From contig NZ_BLXY01000006.1 in the NCBI RefSeq assembly GCF_014193585.1, positions 62,001 to 126,000 on the forward strand: a stretch of 64,000 nt of DNA. Direction: 5' to 3'. This document shows positions 1-64,000 of the stretch, in pieces. A program made the translations under genes and the position numbers. Each line of letters begins with the position of its first letter. The first letter of the stretch is position 1. The notes under the pieces were generated by a model that ran no database searches, was not told the DNA's origin, and worked only from the letters and a program-made list of their open reading frames with translations. This DNA comes from Geomonas paludis. GTDB taxonomy: Bacteria > Desulfobacterota > Desulfuromonadia > Geobacterales > Geobacteraceae.

Positions 1-1
1 C

Positions 2-523
2 ATGTCCAAGGAGATCACCGCGATCTTCGACGGCTTCCGCGCCCGTCACGGCCACGCACCGGCCATGTTCATGGAGAGCGGCCGTTTCATGACCGGCCCG
101 CACGGCGCCCTGGTGGCCACCGCCATCAACAGCAAGGACACCTACCGCAAGTACATCGGCCTGGACGCCTGCATGTCCTCGCTGATGCGCCCGGCGCTGT
201 ACGGCTCCTACCACCACATCGACGTGGTCGGCAAGGAAGGGGTCGAGCGTAGCGAAGTGTACGACGTGGTCGGTTCGCTGTGCGAGAACAACGACAAGTT
301 CGCCATCCAGCGCGACCTTCCCCCCATCGAGGACGGCGACCTGGTGGTGATCCACGACTCCGGCGCCCACGGCCACGCCATGGGCTTCCAGTACAACGGC
401 AGGCTGCGCCCCAAGGAGCTCATGCTGCGCGCCGACGGCCGGGTGGAGCTGATCCGCCGCGCCGAGACCGTCGAGGACTACTTCGCCACCTACAACTTCG
501 AGCCCTCCGTGCTCAAGCCGTAG
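2..523 (+). CDS. lysA: Diaminopimelate decarboxylase, C-terminal part (gene runs off the left edge)
   Basis: This is the C-terminal 173 residues of a fold-type III PLP decarboxylase. The ESGRFMTGPHG segment and the CMSSLMRPALYGSYHHI segment match the substrate-binding and dimer-interface region of diaminopimelate decarboxylases, which make L-lysine from meso-diaminopimelate in the cytoplasm. The later GDLVVIHDSGAHGHAMGFQYN segment is the usual C-terminal barrel signature. The N-terminal PLP barrel with the Schiff-base lysine lies outside the window, so the first ATG here is internal. The stop at 521-523 falls inside the first copy of a tandem repeat (511-764), so the last codons are shared with that repeat. 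A related decarboxylase such as carboxynorspermidine decarboxylase cannot be fully excluded from the C-terminal half alone. Confidence 0.8.
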   Translation: MSKEITAIFDGFRARHGHAPAMFMESGRFMTGPHGALVATAINSKDTYRKYIGLDACMSSLMRPALYGSYHHIDVVGKEGVERSEVYDVVGSLCENNDKFAIQRDLPPIEDGDLVVIHDSGAHGHAMGFQYNGRLRPKELMLRADGRVELIRRAETVEDYFATYNFEPSVLKP

Positions 524-764
524 CGCGGCAGAAGGGACTGGCTCCGTCAGGTGCCTGTCCCTTTAGCGGAACGCCCCTTCAAGCCCGGCCACCGTGCTCA
601 AGCCGCAGCGCGGCAGAAGGGACTGGCTCCGTCAGGTGCCTGTCCCTTTAGCGGAACGCCCCTTCGGCCCAGCCACCGTGCTCAAGCCGCAGCGCGGCAG
701 AAGGGACTGGCTCCGTCAGGTGCCTGTCCCTTTAGCGGAACGCCCCTTTGAGCCCAGTCACCGT
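511..764. repeat. Three tandem 84-85 bp copies of a palindromic repeat with flank
   Basis: Three copies start at 511, 596 and 680. Each begins with GCTCAAGCCG, the last codons of the upstream gene, and continues into an imperfect palindrome. The left arm is GGGACTGGCTCC, the loop GTCA and the right arm GGTGCCTGTCCC, followed by AGCGGAACGCCCC. The stem is interrupted by two T-T mismatches. The same palindrome recurs near 10.98, 11.46, 11.51, 11.59, 51.47, 58.21 and 59.58 kb. Here the flanking gene end has been duplicated together with the palindrome. Confidence 0.9.
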
Positions 765-828
765 GCTCAAGCCATAGAGGCTTTCGGTTGAGGTAGGACC
801 GAGGATACAACCGGTACAGCATGAAATG

Positions 829-867
829 AAAAAGGCACCCTGCCGCACGGCGGGGTGCCTTTTTTTA
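829..867 (+). terminator. Rho-independent terminator after lysA
   Basis: A strong hairpin with arms AAAAAGGCACCC and GGGGTGCCTTTTTTT around a short GC-rich loop ends in a run of seven T. The A-run before the stem gives it bidirectional character, so it may also stop transcription arriving from the convergent GGDEF-EAL gene. Confidence 0.85.
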
Positions 868-888
868 TCCGGCGTTGACAGGTCCCTC

Positions 889-1030
889 CCTCCCCTTGCG
901 GGAGGGGGCTAGGGGGTGGGGGAACTGGCCATCGTTTCCGCAGCTTGGGGCTTCACCCACCCCCCGTCCCCCTCCCGCCTTCGCTGGACGTAGCGCTTCG
1001 GCGCGCAGGCCCGTCAAGGGAGGGGGGGAC
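889..1030. repeat. GC-rich intergenic inverted repeat overlapping the end of the GGDEF-EAL gene
   Basis: Arms of the type GTCCCTCCCTCCCCTTG and GGGAGGGGGCTAGGGGGTGG near 889-925 are complementary to CCACCCCCCGTCCCCCTCC and CAAGGGAGGGGGGAC near 957-1030. This makes a very large, GC-rich stem. The right half encodes the last roughly two dozen residues of the minus-strand gene that ends at 953, so the repeat appears to have replaced the native 3' end. Confidence 0.75.
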
Positions 1031-3529
1031 ATCCTCTCCGGATGCCGCGGCGGCGCGGGCGAAGGCGTCCCGCAGGAAGGCGGCGGCCTGGACGGGGGGC
1101 ATCGGCCTCGCGTGCAGGTACCCCTGAACCTGGTCGCACTTGCACAGCAGCAGCTTCTCCTGCTCGTCCCGGGTCTCCACCCCCTCTGCGATCACCTGCA
1201 GCCCCATGCTGTGCCCGATGGCCACGATCGCCTTGATGATGCCGACGGCGTCGTCCCGGACGGTCACATCCCTGACGAAGGACTGGTCGATCTTGATCCG
1301 GTCCACCGAGAAGTTCTTCAGGTAGCTCAGCGAAGAGTAGCCGGTGCCGAAATCGTCGATGGAGATCTGCACCCCGAGCGACTTGAACATGCGCAAAAGC
1401 GCCACCGACTCGGCCGCTTTCTCCATGAGCATGCTCTCGGTCAGCTCCAGGTCCAGGTACCGCGGCTCCAGCCCGACCTCGAGGAGCGTCCCCACCACCA
1501 TTTCGGAGAACCCCTCCTGCATCACCTGCTTGATCGAGACGTTGACGCTGACGGTCACCGGGTACCCTTCCTGGTGCCAGCGCTTGCACTGGGCGCAGGC
1601 CTCACGCAGCACCCAGGCTCCCAGCTCGTGGATCAGCCCGGTCTGCTCGGCGACGGGAATGAACCGCGCCGGTGCGACCGTCCCCAGGGTATCGTCGTGC
1701 CAGCGCGCCAGCGCTTCCATGCCGACCACCCGTCCCTCGCGCAGTTCGAGTTGCGGCTGGTAGTGCAGCGTCAGCAGATCCTTTTTCAGCGCATCGCGCA
1801 AGGCCGCTTCGAGGGCTACCCGCTCCTGCGCCTGCTCGTTCAATCCTGCCGAGAAGAACTGGTACCGCCCCCCGCCGGCGCTTTTGGCCGCGTACATGGC
1901 GAGGTCGCCGTTCTTCAACAGGGTCGCGATGTCGTCGCCGTCCTCCGGGAAGAGCACGATGCCGATGCTGGCGCCGGAATAGATCTGCCGCCCCTCCACC
2001 TCGAAAGGCTGTTTGCCCAGGTCGAGCAGCTTCGCGGCCAGCTTGGCCACACCGTCCGCCCCCGATACCTGGCAGCACAGCAGGGCGAACTCGTCCCCAC
2101 CCAGGCGGGCGAAGGTGTCGCTCGCCCTCATGATGCTCCGGAAGCGCTGCACCACCAGTTGCAGCAGCTGGTCCCCGGCGTGGTGTCCCAGGGTGTCGTT
2201 CACGTCCTTGAAATGGTCCAGGTCGAAGAACAGGACGGCGAACATCTCGCCGTAGCGCCTGGCGCGGGCGAGCGCCTGGGAACAGCGGTCGTAGAACAGG
2301 GTCCGGTTGGCCAGGCCGGTCAACTGGTCGAAGTAGGCGAGGTTGTGCACCTCCTGCTCCGCCTGTTTGCGCAGCGTGATGTCGTGGCTCAGGCAGAGGA
2401 AGCGGTCCCTCTTGTCGCTCGACTCCAGCATGGTCGCCGACAGGTGCACGTGGATGGCGCGGCCGTCCTGGGTCACCAGGCTCGCCTCCCGCTCCACCAG
2501 CCCTTCCTGGCGCAGCACCGCGGCGATGAAATCGCCGCCCAGGCTCGCGTCGACGAACAAGCCGGCGAAGTCACGGCCAAGGAGGTCCTTCCTGGCGAAG
2601 CCGAACACCTCCTCCGTGGCCCGGTTCATGTCGAGGATCTCCCCTTCCCGGGAGACCACGGTGAGCGCCTCGGGCATGGTGGCGATGATGCTGTCCAGGT
2701 ACTTGTTGGTCGAGCTCAGCTGCTCGTCGTAATCGCGCAACCGCTGCACCATGGTGTTGAAGGAGGTCGAAACGGCCGTGATCTCGTCGTGCTCCGTTTC
2801 CGGGACGACCACGTCACGCCTGCCAGCGGCGACAGCAGCGGCGGCGTCCTTGAGCATGCGGATGCGGCGGGAGACTTTGTACGGAATGGTCACGCTCAAA
2901 AGCAGTGCTGCGGTCAGCGCCGCCACGGAGAGCACCACCGCCGAGATGATGGCGCTGGAGACGCTGTGCAGGGTCGCCGCCAGGTTCTGGTTCAGTTCCG
3001 TCATCTCCCGGTCGTGCGCGGCGTTGACCGCCTGCAGAAAATCCTTCTCCGCCTTCTCGAAACGCTCCTTGGACTCGATCAACTGGGAGCTATGCCCCCT
3101 GGCGTCGACCACGCCGATGTAATCCCGGGACTCCTTGAGCAGGACCTGTCCGCTCAGTTCCAGCGCCCTGGGCATCCGTTCCGTCCCATGCACCAGGATC
3201 CTGCTACAGAGATCGAGGTTGCTCACAAAACTCGCCCGCCCCTCCTCGAGAAGCCGCACCTCTTCCTCCTTGGCCTCCAGGTCCTCCTTCCCCTCTCCCT
3301 CGGCAGGCTGAACCGAGGACAGGAACGCGTACTCCATGGAAGAGGAGACGATGCGCAGCCCCGCATAGCGGAGGTCCTTGAGCACCAGCAGGTGGGGGAT
3401 GACCTCCTTGTTCACCTTGTAGAAGCTGTCCCGTACCTTCTGCGCCCCCGAGATCCCGCCGATCGAGATCAGGACGGTGGCACAGATGATGGCGAGATAA
3501 CTCAGAAGCAGTTTAAGCCAAAGTTGCAT
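953..3529 (-). CDS. Membrane-bound HAMP-PAS-GGDEF-EAL cyclic-di-GMP enzyme
   Basis: This 858-residue inner-membrane protein has a TM helix at about 7-24, a helical periplasmic sensor region to about 185, a second TM at about 190-213, HAMP (about 214-265), PAS (about 275-390), GGDEF (about 400-555) and EAL (about 575-815). The diguanylate cyclase site GGDEF is intact at 477-481. It is preceded by an inhibitory I-site RxxD (R468, D471) at the standard five-residue distance. The phosphodiesterase motifs EAL (605-607) and DDFGTG (from 725) are also intact, so it could both make and degrade c-di-GMP. The last roughly 24 residues, after GEDV, are encoded by a GC-rich intergenic repeat and are unlikely to be domain structure. 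It is transcribed alone. Confidence 0.9.
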   Translation of the reverse strand: MQLWLKLLLSYLAIICATVLISIGGISGAQKVRDSFYKVNKEVIPHLLVLKDLRYAGLRIVSSSMEYAFLSSVQPAEGEGKEDLEAKEEEVRLLEEGRASFVSNLDLCSRILVHGTERMPRALELSGQVLLKESRDYIGVVDARGHSSQLIESKERFEKAEKDFLQAVNAAHDREMTELNQNLAATLHSVSSAIISAVVLSVAALTAALLLSVTIPYKVSRRIRMLKDAAAAVAAGRRDVVVPETEHDEITAVSTSFNTMVQRLRDYDEQLSSTNKYLDSIIATMPEALTVVSREGEILDMNRATEEVFGFARKDLLGRDFAGLFVDASLGGDFIAAVLRQEGLVEREASLVTQDGRAIHVHLSATMLESSDKRDRFLCLSHDITLRKQAEQEVHNLAYFDQLTGLANRTLFYDRCSQALARARRYGEMFAVLFFDLDHFKDVNDTLGHHAGDQLLQLVVQRFRSIMRASDTFARLGGDEFALLCCQVSGADGVAKLAAKLLDLGKQPFEVEGRQIYSGASIGIVLFPEDGDDIATLLKNGDLAMYAAKSAGGGRYQFFSAGLNEQAQERVALEAALRDALKKDLLTLHYQPQLELREGRVVGMEALARWHDDTLGTVAPARFIPVAEQTGLIHELGAWVLREACAQCKRWHQEGYPVTVSVNVSIKQVMQEGFSEMVVGTLLEVGLEPRYLDLELTESMLMEKAAESVALLRMFKSLGVQISIDDFGTGYSSLSYLKNFSVDRIKIDQSFVRDVTVRDDAVGIIKAIVAIGHSMGLQVIAEGVETRDEQEKLLLCKCDQVQGYLHARPMPPVQAAAFLRDAFARAAAASGEDVPPSLDGPARRSATSSEGGRGTGGG

Positions 3530-3650
3530 GGTACTCCCTCAGGTAGGAAAAACTGGAACTGTCCAGTCATACTATCGGCACCATGACTGAAATCCTGAGG
3601 ACTGATATTGGGGGGGGAGCGGGTGATTGAATCGACAGGGGGAAAAGATG

Positions 3651-3677
3651 GTGGAGGGCGCAACCGCCGCCCTCCAC
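3651..3677 (-). terminator. Hairpin downstream of hcp
   Basis: A perfect 10-bp stem (GTGGAGGGCG and CGCCCTCCAC) with a 7-nt loop lies 18 bp past the hcp stop codon. On the minus strand it is followed by a short T-containing stretch rather than a clear T-run, so intrinsic termination is likely but not certain. Confidence 0.55.
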
Positions 3678-3695
3678 TGTCTCAGCAAGGAAGGA

Positions 3696-5351
3696 TCATT
3701 GTCCCAGCGCGTGCTGCAGGTCCTGCTCCGGGGTGGTGATGGGGCCCAGGTCGTAGTTCTGCACCAGGAAGTCGAGCACCGCCGGCGACACGTAGGCCGG
3801 GAGAGAGGGTCCCAGGCGGATCCCCTTGATGCCCAGGTGCAACAGCGTGAGCAGTATCACGTGGGCCTTCTGCTCGTACCAGGACAGGATCATGGACAGC
3901 GGCAGCTGGTTCACGTCGCACTGGAAGGCGTCGGCGAGGGCGACCGCGATGCGGATGGCCGAGTAGGCGTCGTTGCACTGCCCCACGTCGAGCAGGCGGG
4001 GGATGCCGCCGATGTCCCCGAACTCCAACCGGTTGAAGCGGTTCTTGCCGCAGGCTAGGGTCAGGATGACGCAGTCCTTGGGGACCTTCTCGGCCAGCTC
4101 GGTAAAGTAGTTGCGCCCGGATTTGGCACCGTCGCAGCCGCCGATCAGGAAGAAGTGTTTCACGGCGCCGTTTTTCACCGCATCCACCACGGCGCCGGCC
4201 ACCTTGAACACCGCCTCGTGGCCAAAGCCCACCAGGATCTCCTGCCCCGGGTTCTCGGGGAGGTCCGGCAGCGCCAGCGCCTTGTCGATGACGGGGGTGA
4301 AGTCGTACCCTTCCAGGTGCGGGATGCCGGGCCAGGCCACCTCACCCCAGGTGAAGAGGCGGTCCGTGTAGCTCGCCTCGGGCTTCTGGATGCAGTTGGT
4401 GTTGAAGATGATGGCGCCGGCGAAGTCGGGGAGTTCGCGGGCCTGGTTCTGCCAGGCGGTGCCGAAATTGCCGGCGAAATGCGGGTATTTCCTGAGGCCC
4501 GGGTAGCCGTTGGCGGGAAGCATCTCGCCGTGGGTGTAGACGTTGATGCCCTTGCCATCGCTTTGTTTGAGGATCTCCTCCAGCATGGGAAGGTCGTGAC
4601 CGGAGACCACGATCCCCTTGCCGCCACGGGTGCCGAGGTTCACCTTCATCGGCTCAGGTGCGCCCAGCCTCTCGGCGTGCCCGTCGTAGAGGAGCTCCAT
4701 GGTGCGCAGGTTCCACTTGCCGCACTCAAGCGACAGGCCCACGAACTCCTCCAGGGTCGCCTGCGGGTCGGTGGTCTTGGCCAGGGAGCGGTGGATGAAC
4801 TCGTAGATCCCCTCGTCCTCCTTCCCCATCTCGGCGGCGTGCCAGGCGAAGGCGCCCATGCCGAGCAGGCCGTAGATGAGGATCTCTATGGTGGAGAGGA
4901 TGTTTGGGTCCTGGTGCCAGGTGAGGACGCCGTGCTGCCGCCCCTGGTCGATGAGCGCCCGGGTGTCCCCGGCCGGCTGCCAGGCGGCCGCCTCCTGGGT
5001 CAGTTGCGGCGCCTCGCCCCCTTTTTGCTGGCGGTAGGCGTCCTCGTAGAGGGCCTTCGCCTTCTCCTTCATCCGGTAGCAGTTCTGCAACCGGCGCGCT
5101 ATGTCATCGGGGTCGAAGTTGACGTTGGTGACCCGGGTGAAGAGGCCGTCCAGCATGAAGCGGTCCACCTCCTCATCCTTTTGCCCCAACTCCCGCGCCT
5201 TGCTCGCGTACAGCGCCACCCCCTGCAGCCCGAAGATCATCAGGTCCAAAAGGGCCGACACCTCGGGGTTCTTGCCGCAGTTCCCCATCACCTCGCACCC
5301 TACCCCGCGAGCCGCCTGTTCGCATTGCCGACAAAACATTGCACTAGCCAT
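3696..5351 (-). CDS. hcp: Hydroxylamine reductase / hybrid-cluster protein
   Basis: The 551-residue length and the N-terminal cysteines C7, C10, C19 and C25 (C-x2-C-x8-C-x5-C) identify a class I hybrid-cluster protein of the type found in strict anaerobes. The hybrid-cluster ligands are recognisable in the NTNCIQKP, IGGCDGAKSG, LTLACGKNRF and DVGQCNDAYS segments. GGC carries the persulfide cysteine in characterised homologues. The family reduces hydroxylamine or nitric oxide and protects anaerobes against nitrosative stress in the cytoplasm. The start is fixed by an AAGGAGG Shine-Dalgarno five bases upstream. No separate reductase (hcr) gene is adjacent. The gene stands alone. Confidence 0.95.
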   Translation of the reverse strand: MASAMFCRQCEQAARGVGCEVMGNCGKNPEVSALLDLMIFGLQGVALYASKARELGQKDEEVDRFMLDGLFTRVTNVNFDPDDIARRLQNCYRMKEKAKALYEDAYRQQKGGEAPQLTQEAAAWQPAGDTRALIDQGRQHGVLTWHQDPNILSTIEILIYGLLGMGAFAWHAAEMGKEDEGIYEFIHRSLAKTTDPQATLEEFVGLSLECGKWNLRTMELLYDGHAERLGAPEPMKVNLGTRGGKGIVVSGHDLPMLEEILKQSDGKGINVYTHGEMLPANGYPGLRKYPHFAGNFGTAWQNQARELPDFAGAIIFNTNCIQKPEASYTDRLFTWGEVAWPGIPHLEGYDFTPVIDKALALPDLPENPGQEILVGFGHEAVFKVAGAVVDAVKNGAVKHFFLIGGCDGAKSGRNYFTELAEKVPKDCVILTLACGKNRFNRLEFGDIGGIPRLLDVGQCNDAYSAIRIAVALADAFQCDVNQLPLSMILSWYEQKAHVILLTLLHLGIKGIRLGPSLPAYVSPAVLDFLVQNYDLGPITTPEQDLQHALGQ

Positions 5352-5369
5352 GTATGCCTCCTTGAAAGG

Positions 5370-5383
5370 TTGGAATTTTCCAA
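5370..5383. promoter_or_regulatory. Inverted repeat in the hcp leader
   Basis: TTGGAA-TT-TTCCAA lies 19 bp upstream of the hcp start codon, just before the Shine-Dalgarno. It could be an operator or a small mRNA hairpin. It does not match the HcpR or NsrR consensus that I know, so the regulator is unknown. Confidence 0.3.
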
Positions 5384-5443
5384 TCAGGAGAGTTTGTCAG
5401 ATCCGGAACAGTTTTCAACCTGTGGCAGCGTCGACCGGCCAAA

Positions 5444-7076
5444 TCACTTGAGCCGTACTCCATCCAGCCTTACCGTCCCCTTGGTCACCTTTAGGTTCCC
5501 GGTCAGGGTGGCGCTCCCCGCGGCCGCGTTGTAGGCGCAGTCGTATCCACCCTGCAGGCGCACCCTGATCTCCCTGTCGAAAGTGAGGTCACCGGCGAAC
5601 GGAACGCCCTGGAGCTGGACAACATCGTCATCGATGGCCTGCAGCAAGGCGGCGAGGGGATCGGCGAAAAGCACCGACGGGACGGACTGGACCCGCACCG
5701 GCGGGTTGGAGCAGGTAAGGACGCTGATGTAGCCTCCCTTCGATTTCGTCGACGAACCGCTCTGGTTGGTCGCGGTCAGGGAAACGGTGTAGCTCCCCGG
5801 GGTGCTGTAGACATGTACGGGATTTCTGGCGGTGGCGGTGGCCCCGTCGCCGAAGTTCCACAGCCACGAGGTGGGCGCTCCGGTCGAGAGGTCCGAGAAG
5901 GCCACGCTGAGCGGTGCCGGCCCGGTGCTCGCGGAAGCGGTGAAATCGCAGCTCAGGGTGGCGGCGGGGACGGGGATCCGTTGCGGGGCATACCTGCGTT
6001 CCCCGGCGCCGTCCCCCAGGCTGCCGCGGGTGTTGTCGCCCCACCCCCAGACGGTGCCGTCGCTTTTGACCGCGTAGGAATGGGAGCCGCCTGCGGCGAT
6101 GCGCACCACCCCGGACAGACCGGTGACCTGGACCGGCGTGTTGCGCTGCGTCACGGTGGTCCCGTCACCGAGAGTCCCGCTGAAGCTGTACCCCCAGACC
6201 CACACGGTGCCGTCGGACTTCAGGGCCAGAGTGTGGTAGTCACCGGTGGCCACGGCAACCACTCCCGACAGGGTGGGGATTTTCACCGGGGTCTTGCTGG
6301 TGGCGGTGGAACCGGTGCCGAGTTGGCCTGAAGAGCCGAGGCCCCAAGTCCAGACGGTCCCGTCGCTCTTCAGCGCCACCGAGTGCCCCTGTGCGGCGGC
6401 AACGGTGACGACCCCGGAAAGCGAGCCGACCTGCACCGGACTCAGGCGCCTGATGATGCTGCTGTCCCCGAGTTGGCCGCTGTCGTTGTTGCCCCATGCC
6501 CAGGCCGTGCCGTCAGCCTTGAGCGCCAGCGTGTGGCTCCCCCCGGCGGAAACGGCTGTCACACCCGTGATGCCCGCGGCAGCAACCGGCGCCAGCGCGC
6601 GCTGGTCGAGCGTACCGTCGCCCAGGCGGCCGTAGTTGGTCCCCCACCCCCAGACGGTGCCGTCGGACTTCAGCGCCACGCTGTGCGAGGGGCCCGCGGC
6701 AATGGCGGTCACGCCGGCAAGACCGGGCACCTGTTGCGGAGCGGACCGGTTGACCGTGCCGCCGTCCCCCAGTTGCCCTTCGCTGTTCTTGCCCCAGCTC
6801 CAGACGGTGCCGTCCTCCTTAAGGGCCAGGGTGTGCGAGTAGGTCGCCACGGCAAGCGCCCCGGTAAACACCGGGTTGGCAGTCGCCGCAAGCCGGTATC
6901 CGGAGCTCCCGTCGCCCAGGGCACCGTCCACGTTGTCTCCCCAGGTGGAGATGGTCCCGTCCCCCCTGAGCACGGCGCCGTGCCAGTTGCCGGCAGCAAT
7001 GAGGGGTAGGTCGGGGCCGGCCGGCTGGAACTTGGCGAACACGAGCCGGTCGGCTGTCATGGTCAGGCTCCCCCCC
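5444..7076 (-). pseudogene. C-terminal part of the frameshifted subtilase: RCC1 repeats and PKD domain
   Basis: After the G7 tract at 7070-7076 the reading frame of the secreted subtilase continues here, beginning with SLTMTADRLVFAKFQP, the expected second half of the beta-repeat motif started before the tract. It then contains about seven RCC1-type repeats of roughly 50 residues (signature LKSDGTVWGWG), a PKD domain with FGDGATATARNPVHVY, and a C-terminal segment ending VTKGTVRLDGVRLK. An ATG exists upstream at 7306 in this frame, but residues before the tract are an out-of-frame reading of the upstream half. The piece therefore has no credible start of its own. It is either the lost C-terminus of an interrupted gene or is expressed by frameshifting or slippage at the G-run. 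Confidence 0.75.
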
Positions 7077-10000
7077 ACCCGGCGAAGACCGAGCCGGCGG
7101 CGGGAGTCGCGCTGAGGGTCACCTCGGTGCCGAAGTCGTAGACCTGGGCGCAGTTCCCGGTGCAGGCGAGCCCGGGCGTTGCCTGGACGCTTCCCGACCC
7201 GCTCCAGGGGCGGCTCACGGTCAGGGTGGAGGTGAGCCTCTTGAATCCGGCGCCCACCTCCCTGGTGCCGTCCATGGTCACGGTACAGTTGCCGGTCCCG
7301 GAGCATGCGCCGCTCCAGCCGGTGAAGAGTGAATCAAGGCCGGCAGTCGCGCTCATGGTGACCACCGTCCCCGGCTCGAAGGAGAGGCTGCACGGGCCGG
7401 AACAGCTGGCGCCGGTGGAGAAGTCGACCCTGCCGGTCCCCTTGTCGGTGAAGGCAATTTCCAGGGGCTCGTAGACCCGCAGCACGGAATCGGCGAGGTT
7501 CTGCGCGCCGGCCGCGTCACTGAGCTGGAGGGTGAACGTGAAGGTTCCACTGGCAGTCGGGGTGCCGGAGACAACCTGCGTCGCGGGGTCGATGGCGAGC
7601 CCGGGCGGCAGTGCCCCGGCCGCGAGGGAAACGGTGTAGGGGGCGGCGCCACCTTTGAACGTCATGGCCTGGCTGTACGGCTTACCTTTCACCGCGACGG
7701 CAAGCGGCTCCACGACCAGCGGCTCCAGGTAGACGCTGGTAACCATGCCGCCGTCATAGGGGCGCGTGACGTAGAGGGCGTCGTTGCTGTCCAGCGCGAG
7801 GGCGATGGTAACGTACGGTTTGGTGGCGCCGGGGATCGGCTTGGTCCAGAGGATGTTGCCGTTGGCGTCGAGTTTGGCCAGGGCGTATATGGTGGCGGAG
7901 CCGTCGAAGAAGCGGCCGGCCGCATACAGCTGCCCCTTCTTGCCCACGGCAAGACTCGTGATGTGCAGTTCCTGTCCGTTGACCCCGCCCACCGGCACCA
8001 CCTTGTTCCAAAGCACGGCACCGTCGGCGTTGTATTTCACAACGGCGAAATAATCACCCGCCACGTAGACCGAGCCGTCGGCGCCCACCGCAACGGCATA
8101 GGCGGTATAGTCGTCGTAGTTCCTGACCCAGAGCAGGTCTCCCGCTGGGCTGTACTTCAGGGTCTGGTATTGGTAGCTGTAATAGCCGTCCGCCCCCCGA
8201 ACCCCTTTATCGCCGGTCATGTAGACGTTTCCGGCGGCGTCCAGGGCGACGGAGAAGACACGGTCCACTTCCGCCGCGTCGTAGCTTCTCGACCAGAGCA
8301 CGTTACCGGCTGCATCGTACTTGATCAGCAGCGTGTCGTGGCGCCAGGGATACTCATAGGTGGTGTAGCCCGCGACGTAGACGTTGCCCACGGCATCCAC
8401 GGCCACCTCCCTGGCGGAATCTATCTTGCCGTCGTCGAAACTGCGGCTCCACAGTTCGTTTCCCTGCGCGTCGTACTTGACCGTGGTGCAGGCCAGGTGC
8501 GTTATGGAGGAAGGCAGCCATGTGGGATCGGGCTCCCCGCCGGTCACGTACAGGTTCCCGCTGCCGTCAACGGCCACCCCCTGAGACCATTCGTTGATGC
8601 CGCTGTCGTAGGTCCTGCTCCAAAGCAGCGAGCCGGCGGGGCTGTATTTCACGGTCAGGTAATGGTCCAGTCCGTCCTGTGCGCCGTTTTGCAGGGCACC
8701 GGTCAGGTAGGTGTTGCCTGCCCCGTCCACGGCAATCCCCCTGGGGACGCTGTTGGTGCCGGCACGGTAGCTCATGAAGCGATCCTCGATAACCAGGCCG
8801 TCCGACACCTGGACCGAGTACGGTTTGCTCCCCCCATGACCAATGGCGTCGGTTGCGGTGACGACAAACGTGAAGGTGCCGCTGCGCCGGGGAAATCCCG
8901 AGAGTTCGCCCGTGGCACCGTTGAGCGTCAGGCCGTCCGGAAGCGTCCCCTGGACGGTCCAGGTGTAGGGTGCGACGCCGCCGGCGGACTGCAGGTACTG
9001 CCGGTAGCCGTGGTTGAGGTTCCCCTCCGGGAGGTAGCCCGTGATGGACAGCGAGGGTACATAGGCGACTCCGGCGGGCGAGGAGAACTTCAGGTACTGC
9101 ACCGGCTTCGGGATGATGTAGAACGGGACGGTCCACGAGGCGGAGAAGATGCCGTCGCCCGCGGCAAGGTCGGGGAAGACCCCGTCATCCTGGAGGGTGA
9201 CCGTGTCGCCCTCGGAGGTGGTCACGGTGACGGGACCGGAGGGATTGCCGCAGTTTATGCTCATGGCGGAAAGCGTGTAGGTGCCGGAGCTCAGGGGGAA
9301 CTCTGCCGGGTACTGGGTGGGGACCAGCAGCGGCTTGTCGGTGCAACTGAGGGCGCCAAGGGCGTTGATGCGCCGCCCGGTGAGGGTCTTCTCTGCCAGC
9401 GACGGCACCGGATCGGCTCCGGCCAGGATGAGGTTGCGAATGGTGCGCCAATCCCGGGACGGCTGCTGAGCCTTCAGCAGGGCGGCGAGACCGGTCACGT
9501 GCGGCGCCGCCATCGAGGTGCCGGAGAGCTTACCGTAGCCGCCGGTGAGACTCCAGATGTTGACGGCGGGAAGCGTGCTGAGGATGTCCTGCCCCGGTGC
9601 GCCCACGTGGACGCTGCGGCTACCGTAGTTGGAGAAGGAGGCCTTGTCGTCGTTATGATCGGTAGCGGCCACGGAAATGACGTTGGGAAGATCCAACGCC
9701 GCCGGGTAGAAAAGGATGCTGTCGTTGTCGGAGCCGTTATTGCCTGCGGCTGCAATGAAGAGGATGTCGCGCTGGGCGTCAACAGCGTCGTAGAGAGCCT
9801 GGGAAAAGTCGACGCCCCCCCAGCTGTTGTTGGTGGCCACGATATTCGCGCCGGCGTCTTTGAGTCCCTTGATGTGCTCCAGGCACTGGACCGCGGCGGC
9901 GGTGTCGCCGTAACCGTCGGCGCCGATGAATTTGCAGGCGGTGAGCTTGACGTTCCAGTTGACGCCGGCCACGCCCAGGCCGTTATTGCCGCGCGCTCCG

Positions 10001-10665
10001 ATGGTGCCCGCGACGTGGGTGCCGTGGCCGTGATCGTCGAAGGGATCCGGGTCCTGGTTGAAGCTGTCCAACCCGCCGCCGGTCCAGACGCTGGCAGCGA
10101 GATCGGGATGGCTGGCGTCGATGCCGGTGTCGATGATGGCGACCACCACCTCGCTGCTGCCGGTGGCGAGGTCCCAGGCGGCGGTCGCCTTGATGTCGGC
10201 ACCCGCCGTACCTCCGGTCTGGCCGGTATTGCGCAGCGCCCAGAGTTCGTTGAACATGACGTCGTCGGGCTGCTGCAGGGGCGCGTAGATGAAGTTGGGC
10301 TCCGCGTACTCCACCTCCGGCTCGGCCCGGTACTCCTTGAGTGCCTCCTCGACGCTCACCCCTTTTTTCAGCTTCACGTGATGCAGGCGCAGCCGGGAGA
10401 ACTCCCGGACCAGGCTCCCTCCCCGCCTGCCGTGCACGTTTTTGCTGTTTCGTTCCGGGACGCCGGCCTTGAACTTGATCAGCAGTTCGTCGTTTCTGTA
10501 TTTGGGGCGCGGGGGCCGTGGTTGGGAACGTTCCGAACGGGGAGGCCGGTCCTCGTCTTGCACCGGTGGGGACGCCGTCTTCGTGTCAAAGCCTGCGTAA
10601 GTGAAGGTGCAGTTGAAAAAGAAGATGACAAGCAGAAGGCCCTTCAGCCCGAAGATCCGTCGCAT
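7063..10665 (-). CDS. Secreted S8 subtilase with SBBP propeller and Ig-like domains (5' part of a frameshifted gene)
   Basis: Numbering is from the ATG at 10665, chosen because GGAGG precedes it by five bases. An upstream ATG at 10677 overlaps that site. A signal peptide (about 1-24) is followed by a subtilisin-type propeptide (LLIKFKAGVP onward, about 60-128) and an S8 domain with the triad D179 (IIDTGID), H214 (HGHGTHVAG) and S384 (SGTSMAAP). After it come a P-domain-like beta region, a putative Ig repeat, about seven SBBP-type beta-propeller repeats (VAVDGSGNLYVTG), a second Ig repeat and CSGTGNCTVTMDG beta repeats. The frame stops at 7063 after FAGWGGA. One extra G in the G7 run would join it to the RCC1 region downstream, giving about 1,740 residues. 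It probably acts as an extracellular or cell-surface protease. Confidence 0.85.
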   Translation of the reverse strand: MRRIFGLKGLLLVIFFFNCTFTYAGFDTKTASPPVQDEDRPPRSERSQPRPPRPKYRNDELLIKFKAGVPERNSKNVHGRRGGSLVREFSRLRLHHVKLKKGVSVEEALKEYRAEPEVEYAEPNFIYAPLQQPDDVMFNELWALRNTGQTGGTAGADIKATAAWDLATGSSEVVVAIIDTGIDASHPDLAASVWTGGGLDSFNQDPDPFDDHGHGTHVAGTIGARGNNGLGVAGVNWNVKLTACKFIGADGYGDTAAAVQCLEHIKGLKDAGANIVATNNSWGGVDFSQALYDAVDAQRDILFIAAAGNNGSDNDSILFYPAALDLPNVISVAATDHNDDKASFSNYGSRSVHVGAPGQDILSTLPAVNIWSLTGGYGKLSGTSMAAPHVTGLAALLKAQQPSRDWRTIRNLILAGADPVPSLAEKTLTGRRINALGALSCTDKPLLVPTQYPAEFPLSSGTYTLSAMSINCGNPSGPVTVTTSEGDTVTLQDDGVFPDLAAGDGIFSASWTVPFYIIPKPVQYLKFSSPAGVAYVPSLSITGYLPEGNLNHGYRQYLQSAGGVAPYTWTVQGTLPDGLTLNGATGELSGFPRRSGTFTFVVTATDAIGHGGSKPYSVQVSDGLVIEDRFMSYRAGTNSVPRGIAVDGAGNTYLTGALQNGAQDGLDHYLTVKYSPAGSLLWSRTYDSGINEWSQGVAVDGSGNLYVTGGEPDPTWLPSSITHLACTTVKYDAQGNELWSRSFDDGKIDSAREVAVDAVGNVYVAGYTTYEYPWRHDTLLIKYDAAGNVLWSRSYDAAEVDRVFSVALDAAGNVYMTGDKGVRGADGYYSYQYQTLKYSPAGDLLWVRNYDDYTAYAVAVGADGSVYVAGDYFAVVKYNADGAVLWNKVVPVGGVNGQELHITSLAVGKKGQLYAAGRFFDGSATIYALAKLDANGNILWTKPIPGATKPYVTIALALDSNDALYVTRPYDGGMVTSVYLEPLVVEPLAVAVKGKPYSQAMTFKGGAAPYTVSLAAGALPPGLAIDPATQVVSGTPTASGTFTFTLQLSDAAGAQNLADSVLRVYEPLEIAFTDKGTGRVDFSTGASCSGPCSLSFEPGTVVTMSATAGLDSLFTGWSGACSGTGNCTVTMDGTREVGAGFKRLTSTLTVSRPWSGSGSVQATPGLACTGNCAQVYDFGTEVTLSATPAAGSVFAGWGGA
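7070..7076 (-). other. G7 homopolymer at the frameshift point
   Basis: On the coding strand the tract reads GGGTGGGGGGGAGCC. Seven G lead to a TGA four codons later. Eight G would restore the reading frame into the RCC1 region. This is a sequencing indel, a true mutation or a phase-variable contingency tract. Confidence 0.8.
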
Positions 10666-11179
10666 ATCCGCCTCCATCGATGCGGAATGAACCGCAGCAT
10701 TAACATCGCAATACAAAACACCGGAGGCACAGTAGTAGATGCAGAGCAGCAAGTCAAAGAGAAAGTTAATGTAACAACACTCTTTATTACCGCCTACCCG
10801 CATCTTTCGTTTTTCCTGAGATCAGCGAGACAACACGGAACAGGGGCCCGCTCTCCTGCGCCGGTGTGGGATCGCCGGAACAGTTGTAGGTCTCGGGAGT
10901 CTTCACCCCCGGCCCGGTCTTCGAAATACCGCAGAGCGAGCGTTGATCTTCGCCACCGCAGGCCACTGCTGCGCAAGTCAAAAGGGACTGGCTCCGTTAG
11001 GTGCCTGTCCCTCTAGACGGTGCAGGTCACTGCTGCGCAAGAACAACCAGGGCGTGCCTCACATCGATGTAAATATTAGACTGTATTTCGAAGCGCTAGA
11101 CGTGATAAAATCAGTTTGTAGTCGTGGATGCACCCCAACTACAACACTGGTAAGAAAGACTTGGAAAAGGAGATTAGCC
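10666..11179. other. Intergenic region with promoters and one palindrome copy
   Basis: This spacer separates the divergent subtilase and CsbD-like genes. The part next to the subtilase is AT-rich and has a possible -35 TTGACT followed 17 bases later by TACTGT on the minus strand. A minus-strand open frame of 64 codons (10787-10981) with several cysteines has no ribosome site or recognisable family, and I do not call it a gene. The palindrome unit at 10958-11041 lies in the middle. Confidence 0.4.
10958..11041. repeat. Palindrome flanked by a 20-bp direct repeat
   Basis: The palindrome (GGGACTGGCTCC, loop GTTA, GGTGCCTGTCCC) at 10984-11011 lies between two copies of a 20-mer, GCAGGYCACTGCTGCGCAAG, at 10958-10977 and 11022-11041. 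They differ at one base. As at 511-764, flanking DNA was duplicated around the element. Confidence 0.8.
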
Positions 11180-11395
11180 ATGAGATCCAGCAGCAGAGAT
11201 ACATCAAAGGGCATACTCCATGAAACAAAAGGCAAAGTAAAGGAAACTACCGGCAAGATATTCGGGAATGTTTCATTGGAAGCCGAAGGCAAGGCCGAAA
11301 AAATAGCCGGCAAAGTGCAGAAAAACGTCGGTAAAGCTGAAAAAAACATCGAGGATGATCTCGAAAAGGACACCAGCCGTCACGGTAAATACTGA
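11180..11395 (+). CDS. CsbD-like stress-response protein
   Basis: This 71-residue, highly charged, Lys/Glu-rich protein has the repeating KGKVKETTGKIFG / KAEKIAGKVQKN pattern of the CsbD family, a general-stress protein family of unknown biochemical role. It has no signal peptide or membrane segment. The ATG at 11180 is preceded by AAGGAG at 11167-11172. Longer in-frame extensions upstream have no ribosome site. It forms a single-gene unit closed by the terminator at 11424. Confidence 0.85.
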   Translation: MRSSSRDTSKGILHETKGKVKETTGKIFGNVSLEAEGKAEKIAGKVQKNVGKAEKNIEDDLEKDTSRHGKY

Positions 11396-11423
11396 TTCTA
11401 GCGGCTGACAGGCAGGACCGGAT

Positions 11424-11453
11424 GGGGACGGCATATGCGCCGTCCCTTTTTAT
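11424..11453 (+). terminator. Rho-independent terminator after the CsbD-like gene
   Basis: GGGGACGGC and GCCGTCCC pair around a short ATATGC loop and are followed by TTTTTATT. Confidence 0.85.
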
Positions 11454-11616
11454 TTGGCGAGGGGACTGGCTCCGCAGGTGCCTGTCCCCTTTGTCGTCTA
11501 TTTGGCGAGGGGACTGACTCCGCAGGTGCCTGTCCCCCTTAATGGTTTGGGGAAGGTGGCTGAGCTGAAAGGAGCGTTCCGCTAGAGGGACAGGCACCTG
11601 ACGGGGCCTGTCCCTT
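11451..11616. repeat. Three further palindrome copies, two in tandem with a 50-bp period
   Basis: Copies at 11461-11490 and 11509-11538 each follow TTTGGCGA, so palindrome plus flank is duplicated with a period of about 49-50 bp. A third copy at 11586-11616 is in the opposite orientation and retains the GCGTTCCGCT flank seen in the copies at 511-764. The loops are shortened to GCA in the first two copies. Confidence 0.85.
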
Positions 11617-11620
11617 CCGC

Positions 11621-11884
11621 TTAATCCGGCAGCGCTGTTCCGCAGTAGGGACAGACCAGGCAGGAGGGATCGAGATAGCGACCGCAGGGCGGAAAGGTGC
11701 ACTGCTTGGGCTTTTTCCTCACCGGTGGCGCCGGATGAAAGTCATCGTTCTCCGTGAGGAGCGTACTGGGGAGCGGGTCGCTCCCGGCGGCCTCCTTGAG
11801 AGGGAGGCACTCAAGGGCCTCCTGCATCTGCAGGCGGCGTTTTTCAACTTTCTTCGCTTTCTTCAACTTTCCGTTCTTCGACAT
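11621..11884 (-). CDS. Small zinc-ribbon-like protein of unknown function
   Basis: This 87-residue protein has a basic N-terminus (MSKNGKLKKAKKVEKRR) and a C-terminal cysteine cluster (CTFPPCG, then CLVCPYCGTALPD) that looks like a four-cysteine zinc ribbon. There is no signal peptide. A weak GGAAG lies before the ATG. The function is unknown. Nucleic acid or protein binding would be typical for such a fold, but that is inference. It lies downstream of the chemotaxis receptor terminator and is probably transcribed alone. Confidence 0.55.
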   Translation of the reverse strand: MSKNGKLKKAKKVEKRRLQMQEALECLPLKEAAGSDPLPSTLLTENDDFHPAPPVRKKPKQCTFPPCGRYLDPSCLVCPYCGTALPD

Positions 11885-11905
11885 GAGGCTTCCGTGAGCA
11901 GATAC

Positions 11906-11935
11906 AAAAAGGGGTTACCTGGCGGGTAACCCCTT
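11906..11935 (-). terminator. Rho-independent terminator of the chemotaxis receptor gene
   Basis: GGGGTTACC and GGTAACCCC pair around a small loop. On the minus strand the stem is followed by TTTTTG. It lies about 105 bp past the receptor stop codon. Confidence 0.8.
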
Positions 11936-12041
11936 CACAATGGTTGCGGGGACAGGGCGGCCGTCTGCAGCCTTGGGTGCAGCATTGTCCGCAGCTATAG
12001 CACAGTTGACGGGGGGGAAGCAACCCCCACCGCAGAAAAGG

Positions 12042-13220
12042 TTACAGCCTGAACTGCCCCACCAGCCGCTCCAACTCCTCCGATTGCAGCGCCAGTGTTG
12101 TGGCAGCGGCGGCGGTCTCGTTCACCCCGCGCGCGGTCTGCTGCACCACATCGGTGATCTTCTGGATGCTGCGGGTGATCTCGTCGGTGGTGGCGGTCTG
12201 CTGCTGCGCGGCGGCGGTTATCTGGCCGATCTGGCCGTTCACCTCGCCCACCTGGGCCAGGATCTCCTCCAGGGCCTGACCGGAACGCGCCGAGAACTCG
12301 GCCCCCTTCCCCACTTCGGCCACACCTTCCTCTATGGCGGCGATCGCGCCGCGGGTCCCCCCCTGGATCGCCTTGATCATCTCCCCGATCTCCCGGGTGG
12401 CGCTGGTGGTGCGCTCCGCCAGGGCGCGCACCTCGTCGGCGACCACCGCGAACCCCCTCCCCTGATCCCCGGCCCGGGCGGCCTCGATGGCGGCGTTGAG
12501 GGCCAGCAGGTTGGTCTGATCGGCGATGTCCTGGATGGTGCCGATGATCTGGTCGATCTGGTCGGAACGGGCGCCCAGCTCCTCCACGGTGGTGGCGGCA
12601 CCCTGCACCCTGCTCGCGATGCGCTCCATGCCCTGGGTGGTCTGGCGCACCACGTCGGCCCCGAGGCCGGCGGTCTGGCTGGCGCGCTTGGAGTTGTCGG
12701 CGGCGCTCATGCAGTTGCGCGCAATGTCGCCGGAGGTTGCCGCCATCTGCTCGCTGGCGACGGCGACCGCGTTGGTCTGGGCGGCGGCATCGTCGGTACC
12801 GGCGGAGATGCGTTCCGCGTTTTGCTGCAGTTGGTGCGAGGTCTGGGCCACCTGCTCCGAGTTCTGCTTGATCTGCCGGATGATGTCGCGCATGGTGCTT
12901 TGCAGCGCGTCGATGGAGCGGATGATGGTGCTGATCTCGTTGTTGCGCTTGGCGGCGATGGGCTGGGAGAGATCCCCGTCGATCATGGTCTTCAGGATGG
13001 CGATGATGCGCTGCAGCGCGTCGTTGACCGACCAGAACAGCAGCCCACTGAAGAAAGCGCCCAGGACCAGGAACACGATGGTGGAGACCACCGACAGGGC
13101 CAGTGAGAACGACCTTCCCGCCACCACGGCGAACACGATGCAAAAGCTGTAACAGATGCAAAGCAGGATGATGCGAGTGCGGATGCGGAGGTGGAGGTAG
13201 AGATCGAGTAGAAAGTTCAT
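12042..13220 (-). CDS. Methyl-accepting chemotaxis protein without a periplasmic sensor domain
   Basis: In this 392-residue receptor, two TM helices at about 17-34 and 38-62 are separated by only a few residues, so there is no periplasmic ligand domain. A HAMP-like region (about 62-115) leads into the long coiled-coil signalling domain. The conserved tip for CheA/CheW contact is present: [20 protein letters not shown] and then [20 protein letters not shown]. Such receptors sense internal or membrane state, for example redox or proton motive force, but the signal here is unknown. There is no CheR-docking pentapeptide (the end is LVGQFRL). No other che genes are nearby. Confidence 0.93.
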
Positions 13221-13715
13221 GACCGTCTCCAGCTTTTCAATTCTTGCAGCAACAGACCGGCCTCACTGCCGTCTGTACCAGTTTCCTGCAGAACCTCTTC
13301 GGAGAGAAACCACGATGCTTTAGCTGTTTATCTTTCTTTTTTCTCGACGGCGGGCTCAACTTCGTCATAGGGTAGAGTCTGACTCAGCCGCAGGCTCGCT
13401 GCCACAAAAGATTTTTCTCTTAAAGATTTCCTCAAGGAGCCGATATAACAGAAAACGTCACTGCCCTCCCTCCACATGCACCAACTCCGCCCGAGACCGA
13501 AAGCAACAGTGCCGGTGCAAACAGTGTGGCGACGGCGCCTGTGCCTGCCGCTCTCCCCCCGACGGCGGCACCCAATCTGAGTACACAACTGAGTAACACT
13601 TGTAATCACGTGTATGACAAAAGCAGCGCCGCCACCCAGAAAGTGAGCAAACTCCAATTCCAAAAACACTTGTTTTTGCGTAGCAATGCCCCCCTCCGCC
13701 CGTATACGTTTCACA
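13221..13715. other. Intergenic region between the chemotaxis receptor and gltB
   Basis: About 500 bp lie between divergent genes. I see no convincing gene. A minus-strand frame of 128 codons within 13328-13714 has no family resemblance and no ribosome site. Enhancer sites for the sigma54 promoter at 13716 would be expected here, but I cannot point to a clear one. Confidence 0.4.
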
Positions 13716-13731
13716 TGGCACGGTAACTGCT
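13716..13731 (+). promoter_or_regulatory. Sigma54 (RpoN) promoter of gltBD
   Basis: TGGCACGGTAACTGCT has GG and GC exactly ten bases apart and differs from the TGGCACG-N4-TTGCT consensus at one key position. Transcription would start near 13742, leaving a 40-nt leader. Sigma54 control fits nitrogen-regulated glutamate synthase. Confidence 0.75.
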
Positions 13732-13781
13732 GATAAGCGTTGATCGATTTGTCCGAACACTACCCCCGCAAAGGTTGCATC

Positions 13782-16700
13782 ATGAAAACAATCGGATTAC
13801 CCAAGAAGCAGGGGATGTACGATCCCCAGTTCGAGCACGACGCCTGCGGCGTCGGCTTCGTCACCAACATCAAGGGGAAGAAGTCCCACGAGATCGTCCA
13901 GCAGGCGATCACCGTCCTGGAGAACCTGGACCACCGCGGCGCGGTCGGCAGCGAGCACAACACCGGCGACGGCGCGGGCATCCTGATCCAGATTCCGGAC
14001 GCCTTCTTCCGCAAGGTCTGCCCCGAAGCCGGCATCGAGCTCCCCGCTCCCGGCGAGTACGGCGTGGCCATGCTCTTCACCTCCCCGGAAGCCACCGAGC
14101 GCAGCGCGGCCAAGCACATCTTCCAGCGCATCATCGCCGAGGAGGGCGTCGAGATGATCGGCTGGCGCGACGTGCCGACCGACAACTCGTCTCTTGGCGA
14201 CACCGCCAAGGCGGGCGAGCCGCTGGTGAAGCAGATCTTCTTCAAGCGCAGCGCTAACTGCGCCGACGAGGACGCCTTCAACCGCAAGCTCTACCTGGTG
14301 AACCAGAGGGCGATCCACGAGATCCGCGACCAGGAAGTCGATCCGTACTGGTACGTGGCCAGCATCTCGACCCGCACCATCGTCTATAAAGGGATGCTGA
14401 TGCCGGCCCAGCTGGACCAGTACTACCCCGAGCTGCGCGACGAGGACGTCACCTCCGCCATCGCGGTGGTCCACTCCCGCTTCTCCACCAACACCTTCCC
14501 GAGCTGGGACCGCGCCCACCCGTACCACTACCTGGCGCACAACGGCGAGATCAACACCCTGCGCGGCAACGTGAACTGGATGCATGCGCGCCAGTCCATG
14601 TTCAACAGCGAACTGTTCGGCGACGACATCAAGAAGCTCCTGCCGGTGATCAACACCAACGGCTCCGACTCGGCGATGTTCGACAACTGCCTGGAGCTGC
14701 TGCTCATGACCGGCCGCTCCCTGCCGCACGCGGTGATGATGATGGTGCCGGAGCCGTGGGAAAACCACGAGACCATGAGCAAGGAGAAGCGTGCCTTCTA
14801 CGAGTACCACTCCTGCCTGATGGAGCCGTGGGACGGCCCCGCCGCCCTCACCTTCACCGACGGCCGCATCATCGGCGCGGTGCTGGACCGTAACGGCCTG
14901 CGCCCCTGCCGCTACTACCTGACCGACGACGACCTGGTGATCATGGCGTCCGAGGCGGGCGTGTTGCAGGTGCCGCCCGAGAAGGTGATCAAGAAGGGGC
15001 GCCTCCAGCCGGGCAAGATGTTCCTGGTCGATACCGAGCAGGGGCGCATCATCTCCGACGAGGAGATCAAGAACGAGCTGGCCACCGCCAAGCCGTACGC
15101 GGACTGGGTCAAGGTGAACCACCTCCCGCTGGCCGACCTGCCCAAGGCGAAGTCCCAGGCGGTGGAGGATTCGCCCCTGGTGCAGCGCCAGAAGGCGTTC
15201 GGCTACACCTTCGAGGACCAGGAGACCATCATCGGGCCGATGGCGACCTCCGGCATCCAGCCGCTGGGTTCCATGGGCACCGACACCCCGCTCGCGGTCC
15301 TCTCCGAGAAGCCGCAGCTGCTCTACAGCTACTTCAAGCAGCTCTTCGCCCAGGTGACCAACCCGCCCATCGACCCGATCCGCGAGGAGATCATCACCGC
15401 GACCGCGGTCAGGATCGGCTCGGAGTCCAACCTCCTGAAGCCCTCCTCCACCAGCGCGCGCGTCATCCGCCTGGAGCACCCGATCCTCACCAACGAGGAC
15501 CTCGGCAAGCTGCGCGAGCTCGACCGCCCCGGCTTCAAGACGGCGACCCTGTCGCTGCTCTTCAAGGCGTCCGACGGCGCCGAGGGGATGGAGAAGGCGC
15601 TGGAGAGCCTGTTCAGCAGCGCCATCCGGCACATCGAGATGGGGACCACCGTCCTCATACTCTCCGACCGCGGCGTGAACGAAGAGTACGCGGCCCTGCC
15701 GGCGCTGCTGGCCGTGGCCGGCCTGCACCACCACCTGATCCGCACCGCGACCAGGACCCACGCCTCCCTGATCCTCGAGTCGGGCGAGCCGCGCGAGGTG
15801 CACCACTTCGCGGTGCTTTTGGGCTACGGCGTCACCGCCATCAACCCGTACCTCGCCTTCGAGTCCATCGAGGACATGATCCAGGAGGGGATGCTCCCCG
15901 GCCTGGACTACAAGAAAGGGGTCAAGAACTTCGTCAAGGCCTCCATCAAGGGCATCGTCAAGACCATGGCCAAGATGGGTATCTCCACCATCCAGAGCTA
16001 CCGCGGCGCCCAAATCTGCGAAGCGGTCGGCCTGCACCAGTCGGTGATCGAGAAGTACTTCACCTGGACCCCGTCCCGGATCGGAGGTATCGACCTGAAC
16101 GGCATCGCGGCCGAGCTTCTGCAGCGCCACAAGAAGGCGTACCCGCACCGCGTGCCGGCCGACCCGACCCTGGACCCGGGCGGCCAGTACCAGTGGCGCA
16201 AGGAGGGTGAGGAGCACCTGTTCAACCCGCTCACCATCCAGTCCCTGCAGAAGGCCACCAGGACCAACGACTACAACGAGTTCAAGGTCTTCTCCAAGCT
16301 GATCGACGAGCAGAACGAGCGTCTCTACACGCTGCGCGGCCTCCTGGACTTCAACACCGACATCCGCATCCCGGTCCCCATCGAGGAGGTCGAGCCGGTC
16401 GAAGAGATCATGAAGCGCTTCAAGACGGGCGCCATGTCCTACGGCTCCATCAGCCAGGAGGCGCACGAGGCGCTGGCCATCGCCATGAACAGGATCGGCG
16501 GCCGCTCCAACACCGGCGAGGGTGGCGAGGATCCGGCGCGCTTCACCTGGACCAACGAGCTGGGCGACTCCAAGAACAGCGCCATCAAGCAGGTCGCCTC
16601 CGGCCGCTTCGGCGTCACCAGCAACTACCTGACCAACGCCAGCGAGCTGCAGATCAAGATGGCGCAGGGGGCGAAGCCGGGCGAAGGCGGCGAGCTGCCG

Positions 16701-18362
16701 GGCCACAAGGTGTACCCGTGGGTCGCCAAGACCCGCCACACCACCCCGGGCGTCGGCCTCGTGTCGCCGCCGCCGCACCACGACATCTACTCCATCGAGG
16801 ACCTGGCGGAGCTGATCCATGACCTGAAGAACGCCAACCGCCGCGCCCGGATCAGCGTCAAGCTGGTCTCCGAGGTCGGCGTCGGCACCATCGCGGCCGG
16901 CGTGGCCAAGGCCCATGCCGACGTCGTGCTCATCTCCGGCTACGACGGCGGCACCGGCGCCTCCCCGCTCTCCTCGATCAAGCACGCGGGCCTCCCCTGG
17001 GAGCTCGGTCTCGCCGAGACCCACCAGACCCTGATGCTCAACAACCTCAGGAGCAGGATCATCGTCGAGGTGGACGGCCAGTTGAAAACCGGCCGCGACG
17101 TCGCCATCGCCGCCCTTTTGGGTGCCGAGGAATTCGGCTTCGCCACCGCGCCGCTGGTGACGCTTGGCTGCGTCATGATGCGCGTCTGCCACAGCAACAC
17201 CTGCCCGGCCGGCGTCGCGACCCAGGATCCGGAGCTCAGGAAGAACTTCTCCGGCAAGCCCGAGTACGTGGTCAACTACATGCGCTTCATCGCGCAGGAA
17301 GTGCGCGAGATCATGGCGGAGCTCGGCTTCCGCACCTTCAACGAGATGGTGGGCCGCGCCAACCGCCTGGAGCCCAAGCGCGCCGTGGCCCACTGGAAGG
17401 CACAGGGGCTCGACTTCAGCAACGTGCTGTACCAGCCGCAAACCGGCATCAAGGGGAGCCGCTACTGCACCGAGAGCCAGGACCACGGCCTGGAGAAGTC
17501 GCTGGATATGACCAGGCTCCTGGAGATCTGCAAACCCGCCATCGAGAAGGGCGAGAAGGTGAGCGCGGAGCTCCCCATCACCAACATCGACCGCGTGGTC
17601 GGCACCATCGTCGGCAACGAGGTCACCCGCGCCTACGGCTCCGAGGGACTTCCCGACGACACCATCAGGCTCAAGTTCCGCGGCTCCGCGGGGCAGAGCT
17701 TCGGCGCCTTCGTACCCAAGGGGATGACCCTGGAGCTGACCGGTGACGTCAACGACTACCTCGGCAAGGGCTTAAGCGGCGGCACCATCGTCGTCTATCC
17801 CCCCGATGGCTCGCCGTTCAAGGCCGAGGAGAACATCATCGCCGGCAACGTCGCCCTGTACGGCGCCACCAGCGGCACCGCCTACATCAGCGGCATGGCG
17901 GGCGAGCGTTTCTGCGTGCGCAACTCCGGCGTCAACGCCGTCGTTGAAGGGGTCGGCGACCACGGCTGCGAGTACATGACCGGCGGCACCGTCGTGGTAC
18001 TCGGTGAAACCGGCAGGAACTTCGCCGCCGGCATGAGCGGCGGCGTTGCCTACGTTCTGGACAGCGCCGGTGACTTCAAGGATCGCTGCAACACCGAGAT
18101 GGTGGCGCTGGAACTCCTGGACGAGCAGGACCAGGAAACCCTCAAGGAGATGATCGCGCAGCATGCCAAGCGTACCGGCAGCGCCCGCGCCACCCGCATC
18201 CTGCACGACTGGAAGACCCACGCCCACAAGTTCGTCAAGGTGATGCCGATGGACTACAAGCGGGTGCTCCAGGCCCTGGAGCGCGCCAAGGCCTCCGGCC
18301 TGACCGGCGACGACGCACTGGCCGCTGCCTTCGAAGAGAACGCAAGCCAGGCAGCACACTAG
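13782..18362 (+). CDS. gltB: Glutamate synthase (NADPH) large subunit
   Basis: The 1,526-residue large subunit takes ammonia from glutamine and transfers it to 2-oxoglutarate. A short propeptide precedes the N-terminal nucleophile C22 in EHDACGVGF, the class II glutamine amidotransferase site. The central domain is followed by the FMN-binding synthase domain ([22 protein letters not shown]) and the 3Fe-4S cysteines in [12 protein letters not shown] (C-x5-C-x4-C). The C-terminal GXGXG beta-helix domain includes [20 protein letters not shown]. The start [15 protein letters not shown] is typical of the family. The gene is followed after 39 bp by gltD and preceded by a sigma54 promoter. Confidence 0.97.
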
Positions 18363-18401
18363 ATAAGCTAAACGACCTGATACTTCAGATAGGATAGAGC
18401 T

Positions 18402-19883
18402 ATGGGAAAACCTACCGGATTCATGGAATACAAACGCGAGCTCCCGGCCGACCGCGAGCCGCTTGAGAGGCTCAAGGACTGGAACGAGTTCCACCTGCAC
18501 CTGCCGGAAGAGCACCTGCGCACCCAGGGTGCCCGCTGCATGGACTGCGGCATCCCGTTCTGCCACACCGGCATGCTGGTGAGCGGCATGGCCTGCGGCT
18601 GCCCCATCAACAACCTGATCCCCGAGTGGAACGACCTGGTGTACCGCGGCCTGTGGAAGCAGGCCCTGGCCCGGCTGCTCAGGACCAACAACTTCCCCGA
18701 GTTCACCGGACGGGTCTGTCCCGCGCCGTGCGAGGGGTCCTGCACCCTGGGCTCGATCGACCCGGCGGTCACCATCAAGAACATCGAGGTGAGCATCATC
18801 GACCGCGGCTGGGCTGAGGGGTGGATCGCCCCCAACCCGCCGCAGGTGAGGACCGGCAAAAAGGTCGCCGTGGTCGGTTCCGGCCCGGCCGGCCTCTCCG
18901 CCGCCGCACAACTGAACAAAGCCGGTCACCAGGTCACCGTTTTCGAGCGGGCCGATCTCCCGGGCGGGCTTTTGATGTACGGCATCCCCAACATGAAGCT
19001 CGATAAGCGTGAAGTGGTGCTGCGCCGCGTGAAGCTCATGGAGCAGGAAGGGATCAACTTCGTCTGCAACACCGCCATCGGCGGCGCCGACTACCCGGTC
19101 GAGAAGCTCAAAGGCGACTTCGACGCCGTGATCCTTGCCACCGGCGCCACCCTCCCCCGCGACCTTCCCATCGACGGGAGGAACCTCAAGGGGATCCACT
19201 TCGCCATGGACTTCCTGACCGCCAACACCAAGGCCGTCCTGAACGAAGGGGCCGACTTCATCTCCGCCGAGGGCAAGAACGTCATCATCATCGGCGGCGG
19301 CGACACCGGTACCGACTGCGTGGGCACCTCGCTGCGCCACGGCTGCGCGTCGGTGACCCAGCTCGAGATCATGCCCCGCTTCCCCGATACCCGCGCCACC
19401 GACAACCCGTGGCCGGAGTGGCCCAAGGTGCACAAGGTCGATTACGGCCAGGAAGAAGCGGCAGCCAAGTTCGGCGCCGACCCGCGCGTCTTCGTCACCA
19501 CCGCGACCAGGTTCGAAGGTGACGCACAGGGGAACGTGACGGCGGTGCACACCGTTCAGGTGGAATGGAAGCAGAACGAGAAGGGGCAGTTCATACCGGT
19601 CCCGGTGCCGGGCACCGAGCAGGTGCGTCCCGCCGACCTGGTGCTTTTGGCCATGGGCTTCCTCGGCCCCGAGCAGGAGCTTCCCGAGGCGCTCGGCCTC
19701 GAGCGTGACCCGCGCAGCAACATCAAGGCGGAGTTCAACCGTTACGCCACCAACATCCCGGGTGTTTTCGCCGCCGGCGACTGCCGTCGCGGCCAGAGCC
19801 TCGTGGTGTGGGCCTTCAACGAAGGGCGCGGCGCCGCACGCGAGTGCGACCGCTTCCTGATGGGCGAGACCGAGCTGCCGTAA
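18402..19883 (+). CDS. gltD: Glutamate synthase (NADPH) small subunit
   Basis: This 493-residue electron-input subunit has N-terminal cysteines for two 4Fe-4S clusters ([33 protein letters not shown]), an FAD-binding GSGPAG motif near residue 150 and an NADPH-binding GGGDTG motif near 290. It passes NADPH electrons through FAD and the clusters to the FMN of GltB. It lies 39 bp downstream of gltB on the same strand, so the two form an operon ending at the terminator at 19911. Confidence 0.96.
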
Positions 19884-19910
19884 CTGATAGGCTCAACCGC
19901 TGCAACGAGA

Positions 19911-19941
19911 AAAGGCACCCGGAAAACCGGGTGCCTTTTTT
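19911..19941 (+). terminator. Rho-independent terminator of gltBD
   Basis: AAAGGCACCCGG and CCGGGTGCC pair around a tiny AAAA loop and are followed by TTTTTT. Confidence 0.9.
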
Positions 19942-19998
19942 CGTTCCAGAATTGCGGGAGCCGTGGTGTGCCATCCAATGACAAGAAAAGGGCATCAC

Positions 19999-20034
19999 GT
20001 TCCCCCCTTTGGCGAAGGGGGGACAGGGGGATTT
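19999..20034. repeat. Short GC-rich palindromic intergenic repeat
   Basis: GTTCCCCCCTTT and AAGGGGGGAC form a hairpin around GGCG, followed by AGGGGGATTT. This sequence type is a common dispersed intergenic element in bacteria. No function is evident here. Confidence 0.6.
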
Positions 20035-20154
20035 ACCACCCGGCACCGGTGGCGCCTACTCTGAGGGACGCTCTGACGCAGCCATGGCAGACGCTTTCCT
20101 TCGGGTAGCGGGCTGATACACTTGTGCCTCGAAACTTCTACGGAGATAACGTCC

Positions 20155-20877
20155 ATGGAAACGAGAATCGACCAGATCGCACCCGCCCTGTATCGGCTGT
20201 CGACGCACATCGCGAAGATCGACCTTCAGTTCAACCAGTTCCTCGTGCTGGACGACGAGCCGCTTTTATACCACACGGGCTTGCGCGGCATGTTCCCGCA
20301 GGTACGTGACGCCGTGGCCAAGGTGATCGACCCGGCAGCCATCCGCTGGATCGGCTTCAGCCACTTCGAGGCCGACGAATGCGGCTCTCTCAACGATTGG
20401 CTCTCACTCGCCCCCCGCGCACAGGCGGTTGCCGGCACCATCGGTGCGCTGGTCAACATCAACGACTTCACCGGCGGCAAGACGCGCGTCCTCACCGACG
20501 GCGAAGTCCTGACCACGGGGCAGCGCCGGTTCCGCTTCCTGGAGACTCCCCAGGTGCCGCACGGCTGGGATGCAAGCCTGCTTTTCGAGGAACGCGACGC
20601 CGTCCTGTTCAGCTCCGACCTCTTCCTCCAAAACGGCAACCCAGCCCCCCTTACCGAGGACGACATCCTGGAATCGACCCGGCAGACCCTGCTCTCCTAC
20701 GAAGCCGGCCCCCTTCCCCACGCCTACCCCTATACGCCGTACACCGACGCCACCATTCGCAAGCTCGCGGCGCTGGAGCCCAGACTCCTTGCCACCATGC
20801 ACGGCTCCTCCTACAGCGGCGACACGGCAGCGGCGCTGCGTCAGCTGGCCGACCTGTTCGCCCGGCAACTGGGCTAA
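20155..20877 (+). CDS. Flavodiiron/ODP-like metallo-beta-lactamase-fold protein
   Basis: This 240-residue protein has the metallo-beta-lactamase domain found at the N-terminus of flavodiiron proteins. The metal motif HFEADECG (residues about 64-71) is of the HxExD type but has Glu where classic enzymes have His. A later SSDLFLQNG supplies the bridging Asp, and a C-terminal MHGSSYSG supplies the last His. No flavodoxin domain follows, so it resembles stand-alone oxygen-binding di-iron proteins rather than a complete oxygen or NO reductase. The start is set by CGGAG before ATG at 20155. It is a single gene. The substrate (oxygen or NO) is inferred from the family only. Confidence 0.75.
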   Translation: METRIDQIAPALYRLSTHIAKIDLQFNQFLVLDDEPLLYHTGLRGMFPQVRDAVAKVIDPAAIRWIGFSHFEADECGSLNDWLSLAPRAQAVAGTIGALVNINDFTGGKTRVLTDGEVLTTGQRRFRFLETPQVPHGWDASLLFEERDAVLFSSDLFLQNGNPAPLTEDDILESTRQTLLSYEAGPLPHAYPYTPYTDATIRKLAALEPRLLATMHGSSYSGDTAAALRQLADLFARQLG

Positions 20878-20953
20878 CGCCAACATTCCCGCACCCGGGA
20901 ACTGCCCGGAGCCACCCGGGCGCTGCTCGACTGACCAGCGGCGTCCGTCCGTT

Positions 20954-21014
20954 CCCCTCTCCCCTCTCCCCTCTCCCCTCTCCCCTCTCCCCTCTCCCCT
21001 CTCCCCTCTCCCCT
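20954..21014. repeat. CCCCTCT microsatellite, about 8.7 copies
   Basis: A 7-bp unit CCCCTCT is repeated without visible error over 61 bp between two convergent genes. The minus strand carries eight to nine G4 runs spaced by AGA, an ideal G-quadruplex sequence, and copy number is likely to vary by slippage. Confidence 0.95.
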
Positions 21015-21069
21015 GCTCCGCCGGGTCATGCCCCCGCGGAGTCGCCACCTGCTGCCCCCACAAAAATAT

Positions 21070-22503
21070 TCATTTCTGCCCCTGTTCCTGGGGGCAACTT
21101 TCATCTACCTTGAGGCAAGTCTCGGCGAGGAGCCTGATCCCCGCCTCTATGTCGGCAACGGCCATGCCGCCGAAGCCGAGCATGAGGCGGGTCGTGTCAG
21201 GCACGCCATCGGCGCAGGTCGCACTGAACGGGAACAGGTACATGCCGTTGGCCGCGGCACGGCTGATGATGGCGCCCTCCCCGCAAACGGACTCACCCAA
21301 CTGAAGGACCATGTGCAGTCCGGCCCCGGCCCCGATCACGTTGGCGCTGTTGCCGAAGTGCCGATCGATGGCCTTCAGCATGATGTCGTGCTTTTTCTGG
21401 TAAAGGGTGCGCATGCGCCGGATGTGGCGCTCCCAGTAGCCGTGCGCCATGAATTTGGCCATGGCCTTCTGCTCCAGCAGCGAAACTGTCGGGAAGAAGT
21501 CGCGATACAAAGCGTTAAAGCCACCCAGCAGGGAATTCGGCAGCACCAGGTAGGAAAGGCGCAACGCCGGCGAGAGTATTTTGGAGAAGGTTCCCAGGTA
21601 GATGATGTCCGCGTCCGGTCGCAGCCCCTGCAGGGACGGGATCGGTTTACCGTGGTAGCGCAACTCGCTGTCATAATCGTCCTCGATGATCAGGTTGCCG
21701 CCCGATTGAGCCCATTCGATCAGCTTCAGACGGTTGGCGATCGGCATCACCTGCCCCATGGGCATCTGATGTGAAGGGGTGACGTAGGCGATACTGCTAT
21801 CGCCGCCACGCAGCGCGTCCAGATCCATCCCCCCTGCCCCGACCGGAACCGGTACGATGCGGAACCCGTTATTTTGGAACACCGCTCGCGGCAGGTGGTA
21901 TCCCGGATTCTCGACCGCGACCGTGGAGTGACCATCGCGCAGCAGGTGCGCCACCAAGTCCAGGCCGTGTTGCAGCCCGGCACAGATAAAGATCCGCTCC
22001 GGGTCGCACACCACCCCGCGGGAGCGCTCGAGGTACTGTTGGATGTTGCAGCGCAGCTCCCAGTCCCCCTGGACGCTGCCGTAGTGGGACAACTCCCCGG
22101 GACTCTCACGCAGGGACTCCAGGAGGCAGCTACGCCACTGGGCCAGGGGAAAGCCGGAGGGATCGAGGCGTGCGGGGTGGAAGTCATACCTGAAAGTCGG
22201 CGCGGGCCCGGGCGAGGGGCTTTGCTGAAGCGGCGCACGGCTCCGCGTTACGGACGCTGCCAGTTGGTCCAGTGCGGAAACGAAGTAGCCGCTGCGCTGC
22301 CTGCTGTAGATGTAGCCCTCGGCAAACAGCTCCAGGTAGGCGCCCTCGACTGTATTGCGACTGGTGGAGAGCTCGTTCGCCAGATCCCTGACCGATGGGA
22401 GCCTGGTATGGGCAGGGAGCTTTCCTGACAGCACCTGTTCCCTGATCTGGTTGTAGAGTTGCCGGTAGAGAGGAGTCTTGTCGTTGGCATTCAGGATAAA
22501 CAT
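21070..22503 (-). CDS. MocR-family transcriptional regulator (GntR HTH plus aminotransferase-like domain)
   Basis: In this 477-residue protein the N-terminal 75 residues are a GntR winged helix (PLYRQLYNQIREQVLSGKLP, LPSVRDLANELSTSRNTV). After a linker comes a fold-type I aminotransferase domain with the PLP aspartate/tyrosine segment IIEDDYDSELRY and the Schiff-base lysine in YLGTFSKILSPALRL. MocR/PdxR proteins use PLP or amino acid adducts as effectors and usually control a divergent neighbour. Here that is the FMN-binding PNPOx-like protein starting 53 bp away. The C-terminus ends close to the microsatellite. Confidence 0.92.
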   Translation of the reverse strand: MFILNANDKTPLYRQLYNQIREQVLSGKLPAHTRLPSVRDLANELSTSRNTVEGAYLELFAEGYIYSRQRSGYFVSALDQLAASVTRSRAPLQQSPSPGPAPTFRYDFHPARLDPSGFPLAQWRSCLLESLRESPGELSHYGSVQGDWELRCNIQQYLERSRGVVCDPERIFICAGLQHGLDLVAHLLRDGHSTVAVENPGYHLPRAVFQNNGFRIVPVPVGAGGMDLDALRGGDSSIAYVTPSHQMPMGQVMPIANRLKLIEWAQSGGNLIIEDDYDSELRYHGKPIPSLQGLRPDADIIYLGTFSKILSPALRLSYLVLPNSLLGGFNALYRDFFPTVSLLEQKAMAKFMAHGYWERHIRRMRTLYQKKHDIMLKAIDRHFGNSANVIGAGAGLHMVLQLGESVCGEGAIISRAAANGMYLFPFSATCADGVPDTTRLMLGFGGMAVADIEAGIRLLAETCLKVDESCPQEQGQK

Positions 22504-22556
22504 GAACCCGTCCAGTCACACAATGGCTGTGCACGATCAATAACAGGAGGTAAGAA

Positions 22557-22928
22557 ATGATAACCGAGAAGCTGCTTGAAATTCTGAAACAGGATGGCGT
22601 AGTCGCCATCGCCACCTTGGGGGAAGACGGACCGCACCTGGTCAACACCTGGAACAGCTACATCCGCATCTCGGAGGAGGGGCGCATCCTCATTCCCGCC
22701 GGGTACATGAACCGCACCGAGGCCAACGTCGCCTTCAACCCGGCAGTGCTGATCACCGTGGGAAGCAGCAAGGTGCAGGGGCTGCACGGACCCGGCGCCG
22801 GTTTTCTCATCAAGGGTAATGCCGCCTTTATAACGTCCGGACCTGATTTCGATCAACTAAAATCGAAGTTCAACTGGCTGCGCGCCACCCTGGCAGTCAC
22901 CCCCGACGCGGTAACCCAAACCTGGTAA
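22557..22928 (+). CDS. PNPOx-like FMN-binding split-barrel protein
   Basis: The 123-residue length and sequence (AIATLGEDGPHLVNTWNSY, GRILIPAGYMNRTEANVAFN) match the small FMN-binding proteins of the pyridoxamine-5'-phosphate oxidase-like superfamily known from Desulfovibrio. It is cytoplasmic and probably binds FMN as a dimer. The physiological reaction is not known for this subgroup. AGGAGGT lies seven bases before the ATG. The divergent MocR gene, a PLP-sensing regulator family, suggests co-regulation and a possible link to B6 metabolism, which is inference. Confidence 0.8.
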   Translation: MITEKLLEILKQDGVVAIATLGEDGPHLVNTWNSYIRISEEGRILIPAGYMNRTEANVAFNPAVLITVGSSKVQGLHGPGAGFLIKGNAAFITSGPDFDQLKSKFNWLRATLAVTPDAVTQTW

Positions 22929-23103
22929 GCTGCGGCACAGTTGCGCGCGATCGAGATTGGACGCATCCGGACAAAAAGCACGAAAGACCGCATACCAAGG
23001 ACACGACGAAGTGAATACGCGGTCCCTGCAGGACTTGAACAAGAGGCAGGGGCCGTAAGAACAGCAGACGCAGGCAAAGTCATTCACCGGGGCCACAGCA
23101 GCG

Positions 23104-25591
<2,488 letters not shown>

Positions 25592-25653
25592 TGCGCCGGC
25601 GACGGCCCCTCGTGTTCACCCGGCCGGTGGTCATGAAAAATTGCGCTCCAAGC

Positions 25654-25691
25654 GAAACGGTTCAGGAATCCCCTGAACCGTTTCCTTTTTT
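25654..25691 (+). terminator. Rho-independent terminator after katG
   Basis: GAAACGGTTCAGG and CCTGAACCGTTTC pair around a five-base loop and are followed by CTTTTTT. Confidence 0.9.
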
Positions 25692-25790
25692 AGCCTGCAA
25701 GGAGTCATCCCTTCCAGGGCAAGGTCAATGACTGAGGCTGGGGCATTTCGAGGGGGCCGTTTTCCCTATCATTCGACACAATGTTTGTTC

Positions 25791-25820
25791 TTCCCATCCA
25801 TCCTGCGCCCCTTCTATAAT
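25791..25820 (+). promoter_or_regulatory. Possible sigma70-type promoter of the fasciclin gene
   Basis: A perfect -10 hexamer TATAAT at 25815-25820 has only a poor -35 (TTCCCA, 18-bp spacer). It lies 90 bp upstream of the start codon at 25910. Confidence 0.4.
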
Positions 25821-25909
25821 TAAGGCAGTCCCGACAGCACAGCGACCTTATGTAAAAGTGCTACCCACCGGACCATGATCACATGGGCCGGTTGTGAAGG
25901 AGGGAGGAC

Positions 25910-26335
25910 ATGAAAGACATCATCGACACACTGAAGACGGACGGTTCCTTTCAGACCCTGCTCTCGCTGCTGGAGAGCGCCGGGCTGACTGAGAGGCTGC
26001 ACGGCGCGGGAGCCTTTACCCTGTTCGCTCCCAATGACGAGGCATTCACGCGCGTGAAGGTGGAAGTGATCGCGGCCGACAAGGATAAACTGGCCTCACT
26101 CCTCGCCTATCACGTCGTCAAGGGGGCGCACAACTCCGCGCAGATCGCTGAGAACGATCACCTTTTGACCGAGAGCGGCAAATCGCTCAGTGTCCGGACC
26201 CAGGGGGGGCGGCTCGTGATCGACAACGCCCAGTATGTCCGGACCGACATACCTTGCGACAACGGCTTGATCCAGGTCATCGACAACGTCTTCCTGCCCG
26301 AATTTTCCGGCTGGTACTGCGGCGGCTGCTGCTAG
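25910..26335 (+). CDS. Fasciclin (FAS1) domain protein
   Basis: One FAS1 domain fills the 141 residues: FTLFAPNDEAF, LLAYHVVKGAH and the closing GLIQVIDNVFLP are the family landmarks. No signal peptide is visible, unlike many bacterial FAS1 proteins, so the location is uncertain. The tail GWYCGGCC has three cysteines and could bind metal or form disulfides. A strong GAAGGAGGGAGG precedes the ATG. FAS1 domains mediate adhesion or protein-protein contact. The role here is unknown. Confidence 0.88.
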   Translation: MKDIIDTLKTDGSFQTLLSLLESAGLTERLHGAGAFTLFAPNDEAFTRVKVEVIAADKDKLASLLAYHVVKGAHNSAQIAENDHLLTESGKSLSVRTQGGRLVIDNAQYVRTDIPCDNGLIQVIDNVFLPEFSGWYCGGCC

Positions 26336-26425
26336 CCAGACAATTGCCCCCTGCTTTCAGCAGGGCCATCAACGAACGCTTCCTGCACGTCTTCAGCCAT
26401 TCCCCCGGATAGAGGGGAAGCACGA

Positions 26426-26456
26426 GAGGCGCTTGGTCCCCCAGGCGCCTTTTGCA
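26426..26456 (+). terminator. Terminator after the fasciclin gene
   Basis: AGGCGC and GCGCCT pair around a GC-rich loop and are followed by TTTGCATTTT. Confidence 0.65.
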
Positions 26457-26499
26457 TTTTGGCTCCCCGTGTTCAGCTCACCCGGCGATCACCACGCAC

Positions 26500-26527
26500 T
26501 TGAATTCGCTTACGCCAGGGCTATAGT
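26500..26527 (+). promoter_or_regulatory. Sigma70-type promoter of the RCC1 gene
   Basis: TTGAAT and TATAGT are separated by 16 bp and lie about 90 bp upstream of the start codon at 26619. Confidence 0.5.
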
Positions 26528-26618
26528 TGGCGCTGTTTAATTTTCGCCCCCCCAACACGAGCACGACACATCGCCTCACCCGAAGCTGTCACCCCACGAT
26601 CGAGACGGAGGAACGACT

Positions 26619-29600
26619 ATGGAAACTTCGAAACGAGTAGCGTTGGCAATCGTCAGCAGGGCGGCAGGCAGGGTATTGCTGAAGGCGGCGGCGGGACTTC
26701 TTAACGTTCTGCTCCTGGTCGCCTGGGCATCCCCTGCCCTTGCCGCCTCGACCCGGCTCGGGGTGGGGTACGCCCACAGCGCCGCAGTCAAAAACGACGG
26801 GACGGTTTGGACCTGGGGGTACAACGGCAGCGGCCAGTTGGGGGTGGTGGGACCGGACGAGAGCCCATCCCCCCTGCAGGTGCCCGGGCTCTCCGGGATG
26901 AGGGCTGTCGCGCTGGGACAGGAGCATACCTTGGCGCTCAAGGGCGACGGAACGGTATGGGCCTGGGGCGCCAACTCCGGGGGGGAACTGGGCAACGGCA
27001 CCAATACCGCCAGCGCGGTTCCCGGGCGCGTCGCCGGGCTCACCGGGGTCGTCGCCGTTTCAGCGGGAGCATTCAACGGGCTCGCGCTCAAAAGCAACGG
27101 CACCGTCTGGTGCTGGGGCTGGAACAATTCGCGGCAACTGGGCAACGGCTCGGACGTGTTCTGGTCGTCAAGACCGGTACAGGTGACCGGGCTCACGGGG
27201 GTAGTTGCCATCAGCATGGGAACCCGGCACGGCCTGGCGCTGAAAAGCGACGGCACGGTCTGGGCCTGGGGCAGCGGCATCCTCGGCAACGGCTCCCTCT
27301 ATGGAAGCGGCACCCCGGTGAAGGTGTCAGGACTGACTGGCGTCACCCGGATCGCCGCAGGAGACGACCATAGCGCGGCAATAACAAGCGACGGGACGGT
27401 TTGGACCTGGGGCGAAAACGGCTACGGGCAGATCGGCAACGGCACCACCGATAACAGCGTCTTACCGGTAAGGATCTCCGCCCTCGGCGAAGATGTCGCC
27501 GTCATCGCCACGGGTATGTACTTCACCGTGGCCGTCAAGAAGGACGGAACGGTGTGGGGCTGGGGCTGGAACGAACTGGGGCAACTCGGGACCGGCGATA
27601 CCGAAAATACCACCACCCCGCGACATGTAACAACCTTCACCGAGGTAGCAGACGTGGCCGCAGCCGAGAGAAACATGCTGGTGCTGCGCAAGGACAACAC
27701 GGTGTGGGGCTGCGGGATGAACGAGTTCGGCCAGATAGGCAACGGTGGCTACAACTTCAATGCCACGCCGATCAAGCTTAGCAGACTCGGTACCGCGGTT
27801 ACCGCCCTGTCCGCGAGCGTGCTGCACAGCCTCGCCTTGAAAAACGACGGCACCATGTCCGCCTGGGGCTTCAACAACGATGGCCGCCTCGGCAACGGCA
27901 GCACGACCAGCACCTTCGTTCCGGTAACGGTCTCCGGCATCTCAGAAGTGACCGGGATCGCGGCGGGAGGAATATTCAGCCTGGGCTTGAAGAACGACGG
28001 GATCCCGTACGCCTGGGGCTACAACGGCGAAGGATCGCTCGGCAACGGCGGCACCACCGACAGCAAAGTACCTGTCCAGGTGCCGGGTGTCTTCGATGTC
28101 ATCTCGCTGGCGGCGGGTCCCGGTCAGGCGTTGGTGCTTAGAAGAGACGGAACCGTCTGGGGCTGGGGGACAAACGGCTTGGGTGAACTCGGCAACGAGA
28201 CGATCTTCGACCAGAGCAGGATACCCGTCCAGATGACAGGAATCGCCGGTGCGAAGAGCATCTGCGCCGGCGAGTACAAGAGCTTTGTCATTGAACAGGA
28301 TGGCTCCCTCTGGGCCTGCGGCTGGCATATCTTCGGCATGGGAAACGCCCGGAGCACCATCGCCACGAAGCTTCCCGTTGCCGGTGTGGCGGCCATCGCG
28401 GCGGGCAGTAGTACCCACAATGTCATCCTCAAGACCGACGGGACCGTGTGGACCTGGGGAACGAACGAGTACGGACAATTGGGAAACGGTACCGTCGAGG
28501 ACAATTATCTTCCCATACAGGTACAGGGCCTGTCCGGGGTGAAGGCGGTCCAGGCAGGGGGATGGTTCAGTGTCGCCTTGAAAAACGACGGGACCGTGTG
28601 GACCTGGGGGATCAACGGTTCCGGGCAACTGGGCAGCGGCAACACCACCAACAGCACGCGCCCGGTTCAGGTCCAGGGTTTGACCGGTGTGACTGCCATC
28701 GCAAGTGGCAACAGCTATACCCTGGCACGCAAGTCCGACGGCACCGCCTGGGGCTGGGGCGACAACTTCATGGGGCAGTTGGCGATCAACCCCGGCTGGG
28801 CCCCGATCAAGACGCTCATCACCCTCGGGCCACAGCTTTACACACTAAGCGGCAAGGTGGTTTCCGAGGGAACCGGCCTTCCCCTCACCGGGGTAGCCGT
28901 TTCCATAGCAGGGAAATCCGCGACCACGACCACCACCGGCAACTTCAGCATCACCGGCATCCCCGCCGGAACCTATACGCTCACCATCTACAAGTCCGGA
29001 TACGTGACCAAGACCTACACCGGCTATGTCATGAGCGCAGACAGAACCGGCATCACCTTCCATCTCGCCCCCGCGTCGAGCTACTCCATAAGCGGTGTCG
29101 TGCGCAGCGGTAGCAGCACGGGGCCTGTTCTTCCCGGAGCCACGGTGTCCATAGCGGGAAAGACCTCCACGACCACGAGCACCGGCAGTTTCAGCATAAC
29201 CGGCATACCGGCCGGGACCTATACGCTCACCATCTACAAGTTCGGATACGTGACCAGGACCTACACGGGGTACGTCGTGAGCGGCAACCGCACCGGTCTG
29301 CTCTACTACCTGGTTCCGGCCCCGACCTACTCCCTGAGCGGCACGGTGCGCATCGGTAGCAGCACCGGCCCCGCCCTTTCCGGCGCCGCCCTCGGCATAG
29401 CGGGGAAATCCGCGACCACCACGAGCACCGGAAGTTTCAGCATCACCGGCATCCCCGGCGGAACTTACACGCTCACCATCTACAAGACCGGGTATGTGAC
29501 CAAGACGTACAGCGGATACGTTGTCAACGGCAACCGGTCGGGACTCGTCTTTTACCTGGTCCCGGCCCCCACATTCAGCGTCAGCGGCATGGTGCGTGCC

Positions 29601-29837
29601 GGCAGTTCGAGCGGCCCCGGCCTGGCGGGAGCAACGGTAGCCATGGCCGGCAAAACGGCGACCACCACGAGCGCCGGCACCTATAACCTCTCCGGCATCC
29701 CTGCGGGGACCTACACGGTCACCATCTCGAAGTCGGGGTACACGACCAGGAAGGTCACGGGATTCGCGGTCAGCGGCAATCGGACCGGTGTGACCTTCTA
29801 CCTGGTATCGGCAGCGCTTCGATCCGCCATTAGGTGA
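26619..29837 (+). CDS. Secreted RCC1-repeat protein with four carboxypeptidase-regulatory-like repeats
   Basis: This 1,072-residue protein has an N-terminal signal peptide (VLLLVAWASPALAAS, cleavage near residue 43). Residues about 45-740 hold roughly 14 RCC1-type repeats of about 50 residues (LKNDGTVWTWGYNGSGQLG), enough for two seven-bladed propellers. Residues about 745-1065 are four near-identical repeats of 78-82 residues (YTLSGKVVSEGTGLPLTGVA and SITGIPAGTYTLTIYKSGYV), the beta-sandwich seen in carboxypeptidase regulatory domains. No catalytic domain, LPXTG motif or PEP-CTERM is visible. It is probably an extracellular or surface adhesin-like protein. GGAGG precedes the ATG. The near-identical repeats imply recent internal duplication. 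It resembles the broken RCC1 gene at 5.4-7.1 kb. Confidence 0.85.
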   Translation: METSKRVALAIVSRAAGRVLLKAAAGLLNVLLLVAWASPALAASTRLGVGYAHSAAVKNDGTVWTWGYNGSGQLGVVGPDESPSPLQVPGLSGMRAVALGQEHTLALKGDGTVWAWGANSGGELGNGTNTASAVPGRVAGLTGVVAVSAGAFNGLALKSNGTVWCWGWNNSRQLGNGSDVFWSSRPVQVTGLTGVVAISMGTRHGLALKSDGTVWAWGSGILGNGSLYGSGTPVKVSGLTGVTRIAAGDDHSAAITSDGTVWTWGENGYGQIGNGTTDNSVLPVRISALGEDVAVIATGMYFTVAVKKDGTVWGWGWNELGQLGTGDTENTTTPRHVTTFTEVADVAAAERNMLVLRKDNTVWGCGMNEFGQIGNGGYNFNATPIKLSRLGTAVTALSASVLHSLALKNDGTMSAWGFNNDGRLGNGSTTSTFVPVTVSGISEVTGIAAGGIFSLGLKNDGIPYAWGYNGEGSLGNGGTTDSKVPVQVPGVFDVISLAAGPGQALVLRRDGTVWGWGTNGLGELGNETIFDQSRIPVQMTGIAGAKSICAGEYKSFVIEQDGSLWACGWHIFGMGNARSTIATKLPVAGVAAIAAGSSTHNVILKTDGTVWTWGTNEYGQLGNGTVEDNYLPIQVQGLSGVKAVQAGGWFSVALKNDGTVWTWGINGSGQLGSGNTTNSTRPVQVQGLTGVTAIASGNSYTLARKSDGTAWGWGDNFMGQLAINPGWAPIKTLITLGPQLYTLSGKVVSEGTGLPLTGVAVSIAGKSATTTTTGNFSITGIPAGTYTLTIYKSGYVTKTYTGYVMSADRTGITFHLAPASSYSISGVVRSGSSTGPVLPGATVSIAGKTSTTTSTGSFSITGIPAGTYTLTIYKFGYVTRTYTGYVVSGNRTGLLYYLVPAPTYSLSGTVRIGSSTGPALSGAALGIAGKSATTTSTGSFSITGIPGGTYTLTIYKTGYVTKTYSGYVVNGNRSGLVFYLVPAPTFSVSGMVRAGSSSGPGLAGATVAMAGKTATTTSAGTYNLSGIPAGTYTVTISKSGYTTRKVTGFAVSGNRTGVTFYLVSAALRSAIR

Positions 29838-29870
29838 AGGGTCCCGAATAATCACAAGTAGACCCAGCCC

Positions 29871-29894
29871 GCGGTGCGGAGCCCTCCGCACCGC
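29871..29894 (+). terminator. Hairpin after the RCC1 gene
   Basis: A perfect 10-bp stem GCGGTGCGGA / TCCGCACCGC with a 4-nt loop lies 34 bp after the stop. No T-run follows, so termination may be partial or Rho-assisted. The remaining spacer to 30159 shows no further gene. Confidence 0.5.
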
Positions 29895-30159
29895 GACACT
29901 ACACCCTCTTGTTCACGCAGCGACAAGGAGTCGCTACGCACACCTCGTCAGGTGGCTCAAAGGCCACGGTGGCGACAAACTTCCCCACATCCCGACGCAC
30001 AGGCACATCGCCCTGCAGCCAAAGTACGCGGTGGTGCAATGACCCGCCGTATTTCTACTTGCGCACAATTGTCGGATGGTAGTACGCTCGACTGCGACTG
30101 CAATGTCGCAGCTCAGCCGGTATCTTTTGCTCCACCTGCCCCAGGAGGACCAGCCCCTT

Positions 30160-31872
30160 TTGATTTTCCTGCAGTACGTAAAACGTGTCGTCCTCTCCTG
30201 CGCGCACCGGTCACTGCCGGTCCTTGTGCTGCTGACGTTGTGCACCCTCGTGCCCTGCTCCACCTGGGCCGCAGGGAGGGGGACCATCGTCGTCGGCGGC
30301 GACCACAACTATCCCCCTTACGAATTCCTCGACAAGAACGGTCACCCGGCCGGGTTCAACGTCGACCTGACCCGCGCCATCGCAGAGGTGATGGGAATGA
30401 CGGTGGAGATCCGCCTGGGGCGCTGGGAGGAGATCCGCAAGGCGCTGCAGAGGGGCGAGGTGGACATCGTCCAGGGGATGGTCCAGGCGGAGGTGCGGGC
30501 CAGGGACTACGACTTCTCGCCGCCGCACTCGATCATCAACCAGTCGGTCTTCGCCCGCCGCGGCGCCAGGACGGTGCAGACCCTGGGCGACCTCAAGGGG
30601 AAAGAGGTCTTCGTGCAAAACGGCGGCATGATGCACGACTACCTCCTGGAAAAGAACGTGGGAGCCGCCATCTTCCCCGTCGACACCCACATCGACGCGC
30701 TGCGCCAGCTCGCCGCCGGCAAGCACGACTACGCCCTGGTCGGCAACCTCCCCGGACTCTACCTGAGCCGCGAGTTCGGCCTCTCCAACATCGTGCCGGT
30801 AGGGAAACTGTTCGCCGGTCAACCGTATTGCTATGCCGTCAAAAAAGGCAACGACCAGATCCTGTCCCAGTTCAGCGAAGGGCTCGCCATCCTGAAAAAC
30901 ACCGGGCGCTACCAGAAGATCCACGACAAGTGGCTGGGCGCGCTGGAGCCCCCGGCCGTCTCCTGGCGCAAGATCCTCACCTACGCGGCCATCACCGCCC
31001 TGCCCCTGTTGCTTATGCTGAGCGCCATCGGCTACATCAACCGCAGGCTTGCCAAGGAAGTTGCGCTGCGCACCGAGGAGATGCAGTTGCAGCAACAGCA
31101 ACTGATCCAGGCGGACAAGATGGCGTCGCTCGGGGTCCTGGTCTCCGGCATCGCCCATGAGATCAACAACCCGACCGGGCTTTTGCTCTACAACCTGCCG
31201 GTATTGAAGAAGATCTTCCGCTCGACCGAAGAGCACCTGGAACAGCGCTTCCAAAAGGAAGGCGATTTCATGATCGGCGGGCTGCGCTACTCCCAGTTTC
31301 GCGAGGACATCCCGCTGCTCATCGACGAGATGCAGGACGGCGCGACCAGGATCAAGCGCATCGTCGAGGACCTGAAGGACTTCGCCCGCAAGGACACCTC
31401 GCAGATGGACCAGTCGGTGCTCCTGAACGACGTGGTCCGGGCCGCGCTCAGGCTAGTAGAAAACCCGATCCGCAAGACCACCGGCAACGTGGTCACCGAA
31501 CTCGCCGACGGTCTGCCCGCCTTTCGAGGCAACGCGCAGCGGATCGAACAGGTGGTGGTGAACCTGATCCTCAACGCCTGCCAGGCGCTCCCCGACCCGG
31601 GCAAGGGGATCTTCCTCACCACGAGCTTCGACGCCGAGCGCAACGAGGTGCTCCTGGTGGTCCGGGACGAAGGGGTCGGCATCGCCGGCGAGGACCTGCC
31701 GCGTATCGCGGACCCGTTCTTCACCACCAAGCGCGAGGTAGGCGGCACCGGGCTCGGCCTGTCGGTATCCGCCTCCATCATCAAGGAACACCAGGGAACC
31801 ATGGTTTTCGAGTCACAGCCGGGCGAGGGAACCACGGTGCGGGTGGCGCTGCCCGCCCTGCAAGGAGCATGA
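30160..31872 (+). CDS. Sensor histidine kinase with periplasmic solute-binding (SBP_bac_3) domain
   Basis: A signal/anchor helix (VLVLLTLCTLVPCSTWAAG) is followed by a complete family 3 solute-binding domain (about residues 45-270: GGDHNYPPYEFLDKNGHPAG, FNVDLTRAIAEVMG), one TM (about 280-298) and a transmitter with phosphoacceptor H333 in SGIAHEINNP. The N-box (NLILNACQAL), G1 (DEGVGIAGEDL) and G2 (GGTGLGLSV) are intact. It presumably detects a periplasmic small molecule and phosphorylates the regulator encoded by the next, overlapping gene. The nearby DctA-type transporter suggests a C4-dicarboxylate or amino acid signal. The start is uncertain: TTG at 30160 has AGGAGG 11 bases upstream, while ATGs at 30076 and 30103 lack ribosome sites. 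Confidence 0.88.
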   Translation: MIFLQYVKRVVLSCAHRSLPVLVLLTLCTLVPCSTWAAGRGTIVVGGDHNYPPYEFLDKNGHPAGFNVDLTRAIAEVMGMTVEIRLGRWEEIRKALQRGEVDIVQGMVQAEVRARDYDFSPPHSIINQSVFARRGARTVQTLGDLKGKEVFVQNGGMMHDYLLEKNVGAAIFPVDTHIDALRQLAAGKHDYALVGNLPGLYLSREFGLSNIVPVGKLFAGQPYCYAVKKGNDQILSQFSEGLAILKNTGRYQKIHDKWLGALEPPAVSWRKILTYAAITALPLLLMLSAIGYINRRLAKEVALRTEEMQLQQQQLIQADKMASLGVLVSGIAHEINNPTGLLLYNLPVLKKIFRSTEEHLEQRFQKEGDFMIGGLRYSQFREDIPLLIDEMQDGATRIKRIVEDLKDFARKDTSQMDQSVLLNDVVRAALRLVENPIRKTTGNVVTELADGLPAFRGNAQRIEQVVVNLILNACQALPDPGKGIFLTTSFDAERNEVLLVVRDEGVGIAGEDLPRIADPFFTTKREVGGTGLGLSVSASIIKEHQGTMVFESQPGEGTTVRVALPALQGA

Positions 31873-33296
31873 CCATGATCGATTCACTCACCCCGGACTT
31901 CGAGATCCTCCTGGTGGACGACGAGGAGGCGTGGCTGCGCAGCATCAGCATGACCCTGGCCATGTCCGGAGGCATCAATAACGTGGTGCGCTGCTCCGAC
32001 AGCAGAAAGGTCCCGGAACTGCTCCGCTCCCGCCCTATCGGCCTGGTCCTTTTGGACCTGAACATGCCCAACCTTTCCGGACAGGACCTCCTCCCCGCCA
32101 TCATCGAAGAGCACCCCGAGGTGCCGGTCATCGTGCTGAGCGGGCTGAACCAGGTTTCCGTCGCCGTGGAGTGCATGCAGAAGGGGGCCTTCGACTTCTT
32201 CGTGAAGACCGTCGAGGAGGAGCGCCTGATCCAGGGGATCCACCGCGCCATCCGTATGATCGACCTGCAGCGGGAAAACCGCGAGATGAAATCGCGCATC
32301 CTCAGCGACCGGCTGGAAAACGCAGAAGCATTTGCCGACATCCTCACCGCGGACCGGGCCATGCTCTCCATCTTCCGCTACATCGAGGCGGTGGCCGGCA
32401 GCAGCCAGCCCATCCTGATCACCGGCGAAAGCGGGGTCGGCAAGGAACTGGTGGCGCGGGCGGTGCACAAGGTGAGCCGGCGTCCCGGACAGCTGGTCTC
32501 GGTGAACGTGGCGGGACTGGACGACCAGATCTTCAGCGACACCCTCTTCGGCCACACCAGGGGCGCCTTCACCGGCGCGGAGTTGCCGCGTAGCGGCATG
32601 ATCGAACGGGCGGCGGACGGGACGCTGTTCCTGGACGAGATCGGCGACCTGGCCATCACGTCACAGGTGAAACTTTTGCGCCTGTTGCAGGAGGGGGAGT
32701 ACTTTTCCCTCGGCAGCGACGTCCCCAAACGGATGAACGCGCGCGTCGTCGTCGCCACCCATCACGACCTGGCTGCCAAGCAGGCCGCCGGCGAGTTCCG
32801 CAAGGATTTCTACTACCGCCTGTGCGGGCACCACATCCACATCCCGGCCCTGCGCGAGCGCCCCGACGACATCCCGCTCCTCTTCGACCACTTCCTGGAG
32901 GAGGCCGCCCGCGAGCTCAAGAAGAAGAAACCGACCGTCCCCAAGGAGCTGCCGGTGCTGCTGACCAACTATTCCTTCCCCGGCAACGTGCGCGAACTGC
33001 GGGCGCTGGTGTACGACGCCATGAGCCGGCACGAGGCGCACATGCTCTCCATGGAAACGTTCAAGAGGGTGCTGGGCAAGGACCAGAACCGCCCGGTGCG
33101 GCTCAACGAGCAGGGGGAGCGCAGCGTCTTCGTCCCCAGCGAGCCCCTCCCTCCCCTGCACGAGGTTGCCGACCTCCTGGTTGCCGAGGCGATGCGCCGG
33201 GCCGGGGGTAACCAGTCCATCGCCTGCCGACTGATCGGCGTGTCGCAACCGGCACTCAGTAAACGCCTGAAAAAGACAGGGGATTCTGCACCGTAA
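31869..33296 (+). CDS. Sigma54-dependent response regulator (REC-AAA-Fis), DctD/NtrC type
   Basis: This 475-residue regulator has a receiver domain with acidic pocket D17/D18 and phosphoacceptor D63 (LLDLNMPN), followed by an AAA+ domain with Walker A GESGVGKE, the sigma54-contacting GAFTGA loop (HTRGAFTGAE), Walker B LFLDEIGDL and the NVRELR segment. A C-terminal Fis-type helix-turn-helix (NQSIACRLIGVSQPALSKRL) follows. Its ATG overlaps the kinase stop by four bases, so the pair is translationally coupled. An intact GAFTGA predicts that it activates sigma54 promoters. The obvious target is the promoter at 33560, upstream of the transporter gene. Confidence 0.93.
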   Translation: MTMIDSLTPDFEILLVDDEEAWLRSISMTLAMSGGINNVVRCSDSRKVPELLRSRPIGLVLLDLNMPNLSGQDLLPAIIEEHPEVPVIVLSGLNQVSVAVECMQKGAFDFFVKTVEEERLIQGIHRAIRMIDLQRENREMKSRILSDRLENAEAFADILTADRAMLSIFRYIEAVAGSSQPILITGESGVGKELVARAVHKVSRRPGQLVSVNVAGLDDQIFSDTLFGHTRGAFTGAELPRSGMIERAADGTLFLDEIGDLAITSQVKLLRLLQEGEYFSLGSDVPKRMNARVVVATHHDLAAKQAAGEFRKDFYYRLCGHHIHIPALRERPDDIPLLFDHFLEEAARELKKKKPTVPKELPVLLTNYSFPGNVRELRALVYDAMSRHEAHMLSMETFKRVLGKDQNRPVRLNEQGERSVFVPSEPLPPLHEVADLLVAEAMRRAGGNQSIACRLIGVSQPALSKRLKKTGDSAP

Positions 33297-33379
33297 TCAC
33301 CATCACCCAACGTAGTTTTACCCTCCCGCGCCTCCGCGGCCGGGAGGGCTTCCGCTCCTCCTCACTTCCCCAAAACCCC

Positions 33380-33481
33380 TATAACCTGCGCCGCCACTAT
33401 AACCTGCGAGAAAACAGGGTAACCCGTCGTAACTGCACGGCAAAGTCGCAGCAAGAGCTATCACGCCGCCTGCAGGTTATA
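33380..33481. promoter_or_regulatory. Enhancer-like repeats upstream of the transporter promoter
   Basis: TATAACCTGCG occurs at 33380-33390 and again at 33398-33408 (18-bp spacing), and its inverse GCAGGTTATA at 33472-33481. Their position 80-180 bp upstream of a sigma54 promoter is what is expected for binding sites of the adjacent regulator. Confidence 0.55.
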
Positions 33482-33559
33482 CCCCCCTGCGCGCCCCCTT
33501 CCCCCCGCGCATTTCCTTAACTTATTGGAATTACGACGCGGCAAGACCAGAGAGCAGAA

Positions 33560-33575
33560 TTGGCAGCCCTCTTGC
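33560..33575 (+). promoter_or_regulatory. Sigma54 promoter of the DctA-type transporter gene
   Basis: TTGGCAGCCCTCTTGCT contains GG and GC ten bases apart and a perfect TTGCT -12 box. It lies about 95 bp upstream of the transporter start codon. Confidence 0.8.
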
Positions 33576-33669
33576 TATGTGCGGGGTACTGCAGGATGTA
33601 GAAAACTATTTTATGGGAAGCTGTGAAATTGGGGACAACGATGCAATTCAACCTGAAGGAGAGTGCGGC

Positions 33670-34959
33670 ATGAAAAAGAACAAACTGACCCTCTACATCC
33701 TGGTGGCGATGATTCTCGGAATCGTCGTCGGCTACTTCTGTAACCTCAATGCGCCGGACGCCAAGGCGGCCAAGGTCATTGCAGGCTACTTCGACATCAT
33801 CTCGTCGGTCTTTCTGCGCCTGATCAAGATGATCATCGCGCCGCTGGTGTTTGGCACCATCGTCTCCGGCATCGCGGGCAACGGCGACTCCAAGGCCATC
33901 GGCCGGATCGGCATCCGTGCCATGGGCTGGTTCCTGTGTGCCTCGGTGATCTCGCTCGCGCTGGGCATGGTGTTCGTCAACCTGTTCCAGCCCGGCGTCG
34001 GCACCTCGCTCCCGGCCCCGGTAGCCGGCGCCACCACCAACCTCAACGTCGCCGCCCTCAACTTCAAGGACTTCGTCACCAACATCTTCCCGACCAGCTT
34101 CCTCGATGCCATGGCGAAGAACTCGATCCTGCAGATCCTGATCTTCTCCGTTTTCTTCGGGTTCGCGATCGCCTCGTTCAAAGACGACGCCACCAGGACC
34201 GTGGTCGCCTTCGTCAAGGAACTGGTGCACATCATGCTGAAGGTGACCGACTACGTCATGCAATTCGCCCCGGTGGGCGTCTTCGCCGCCATGGCATCCT
34301 GCATCACCGTGCAGGGGCTCGGCGTGCTGACCACCTACGGCAAGTTCATCGGCAGCTTCTACATCGGCTTGATCGTGCTCTGGGCCGTACTGATCGGCGC
34401 CGGCTACCTGTTCCTGCGTAACTCCACCTGGACCCTGCTCAAGCTGATCCGCGAGCCGATGCTGATCGCCTTCTCCACCGCGAGCAGCGAGGCCGCCTAC
34501 CCGCAGACCCTCGAATCCCTGGAGCGCTTCGGCGTGAAGGAGAAAGTGTCGGGCTTCGTGCTGCCGCTGGGCTACTCCTTCAACCTGGACGGCTCCATGA
34601 TGTACCAGGCCTTCGCCGTCATCTTCATCGCCCAGGTCTACAACATCGAGCTTTCCATCTCCAAGCAGATCGCCCTGCTCCTGGTGATGATGCTGACCAG
34701 CAAAGGGATGGCCGGCGTGGCGCGCGCCTCGCTCGTCGTCGTCGCCGCCACCCTCCCCATGTTCAACCTTCCCGAGGCGGGCCTTTTGCTCATCATGGGT
34801 ATCGACCAGTTCCTCGACATGGGCCGCACCGCGACCAACGTGATTGGCAACTCCATCGCCACCGCAGTGGTAGCCAAGTGGGAAGGAGACCTGGGGGCTG
34901 AGCCGGAAGTGGAGGAGGACGAAGAGCTGGTCCTCGCCGCGGTGCCGGTGCAGGATTAG
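33670..34959 (+). CDS. dctA: Dicarboxylate/amino acid:cation symporter, DctA type
   Basis: This 429-residue DAACS-family transporter has eight or more membrane helices and the two re-entrant loops. The serine-rich loop reads STASSEAAYPQTLESLERFG, the cation site SFNLDGSMMYQAF, and the substrate-specificity helix DMGRTATNVIGNSIATAVVAKW. The GNxxATxVVAKW ending is closer to DctA than to glutamate carriers, so C4-dicarboxylate uptake (fumarate, succinate, malate) is the best guess. The acidic C-terminal tail (EVEEDEELV) is unusual. AAGGAG precedes the ATG at 33670. It is controlled by a sigma54 promoter and a two-component system upstream. Confidence 0.85.
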   Translation: MKKNKLTLYILVAMILGIVVGYFCNLNAPDAKAAKVIAGYFDIISSVFLRLIKMIIAPLVFGTIVSGIAGNGDSKAIGRIGIRAMGWFLCASVISLALGMVFVNLFQPGVGTSLPAPVAGATTNLNVAALNFKDFVTNIFPTSFLDAMAKNSILQILIFSVFFGFAIASFKDDATRTVVAFVKELVHIMLKVTDYVMQFAPVGVFAAMASCITVQGLGVLTTYGKFIGSFYIGLIVLWAVLIGAGYLFLRNSTWTLLKLIREPMLIAFSTASSEAAYPQTLESLERFGVKEKVSGFVLPLGYSFNLDGSMMYQAFAVIFIAQVYNIELSISKQIALLLVMMLTSKGMAGVARASLVVVAATLPMFNLPEAGLLLIMGIDQFLDMGRTATNVIGNSIATAVVAKWEGDLGAEPEVEEDEELVLAAVPVQD

Positions 34960-34997
34960 TAATCAAGAAACGACAGTTGTGAATAGCAGAAGAACTC

Positions 34998-35024
34998 GGC
35001 GCCCGTATGGGCGCCGTTTTTTTT
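34998..35024 (+). terminator. Rho-independent terminator after the transporter gene
   Basis: GGCGCCC and GGGCGCC pair around GTAT or less and are followed by a T8 run. It lies between convergent genes and may stop both. Confidence 0.9.
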
Positions 35025-35055
35025 GCCTTTACTCAAGCAGTGGCTGAGCTTGAAC

Positions 35056-38000
35056 CTAGCGGCTGGAAGCGAGGACGCCCCTGATCCGGTCCAGTTCGGC
35101 CTGTGCCAGCCGGCAGGCCAGCGAGGCCTGCAACTCGTCCATTTCCGCCCGTTTCAGTGCGGCGACGGCTTCGGCATGCTTCGCCGCGGTCACGGTGCCG
35201 GCCTTCAGGCGGTTGTCGCTCAGGCGCGCGTTTTCCCGGCGCAGGGAGAGCGCCTCGCGCGCCACCTCCACCATCTGTTGGGAGCGCTCCAGCTTGCGCA
35301 GCGCCTTGTCGATGTCGATGCCGATCCGTTTGTCGATCCGCGCCAGGTTCTCTTCAGCCTGGGACCGCTGGGCCGCACGCTGCTCTATGTCGGCCTTTCG
35401 TTTGCCCCAGTCGAAGATGTTCCAGGTGAGCTCCGCCCCGACGATCCCTACGTTTCTTTCCAGGAACGGGGCGCCGTCCTGGTAGCCGTGCCTGGCGTAG
35501 ATGGTCAGGTCGGGGATGTACTCGTAGCCGGCGGCACGCACCGCGTGGCGCGATTTCTCCAGGGTTTGGCGCGCGGCGAGCATTTCGCCGTTGCCGGAGC
35601 GCGCCTCCTCGTAGGCCTGTTCCTTCACCGGTTTTGTCAGCTCGGGAAGCCCGGCCTCGGTGACCTCGACCGTGGTGTCGCTGGGCAGCCCCAAGAGGTC
35701 GCACAACTCCGAGGTCACATCGGCGGCACGGTTGTCGGCGACCAGGAGCGCCTGCCGGTTCTGCAGCAGATCCGCCCGTGCCGCGGTCAGCGCCACCTCC
35801 AGCACGTTGCCCGCCTTCACCCCCTCCTCTGCCTCGCGCAGGTTTTCCTGCGCCGCGTCCAGCGAGGCCTGGGCGGCGGTGCGCTCCTTGTCGGCCACGA
35901 GCAGCGCGTAGTACAGCTCGTGCACGGCAAAGACGGTTTCGTTTTCGGACTTGGACAGTTCCGCCTTGGCGATGCCGCGCTCCGCCTTGGCGATGTCGCT
36001 GGCCGCCCCGATCTTGAACAGCTGCGTGATCGGCTGCGCCAGGGTGGTCTCGCTGTACAACACGGTGGACTTGCTCTGGCTGAGCTTCACCTCCCTGTTG
36101 GGGAACTGCTCGCCTCCCGCGCCGCCGAGACTCCCCGCCGGGATGGAGATCTGCTGCTTGTCGGACAGGCTCATGAACTTCGTGTTGTTGGTGAGCTGCG
36201 GGAAGTACTGGGACCGTACCGACGTGATCCTGTGGTCGGTCTCGGCGACTTTGTCCCGGCCCATTTTGAGGACCGAGTTCTGCTTGAGGGCGAGCTCGAC
36301 CGCCTGTGACAGCGTCAGGGACTGCCGCACCGGCTCCGCGCTTGCCTCCCTCCCCCCCGCGAGCAGCACCAGCCCCACCAGCGCTGCGGCCACGACTCCC
36401 TCTTGCACCGAGGCGCGCCGGGCTACCCGTGACTTCACCGCCACGTAGATCACCGGGACCACCAGGAGCGTGAAGAACATGGAGAAGATGAGACCGAAGG
36501 CGATGACGCTCGCCAGCGGGCTCCACAGGCTCGACCGGGACAGGATCATGGGGGTGACGCCGACGGCCGCCGCCATGGTGGTGAGGAAGATGGGACGCAG
36601 ACGCCTGGCCCCCGCCTCACGCGCCGCCTGCTCCAGGCTTACCCCCTCGGCCACCCTCTCGTTGCAGTAGTCGACCAGGATGATCCCGTTTCTGACCACG
36701 ATGCCGCACAGGCTGATGAGCCCCATGAACGCGGTGAAGCCGAAGGGGTTGTGGGTGATCACCAGTCCGAGGATGGCCCCGAACAGGGTGAGCGGAATGG
36801 AGGCCATCACCACCAGCGGATCGGAGACGTTCCTGAACTGCACCAAAAGCACCAGGAAGATCGCCACCAGGCTGATGCCGAGCGCCACCAGCATTTGCGG
36901 GAAGGTCTCGTCCTGGTTGTCCTTCTCGCCGCCGTAGTAGATCCGGTATCCGGTGGGCAGCTCCAGGGCCTTGATGCGCGGCATCGCCTGCTCCAGGATG
37001 TCGGAGGCGTACACGCCAGTTTTCGGGAAGGCCCGGATGGTCAGCGTGTGCACGCCGTTTCTACGCACGATCCTGCCGGTTTGCCACTCGGGCGCCAGCG
37101 TGGCGACCGCGCGCAGCGGCACCCGGGCCCGGGTCAGGTCGGAATTGAGATAGGTGTTGCCGATGTCCGAGAAGGAGGAACGGGAGGCCGGGTCGAGCCT
37201 GAGTTTGATGTCGACGGCGCGGTCTCCTTCCCAGAAGGTGCTGACGGCGGCGCCGTCGAACGCGCCGGCCAGCGTCTGCGACACGCCTGCGTCGGTGAGC
37301 CCGAGACGGTTCGCCAGCTCGTCGTTCACCTTCACGTCCACCAGGTAGGAGTCGTTGAAGTAGTCCCTGAACACGTACTGGGTGTTGGGTATCCCCTCCA
37401 GGATCGCCTGCACCTGCTCACCGAGCCGCTTCAGTTCGGCGATGTCGTCGCCTGCGATGCGCACCTCGATGGGGGCCTCCATCTGGGATCCCTGCTGCAG
37501 CTCCTTGACGATCACCATCGCCTCCGGCGCCACCTTGGCCAGGGCCGGACGGAGCTCCTGCACCAGCCGGCTGGTGTCCTCCACCGAGGCGGTGTTGACG
37601 ATGAACTGTCCGTAGGCCCCGTCAGGCTGCTGCGGATTGACGTTGTAGTAAAACCTCGGCGCGCTCTGCCCCACGAAGGTAGCGTAGTGGGCGACACCTT
37701 TGCTTTTGGCCAAGGCCTTCTCGATCCGTCCCATCACCGCGTCGGTCGCCTCGATGCGCGTCCCCTGGGGCATCCAGACGTCGACCACGAACTGGTTGCG
37801 CTCCGCCGACGGAAAGAACTGCTGCGGCACCACCGCGAAGAGGGCTACGCCGAAGACGAAGGCGCAGCCGCCCAGTGCGAAGGCAAGCCATTTCCGGTTC
37901 ATGAAGGTGCCGATCCAAATGCCGTACTTGTCCTGGAGCAGATCGAGCAGACTCTTCTTTTCCTTTTTGTGATCGTGCGCCGCATCGTGGTCGTGCAGCC

Positions 38001-39480
38001 CCTTCTTGATGAAGAACCGGCACAAAAGCGGGGTCAGGAACACCGCCACGATGAAGGAAACGGCCAGGGCGATGGCCACGGTAAGCGGCAGCGCCATGAT
38101 GAACTCGCCCACCGACCCGGTCAGGATCAGCAAAGGGAGAAACGAGGCGATGATGGTGATGGTGGCGGTGAGTACCGGCACCAGGACGTCGCTGGCGCAG
38201 CGCCACGCCGCCTCGGCTTTGGGGACCTTGTGATCCAAAAGCTCGACGAAGTTGTCCGCGATGACGATGGCGTCGTCCACCACGATACCAAGCACCATGA
38301 TGAGGCCTGCGATGGAAACCTGGTGCAGTGCGATGCCGAAGGCGTTCATGACACCGAGGGTGCCGCACAGGGTGACCGGAATGGCGAGGGCGGCGATGAG
38401 GGCGACCCTGAGGGGGAGCAGCACGATGGTCACCAGGACCACGGAAACGATGGCGAGCAGGAATTCGTGGCTCAGCTTCTCGGTGCGGTCCTTGACCACC
38501 TCGGGCTGGTTGGCGACCAGGTCCAGTTTCACATCGGGCGGGAGGAGCACCTTGAGGCGCTGGAACACGGTATCGAGCCGATCACCCAGTTCCACGATGT
38601 TCTTCCCTTTCTGCATCTCCACCGAGAGCAAGAGACAGGGGTCGCCGTCGTAGCGCACCATGAAGGTCGGGTCCTGGTAGCGCCGCTCCACGGTCGCGAA
38701 GTCCTTGATGTAGAGAGGATGGCCGTCCTTCGAGACGTCGACCAGCACGTTGCGGATGTCTTCCTCGGTGTTGAAGATCCCGGTGGTCCTCATGGGGGAC
38801 TTGGATCGCTCGGCCTCGAAATGTCCCCCGCTCTGGATGACGTTGCGCTCCCTGAGCGCGTTCACGATCTGACGCGGGTCCGCGAAGTACTGGGCCACCC
38901 GCTCCAGGCTCCCGCTGATCCGGACCTCTTCGGACTGGTTGCCGTAGGTCACCAGCTTGCCCACTTCCCGGACCGTACGCATCTCGTCGTGGATCTTGTC
39001 GGCGTAGTCCCTGAGCTCGCGGTAGCCGTACCTCTTGCCGTGGACCGCCACCAGCATGGCCACCGTGTCGCCGAAGTCGGAATCGACCACCGGCCCCATC
39101 ACCCCGGCGGGGAGTTCGGTCGTGCGCACCAGGTTCATCTCGTGGCGCAGCTTGGCCCAGAACTGGTCCGAGTTCTTCACGCTGTCCTCGAGTTCCACGT
39201 TGATGATGGCAACGCCGGGGCGGCTCGTGGAATAGGTCTTCTCCTTGCGGACCTCGGGGAACTTGAAGATGTGTTTTTCCAGGGTCTTGGTCACCTGTTT
39301 TTCCACCTGCTCGGAGGTCGCGCCGGGATACATGGCGGCCACGAGCCCGGTCCTGATGGTAATGGTCGGGTCCTCGGTGCGCTGCATCTTCAGGAAGGCA
39401 TGGATGCCTATGAATACGACCATGGCCGTCAGGATGAGGGTGACCGGGGGATAGCGAAGGGAAAACTTTATCGGTGTCAT
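35056..39480 (-). CDS. RND efflux pump fused to a TolC-family outer membrane factor
   Basis: This single 1,474-residue frame comprises two proteins. Residues 1-1025 are a complete RND permease with 12 TM helices, two large periplasmic porter regions and the TM4 proton-relay acidic pair in GLIMVLGIVVDDAIVIADN. The TM10 position that is Lys in AcrB appears as Arg (GIVVRNGIILVDY). Residues about 1026-1048 form a hydrophobic stretch (VVAAALVGLVLLAGGREASA) that looks like a signal peptide with an AxA cleavage site. Residues 1049-1474 are a TolC-like factor with coiled-coil helices (LTLSQAVELALKQNSVLKMG onward). No stop or frameshift separates the halves. It would need internal cleavage so the TolC part can reach the outer membrane. 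The membrane fusion partner lies 24 bp upstream. Confidence 0.9.
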   Translation of the reverse strand: MTPIKFSLRYPPVTLILTAMVVFIGIHAFLKMQRTEDPTITIRTGLVAAMYPGATSEQVEKQVTKTLEKHIFKFPEVRKEKTYSTSRPGVAIINVELEDSVKNSDQFWAKLRHEMNLVRTTELPAGVMGPVVDSDFGDTVAMLVAVHGKRYGYRELRDYADKIHDEMRTVREVGKLVTYGNQSEEVRISGSLERVAQYFADPRQIVNALRERNVIQSGGHFEAERSKSPMRTTGIFNTEEDIRNVLVDVSKDGHPLYIKDFATVERRYQDPTFMVRYDGDPCLLLSVEMQKGKNIVELGDRLDTVFQRLKVLLPPDVKLDLVANQPEVVKDRTEKLSHEFLLAIVSVVLVTIVLLPLRVALIAALAIPVTLCGTLGVMNAFGIALHQVSIAGLIMVLGIVVDDAIVIADNFVELLDHKVPKAEAAWRCASDVLVPVLTATITIIASFLPLLILTGSVGEFIMALPLTVAIALAVSFIVAVFLTPLLCRFFIKKGLHDHDAAHDHKKEKKSLLDLLQDKYGIWIGTFMNRKWLAFALGGCAFVFGVALFAVVPQQFFPSAERNQFVVDVWMPQGTRIEATDAVMGRIEKALAKSKGVAHYATFVGQSAPRFYYNVNPQQPDGAYGQFIVNTASVEDTSRLVQELRPALAKVAPEAMVIVKELQQGSQMEAPIEVRIAGDDIAELKRLGEQVQAILEGIPNTQYVFRDYFNDSYLVDVKVNDELANRLGLTDAGVSQTLAGAFDGAAVSTFWEGDRAVDIKLRLDPASRSSFSDIGNTYLNSDLTRARVPLRAVATLAPEWQTGRIVRRNGVHTLTIRAFPKTGVYASDILEQAMPRIKALELPTGYRIYYGGEKDNQDETFPQMLVALGISLVAIFLVLLVQFRNVSDPLVVMASIPLTLFGAILGLVITHNPFGFTAFMGLISLCGIVVRNGIILVDYCNERVAEGVSLEQAAREAGARRLRPIFLTTMAAAVGVTPMILSRSSLWSPLASVIAFGLIFSMFFTLLVVPVIYVAVKSRVARRASVQEGVVAAALVGLVLLAGGREASAEPVRQSLTLSQAVELALKQNSVLKMGRDKVAETDHRITSVRSQYFPQLTNNTKFMSLSDKQQISIPAGSLGGAGGEQFPNREVKLSQSKSTVLYSETTLAQPITQLFKIGAASDIAKAERGIAKAELSKSENETVFAVHELYYALLVADKERTAAQASLDAAQENLREAEEGVKAGNVLEVALTAARADLLQNRQALLVADNRAADVTSELCDLLGLPSDTTVEVTEAGLPELTKPVKEQAYEEARSGNGEMLAARQTLEKSRHAVRAAGYEYIPDLTIYARHGYQDGAPFLERNVGIVGAELTWNIFDWGKRKADIEQRAAQRSQAEENLARIDKRIGIDIDKALRKLERSQQMVEVAREALSLRRENARLSDNRLKAGTVTAAKHAEAVAALKRAEMDELQASLACRLAQAELDRIRGVLASSR

Positions 39481-39504
39481 ACTGTCTGTTCCTTTCCTGC
39501 CGGC

Positions 39505-40731
39505 CTACTTCCGGCTTGCCTGTTCCGTTGCCGACACGACCGCGCCGTTTCTCAGCTTCGCCTGTCCGGCCAGGACGATGAGCTCGTTGCCGTCCAGCCC
39601 GCTCTTTATCTCGATGTCCTTGTTGACCGCCGCACCGATCTCCACGCGCTTGGTGTAGACGCGCTTCTGGTCCGGGTAGTAGACATACACCTGCGTCGCA
39701 CCCTGCGGGTCGCGCACCACCGCGTCTCCGGGGAGCGTCACCATGGACACGGTCCGGTCGCCGCGTATCGTTGCCTCCGACACCATCCCCACCCTGAGGG
39801 CATGCTCCGGGTTGGGGACGCTGATCCTGGTCATGTAGGTGCGGGTATTGGAGTCCGCGGAGACGTTGATGACACGCACCGTCCCCTGGAAGGACTTGCC
39901 CGGCAGGGCCGGTACGGTGATGTCGGCCTTCTGGCCGATGCTGACCAGGTGCACGTCGGTCTCCGGCACGCCCACGCTCACCTCGACCGGGTCCATGCGC
40001 ACCATCTCGAAGACGGGACGCCCGGCCGCGGCGGTGTCGCCCGGTTCCACGGCACGCTTGGCAATGTACCCGTCCATCGGTGCGTACAGGGTCGCATCGC
40101 CGAGCGCCTTTTTGGCGACGTCGAGGCGGGCCGCCGCCTGGCTGTACCCTGCCCTCGCCAGGGCCTTGTCCTCCTTCTGGCCGCCGGCCTTGGCCTGGTC
40201 GTACTCCTGTCCGGCGTGCTCGTAGGCCGCCTTGTACTTCTGGAAGTCGTTAGGCGCGAGGCTCTTGGAGTCGTAGAGCATCTTCATGCGCCGGTACTCG
40301 TCCTCGGCCCGCTCATACGCGATGCGCGCCTGCTCCAGATGCTCCGGCCGCACCGAATTCGTCGCCTTTTCCAGTGCAGCCTCCGTGCTGGCCAGTTGGG
40401 CGGCGGCGCCTTTGAGGGAGAGGTTGAAATCGGTGGGATCGATCCTGGCCAGGACCTGCCCCTTCTTGACGAACTCCCCCTCCCGCGGCCCCACGAAGAC
40501 CACCTTCCCGGAAACCAGGAAGGAGAGGCTCGCCGGTGCATTAGGGGTGGCGACCGTCCCGCTCACCGAGATGGTCTCGCGCTCCTGGACCTTCTGGACC
40601 CGCCCCACCACCACCGGCACGGCATCCCCTTTGGCTTCCTTGCTGTGTTGCTCACCACTGCATGCCGCCAGCGAAATTCCCACTGCCGTCAGGCAAACGA
40701 CCTTCACAGCGGTCTCAAATCTAACTTTCAT
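39505..40731 (-). CDS. RND membrane fusion protein (periplasmic adaptor lipoprotein)
   Basis: This 408-residue HlyD/AcrA-type adaptor has a lipoprotein signal (VCLTAVGISLAAC, lipobox LAAC), a split lipoyl domain (SGKVVFVGPREGEFVKKGQV and APMDGYIAKRAVEPGD), a long alpha-hairpin between them and a beta-barrel plus membrane-proximal region to the C-terminus. It would bridge the RND pump and its outer membrane factor, which here are one polypeptide encoded 24 bp downstream. The start at 40731 follows AAGGAG. An earlier ATG (40764) has no ribosome site. It is the middle gene of a three-gene operon. Confidence 0.93.
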   Translation of the reverse strand: MKVRFETAVKVVCLTAVGISLAACSGEQHSKEAKGDAVPVVVGRVQKVQERETISVSGTVATPNAPASLSFLVSGKVVFVGPREGEFVKKGQVLARIDPTDFNLSLKGAAAQLASTEAALEKATNSVRPEHLEQARIAYERAEDEYRRMKMLYDSKSLAPNDFQKYKAAYEHAGQEYDQAKAGGQKEDKALARAGYSQAAARLDVAKKALGDATLYAPMDGYIAKRAVEPGDTAAAGRPVFEMVRMDPVEVSVGVPETDVHLVSIGQKADITVPALPGKSFQGTVRVINVSADSNTRTYMTRISVPNPEHALRVGMVSEATIRGDRTVSMVTLPGDAVVRDPQGATQVYVYYPDQKRVYTKRVEIGAAVNKDIEIKSGLDGNELIVLAGQAKLRNGAVVSATEQASRK

Positions 40732-40773
40732 CGTGATGCTCCTTTTCCTTGTTATATTCGTCATCGTTGACGG

Positions 40774-41403
40774 TCAGAAAGTGCGGGCCAGTCCCAGCAG
40801 TTTGCTCCGGACGGTTTCGTATTCCTCCCAGGAGCCGGTTTCCGGGTCGTCTCCCTTGAGCAGGACCGTTTCCTGATGCGCCACACCGAGCACGTTAAGG
40901 ACCGAGCGTAGGTAGGCAACGCTCTGGTCGCGCTCCCCGGCCAGGCTGTACGCCGTAGCGGCGTGCAAGTGCAGGGATTTCCTGGGGAGGCCGCGCAGCA
41001 TCCCTTCGCTGCCGTTAGGTGTGAGCCGGTAGGTACGGTCGAGTACGCAGGTCGCATCCACGTACATCTTGAACTCGGCCGGCAGCCACAGGTTAAGGCT
41101 GTGGGTGACGAAGACATACTTGTCACACCTGAGAAACTGGTCCGCCATGCGCCAGATACGGTTGATCTTGTGCCGCTCTTCGTCCGAGAGCAGCGCGTGG
41201 TCCTCACCGCGCTCGACACGCGTCCAGGCGTTGAGGACGTCCTGGTCGACGCGCTGGATGCTGTCGCGGTACACATCGAGCACCTGGACTTCATCCCGCG
41301 GGTTCAGGCGCAGGTATTCCTCCAGGAACTCGGAGCCGAGCAGAAGGCTGCGCGATGCGGCCTCGGCTTTTACGTTAGCGGTGACATAGAGAATGGTGGC
41401 CAT
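40774..41403 (-). CDS. azoR: FMN-dependent NADH:quinone oxidoreductase / azoreductase family
   Basis: This 209-residue flavodoxin-like protein has the AzoR N-terminal signature ILYVTANVKAEAASRSLLLG and the HSLNLWLPAEFKMYVD segment near the FMN-binding site. The family reduces quinones and azo compounds with NAD(P)H via FMN. The start at 41403 (MATILYVTANV) follows AAAGGATT. It is the first gene of the efflux operon and has its own sigma54 promoter at 41441-41457, suggesting that reduction and export of a toxic aromatic or quinone are coupled. The substrate is inference. Confidence 0.82.
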   Translation of the reverse strand: MATILYVTANVKAEAASRSLLLGSEFLEEYLRLNPRDEVQVLDVYRDSIQRVDQDVLNAWTRVERGEDHALLSDEERHKINRIWRMADQFLRCDKYVFVTHSLNLWLPAEFKMYVDATCVLDRTYRLTPNGSEGMLRGLPRKSLHLHAATAYSLAGERDQSVAYLRSVLNVLGVAHQETVLLKGDDPETGSWEEYETVRSKLLGLARTF

Positions 41404-41440
41404 GAGGTAATCCTTTCCGTTGGAGTTCTTCTCACTCTCA

Positions 41441-41457
41441 TAGCGACGACCATGCCA
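41441..41457 (-). promoter_or_regulatory. Sigma54 promoter of the azoR-RND operon
   Basis: On the minus strand CTGGCATGGTCGTCGCTA has GG and GC ten bases apart, with two departures from consensus. It lies about 40 bp before the azoR start and faces away from the divergent sigma54 activator gene. Confidence 0.6.
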
Positions 41458-41519
41458 GTCCCAGGTACCCAGTGATTTCAAAATGTTACAAATCAGGTTC
41501 GAGTCGTGTTCACAAGATG

Positions 41520-41537
41520 CCGTAATAACTATTGCGG
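41520..41537. promoter_or_regulatory. Inverted repeat, probable activator site
   Basis: CCGTAATAACTATTGCGG is an 18-bp imperfect palindrome (CCG-AATA-AT-TATT-CGG type arms), about 70-80 bp upstream of the sigma54 promoter on the minus strand and about 100 bp upstream of the regulator gene. It could serve as enhancer for the operon and as autoregulatory site. Confidence 0.45.
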
Positions 41538-41633
41538 TATGTTGTGAAAAAAGGCAGGATTACAGCATTTGGTAGTTCGAGATCCATGCAAGCGACGGGA
41601 TGCGGCGAAGAAGCAGAAAGAGGAAAGACAACA

Positions 41634-43193
41634 ATGAGCAGCAGCGACGAGTTCATCAAAGAGATAACCCTAAGAATCTGCAGCAGCCTCGATATCAATG
41701 AGTCTATGAGCAGCGCATTCGACTACCTGAGACACCAGGTCCCGGTGGACCTGCTCACCCTGTTCATCCTCGACGAGCGGCTGGGAGCGGTAAGGCGCAT
41801 AGCCAACGCCTTCGAGAACAGTTGCCATGTAACCGTACCGGAAGAGATCCTGCCGCTTCCTGAAGGGCTGCTGGAAAAGGTCGCGGCTCGCAATTTCTCG
41901 GCACCGTTCATCGTGGACCCCGAACATGACGAGATCTTCCGAGCCTTGGCCCCGGTAATGAATTACAAAGGTATTACCGACCTTATGGTCCCCTTGAGGA
42001 TCAGGGGGGAACTACTGGGCGGGTTGGTCCTGCGCGCGGGGGGGGAAGGGAGATACACGGCGGAGCAGGTCGAGCTGATAGGTGGGATCGCCAAGCCGTT
42101 CGCAATAGCGCTGGCCAACGCCCTCGCCCACGAGGAAGTGCTGCGCTTCCAGGCGGTACTGCTGGACGACAAGCGCTTCCTGAACCGTGAACTGTACGGC
42201 AGCGCCGCGGAAGATATCATCGGAGCGAACACCGGGCTGCGCAACGTGATGGAGATGGTGCGCCAGGTGGCGCCGCTCAACAACACGGTGCTGCTCCTCG
42301 GCGAAACCGGGACCGGCAAGGAACTGATAGCCAATGCCATCCACTTTTCATCGCCGCGCAAGCAAGGGCCGTTCATAAAAGTGAACTGCGGCGCGCTCCC
42401 CGACAGCCTCATCGACAGCGAACTGTTCGGTCACGAGCGGGGAGCGTTTACGGGAGCCCTTGCCGAGAGTAGGGGGAGATTCGAGCGTGCCGACGGTGGA
42501 ACCATTTTCCTGGACGAGATCGGCGAGCTGCCGCCGTCGGCCCAGGTGCGTCTGTTGCGGGTGCTGCAAAACCACGAGGTGGAGCGGGTCGGCGGCAAGC
42601 GGGCCATCCCCGTCAACATCAGGGTCATTGCTGCCACGCACCGTAACCTGCAGAGCATGATGACGGAAGGGACCTTCCGCGAGGACCTGTGGTACCGGCT
42701 GAGCGGGTTTCCCATCATCGTGCCGCCGGTGCGACAGCGCAAAGAGGATATTCCCGCCCTGACCCGCCATTTCCTGGCTGTGAAAAGCAGGGAGTTCGGA
42801 ATGTCCATCCCCCCCTCGGTGGCGCCCGGGGCGCTGCTGCGGCTCATGGAATACGATTGGCCCGGCAACGTCCGCGAGCTGGAAAACCTGGTGGAACGCG
42901 AGTTGATCCGGCATCAGGGAGGGCCGCTGGCGTTTGACCTGATCGGCCCCAACCAGACAGGAGAGGCAAAGACAGTTGCCGCCGGCAACGCAGCGCCCTC
43001 CCCTCCTTCGACACTGGACCAGGCGATGTCCGCCCACATCATCGAAGCCATGAAAGCCGCCAACGGGAAGATCCACGGTCCCGGCGGCGCCGCCGAGCTG
43101 CTCGGGATGAACCCGAACACCCTGCGCTGGCGGCTCGACAAGCTGGGCATCAGCTACCGCCGCCGCGAGCGAGGAAGGAGTACCGGTAAATAG
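41634..43193 (+). CDS. Sigma54-dependent activator with GAF sensor domain
   Basis: This 519-residue enhancer-binding protein of the NorR/FhlA type has an N-terminal GAF domain (about 20-165), an AAA+ domain with Walker A GETGTGKE, an intact GAFTGA (ERGAFTGAL) and Walker B IFLDEIGEL, the WPGNVRELENL segment, and a C-terminal HTH (GPGGAAELLGMNPNTLRWRL). There is no receiver domain, so a ligand bound by GAF probably controls it directly. It is divergent from the azoR-efflux operon, which has a sigma54 promoter, making that operon its likely target. The ATG at 41634 has a GAGGAAAG site. An ATG at 41586 is an alternative. Confidence 0.9.
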   Translation: MSSSDEFIKEITLRICSSLDINESMSSAFDYLRHQVPVDLLTLFILDERLGAVRRIANAFENSCHVTVPEEILPLPEGLLEKVAARNFSAPFIVDPEHDEIFRALAPVMNYKGITDLMVPLRIRGELLGGLVLRAGGEGRYTAEQVELIGGIAKPFAIALANALAHEEVLRFQAVLLDDKRFLNRELYGSAAEDIIGANTGLRNVMEMVRQVAPLNNTVLLLGETGTGKELIANAIHFSSPRKQGPFIKVNCGALPDSLIDSELFGHERGAFTGALAESRGRFERADGGTIFLDEIGELPPSAQVRLLRVLQNHEVERVGGKRAIPVNIRVIAATHRNLQSMMTEGTFREDLWYRLSGFPIIVPPVRQRKEDIPALTRHFLAVKSREFGMSIPPSVAPGALLRLMEYDWPGNVRELENLVERELIRHQGGPLAFDLIGPNQTGEAKTVAAGNAAPSPPSTLDQAMSAHIIEAMKAANGKIHGPGGAAELLGMNPNTLRWRLDKLGISYRRRERGRSTGK

Positions 43194-43228
43194 AACGGAT
43201 CTCCCCCTTCCGTCCGCCCGTATAGCAA

Positions 43229-43263
43229 GAGGGGCTTGCAGATTCTGCAAGCCCCTCGTTTAC
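43229..43263 (+). terminator. Hairpin terminator after the GAF activator gene
   Basis: GAGGGGCTTGCAGA and TCTGCAAGCCCCTC form a perfect 14-bp stem with almost no loop, followed by GTTTAC. A near copy of the hairpin lies at 47244-47270. Confidence 0.75.
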
Positions 43264-43635
43264 TCGTCACAACAAACAGGAAAACCTTTGCTGCAACCCT
43301 CTTTTACAAGTGACGGTACCTTCTTTTCTTGTGGTAGCACTTTCATATCATTAAGATGTAGTGATGGGGTTCCTGATCAATAATGTTACAGAGACAGTTA
43401 CAATTGACCGCGGTTGTGATGCCCACTGTGCAGTCAGAAGGTGGCCTAGAATCAGGAGGTAGCGTGACAATTCACCTTCCACCTTGCATGGCCCTGCCCA
43501 TCGAAATTACTTGTCTTTTACTTCAGTACCCCTGAGAATGTCGCGGCGGCATGGCGTCGCCCTGGCGGGCAGGACATGCCGCTAAATGGCACGCCACGTA
43601 CAAACCAAGACGGGCATCACCCAGGAGATATACGC
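43264..43635. other. Intergenic region upstream of the WD40-caspase gene
   Basis: There are 370 bp without a credible gene. The first 200 bp are relatively AT-rich and could hold a promoter, but I cannot place one reliably. AGGAG lies before the downstream start codon. Confidence 0.4.
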
Positions 43636-46600
43636 ATGACTATCAGTTCGCCTCTGAGTCACACGCTCAACGCGCCGAGGTCGATCCATCGGCTGACCCG
43701 TGCTGCCGGGTGGATGGTACTAGTGCTGCTGTCATATTTTTCCTGCTTCGGGCAGGTTGCGTGGGGAGCGGCAGAAACGGCCGAACCGGTCCTTGTCGAG
43801 AAACCGACGCCGAGGCTGGTGGTGCAGTCGGGCCACTCGAAATACGTCGCCGCGGTGGCTTTTTCGCCAGACGGTCGCACGATGGCATCGGGCAGCGACG
43901 ACATGTCCGTCAAACTTTGGGAAGTGGCGAGTGGCAGGGAATTGCGCACCCTTGTCGGGCATAAGGAGGCGGTGAAGAGCGTTGCCTTCTCTCCGGACGG
44001 CAAGACACTGGTGTCCGGCAGTGTCGACAAAACCGTCAAGCTCTGGGACGTGGCGACCGGCAGGGAGCTGCGCACCTTGTCAGGGCACGAACTTTTTGTG
44101 ACGAGTGTCGCCTTCTCTCCTGATGGCAGGACGGTTTTGTCCGGAAGCCGGGACAACACCCTCAAGCTCTGGGATGTTCCCAGCGGCAGGGAAGTGCAAA
44201 CGTTCGCCGGCCATGTCAATCCCGTCAGTTGCGTCGCATTTTCTCCGGACGGCAAGACCGTCGTGTCGGGGAGCTGGGATAACACCCTCAAACTCTGGGA
44301 CGTGGCCACAGGCCAGCAGCTACGGATATTCACCGGTCACGAAGACTGGGTAACGAGTGTCGCCTTTTCGCCCGACGGGAAGGTCATCGTTTCAGGCAGC
44401 CAGGACAAGCGGCTCAAATTTTGGGATGCCTCAACCGGACGGGAGCTACGCAGCATACTGCTTGAGGAGGAGGTAAAACAAGTTGCCTTCTCGCCAGATG
44501 GAATGACCCTTGTGTCGGCCAATGCACAAAGCCAGGAAAAGATTGCGCCTCTCAAGCTATGGGAGGCAGCTACGGGCCGGGAACTGCGCACCCTCGCCGT
44601 GCTGCGCGATTGTGAAGTGATGAACGCCGCATTCTCACCTGACGGCAAGTCGGTGCTGTCGGGTTGTTATCAGGGGCAGATCAAACTGTGGGGTGCCGAC
44701 TCCGGACAGGAAATCCGTACCTTCGCCGGATATGGGGGGGGCGTCAAAAGTGCCGCCTACTCAAGGGACGGCAAGTCCATCGTGGTCGGCAGCGAACGGT
44801 CAGGGGGGACAGGGCTCAAGCTCTGGGACTTGGCCACGGGGCAACAGCTGCGCTCCTTCACCGGACATGTGAACACGGTGACGAGCGTCAGCTTTTACCC
44901 CGACAGCAGCGCCGTTGTGTCAGCCGGCAGCGATGACAGGATCAAGTCCTGGGACATAGCCACTGGCATGGAACTACGCAACATCGAGATTTCAGGTCAT
45001 AATTCATCTTCTCTAAGAGGCGCAGCGTTGTCCCCTGATGGTCGTGTCCTGGCCTCCACAGGAAGAAGTTATGCCAACGCGGCGACCAATGGCAGTCATA
45101 TCAAGCTGTGGGATGCCGCTACCGGCGACGAATTGCGTACCTTGACCGGGCACGGGCAGTATGGCGACGACTTCGTCTCGGTGGCGTTTTCACCGGACGG
45201 ACTCACGCTGGCATCGGGCAGCAATGACAAAACGATAGAACTGTGGGACGTTGCCTCTGGCAAGGAACTGCGCATCCTCACCGGGCACAGCTCCACCGTA
45301 AACTGCGTCGCTTTCTCAACCGATGGGAAAACCCTGGTATCCGGAGACTCGGGCAACAAGCTCAGGTTCTGGGATGTCGCCACCGGCCAGGAATTGCCTG
45401 CCGGTTCAGTGTCCCAGCCGACTGCTTTTGTCAGCCACTGGGGCTCCACTGCGGGCGTGAACAGTATCGCGTTCTCCCCGGACGGCAGGATCGTCGTGTC
45501 AGGTAGCACGGACAGGACCATCACCGTCTGGGATCTCGCCACGCGCCGCAAGATCGGCACTTTCATCGGCCACGGGGACGTGGTGTCCACTGTCGCCTTC
45601 TCGCCCAACGGCAAGTTCGTGCTGTCCGGTAGCGAGGACAGGACCCTCAAGATCTGGGACGTCGCATCTGGCAGTCTGCTCGCTACCCTGGCCAGTTTCG
45701 CCGATGGCTCCTGGGTAGTGACTGATCCCGAAGGGCGTTTCGATACTGGCAATCTGGAAGAGCTGAAGGGGGTGCATTGGGTGATGCAGGACGATCCCTT
45801 GACGGCATTGCCGCTGGAAACCTTTATGAAGGATTACTACGAGCCAAGGCTCTTGACGCGCATCCTGAATGGCGAGAAGTTCAGCCCCGTGCGTGCCTTT
45901 GCCAACCTGAACCGTGTCCAGCCTGCCGTCAGGATTGTCAGCGTCACCCCGGACCGCAACGACCCCGAACGTGCGCTCGTCGAAGTTGAAGCAGTCGGCG
46001 CCAGCAGGGACTACCTCCGCGACGGCAACAAGGTTCCGGTTGCCGCGGCGGCCCACGACCTGCGCCTGTTCCGTGACGGCCAACTGGTAGGCGCTGCTGA
46101 CGGCCGGATATCCCGATACGGCGACAAGCCTTACCGCGGGACCTTCAGCGTGCGCCTGCCCAGCGCCATGAGCGGGAAGGAGATCACCTTATCGGCCTAT
46201 GCTTTCAACGAAGACCGGGTTAAGAGCGGCACGGTGCGCAGCCGTTACCGGGTCCCCGCCACTGTCGTTTCCCGCAGAGGGAATGCCTATCTCATCAGCA
46301 TGGGCGTCAACACCTTTGACAACCCGGCCTGGAACCTGCGTTTTGCCGCCAACGACGCGCGACTCATGCGCCAGGTACTGAGCGAGACTTTGCGCAAGAC
46401 GGCCGCTTATGAGCACATCGTCCCGCTTACCCTGATTTCGGACCAGGACGAACACCACGCCGACAAAGCGCTGCTGCACGCCGTCCTCGACAGGCTGGCA
46501 GGAAAGCCCGCCTCGCCGCTGCTCGAAATGCTTCCCGGTGCCGAACAACTGCGGCCCGCCACGCCGGACGATCTTGTAGTGCTCAGCTTCTCCGGCCATG

Positions 46601-47214
46601 GCTATGCCGATGGCAGCGGTGACTTTTACCTCCTCACCCCGGACACCGGCAAAGGCCAGGAGAAGAAGGTGGATGTCGACCTGCTCAAGCGCAGCATCTC
46701 CAGCGAAGAACTCTCGCAGTGGCTGCGGGATGTGGATGCCGGCGACATGACCATGATCGTGGATGCCTGCCAGTCCGCGGCGAGCGTGCAGGGAAAGGAC
46801 TTCAAGCCCGGCCCCATGGGGAGCAGAGGCCTTGGGCAGCTCTCCTTCGACAAGGGGATGCGTATCCTTGCGGCGAGTCAGGCCGACGAGTACGCCCTGG
46901 AGAACGACGCGATCAAACAAGGACTGCTCAGCTTCGCCCTGGTCATAAACGGTCTGGAGGGATTTGAAGCCGACCAGGCTCCCAAGGACGGCAAGATCAT
47001 GCTGGACGAATGGCTACGTTATGGCGTGAACCGGGTTCCCGGTCTTGCCGAGGAGGTCAAAGCGGGGAAGGTGCGGGTCTCAGCCCGGGGAGGCAACCGT
47101 GGCGTAGTCCGCATCAATAAGACAGGCGCCGGCGACCCGCGGCCGGCACAACAGCCGGCCCTGTTCGATTTCGCCAAAAACAGGCGCCAGGTTGAGCTTG
47201 CCCTGGAACCTTAA
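43636..47214 (+). CDS. Secreted WD40-repeat protein with C-terminal caspase-like (peptidase C14) domain
   Basis: In this 1,192-residue protein a signal peptide (WMVLVLLSYFSCFGQVAWGA, cleavage near residue 45) is followed by 14 WD40 repeats (VAFSPDGKTLVSGS, KLWDVATGRELRTL), enough for two seven-bladed propellers (about 65-700). A linker of about 200 residues (PEGRFDTGNL onward, then beta-rich) follows. Residues about 880-1150 are a caspase-fold domain with the catalytic dyad H988 (SFSGHGYADG) and C1045 (IVDACQSA), both present, so an active cysteine protease is expected. AGGAG precedes the ATG at 43636. It stands alone between two similar hairpins. Most bacterial WD40-caspase proteins are cytoplasmic, so an export signal is unusual. 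Confidence 0.9.
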   Translation: MTISSPLSHTLNAPRSIHRLTRAAGWMVLVLLSYFSCFGQVAWGAAETAEPVLVEKPTPRLVVQSGHSKYVAAVAFSPDGRTMASGSDDMSVKLWEVASGRELRTLVGHKEAVKSVAFSPDGKTLVSGSVDKTVKLWDVATGRELRTLSGHELFVTSVAFSPDGRTVLSGSRDNTLKLWDVPSGREVQTFAGHVNPVSCVAFSPDGKTVVSGSWDNTLKLWDVATGQQLRIFTGHEDWVTSVAFSPDGKVIVSGSQDKRLKFWDASTGRELRSILLEEEVKQVAFSPDGMTLVSANAQSQEKIAPLKLWEAATGRELRTLAVLRDCEVMNAAFSPDGKSVLSGCYQGQIKLWGADSGQEIRTFAGYGGGVKSAAYSRDGKSIVVGSERSGGTGLKLWDLATGQQLRSFTGHVNTVTSVSFYPDSSAVVSAGSDDRIKSWDIATGMELRNIEISGHNSSSLRGAALSPDGRVLASTGRSYANAATNGSHIKLWDAATGDELRTLTGHGQYGDDFVSVAFSPDGLTLASGSNDKTIELWDVASGKELRILTGHSSTVNCVAFSTDGKTLVSGDSGNKLRFWDVATGQELPAGSVSQPTAFVSHWGSTAGVNSIAFSPDGRIVVSGSTDRTITVWDLATRRKIGTFIGHGDVVSTVAFSPNGKFVLSGSEDRTLKIWDVASGSLLATLASFADGSWVVTDPEGRFDTGNLEELKGVHWVMQDDPLTALPLETFMKDYYEPRLLTRILNGEKFSPVRAFANLNRVQPAVRIVSVTPDRNDPERALVEVEAVGASRDYLRDGNKVPVAAAAHDLRLFRDGQLVGAADGRISRYGDKPYRGTFSVRLPSAMSGKEITLSAYAFNEDRVKSGTVRSRYRVPATVVSRRGNAYLISMGVNTFDNPAWNLRFAANDARLMRQVLSETLRKTAAYEHIVPLTLISDQDEHHADKALLHAVLDRLAGKPASPLLEMLPGAEQLRPATPDDLVVLSFSGHGYADGSGDFYLLTPDTGKGQEKKVDVDLLKRSISSEELSQWLRDVDAGDMTMIVDACQSAASVQGKDFKPGPMGSRGLGQLSFDKGMRILAASQADEYALENDAIKQGLLSFALVINGLEGFEADQAPKDGKIMLDEWLRYGVNRVPGLAEEVKAGKVRVSARGGNRGVVRINKTGAGDPRPAQQPALFDFAKNRRQVELALEP

Positions 47215-47243
47215 AGGTGCCGGTGTAAAGGAAAAAAACAAAA

Positions 47244-47272
47244 AGGGACTTGCAGAATCTGCAAGTCCCTAT
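47244..47272 (+). terminator. Hairpin after the WD40-caspase gene
   Basis: AGGGACTTGCAGA and TCTGCAAGTCCCT form a perfect stem around the centre, followed by ATATC. It closely resembles the hairpin at 43229-43257. Confidence 0.65.
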
Positions 47273-47382
47273 ATCAGACGGTTAGCTCCGGCCCAAGCCT
47301 TTCATCTGTCCCGTCAAAGGCTGCCCCCTCTTCTACGAAAAAGTTGCACACCCCCTTGGACAAAAAATATCAGCCTCCAACC

Positions 47383-47480
47383 ATCATCGTTTTGTGAACA
47401 TCGCCCTTGCGAGAAGAAACAGAAACGCGGCTGCATGAAGATGCAGCCGCGTTTTTATGTGCTCCAGTGACTTTGCTGTT
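47383..47480 (+). repeat. Remnant copy of a gene 3' end with its terminator
   Basis: These 98 bp match 50064-50160 at about 95%. They contain the last codons of the protein ending ...IIVL followed by TGA, a spacer and the terminator AAACGCGGCTGCAT / ATGCAGCCGCGTTT with TTTTTA. The rest of the gene is absent here. To 47723 the spacer holds only the promoter region of the PEP-CTERM gene. Confidence 0.85.
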
Positions 47481-47723
47481 AACCAGAGTCCAAGCTTCCC
47501 CAAGAGTTGAGGGAAATGACGCCCGGAAGGAGCCACCCCTGGTGCACGTCTTTACATATGTCGAAGTTTTTTACACGTTTCCCCCGTGCATCCTACCAAT
47601 CCCTTCTCTTAGGACCGCCACGACACGCGCCTCCCACCGTAACCGGCTGATTTACCTAAATCGGCACGCTAGTTGCCTTGCAGTTGACAGTTTCAAAATA
47701 CAAGGGAGAGGGAGGGCACGAGA

Positions 47724-48272
47724 ATGAGAGCGATTTGGGCAGGAATTCTTACCGCCACGCTGATGCTCGGCGCGACCGGGATCGCCGGGGCAACCGTCTA
47801 CACGAGCACCACCGACCTGGACCGGATCCTGTTCGGCACCGGCAAGATCTCCTGGCAGCAGGAGATGCCGGGGGACTTCACGATGCCGTACGACACCGTC
47901 AACAGTGCCAAGCTGACGATCTATTCGAACTTCGTGAACGGTGGCAACGACTACGTGCAGGTCGAAAGCAACTTCGTGGGGACGCTCAAAAACGACACAG
48001 GCTGGGTCTGGTTCTGGAATCCAATGGAATCCACCAAGTTCGACGTCGCCTCGAGCATCACCGCACCATGGGGGCAGGGCCACCCCCTCGACATCTCACT
48101 CTTCTACGACGAAAGGGGCTGCCTTGATTTCCTCTATCTGGACAAGTCCGTGTTCTGCCTCAACTATAACAACCAGGCCGCCCCGGTCCCCGAGCCGGGC
48201 ACCATGCTTCTTTTGGGCCTTGGGCTCGCCGGGATCGCGATCTACGGTAAGCGTCGTAGAAACGAGGCATGA
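47724..48272 (+). CDS. PEP-CTERM sorting domain protein
   Basis: This 182-residue exported protein has a signal peptide (about 1-23, ending GIAGA) and a C-terminal sorting signal: PVPEPGTMLLLGLGLAGIAI followed by YGKRRRNEA. That is the PEP motif, TM helix and basic tail recognised by exosortase. The middle region (about 25-150) is beta-rich and contains no family I recognise. Its aspartate- and aromatic-rich makeup fits an extracellular matrix or polysaccharide-associated protein. GGGAGGG precedes the ATG. No exosortase gene lies in the window. Confidence 0.85.
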   Translation: MRAIWAGILTATLMLGATGIAGATVYTSTTDLDRILFGTGKISWQQEMPGDFTMPYDTVNSAKLTIYSNFVNGGNDYVQVESNFVGTLKNDTGWVWFWNPMESTKFDVASSITAPWGQGHPLDISLFYDERGCLDFLYLDKSVFCLNYNNQAAPVPEPGTMLLLGLGLAGIAIYGKRRRNEA

Positions 48273-48297
48273 CCTCCCATTTGATCTCTGCGGGATC

Positions 48298-48331
48298 AAG
48301 GGGCTTTACACAGAGTGTAAAGCCCCTTTTA
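48298..48331 (+). terminator. Rho-independent terminator after the PEP-CTERM gene
   Basis: AAGGGGCTTTACAC and GTGTAAAGCCCCTT form a 14-bp stem with a short loop, followed by TTACAT. Confidence 0.85.
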
Positions 48332-48550
48332 CATGAAACTGATAATAGCGGTGCTCCTTACGGAAAGCCGGGCGACTCAGATACGATCCCAAAACGGCAG
48401 CGCAAGAACTTGTTGGCATTTCAGCGCATGTGGGCTTGACGGATACACCAAGCGAGTTTATACCTCCACGGTAATCACCTTACCATCAATCGCTCCCATT
48501 AACGCTCAGACACAGCCGTGCCTGGCAAACTGACACAAGGAGATATTTCG

Positions 48551-49180
48551 ATGATGAGATATGTGAAAGTTGCAGTAGCAGCAATTGCCGCAGTGGTCGC
48601 CGTTTCGCTGGCGACACCGCAGTTTGCGTCCGCGCATTGTGACACCCTCGACGGCCCAGTGATTCAGGACGCGCGCAAAGCGCTCGAATCAAAGAGTGTC
48701 ACCCCGGTACTCAAATGGGTGAAGGAGAAGGATGAAAAGACCGTTATTGCGGCATTCAACAAGGCGGTTGCGGCGAAGGGGAACAAGGCCGAAGCCGCAC
48801 ATAAACAGTTCTTTGCCACGCTGGTGAAGATCCATCGTGCCGGTGAAGGCGCGCCTTTCACCGGTTTGAAACCGGCCGGCGCGGTAGAACCCGCCGTAGC
48901 CGAGGCCGACAAGGCACTGGTGAGTGGATCGGCAGACAACCTGGTGCGGCTGATTACCGAGGATATCACCGCAGGTATCCGGAAACGCTTCGAGCGCGTG
49001 AAGGCGGCGTACCGGCATAAGGACGAAAGCGTCGCGCAGGGCCGGGAGTTCGTCGAGGCCTATGTCGATTACACCCACTTCGTGGAGAAGATGCATCTTG
49101 CCGCCACAGGCACCGCCCACGCGGAACACGATGAGCATGCCCGCCACGCCCCCTCCGGGCACGACGGCAAGAAGCACTGA
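48551..49180 (+). CDS. Periplasmic DUF6448-like protein with His-rich tail
   Basis: This 209-residue protein has a cleavable signal peptide (VAVAAIAAVVAVSLATPQFASA). The mature protein begins HCDTLDGPVIQDARKALE, a segment characteristic of the DUF6448 family, and is largely helical. The C-terminal 25 residues are histidine-rich (HAEHDEHARHAPSGHDGKKH), suggesting metal binding. The biochemical function is unknown. AAGGAG precedes the start. The second ATG at 48554 is equally possible. It is a single gene with its own terminator at 49255. Confidence 0.75.
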   Translation: MMRYVKVAVAAIAAVVAVSLATPQFASAHCDTLDGPVIQDARKALESKSVTPVLKWVKEKDEKTVIAAFNKAVAAKGNKAEAAHKQFFATLVKIHRAGEGAPFTGLKPAGAVEPAVAEADKALVSGSADNLVRLITEDITAGIRKRFERVKAAYRHKDESVAQGREFVEAYVDYTHFVEKMHLAATGTAHAEHDEHARHAPSGHDGKKH

Positions 49181-49254
49181 AAACGGACTCGAAGCGGCTC
49201 CATCGGAGCCCCTTTCCTTTCCCACTCACTGCCGCCCCCCCGATTAGAGAACAT

Positions 49255-49289
49255 ACGCAAGGCACCCTGTATCATGGGGTGCCTTGCGT
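49255..49289 (+). terminator. Rho-independent terminator after the DUF6448-like gene
   Basis: ACGCAAGGCACCC and GGGTGCCTTGCGT form a 13-bp stem around a short loop, followed by ATTCC. The T-run is weak. Confidence 0.7.
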
Positions 49290-49409
49290 ATTCCTCCTCC
49301 ATTACCGGAACATGATCAGGAAAAGTTGGACCGCCCCACTGGACAAATCCATTAACCTGAGCTAATGTTTTTCCGTATCATCTACCACGCCTGAAAAGGA
49401 GGTGCCACG

Positions 49410-50078
49410 GTGCCAGTCATTCCGGAACTCTTAGTCGCACACTTCCAGGATTTGAGCATTAACGACTTCATCGCCCTCATGCTCACCCATGCAGCCAAAG
49501 TCGATGCGCATCCGGCCGTCAAGGAGGGGGCGCCGGAGTACTTCTCCATGGGGGATCAACTGAGGGCACTCGCCGCGGAGCTTGGACAGTGGCGTGACGC
49601 AGCCGCCACGGGGAGCCGCGACGCCAAGGCGAAAAAGCAGGAAGTATGGGAAGCGGGCAAGCTTGCCCTTGCCATGAACGTCCAGCATCTCACCATGCTC
49701 TCGCTGCACCGGAACGATCCGGCCATCCTGCACGACACCGGTTTCGAACTGAAGCAAAAACAACAAACCAGCAAGCCCTCGGTGAATCTACTGGCGGAAA
49801 TACCGGGGATCACCTTGAAGCATACACAATCGGCTTCAGGCCCCGTATCGGGCGCCATCACCGTCGTGCTAAGCCGGCCAAAGAACGCCCCCTGCGAACT
49901 GCAGATGTCGTACGATCCAGCCAACGAGTCGTCCTGGGGTGGTCAGGGTATCCACCAGAAAGCCCGGATAGAGTACAACGGTCTTGAGCCGGCAAGCCGA
50001 GTGTCCTTCAGGGCAAGGCTTCACGTCGAAGGAAAGACCGGCCCATGGTCGCAGGTCGCCACTATCATCGTTTTGTGA
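49410..50078 (+). CDS. Protein of unknown function with C-terminal fibronectin-III-like region
   Basis: This 222-residue protein starts at GTG (AAAGGAGG eight bases upstream). The N-terminal half is helical (about 1-125), including LTHAAKVDAHPAVKEG and a DAKAKKQEVWEAGKL amphipathic segment. The C-terminal half (about 135-222) looks like a fibronectin-III beta-sandwich (ARIEYNGLEPASRVSFRARL, GPWSQVATIIVL). No signal peptide is seen. I do not recognise a named family. A second copy of its 3' end and terminator exists 2.7 kb upstream, so this locus once had a paralogue or has been rearranged. Confidence 0.65.
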   Translation: MPVIPELLVAHFQDLSINDFIALMLTHAAKVDAHPAVKEGAPEYFSMGDQLRALAAELGQWRDAAATGSRDAKAKKQEVWEAGKLALAMNVQHLTMLSLHRNDPAILHDTGFELKQKQQTSKPSVNLLAEIPGITLKHTQSASGPVSGAITVVLSRPKNAPCELQMSYDPANESSWGGQGIHQKARIEYNGLEPASRVSFRARLHVEGKTGPWSQVATIIVL

Positions 50079-50160
50079 ACATCGCCCTTGCGAGAGGAAC
50101 AGAAACGCGGCTGCATGAAGATGCAGCCGCGTTTTTATGTGCTCCGGTGACTTCGCTGTT
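50064..50160 (+). repeat. Second copy of the 98-bp gene-end/terminator repeat
   Basis: This is the copy attached to the intact gene. The hairpin AAACGCGGCTGCAT / ATGCAGCCGCGTTT with TTTTTA (50103-50137) is a strong rho-independent terminator for the gene ending at 50078. Confidence 0.85.
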
Positions 50161-50171
50161 ATTTTATCCCC

Positions 50172-50682
50172 TACAAAAAAAACCGGCTCCCGTTTCCCGA
50201 AAACCAGTTCTACATTGGCCCTATATGGTTCCGCATTAGGACGACCTGGTTCCAGATTGAGACGAACTGGTTCCAAATTGGAGGAAACCGGAGCCGTTTC
50301 CACCAAACCCTTTCCATTTTTAGAAAAACGGAACCCGTTTCCTGAAAACTGGTTCGGCATTAGACCGAAATGGTTCCGGATTAGAGTCGATTGGACCCGT
50401 TTCCCGAAATTCCCCTTCCGTCTGTAGAAAAACGGCACCCATTTCCGAAAAAACTGGTTCCGCATTAGACCGACTGGTTCCAGATTAGAGCGACCCGAAT
50501 CCGTTTTCCCGAAAACCCCTCCCATTTTTAGAAAAACGGCACCCGTTTCCCAAAAACTGATTCCGCATTAAACCGAACTGGCTCTAGATCAGAGCGAACC
50601 GGATCCGTTTTCCCGAAAGGCTTTTCCGATTTTAGAAAAACGGCACTCGTTTTCCGCAAATCGGTTTCACATCGGACGAACG
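50172..50682. repeat. Noncoding satellite array: exact 104-bp period with 22-bp sub-repeats
   Basis: The anchor TAGAAAAACGG recurs at 50321, 50425, 50529 and 50633, exactly 104 bp apart each time, with a diverged first unit from about 50172 that is 45 bp longer. Each full unit holds two copies of a roughly 22-bp module (type ACTGGTTCCGCATTAGACCGA). The first unit has four. The units also contain AAACGG-CAC-CCGTTT palindromes. Unit identity is roughly 75-85% by eye. No open frame crosses it. It is not CRISPR: there are no identical repeats with unique spacers. Confidence 0.85.
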
Positions 50683-50693
50683 CGGGAGTTATA

Positions 50694-50724
50694 TAAAAAG
50701 AGGTCGCTCTTTTCCAAAGCGACC
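50694..50724 (-). terminator. Rho-independent terminator of the receiver-protein gene
   Basis: On the minus strand GGTCGCT and AGCGACC pair and are followed by TCTTTTTAT. It lies 14 bp past the stop codon. Confidence 0.8.
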
Positions 50725-50737
50725 CCTTCTCTAAACC

Positions 50738-51151
50738 TCAGATCTCGCCCGGCTCAAGGACGCCGTGTTGAACCATCATCTCGAGCAGTTTGTCACGATG
50801 GCAGGGCTTGGAGATGTAGCCGTCCGCCACCCCGTCCAGAAGCGTCTCCCCCATCCCCCAAGGGAAGGTCCCTGCACTTACAACGAAGATCTTGCTCGGC
50901 GAGGCGCAGGACTCTGCCCTGGAGGTTTCAAGGGAGCGGATCTTCCTGATCAAGCCGTGCCCGCTTAATTCAGGCATGGTAAGATCGCAGCAGATCAAGT
51001 CGAAGGACTCCCCTTTCAGCCACTTAGGCTCGATAATGCTCCATGCCTCTTTCCCACTGGTAACAATCGTGCAGTCGAAGCTCTTCCTGAGCATCGTAGC
51101 CAGCATCTCTGCGGAGAACTCCTCGTCGTCGACTATCAAACATGTCTTCAT
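50738..51151 (-). CDS. Stand-alone response-regulator receiver protein
   Basis: This 137-residue protein is one receiver domain: acidic pair D8/D9 (LIVDDEEF), phosphoacceptor Asp in DLICCDLTMPE (about residue 56), switch Ser (VVSAG) and the conserved Lys in GYISKPCHRDK. There is no output domain, so it works by protein-protein contact as CheY or phosphorelay intermediates do. No partner kinase is adjacent. GAGGGG precedes the ATG. It sits between the satellite array and the genomic island. Confidence 0.9.
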   Translation of the reverse strand: MKTCLIVDDEEFSAEMLATMLRKSFDCTIVTSGKEAWSIIEPKWLKGESFDLICCDLTMPELSGHGLIRKIRSLETSRAESCASPSKIFVVSAGTFPWGMGETLLDGVADGYISKPCHRDKLLEMMVQHGVLEPGEI

Positions 51152-51468
51152 TTTTCCCCTCTTCGCATCTTGTACGGACCAAGTCGAGGCAGGCCACGAC
51201 AGAGAGGCAAGCCGAGGTCCCTATGGGGTCGTATCGACAATTTCGTCGCCGCGCTGAAGAGAAATCAGTCACATTACCAAGGAATTCAGAAGACGAGAAG
51301 CAAGTGATCTACTAAGTCGATGCATCGCGGCAGGAATGCCGCTATTACAGGTGGGGGCTGGGGGGCAGCGCTTGACACGCGACAACGTTACCTCTAATTG
51401 CTCGGGACCGCTTCCGGGAATTTGGAATCGGTAAGTGGACGGGGCATGTAGTGGGTGGGAATGCAAAA
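51152..51468. other. Spacer left of the island
   Basis: No gene is seen. From about 51340 the sequence resembles the block near 58100-58237 inside the island. The segment from 51445 to 51499 (CATGTAGTGGGTGG, then the palindrome) matches 58183-58237 almost exactly. These related blocks suggest repeated recombination at the island ends. Confidence 0.5.
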
Positions 51469-51591
51469 GGGGACTGGCACCTGTCGGAGCCAGTCCCCTG
51501 AAAATGAAAAAGGCGCCAGGTTCTAAACCGGGCGCCTCTTGTATATTGGTTGCGGGGATAGGATTTGAACCTATGACCTTCGGGTTATGAG
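51469..51591. repeat. Left direct repeat of the island: palindrome, terminator and 3' half of tRNA-fMet
   Basis: These 123 bp match 59579-59701 with one mismatch. They contain the palindrome (arms GGGGACTGGC and GCCAGTCCCC), a GGCGCC-stem terminator and, at 51547-51591, the 3' part of an initiator tRNA-Met gene from the anticodon to CCA on the minus strand. Identity stops exactly within the anticodon arm. This is the displaced end of the tRNA gene created by integration. Confidence 0.9.
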
Positions 51592-51748
51592 AGAAACCTC
51601 CCCCTGACAACCCACTAAAGAGAATCAATGACTTGCAGTTATTCCTATGAGTTAACGGCCTCCACCCACACAGCATATAACACATGTTGACCATGCTTGC
51701 AAGAAATTAGGGTACAAGTTAGGAGCCAATGGCACTTATCCTGCCAAA

Positions 51749-52381
51749 TCATTTTTGAGCATGTTTCAATTTCAATAGTTCAAAAAACTGTATTTCAGCT
51801 TGTTCTTGTTCTTCGACAGTGTCGGCAAACGCAACCTTCTTCGCCAAGGTCGACGACAAATTATTGACTGGCTTTCTGTTAGTAAATTTATAAAATCTAT
51901 ACAAATCACATGCAATTGCAGTATTTTTTCCTTCATCACTAATTGGCCTGTAAACAAGACCAGGAACTAGTATTTCAATATGGTCATTGTAGGAATGAAA
52001 ATGCGGATGCACTATGATGTAATCTTTAGGCTTGTTTGGAAAGGTTTTCCTGTTTGAATTTTTAAGTACATTTTTACCACTTTTAGGACCGTTACAATCT
52101 TTGCATGCAATACATAAATTTTGTGGTTCGAACATAAACTTTGGCTTCATGATCCTAGGTATGATATGTTCAATATCCCACGCCATATTGTGATCAATTT
52201 GTATTTTTTGTTGACAATATGGACATGTATAATTTTGAATTACCTTGTAGTACTCCTTTATTTCAGTTTTAATATCGGTGAATTTAGCATCACTCCAATC
52301 TTGAGGGGCTAACGGAGTCCCCTTACAAGCATCTAAAATATCAAGACTTTCTTTTGAATAGACAATAGGTGCTGGAATCAT
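51749..52381 (-). CDS. ptuB: HNH endonuclease, Septu PtuB-like
   Basis: This 210-residue protein has a zinc-supported HNH fold: CPYC (C53, C56), the EHIIPR segment with His72, NLC with N88, and a second zinc pair CIACKDC (C93, C96) followed by NGPKSGK. The start overlaps the stop of the ATPase gene upstream by four bases. An AAA ATPase followed by a small HNH nuclease is the defining arrangement of the Septu antiphage system, in which PtuA-type ATPase complexes hold the PtuB nuclease. The low GC content supports transfer. The assignment rests on motif and gene order, so a related ATPase-HNH pair outside Septu is possible. Confidence 0.8.
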   Translation of the reverse strand: MIPAPIVYSKESLDILDACKGTPLAPQDWSDAKFTDIKTEIKEYYKVIQNYTCPYCQQKIQIDHNMAWDIEHIIPRIMKPKFMFEPQNLCIACKDCNGPKSGKNVLKNSNRKTFPNKPKDYIIVHPHFHSYNDHIEILVPGLVYRPISDEGKNTAIACDLYRFYKFTNRKPVNNLSSTLAKKVAFADTVEEQEQAEIQFFELLKLKHAQK

Positions 52382-53685
52382 ATATTCAACACCTCCATAG
52401 CTTTCGTGAGGGTTGAAACCAATTTGCTGACAGGATCGGCAGAATCAATAGGCTTGGAAAGCGATTTTAATTCTACAGCACGACTCTTAAAATCATCAGT
52501 GAGTTGACTTTCCGAAGTGATAATACTCAATAACTCTAAAGCTTCGGTCATCAGATATTCATTTTGGTGACCGGGAGCTTTAAAAATTTTGGCTAACTGA
52601 AAATCAGAAGATCTATTACAATATTGCACAGATGAGTAGGTTTTCAGATCGTCCATGGCAAGTATAAAACAATGATCCTTGGTCAACCTAGAAATAATTT
52701 GAGGAGAATGAGTAGCTATAATAAATTGACATCCTCGATAATGACTAAATGTTGAAGCCAAACTTTCCATATACTTTTCTTGCCATTCTGGATGCAGACT
52801 AATTTCAGGCTCGTCGATGCATATCAAACTGTTATCTTCAATTTCACTGGCTATCCCTAGAAGGTTTGTCAGAATACATCTTTCACCAGAACTTGTGTTT
52901 TTTATTGAAATTTCAACATCACCATTAATTCTTGTTAGACGTAAATCAGAATACGCTATAAAGCCAGCGTCCATCAATGTGCATATATCTTCGTACAATT
53001 CCATACTTCCATAACTAATACCTCTCCCTGTAAAGTCAAGAGAAATATCAAAAATGCTTTCTCTATAATATTCAGTCAATCTACTATAGGACTCCCCTAA
53101 AAATTCAGCCCTATCAGTACTCATACGTTTAAATTTTACCAAATAATCAATGAAGGATTCAATGTCGTTATTTGGCTTCCGTAAGATGTATGGATTTCTA
53201 CTAATACGAAACCTAGCAGTAAGGGAAGGATAGAAGCCTAACATATGGAACGTTTCAGCCAACTTGGCGAGGTTTTCCCGACTTTTTTGTGTGGAGAGAA
53301 CCAACGAATTTAAAATCTTTGAAATTTGTGATGCACTAGACATCTGCCTAGATGTTTCTCTATACCCTAAGTATTTATAGACGCCTTTAGGCCCTCTATC
53401 CCCCCTAGAAGAATTTGGGAATCTATCAAAGGGGGTTGCAGTGATTGCGATAATTTTGTTTAAAAATTCAAAATTATATAGATTGTTAGTATTAAACAGT
53501 CCGGTGGATCTTTCTTCCTTTAAAGCTTTTCTGGCAGTTTTGATTATGTATCCAAGAAGTGAGCTTTTACCTGTTGCATTTTTGCCTATGAGAATGGTAA
53601 ACACGTTATCGTGCTCACCGACCACACTATTAATCAATTGGTATTTTCTGTTTTTGTAGTTGATGACATGCAAATGCGACGACAT
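52378..53685 (-). CDS. ptuA: AAA ATPase, Septu PtuA-like
   Basis: This 435-residue SMC/OLD-type ATPase has Walker A LIGKNATGKSS (K40), an ABC-like signature SSGERCILTNLLG, Walker B LICIDEPEISLHP and the H-loop FIIATHSPQIIS. There is no TOPRIM domain, so it is not an OLD nuclease. The downstream HNH gene, overlapping by four bases, supplies the nuclease. In Septu the ATPase senses infection and controls the HNH partner. It starts 52 bp after the hamB stop, so all defence genes are probably one transcript. Confidence 0.82.
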   Translation of the reverse strand: MSSHLHVINYKNRKYQLINSVVGEHDNVFTILIGKNATGKSSLLGYIIKTARKALKEERSTGLFNTNNLYNFEFLNKIIAITATPFDRFPNSSRGDRGPKGVYKYLGYRETSRQMSSASQISKILNSLVLSTQKSRENLAKLAETFHMLGFYPSLTARFRISRNPYILRKPNNDIESFIDYLVKFKRMSTDRAEFLGESYSRLTEYYRESIFDISLDFTGRGISYGSMELYEDICTLMDAGFIAYSDLRLTRINGDVEISIKNTSSGERCILTNLLGIASEIEDNSLICIDEPEISLHPEWQEKYMESLASTFSHYRGCQFIIATHSPQIISRLTKDHCFILAMDDLKTYSSVQYCNRSSDFQLAKIFKAPGHQNEYLMTEALELLSIITSESQLTDDFKSRAVELKSLSKPIDSADPVSKLVSTLTKAMEVLNI

Positions 53686-53737
53686 TTATAACCTCTTAAA
53701 TAAAAATATAATGCACATCATTTAACACCACAGTATC

Positions 53738-55903
53738 TCATCGAGCTTTACGCGAGGCATTTCGCCCGATACCTTGCTGGAAGTCCTCAATAACTCTTCT
53801 TTCAAAAGTTGTATCTGCAAACTGTGACAGTTCTCGGTTTCGAAGTGCATTAACCACTGACTCTAGGTTATCATCTTTTCCAAAAATTCTCTTTGACAAC
53901 AATTTTTCTGATATTTCGGTTGGTAAACCATACTCCTCTAGTGAGGAAAAAGAAGTGGGCTGGAAAAGGTGTTCAATAGACGCAGCAAAAGAAGTGTAAT
54001 TACAGCCACTAACTCCTCTTCGAGAAAGTACGTAATTAGCTATCTCACTAAGAGCATTTAAATATTTGGGGTAATTGTACGAAGCCCATCCCCTAAGAAA
54101 AGCTAAAACATCTTCAACAGCGTCATCTGGTGATTTACCTTTGTCAATTTGGTTTTTAATCATATTTTTTTTAAAATTAGCAACGCTTCGGGTTTTGTAC
54201 AATTCCCAGATCCAATACGTCATCATCTTTGAGGAACGCATTGCACTTTGGCGAGCTGACGATGCCCCTCCCAACTTGTCCCAAATAATTTCGGAGGAAA
54301 ATAGTATGTCCTCCCATTGGGGCCTCGACGACCAGCAGCATTTATTCAGTTCACGAATGTCGAGGCCAAAAAGATATTTTGCGGTATCGAGTAAATATTC
54401 AGGTTCAATATTCGAAATATGTTTCAACAAATCAATTGGCAACACATCCTGGTGTAGTAGCTTGTCTACACGTCCCCTAATTGATTGAGGTATTTGTTCG
54501 GACGGAAGCTGTATTAACAAACTGCTAGGCGTCTTATCCGTTGGATTGATTGCTGGCATGTCAACAAAAGGTAATGTTTCTTGGGGCGGTGTTTCAAACA
54601 CATACACATGCCCAATAAAATGCCTAAACATTCTTCCAGAACGTCCCCTGATGTTGTTAAAGGTGAAAAATTCGAGAGGTTTCTTGTCAAGTTTACTATC
54701 GTAAACTATGACATTTTTGGCTGCAGTATTGACCCCTTCTATTAGAGTAGAAGTACAAAGAAGAAGTTTAAGTTTCCCTTCTTCAAACGCTCTAACCATG
54801 AATCTACCAAGAGATCGAGGAAGCCTTCCGTGATGTATCCCAATTCCATGTTTGAGTGCTACCGATACGAGCCATTGGTCATGGTAATGATCAGCTGTCC
54901 ATTTTGCTGCTTCTATTATTTCCAGGTCTTTTGATTGCTCAACGTGGCGAAGTTCAAGGTACTCTTTCAATACGTTTCTCGTACTGGCAGGCGACTGGCA
55001 ATAAATCATTGTCTGTCCATCTAAAGAGTCCAATAAACGAGCCAATGCTTCTGGTTTATTAGGTTTTTTAGAAATCAGATGCAGTTCAATAGCAACTGTT
55101 TGGAAATCCTCTATAAGAAAACTACACCGAAGCCGTTCTCTTGCGATGTCTGGAATCGACTTAATTGATGGCCCGAGCATATAAAATTGTGCACCGGTCT
55201 TTAAAAGTTTCAATAACACTTGGTTCAACTGAGTAGCACGTCCACCATCATTTGCAATTGAAAGTTTGTAAAACTCGTCTATAACAAAAAAATCTACTTT
55301 TGGTATTTCATGTTCTAGCGAAAAAAACCGCTCTTGAGTGCAAACGAAAATATTGCGGTCGCCTAACCGCTGATTGCTTGTTGTTATAATTGCATATTTG
55401 TCAACAAATCTCGACATTCTTCGTCTAGTTTCTTCCACCAGAGCGAGGGTAGGAACAATCACAACTATGTTTTCAAAATCTTTGGAGGAAATTACGATAT
55501 CGATAAGAAGACTTTTACCAAATGAGGTAGGCGCGCTCAAAATGACCGATTCGCCGGACAGAAGTTTTCGCAGGATTCGTCCTTGTGCACTGTGGAGTAC
55601 AATATCCTCCATCACACCATCAGCACGATGGACTGCATGCAAAATTGCGCTCCGCAATGAGAGGTTGGTTAAGCCAGAACCTCCAACATAGGGAAACAAG
55701 CCAACCTGCATGGATAACTCATCAAGTATGTTTTGATACTCCTGTTTAAGCTGGTCCCTCATTTCCAATGCGCGGATTACGAACTCACGTCCCACTGAGG
55801 GATCAATGGAAGATACGCTTGAAATGGCTGCCAGAACTCCAAAAGGGTTTTGCACCCATTTTTTTGAACCGAGTAGCTGTCTTATTTCCTGAGTATTCAT
55901 CAT
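53738..55903 (-). CDS. hamB: Hachiman helicase HamB-like (superfamily 2)
   Basis: This 721-residue SF2 helicase has motif I SAPTSFGKS (K130), motif II DEFY (209-212) instead of DEAD or DEAH, a second RecA domain with LLCTSTLIEGVN and motif VI NNIRGRSGRMF. About 280 C-terminal residues have no recognised domain. Its start overlaps the end of the HamA gene by four bases, the arrangement of Hachiman operons, where the helicase senses damaged or phage DNA and restrains the HamA nuclease. Confidence 0.85.
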   Translation of the reverse strand: MMNTQEIRQLLGSKKWVQNPFGVLAAISSVSSIDPSVGREFVIRALEMRDQLKQEYQNILDELSMQVGLFPYVGGSGLTNLSLRSAILHAVHRADGVMEDIVLHSAQGRILRKLLSGESVILSAPTSFGKSLLIDIVISSKDFENIVVIVPTLALVEETRRRMSRFVDKYAIITTSNQRLGDRNIFVCTQERFFSLEHEIPKVDFFVIDEFYKLSIANDGGRATQLNQVLLKLLKTGAQFYMLGPSIKSIPDIARERLRCSFLIEDFQTVAIELHLISKKPNKPEALARLLDSLDGQTMIYCQSPASTRNVLKEYLELRHVEQSKDLEIIEAAKWTADHYHDQWLVSVALKHGIGIHHGRLPRSLGRFMVRAFEEGKLKLLLCTSTLIEGVNTAAKNVIVYDSKLDKKPLEFFTFNNIRGRSGRMFRHFIGHVYVFETPPQETLPFVDMPAINPTDKTPSSLLIQLPSEQIPQSIRGRVDKLLHQDVLPIDLLKHISNIEPEYLLDTAKYLFGLDIRELNKCCWSSRPQWEDILFSSEIIWDKLGGASSARQSAMRSSKMMTYWIWELYKTRSVANFKKNMIKNQIDKGKSPDDAVEDVLAFLRGWASYNYPKYLNALSEIANYVLSRRGVSGCNYTSFAASIEHLFQPTSFSSLEEYGLPTEISEKLLSKRIFGKDDNLESVVNALRNRELSQFADTTFERRVIEDFQQGIGRNASRKAR

Positions 55904-56769
55904 GCCTGCAGCGCCTTAAGCTTTGAATGGAGAGCCGTAACCAGAGCAACCTTCTCGTGCAGCGGGATAAAGATCACATGTACTGTTAAGGGCAACTTTT
56001 CCTTAAACTGCGCTTCGTATTTTTTTTCAAGTTTCATTCGCATTTTTTTAAAAGCGGCAGACATCTCTTTGCGGATATTATCTAAATATTCGTCATCAGA
56101 TTTAGAGGTATTTCTGACTACATCACTATCATAAGTCAACAAAACAGGAATGCACGCCTTTTTAAAAACTTCGTCAAGAGAATGATTTCCATCAAGTAAG
56201 TCATTCAATGAGTTAGCTTCAGGCCAAGCAGGGTCAATTTTATTCCTTATTAATATAAATTCGTTTTTAAGGTAATCTGTTTCTAGATGAGTTATTATTT
56301 CATCACAAACATCATCTATCGCCCTAGTAATGTCATTATAAAATTTTGTTTCCCCGATCCAAAGTTCCAAATGCTGATCTTTCTTTACCACATGGACCGC
56401 ATCGAACCCTTCAACCGTTTTATTTACAGAACTTTTATAATAAATTTTGCTAATTGCAGGTATAGTTTTGTAGATTTGCCTGATCGCTATATGAAGAAGT
56501 AGTTCTCCAAACTCCCCTCTCGATCCATATTTATCAGTCTGATAAATGATTCTAGCAGCTTTCTTTGTAAGACGTACAGCATTATGATGCCCTATTTCTT
56601 TCAATTCTGAATGACTCAAGGCAAACTCTGGTAGCCACTCCATTACATGGTCGGCAAGTTGATTATTTCTCCATTTTCCACGCTCAAACCCTGCACAAAG
56701 TGCTGAGTCATCGCCTTTGCCGCTATGATCGTGCAAAACTAAGCTGAGGAAATAATCAGGATGATTCAT
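55900..56769 (-). CDS. hamA: Hachiman effector HamA-like (DUF1837)
   Basis: This 289-residue protein matches DUF1837 in the core YGSRGEFGELLLHIAIRQIY, GFDAVHVV and LELWIGETKFY. These give a PD-(D/E)XK-like set: Glu86/Glu89, Asp123, Glu140 and Lys142, so nuclease activity is expected. Paired with the overlapping helicase gene it makes a complete Hachiman system, in which HamA degrades DNA once released by HamB. It starts 47 bp after the DUF3223 gene. Confidence 0.87.
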   Translation of the reverse strand: MNHPDYFLSLVLHDHSGKGDDSALCAGFERGKWRNNQLADHVMEWLPEFALSHSELKEIGHHNAVRLTKKAARIIYQTDKYGSRGEFGELLLHIAIRQIYKTIPAISKIYYKSSVNKTVEGFDAVHVVKKDQHLELWIGETKFYNDITRAIDDVCDEIITHLETDYLKNEFILIRNKIDPAWPEANSLNDLLDGNHSLDEVFKKACIPVLLTYDSDVVRNTSKSDDEYLDNIRKEMSAAFKKMRMKLEKKYEAQFKEKLPLTVHVIFIPLHEKVALVTALHSKLKALQA

Positions 56770-56816
56770 AATAACCTTATATTGAAACGAGAGAAGTTCT
56801 TTGAATCTTCAAAATA

Positions 56817-57470
56817 TTAATGTCCGGTATGATACTTTTTAAACATCGCCAGATTCGCCTTTTTTTCGTGGTAAAGCATAAACAAATTTTCAATATTTCT
56901 GTCAGCAAACTTTACAACATACTGCATATCTGAGCCACTAGTAACAATAGAAGGGTGAAGGACAACTCGATTTTCCAATATAAACCCTAACACAATATCT
57001 CTGAACTTAGGTTCAGTGTGACAGTAATTTGCTTCCTCAATCGTAATCCGTAAACCTGTTTTGGAGCATATCATCGTACCACCAGCATCTTTGAATAATG
57101 TTGCTTTTTGCCGTGTTAGTTTCTCAGATACTGAGTAACGGCATGCCTCATAAAATTGTTGGGCGAGGCTGCTGGTAAATCCACGAATACATGAAATGTA
57201 TGAAAAATCTGTTGTGGAACCGTCGTGTCGCTCCAAATGAAAGCAGCTTGTTGGGTGATTAGGCGACCTTTCTCGATAAAATGACCTGACGCCACAGCCT
57301 ATTTTCTGGTCTGCTTCGGGATGTCGTTGAAGCAACTCATATAATATTGCATCGTCTTCAGGGGTCAATGTTTCTCCATCACGGTAGCGATTGAGCATAT
57401 CTTTAAAATAACTGGTTGCCTCACTCTTAGATTTGAAAGATATGCTCGGTAGATCTATCCCTTGTGCCAT
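56817..57470 (-). CDS. DUF3223 (DCL-like) protein, first gene of the defence operon
   Basis: In this 217-residue protein the N-terminal half (SKSEATSYFKDMLNRYRDGE, EDDAILYELLQRHPEADQKI, CGVRSFYRERSPNHPTSCF) matches DUF3223, a small domain also found in plant DCL proteins and reported next to restriction or antiphage genes. The C-terminal half has no match I recognise and could bind nucleic acid or a partner. ATG at 57470 has GGAG nine bases upstream. A TTG five codons earlier is less likely. As first gene of a five-gene transcript it may regulate, sense or extend the Hachiman or Septu modules. Its function is unknown. Confidence 0.72.
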   Translation of the reverse strand: MAQGIDLPSISFKSKSEATSYFKDMLNRYRDGETLTPEDDAILYELLQRHPEADQKIGCGVRSFYRERSPNHPTSCFHLERHDGSTTDFSYISCIRGFTSSLAQQFYEACRYSVSEKLTRQKATLFKDAGGTMICSKTGLRITIEEANYCHTEPKFRDIVLGFILENRVVLHPSIVTSGSDMQYVVKFADRNIENLFMLYHEKKANLAMFKKYHTGH

Positions 57471-57777
57471 AGGATTGCGCTCCAATTGTACCGGAATCGG
57501 CCTCTAGCAGTTGATGGTCAGTGTCACCGACCTGGAAATTAATTAGTTTTCAGATTAAGGGTTCTACATTTAAGAGGCCCTACTTTATTATCTCATTAGA
57601 ATTAAATGGAGCCAAGTTTACTTTAAAATTTTTAAAAGGTCAAAAGCAAAAGTATATTAGCGCCGTGTTTATTGTTCCAATCGCACAAATAGTTAGCACA
57701 CATTTATCACGCTTCTCTGACCTTAGGAGGTGGCTCGAAATTCGTTCCGACGTTGGTAGTTCAATTGCAATAAATGT

Positions 57778-57820
57778 GGCGGCGGAGTTTCCAGTTTCCC
57801 TTCACTCCGCCGCCGTTTTT
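57778..57820 (+). terminator. Strong hairpin terminator in the island spacer
   Basis: GGCGGCGGAGT and ACTCCGCCGCC form an 11-bp stem with a 15-nt loop followed by GTTTTT. It implies a plus-strand transcript ending here, although no clear gene precedes it: either a lost gene or a small RNA. Confidence 0.65.
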
Positions 57821-57993
57821 GGTGGGGTTCCAGATCGAATCGGGACCGCAATTTCATAACTGACAACACACAGGCACAATACTACCCTTCAGCCCACTGC
57901 AACTACTGATTCTTCCTAAAGCATGTTGCTCATCTGATGATTGACGGTCACTTCAACCAAAACACCTTGCCATCCAACGCTTGATTGAGGAAA

Positions 57994-58300
57994 GAGGGGT
58001 CAGCCCTTGACATGAGACAAATGTCAGTGGTCGGTTGCGAGAAAGTTCTATGTCAGGGCTGCCCACCGGACTGCACATAAGGTAGCTACGTCCCGGCCTC
58101 CCCTCAGCATAAGTTTGAAAAGCAAAAGGGGACTTGAATGCTGCTGTGGAACGCTTGCCGGAACTTGGGATCTTGGGCGGGTCATGTAGTGGGTGGAAAT
58201 GCAAAAGGGGACTGGCACCTGTCGGAGCCAGTCCCCCTGCATACGGAGGAAAAAAGGGAAAAAAGGTCAGCTCTCGACATGAGACAAATCGCCAGTGGTC
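57994..58300. repeat. Mosaic of dispersed repeats including a palindrome copy
   Basis: A 38-nt element (AGGGGTCAGCCCTTGACATG, AGACAAAT, GTCAGTGGTC) at 57994-58032 recurs at 58262-58300. Between them, 58183-58237 repeats 51445-51499, including the palindrome GGGGACTGGC ... GCCAGTCCCC at 58207-58236. This marks an old recombination junction inside the island. Confidence 0.75.
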
Positions 58301-58439
58301 CAGTGGTGAGGAAAAAGATAGCTCAGAGGTAGGCGGAATGGCAAAACTCTAGAGGGAACGCTCACTCATTGTTGCGAATACTCTTGCGCGTGCGGTGATT
58401 ATGTGGCACTTTCACCGCATAATCTGCGGAGAATACTAC

Positions 58440-59567
58440 ATGGCAAACTATATCCATGAACGGGATGACTGGCCGAGGTTTCGCTGGAGCGACGCGCAAC
58501 TGGTGGAAAAACTTGCAATGGTGCGCCACCGGCAGGGGCGCCTGATCGGCCGCATGGAGGCGCTTGGTTTTCCTCTGAGAGCGGAAGCCGTTCTTGAAAC
58601 ACTGACAGAGGATGTCCTGAGGTCCAGCGAGATCGAGGGCGAAATGCTGGACCGGGAACAGGTGCGTTCTTCTATTGCGCGTAGATTAGGGATGGAGATA
58701 GGTGCTCTGACCCAGGCCGACCGCCACGTCGAGGGGGTCGTCGAAATGATGCTCGATGCGACGCAACATTACACGTCCACTCTCATCGAAGAAAGGCTCT
58801 TTGCTTGGCACGCCGCCCTGTTTCCAACCGGCCGAAGCGGCATGTCGCGCATCACCGTCGGCGCGTGGCGCACCGATGCTTCAGGTCCCATGCAGGTCGT
58901 TTCCGGTCCCTTCGGCCGCGAAAAGGTTCATTACGAAGCGCCTGCCGCTTCGAGGCTTAACGCGGAAATGCGGACATTCCTCGAATGGTACAACGACGAC
59001 AGCGGCATCGACCTCGTCCTTAAAGCCGGCGTGGCCCATCTGTGGTTCGTCACTCTTCATCCGTTCGAGGACGGGAACGGCCGGATTGCCCGTGCCATTG
59101 CCGACCAGATGCTCGCGCGGTCGGAGCAAAGCCCTCAACGGTTTTACAGCATGTCGTCGCAAATCCGGCAGGAGCGGAATGCCTACTACAAACTTTTGGA
59201 AACAACGCAAAAAGGCGACCTCAATATCACCAAGTGGCTGGAATGGTTCCTGAGTTGCCTTAATCGCGCGTTCGATGGCGCCGAGGCGACTTTGACACTA
59301 GTGCTAAAAAAGGCTCATTTCTGGGAGAAGTACGGGCCTTACCCACTCAATGACCGTCAGCGGCTCATTCTCAACCGTCTCCTTAACGGTTTCGAAGGCA
59401 AGCTCAATTCGTCAAAGTGGGCGAAGCTGTGCCATTGTTCACAAGACACCGCTCTACGGGATATCGGAGATCTCCTCCTGCGAGGCATCCTCGCAAAGGA
59501 ACCAGGTGGCGGACGAAGCACGAGCTATATTCTTGCTGATGATGCCCATTTCGAAACTGCTGAATGA
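58440..59567 (+). CDS. Fic family protein (class II) with N-terminal DUF4172 and C-terminal winged-helix region
   Basis: In this 375-residue protein the N-terminal region (WPRFRWSDAQLVEKLAMVRH) is DUF4172-like and carries the self-inhibitory helix motif SSEIEG (S62, E66, G67). The catalytic Fic motif HPFEDGNGR is intact at 207-215 with H207, so it can AMPylate or otherwise modify a target protein when the inhibitory Glu is displaced. The C-terminal 80 residues (NDRQRLILNRLLNGF, CHCSQDTALRDIGDLLLRGI) look like a winged helix. GCGGAG precedes the ATG at 58440. Its GC-rich codons differ from the AT-rich defence genes, so it entered separately or belongs to the older flank. Confidence 0.88.
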   Translation: MANYIHERDDWPRFRWSDAQLVEKLAMVRHRQGRLIGRMEALGFPLRAEAVLETLTEDVLRSSEIEGEMLDREQVRSSIARRLGMEIGALTQADRHVEGVVEMMLDATQHYTSTLIEERLFAWHAALFPTGRSGMSRITVGAWRTDASGPMQVVSGPFGREKVHYEAPAASRLNAEMRTFLEWYNDDSGIDLVLKAGVAHLWFVTLHPFEDGNGRIARAIADQMLARSEQSPQRFYSMSSQIRQERNAYYKLLETTQKGDLNITKWLEWFLSCLNRAFDGAEATLTLVLKKAHFWEKYGPYPLNDRQRLILNRLLNGFEGKLNSSKWAKLCHCSQDTALRDIGDLLLRGILAKEPGGGRSTSYILADDAHFETAE

Positions 59568-59578
59568 AATGCAAAAAA

Positions 59579-59733
<155 letters not shown>

Positions 59734-59932
59734 TCATGTGCAACTCGACCTTTATACTACAGCGGCCACTCCAAGTCAATGTAAACATTTCCCAAAAGCA
59801 TTTAACAGGGATAAAGGGGATGAAAGGGATAACTGCTAAACCTGTTAATCTATATCCAGTGTATCCCCTTCATCCCTGTTTGCTTAATCTTTGCTGGCCT
59901 GCGGCCGGGGCGAATGATTATTCGCCTCTACA

Positions 59933-60682
59933 TTACTTCTTTCCTGTCAGCCTCTGCCGCACGACCTCGAAGAGGAAAATCCCTCCGGCGACGGAGGCGT
60001 TCAGGGAGTTGACGCCGCCCTGCAACGGGATGCTGACGACTTCGTCACAGCCCTTTCTCACCAGGGGACGGATCCCCTCCCCTTCCCCACCGATGACCAA
60101 TGCGACTCGTCCGGTGAAATCCTGCTGGTAAAGAGTGCTCTTGGCGGAGCCGTCGGCTCCGTAGATCCAGAAACCGCCCTTCTTCAGCGTTTCCAGCGCC
60201 TGAGAGATGTTAGTGACCTGTACCACGGGCACGGTTTCGGTGGCACCGGCGGAGGACTTCTCAACTACGGCGGTGACGCCTGCGGCGCGATCCTTAGGGA
60301 TGACCACGGCGTGGGCACCGGCACAGGCTGCGCTGCGGATCAGGGCACCGAGGTTATGCGGGTCCTGCACGCTGTCCAGAACGAGGATGAGTCCATTCTG
60401 GTTGCCTTCCAGCCCTTCAAGCACGTCATCGAGATCTGCATAGGGAAACGGCTCGACTTTCAGGGCGACACCCTGGTGGTGCTCAGTGCCGCAGAGGCGG
60501 CTCAGGTCGCCCTTCTCGCGCTGGCGCACCGGGACTTTCTTCTCGGCGGCCAGCTTCAAGAGCTTTTCCAGGCGTTTGTCCGCGCTGGTGCCGGCGACGA
60601 ACAACTCGAAGATGCGACGGCTGCCACGCAGGGCTTCGGTGACCGGGTTCAGTCCGTAGATGATTTCTTCTTTTGCGCTCAT
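59933..60682 (-). CDS. rlmB: 23S rRNA (guanosine-2'-O-)-methyltransferase RlmB
   Basis: In this 249-residue SpoU-family enzyme, residues 1-75 form the L30e-like substrate-binding domain (YGLNPVTEALRG) and the rest the trefoil-knot methyltransferase: LDSVQDPHNLGALIRSAA (motif 1), VIGGEGEGIRPLV (motif 2) and PLQGGVNSLNASVA (motif 3). RlmB methylates G2251 in the 23S P-loop. It lies upstream (in tRNA transcription sense) of the initiator tRNA gene and is separated from pyrF by an inverted repeat. Confidence 0.95.
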   Translation of the reverse strand: MSAKEEIIYGLNPVTEALRGSRRIFELFVAGTSADKRLEKLLKLAAEKKVPVRQREKGDLSRLCGTEHHQGVALKVEPFPYADLDDVLEGLEGNQNGLILVLDSVQDPHNLGALIRSAACAGAHAVVIPKDRAAGVTAVVEKSSAGATETVPVVQVTNISQALETLKKGGFWIYGADGSAKSTLYQQDFTGRVALVIGGEGEGIRPLVRKGCDEVVSIPLQGGVNSLNASVAGGIFLFEVVRQRLTGKK

Positions 60683-60699
60683 AGATTCCTTTGAAGGTC

Positions 60700-60832
60700 A
60701 AAACCGTCGCACACGGATTTAACGGAAATCACGGATAAAAACGGATTAAACAAGCTCTTGGTTAAAACAAAAGCCTTGCTCGATCTGCCTTTATCCGTGC
60801 CTTTTCCGACTCGATCCGCGTGCGACGGTTTT
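60700..60832. repeat. Inverted repeat in the rlmB-pyrF spacer
   Basis: Arms AAAACCGTCGCACACGGAT (60700-60718) and its inverse ending GTGCGACGGTTTT (60813-60832) match at 18 of 19 positions. Inside, ACGGAT-type short motifs recur. The whole spacer can fold into one long hairpin. Confidence 0.8.
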
Positions 60833-60838
60833 CCAGCT

Positions 60839-61561
60839 TTACCCTGCGACGATTTCGTCGACGATCTTCTGGGCGGCTTCGGCCGGGCTCTGGGCGGCGG
60901 CGATGGGACGACCGATGACTAGGTAGTCGGAGCCGGCTTTGACGGCTTCGGCCGGGGTCATGATGCGCTTTTGGTCGTCGGCGGAGGCGAAGCTGGGACG
61001 GACGCCGGGGGTGACCACCAGGAAGTCCTTGCCGCAGGCTTCCCTGATCAGCCCTACTTCCTGCGGGGAGGCGACCACACCGTCAACGCCGGCGCTCTTG
61101 GCAAGCTTGGCGAGCTTCACCACCATCTCGGGGACCGGCAGATCGATGCCGATGCCGCGCAGGGTCTCTTCGTTGGAGGAGGTGAGCACGGTGATGGCAA
61201 GGACCTTGGGACGCGGGGTGCAACCGCTGAAGTTCTTGTCCAGCTTCTCCATGGTTGTGTTCATCATCTCGTAGCCGCCCATGGCGTGCAGGTCGCACAG
61301 CTGAACGCCGAGGTTGGCGGCTTCGAGGGCTGCCATGGCGACGGTGTTGGGGATGTCGTGGTATTTCAGATCGAGGAACACTTCGCCGCCACACTTCTGG
61401 ATCATGCGAACCGCGGCGGGGCCGCAGGCGGTGTAGAGTTGTTTGCCGACCTTGAACATACCGACGTGCTGGGAAAGGAGCTCGGCCCAGTACTGCACGT
61501 CGCTGAATTCCTTCACGTCCATGGCAAAAATGATCTTCTTGATTGCTTCTTCTCTAGTCAT
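60839..61561 (-). CDS. pyrF: Orotidine 5'-phosphate decarboxylase
   Basis: In this 240-residue TIM-barrel enzyme of pyrimidine synthesis (OMP to UMP), the catalytic Asp-Lys-Asp array is in FLDLKYHDIPNT, the N-terminal Asp in IFAMDV and the phosphate-binding loops in VVTPGVRPS and LVIGRPI. The start MTREEAIKKIIFAMD at 61561 follows AAGGA. An upstream in-frame extension is not family-like. Confidence 0.96.
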   Translation of the reverse strand: MTREEAIKKIIFAMDVKEFSDVQYWAELLSQHVGMFKVGKQLYTACGPAAVRMIQKCGGEVFLDLKYHDIPNTVAMAALEAANLGVQLCDLHAMGGYEMMNTTMEKLDKNFSGCTPRPKVLAITVLTSSNEETLRGIGIDLPVPEMVVKLAKLAKSAGVDGVVASPQEVGLIREACGKDFLVVTPGVRPSFASADDQKRIMTPAEAVKAGSDYLVIGRPIAAAQSPAEAAQKIVDEIVAG

Positions 61562-61584
61562 AGTCAAAATCCTTGAAATCAAAA

Positions 61585-61715
61585 CCATTGGCCACGGAGA
61601 AAATCTGAGAACTTCGGAGAAAACCTGACACCGGAAAGGCTTTAAGGGGTTACCCCAAAACGCTTTGGACTTTCGCCTCTCTCAGATTTTCTCAGATTTT
61701 CTCCGTGGCCAATGG
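61585..61715. repeat. 27-bp perfect inverted repeat in the pyrF-proS spacer
   Basis: CCATTGGCCACGGAGAAAAT plus CTGAGAA at 61585-61611 is perfectly complementary to 61689-61715. An extra CTCAGATTTT copy lies next to the right arm. The AGAAAATCTGAGA core is shared with the spacer at 63495-63586. Confidence 0.9.
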
Positions 61716-61724
61716 TCTTCGGTT

Positions 61725-63446
61725 TTATGCCTGCAATGCCTCTTTGACGGCTGCCTTCACCTTGGCTACGGCTTCGGCGATGGGCAGTATCTCTACTTCG
61801 CCGCCCCTTCTCTCTTTAAGCTCAACCTTCCCTTCGGCCAGGGTCTTGGCGCCAACGACGATCCGCAGCGGGATGCCGATCAGGTCGGCGTCCTTGAACT
61901 TGAAGCCGGGACGCTCGTCACGGTCGTCGAGCAGCACTTCGACGCCTGCTTCCATCAGCTCGTTGTAGATCTGCTCGGAGGCGGCCTTCACTTCGTCGTC
62001 TTTCGCGGAAAGCGCGGAGACGATGCAGTGGAACGGCGCGATGGGGATCGGGAAGATGATGCCGTTCTCGTCGTGATTCTGCTCGATGCAGGCGGCGACG
62101 GTACGCCCGATGCCGATGCCGTAGCACCCCATGAAGATGATCTGCTCTTTGCCGTTGGCGTCGAGGAAGCTCGCGTTGAGCGCCTTGGAGTACTTGGTCC
62201 CCAGCTTGAAGACGTGGCCGACTTCGATGCCGCGCCAGATCTCCAGCTTGCCGCTGTCGCAGCGCGGGCAGGGGTCGCCGATAACGACGTTCCTGATATC
62301 GACGTACCCTTCCACCTGGAAGTCGCGGCCGATGTTGACGTTCTTGAGATGGGTGTCGGCGGCGTTGGCGCCGGTGACGAAGTTGTGCATCCCCTGCAGC
62401 GAGAGGTCGGCAACGACCTTCACCTTGCCGGCCAGGCCGACCGGGCCTGCGTAGCCGGTGGGTGCGCCGGTCACCTTGAGGACGACGTCGTCTTCTGCCA
62501 TCTCCAGCTCGGCGGCACCGAGGTGGTTCTTCAGCTTGATCTCGTTCAGGTCGTAGTCGCCGCGCAGCAGCGCCACGACCGGCTCGCCATCGGCGACCAC
62601 GATCAGGGTCTTCACCACCTGGGTCGCGTTAACGCCGAGGAAGGCGGAGACGTCTTCGATGCTCTTCTGGCCCGGGGTGGCGACGTGCTCCATCGGGCGC
62701 GGGTCGGCGTGCTCCACGGCGTCGCTCTTCCTGGTCTCGGCCTTTTCCATGTTGGCCGCGTACTCGCAGCAGGAGCAGGAGACGATGGCGTCCTCGCCGG
62801 AGTCGGCGAGCACCATGAACTCGTGGGAGTAGTTGCCACCGATGGAGCCGGTGTCGGCCTCGACGGCACGGAACTTCAGGCCGCAGCGCTCGAAAATGCG
62901 GCGGTAGGCCTTGTACATCTTCTCGTAGGAGACGTCGGCACCCGACTCGTTCACGTCGAAGGAGTACGCGTCCTTCATGATGAACTCGCGGCCGCGCATA
63001 AGTCCGAAGCGCGGGCGGATCTCGTCGCGGAATTTGCCCTGGATCTGGTACAGGTTAATCGGCATCTGGCGGTAGCTGCGGATCTCCTTGCGGATCAGGT
63101 CGGTGATGACTTCTTCGTGGGTCGGTCCCATGCAGAACTCGGCGTCCTTCCTGTCCTTGAAGCGCAGCAGTTCCTTGCCGTAGAATTCCCAGCGCCCCGA
63201 CTCCTTCCAGAGTTCGGCCGGCTGCACGGCGGGCATGAGGAGCTCGATGGCCCCTGCCCTGTTCATCTCCTCGCGGACGATCTGCTCCACCTTGCGGATG
63301 GAGCGCAGCCCCAGCGGCAGGTAGTTGTAGATGCCGGCGGCGAGTTTGCGGATCATGCCGGCGCGCAGCATGAGCTTGTGGGAGATGACCTCCGCGTCAG
63401 AGGGGGTTTCCTTGACGGTGGGGATGAAATACTGGGAATAACGCAT
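61725..63446 (-). CDS. proS: Prolyl-tRNA synthetase
   Basis: This 573-residue bacterial-type class II synthetase has motif 1 in the [15 protein letters not shown] / [12 protein letters not shown] region, motif 2 [17 protein letters not shown] and motif 3 [13 protein letters not shown]. The ybaK-like editing (INS) domain lies in the middle (about 225-390: [33 protein letters not shown]), and a C-terminal anticodon-binding domain follows. It charges tRNA-Pro in the cytoplasm. The start [13 protein letters not shown] is standard. Confidence 0.97.
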
Positions 63447-63494
63447 TCGTTCGACCTCTGAGTGAATTTAAAAGCAAAAAGCAAACCGGTAACA

Positions 63495-63586
63495 GGGAGA
63501 AAATCTGAGGAAATCTGAGACTACAAAAACGGAGAAAAACTTTTTTTAAGTCTCTAGCCTTTCTCAGACGTCCTCAGATTTCCTCC
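63495..63586. repeat. Inverted repeat in the proS-ispG spacer
   Basis: The arm at 63495-63520 (GGGAGAAAATCTGAGGAAAT, CTGAGA) pairs with 63562-63586 (TCTCAGACGTCCTCAGATTT, CCTCC) at roughly 21 of 25 positions. It shares the AAATCTGAG core with the pyrF-proS repeat. Confidence 0.75.
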
Positions 63587-63605
63587 TTGTGAATGGTTTC
63601 AGGTT

Positions 63606-64000
63606 TTAAGGTTTTAAAACTTCTTCTATCAGCGCATCTGCAAGCTTGTCCTGGGGGACTTTGCGCAGGATCTCGCCGTGCTTGAAAAGGAGCCCTTCTC
63701 CCCTGCCGCCGGCGATACCGAAATCGGCTTCGCGCGCCTCGCCGGGCCCGTTCACGGAACATCCCATGACGGCCACCGTGATGTTCTTGTCCAGGTGCGC
63801 CAGGCGACGCTCGACTTCCTCGGCGACGGGTATGAGATCGATCTGGCACCTGCCGCAGGTCGGGCAGGAGACAAAGTTGATGCCGCGCTGCCTGATCCCC
63901 AGCGACTTGAGGATGTCGTAGGCGACCCGCACCTCGTGCACCGGATCGCCGGTGAGGGAAACGCGCATGGTGTCGCCGATCCCCTGGTGCAGCAGGATGC
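63606..64000 (-). CDS. ispG: 4-hydroxy-3-methylbut-2-enyl diphosphate synthase (flavodoxin), C-terminal part
   Basis: The gene enters from the right edge. The visible 131 codons end the MEP-pathway enzyme IspG: GDTMRVSLTGDPVHEVRVAY and the 4Fe-4S-binding segment FVSCPTCGRCQIDL, then VAVMGCSVNGPGEAREADFGIAGGRGEG, whose conserved Cys and Glu complete the active site. The enzyme converts MEcPP to HMBPP in isoprenoid synthesis. The ATG near 63968 is internal. The true start is outside the window. Confidence 0.95.
   Translation of the reverse strand, partial: ILLHQGIGDTMRVSLTGDPVHEVRVAYDILKSLGIRQRGINFVSCPTCGRCQIDLIPVAEEVERRLAHLDKNITVAVMGCSVNGPGEAREADFGIAGGRGEGLLFKHGEILRKVPQDKLADALIEEVLKP

Follow-up and report, generated by a model that had tools for sequence, protein, structure and literature searches.

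How can a single reading frame supply a pump of the inner membrane and a channel of the outer membrane, two proteins that normally come from separate genes? The question is raised by a locus in a 64,000-nucleotide stretch of the Geomonas paludis genome, hereafter the window. A sequence-only reading of this DNA had reported a resistance-nodulation-division (RND) permease fused in frame to a TolC-type outer membrane factor (OMF), and had proposed that either processing by signal peptidase or a new trans-envelope architecture would be required. The fusion is real, and the sequence features of its junction strongly favour processing over a single chain spanning the envelope: the linker retains what marks a cleavable leader, and it seems too short to connect an OMF inserted in the outer membrane to the inner membrane.

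The gene and its two halves

The gene occupies positions 35056 to 39480 on the reverse strand, with its ATG at 39480, and runs for 1474 codons (1474 amino acids) with no stop inside, so that the in-frame arrangement first reported stands. The permease domain, probably of HAE type (36436 to 39471, reverse strand; residues 4-1015), matches Pfam ACR_tran over its full length (E 1.3e-194), and the best solved relatives by sequence, MexK (9xwg, 20yy) and 6vej (titled a probable RND efflux transporter in its record, and which we take to be TriC), align with it end to end. These proteins, however, are permeases alone, 1022-1031 residues long and lacking an OMF, whereas the permease in the window carries one. 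Against the NCBIfam RND_permease subfamily the window protein scores 545.6 bits and does not reach the cut-off of 1250, and by sequence the RND half appears to belong to a divergent subfamily. With the AcrB proton-relay residues, presumably D407/D408 and K940, as reference, it has an Asp pair at 402-403 and an Arg where the relay Lys is expected (GIVVRNG, from 926). The same Arg motif is found at loci L073 and L075.

The second half (35059 to 36336, reverse strand; mature residues 1049-1474) contains two Pfam OEP stretches (E 1e-40), the best at 1287-1465. Its AlphaFold2 model (mean pLDDT 85) has a complete fold with the alpha/beta barrel and a TM score of 0.71-0.74 against TolC, and as modelled it is a complete TolC-type OMF, sharing both the two OEP repeats and the whole fold with TolC and OprM. 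OMFs of this type have precursors of their own, each with a signal peptide at the N-terminus, whereas in the window protein the leader would be internal.

The linker as a probable internal leader

Between the halves lies a linker (36337 to 36435, reverse strand; residues 1016-1048) with a basic KSRVARR segment, a hydrophobic core at approximately 1030-1042 and a terminal A-S-A, such that A-x-A followed by E occupies 1046-1049. The signal peptide-like junction and the 1048/1049 cleavage site noticed earlier are both borne out by these features and by their conservation among relatives. When the window linker was aligned with those of 35 named loci (36 sequences in all), Ala was present at -1 in 33 and Ala or Val at -3 in 33, three sequences departing from the pattern at each position, and Glu was present at +1 in 27. 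Mean identity to the window across this alignment is 10% in 1021-1029, 36% in the core (1030-1042) and 78% in 1046-1048. A lipoprotein OMF was considered and is ruled out, with Cys at +1 in none of the 36.

A home-made, permissive signal-peptide rule, used rather than a trained predictor, found a site in all 77 distinct fused linkers, in 2.9% of 990 segments from the OMF halves and also in a third (33%) of shuffled linkers. The stricter A-x-A is present in 56 of the 77, compared with 7% of shuffled linkers and 0.6% of the 990 segments; these linker counts are not independent because many rows are close relatives, and in some rows (e.g., L050, L065, L029) the rule's best site precedes the aligned A-x-A. 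The linker is best read, from these sequence features, as the OMF's own cleavable leader in an internal position.

With a full RND permease, the features of an OMF-type leader and a full OMF following one another in one frame, the gene's product is very probably a polyprotein from which two parts of a drug-type tripartite efflux pump are released when signal peptidase I cuts at the internal leader, after A1048. The permease would be inserted into the inner membrane so that its C-terminus faces the cytoplasm. The hydrophobic stretch that follows would then act as an internal signal sequence, re-engaging the translocon and directing the OMF to the periplasm. Cleavage after A1048 by signal peptidase I, a family with two Peptidase_S26 matches over cut-off in the genome, would free the OMF to reach the outer membrane and trimerise, where a separately encoded adaptor would join it to the permease in an ordinary tripartite pump.

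Were the chain instead to stay uncut, the hydrophobic stretch could serve as a membrane anchor, a 13th transmembrane helix tethering the OMF in a single-chain pump. This is unlikely, since A-x-A followed by E is retained even as the hydrophobic core varies, and since the model leaves only about 11 residues between the end of the leader helix (1040, modelled at low confidence) and the first OMF strand (1052), which would span at most roughly 40 Å. In MexAB-OprM, by comparison, RND protein and OMF are reported to make no contact, with density of approximately 6 nm between them (PMC4754349).

It is very improbable that an internal start in the linker yields a separate OMF, with or without the fused product. 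A GTG in the window (residue 1030) does have a GAGG motif upstream, but a product starting there would be without the basic n-region. Some start codon falls within the scanned stretch of 67 of the 72 fused genes, as the richness of that stretch in Val, Leu and Met would predict, but a start combined with a Shine-Dalgarno-like motif is found in just five of the 72, fewer than the 15.2% of 1152 control windows, and no conserved internal ribosome start was detected in the linkers of these 72 genes.

Fused and split relatives

The sequence-only reading had named 36300-36460, within which the junction (36435-36337) falls, as the place to look for a hidden stop, and would have given up the fusion if a sequencing error there went together with two separate genes in every homologue. 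That refuting condition failed. Related genomes carry the same fusion: independent genomes of the same family give whole-query matches in a single frame, with no stop, at 95, 91, 91, 84, 84, 83, 82 and 81% identity, and more occur in named records. The uninterrupted frame shared by these independent genomes rules out a frameshift or an overlooked stop. Counting that of the window, 56 distinct sequences cover the junction at 60% or greater RND identity; 55 of them are fused, and in the 56th the contig ends in frame at the start of the OMF (L069, whose match ends at residue 521, well short of the junction, was left out of the count). With both halves also intact and conserved, there is a negligible chance that gene decay or an error of sequencing or assembly is the explanation.

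Fusions were counted only from stop-to-stop open reading frames, because open-frame lengths can run past the stops that separate one gene from another when both share a frame; L212, L214 and L219/L150, for instance, are separate genes although the open frame reads 1489-1538. Of the 79 distinct fused frames, 75 match a family-derived OMF model and the remaining four (L080, L141, L211 and L213) carry Pfam OEP. These four are fusions of the CusA/CzcA family, L080 being a fragment only. L141, L211 and L213, from the genomes of two named Bacteroidota loci, have the same ACR_tran and OEP domains and a leader-like linker, but score over the TIGR00914 CusA/CzcA cut-off (1178-1209 bits) and are just 24-25% identical to the window in the RND half. 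Judged from sequence and their distance in the tree, they represent a separate fusion.

The arrangement is recurrent and not unique to the window. Judged by record titles or taxonomy lines, it has representatives in Desulfobacterota, Nitrospirota, Acidobacteriota, Gemmatimonadota and Bacteroidota. Within the genus to which the window belongs its distribution is patchy, four of 19 genomes having the system. All 13 near relatives with separate genes have a downstream OMF frame, and in 12 the OMF gene is directly next and begins with a leader-like segment; in L147 a further gene intervenes, and in L150 the leader is visible only in part. The stop and start of the two genes overlap by four bases in L149, L177 and L178. 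In L145 and L150/L219, and also in L212 and L214, which are more distant, the OMF shares the permease's frame but is separated from it by stops. A single origin of the fused state was rejected by AU tests (p 5e-5 and 0.0016). The fused pumps are not one clade, and therefore fusion or splitting happened repeatedly; the tree does not itself show the direction of change, gain or loss of fusion, which is a matter of inference. The fusion probably arose from adjacent or overlapping RND and OMF genes through loss of the intervening stop.

Operon, precedents and possible function

The adaptor, as first noted, is encoded separately just upstream (39505 to 40764, reverse strand), 24 bases from the ATG of the fusion, and the operon contains the adaptor gene expected of a tripartite system. 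It is a periplasmic adaptor (membrane fusion protein) of HlyD/CusB type (RND_mfp, E 8e-65) with a lipobox-like LAAC motif. The first gene of the operon (40774 to 41403, reverse strand) encodes a flavodoxin-fold reductase (Flavodoxin_2), which we take to be azoreductase-like. A strict sigma-54 pattern had no match around the operon, but looser scoring against the -24/-12 consensus gave an element of this type, TGGCATG-N4-TCGCT, upstream of it (41442 to 41457, reverse strand). The divergent gene at 41634 to 43193 (forward strand), with Sigma54_activat over cut-off and GAF_2 and HTH_8 just under theirs, encodes a sigma-54 activator that likely regulates the operon. The substrates of the pump, we suggest with due caution, are probably redox-active or aromatic toxicants that the reductase encoded in this sigma-54 operon also handles.

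Fusion would yield equal amounts of two parts that are used 1:1 (3:6:3 with the adaptor). One tentative possibility is that it is an assembly device selected independently several times, one chain cut on export fixing the 1:1 ratio, placing the channel beside its own pump and making dedicated machines that do not share a common TolC; cutting may be a timed assembly step. If the polyprotein reading is correct, this is a natural polyprotein whose halves reside in different membranes and which apparently evolved repeatedly, subunit ratio and cognate pairing in tripartite pumps become testable, and a simple system becomes available for studying bacterial internal signal sequences.

A precedent may be FbcH, the Bradyrhizobium cytochrome b/c1 precursor, reportedly a multi-span membrane protein with an internal leader and an exported partner; it would work like the proposed polyprotein although the proteins are unrelated, and its exported partner is said to remain at the inner membrane. 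Neither a description of an RND-OMF fusion nor a paper on an FbcH-type precedent was found in the literature searched, a collection with few subscription papers. Outer-membrane pore proteins are reported to be joined to further domains only in rare cases, the passages covered naming no RND example (PMC4827864). One such fusion of RND and OMF is already present as a single CDS in a public record (WP_338399011.1). The Persicobacter fusion carries only a permease-subunit name in its record, and the channel therefore goes unseen, an annotation gap.

A permease and an outer membrane factor in one frame

The fusion ORF runs from 39480 to 35056 on the minus strand and comprises 1474 codons with no internal stop, its product consisting of an RND permease (Pfam ACR_tran, residues 4-1015, 649 bits) followed by a TolC-type outer membrane factor (OMF; two OEP stretches, 140 bits). 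The periplasmic adaptor is encoded by the preceding gene (39505-40764, minus strand), separated from the fusion by a gap of 24 bases. Both the uninterrupted 1,474-codon frame and the separate upstream adaptor, as claimed in the sequence-only reading, are thus borne out. The remaining full-length RND ORFs retrieved from this 5.1 Mb genome (L002-L006) lack an OMF, and the closest named relatives of the protein are from Geomonas (91% identity). Both halves are members of known families, and together they should function as an ordinary tripartite pump; the unusual feature is the precursor, a polyprotein with parts bound for two membranes. Literature searches on the subject found no published account of an RND-OMF fusion; a public record holds the fused form as a single CDS (WP_338399011.1), named simply as a permease subunit.

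The same fusion was sought in related genomes, as the sequence-only reading had proposed, and was found in family, order and phylum samples. A sequencing error is rejected by this recurrence in other genomes. The family sample has this fusion in 16 of 48 genomes (the window's own counted), with three matching solely through unfused RND proteins and two holding a different, distant fusion. At E 1e-150, 29 of 141 genomes match in the order sample, every frame crossing the junction and a few being cut by contig ends; in the phylum sample, thin at 395 genomes, 16 match, eight fused and eight unfused. Distribution is patchy, since only 4 of 19 sampled genomes of the window's genus have the fusion. 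Named records fused over at least approximately residues 1-1465, many of them metagenome bins, include Geomonas, Trichlorobacter, Oryzomonas, Candidatus Manganitrophus and two other Nitrospirae bins, and bins titled Desulfarculales, Syntrophobacterales, Bryobacterales and Holophagaceae. A protein search also matched 576 plasmid records; among the best five, the genes are fused in Gemmatirosa (two plasmids) and Persicobacter (two) and separate in Parabacteroides.

When distinct junction-covering sequences, plasmid records left out, are classed by RND identity to the window, those at 60% or above comprise 55 fused forms plus L061, a locus whose contig ends 40 residues beyond RND with the frame still open and the OMF start already reached. 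Fused and separate forms number 2 and 2 at 50-60%, 2 and 6 at 40-50%, 1 and 10 at 35-40% (the fused L080 and separate L186 being partial RND frames only) and 18 and 63 below 35%, the shares below 60% being biased as frequencies because the query spanned the two halves and several of the distant fused loci were retrieved deliberately.

The linker as a putative internal signal peptide

Across the family, the RND closes with a conserved last helix; a basic segment, then a hydrophobic stretch and A-x-A lead from there into the OMF. In an alignment of 36 sequences (the window and 35 named loci), 33 have A at position 1048, 33 have A or V at 1046 and 27 have E at 1049, in keeping with the earlier proposal of a signal-peptide-like junction with an ASA-E site at 1048/1049. 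Against the window protein, identity averages 54% over residues 1016-1020, 10% over 1021-1029 (where length varies), 36% over the core (1030-1042), 78% over 1046-1048 and 60% over the OMF. Under a simple and permissive signal-peptide rule that asks for a hydrophobic 10-mer and, after it, small residues at -3 and -1, each of the 77 distinct fused linkers has a site, with A-x-A in 56; in some rows the rule's best site precedes the aligned A-x-A. The corresponding figures are 33% and 7% for shuffled linkers and 2.9% and 0.6% for 990 OMF-half segments. Distant fusions likewise satisfy the rule. RND permeases have a cytoplasmic C-terminal end, so that the basic-then-hydrophobic stretch would export the part downstream, and the topology fits. 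The inference is that the chain would be cleaved at the linker; the genome has two Peptidase_S26 matches.

A separate OMF might instead arise from an internal translation start in the linker. The window itself is among the fused genes with a start codon and Shine-Dalgarno-like motif there, but these number only 5 of 72, against 15.2% of control windows, and internal initiation is therefore not conserved. In an uncut chain, the OMF, tethered to the permease, could hardly reach the outer membrane, judged from an AlphaFold2 model of residues 1016-1474 (36 rows, mean pLDDT 85) and the spacing described for MexAB-OprM. The model contains a complete OMF, for which Foldseek returned TolC entries on top (TM 0.71-0.74), and places a leader helix (1024-1040) within a low-confidence tail; the 11 residues between this helix and the first OMF strand (1052-1055) would reach at most about 40 Å. 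For MexAB-OprM, PMC4754349 reports that RND and OMF do not touch, density of about 6 nm lying between them, and that a 3:6:3 stoichiometry is likely.

Origin of the linker and number of fusion or splitting events

All 13 near relatives with unfused genes have an OMF ORF downstream of RND, and in 12 it is directly next and has an ordinary leader-like start (seen only in part in L150); in L147 another gene intervenes. The OMF start is 2 bases past the RND stop in L075, the two overlap by 4 bases in L149, L177 and L178, and the genes share a frame, with stops between, in L145, L150/L219 and the more distant L212 and L214. Judged from these starts and layouts, the fused linker corresponds to the former N-terminal leader of the OMF.

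The fused state requires 7 changes, every one imposed by well supported branches, on a broad FastTree RND tree (69 rows of hand-picked loci, long branches flagged), 2 on a near-clade tree (IQ-TREE quick, 37 rows) and 3 when plasmid records are added to the latter. A single fused clade is rejected on the 37-row tree (AU p 5.3e-5) and again with the plasmids (p 0.0016), as is a union of the smaller fused groups L106/L107 and L222/L223 (p 2.2e-4), a grouping chosen post hoc from the tree already in view. These counts are unrooted and do not distinguish gain from loss; gains are favoured because the linker retains the leader and the genes are usually separate.

L029 and L030, each from a different genome of the window's genus, hold another, distantly related RND-OMF fusion (26% identity) with a leader-like linker, and the genomes behind two named Bacteroidota loci carry CusA/CzcA-family fusions. 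An Acidobacteria bin (L215; ORF 942-5822, minus strand) encodes 1627 residues with RND and three OEP stretches, about 130 residues more than other fusions. A sample built around an Acidobacteria genome yielded RND permeases (L184, L185, L189-L191, L194-L196, L199) that measure about 1200-1250 residues and have an extra stretch inside the RND domain.

Operon and neighbouring features

A flavodoxin-fold reductase (40774..41403, minus strand, in the window), the adaptor and the fusion occur in that order in 17 named loci, 16 of which have the sigma-54 activator (41634..43193, plus strand, in the window) upstream in opposite orientation, with varying adjacency. The adaptor and fusion remain together in farther relatives (e.g. 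L047, L049, L053, L067), where the reductase was not found. A -24/-12 element like TGGCAC(G/A)-N4-TCGCT precedes the reductase at a similar distance in 19 of 20 scored loci (window counted), with scores seldom or never attained when the same stretch is shuffled; in L057 the only match is weaker and lies at another place. Gene order and this element suggest an inducible detoxification operon.

Elsewhere in the window, a histidine kinase whose sensor is of the solute-binding type (SBP_bac_3) and a sigma-54 response regulator (30076-33296, plus strand) adjoin a dicarboxylate symporter (33577-34959). A 1212-residue protein (43576-47214, plus strand) has ten WD40 stretches by domain matches, and its C-terminal part, judged by eye, may be caspase-like. 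A low-GC island (51749-56769, minus strand, 36-42% GC) holds two adjoining defence modules, matched by PADLOC models as Septu-like PtuA/PtuB (51749-53685, minus strand) and Hachiman-like HamA/HamB (53738-56769, minus strand), and a SoFic (Fic-type) model matches at its edge (58440-59567, plus strand).
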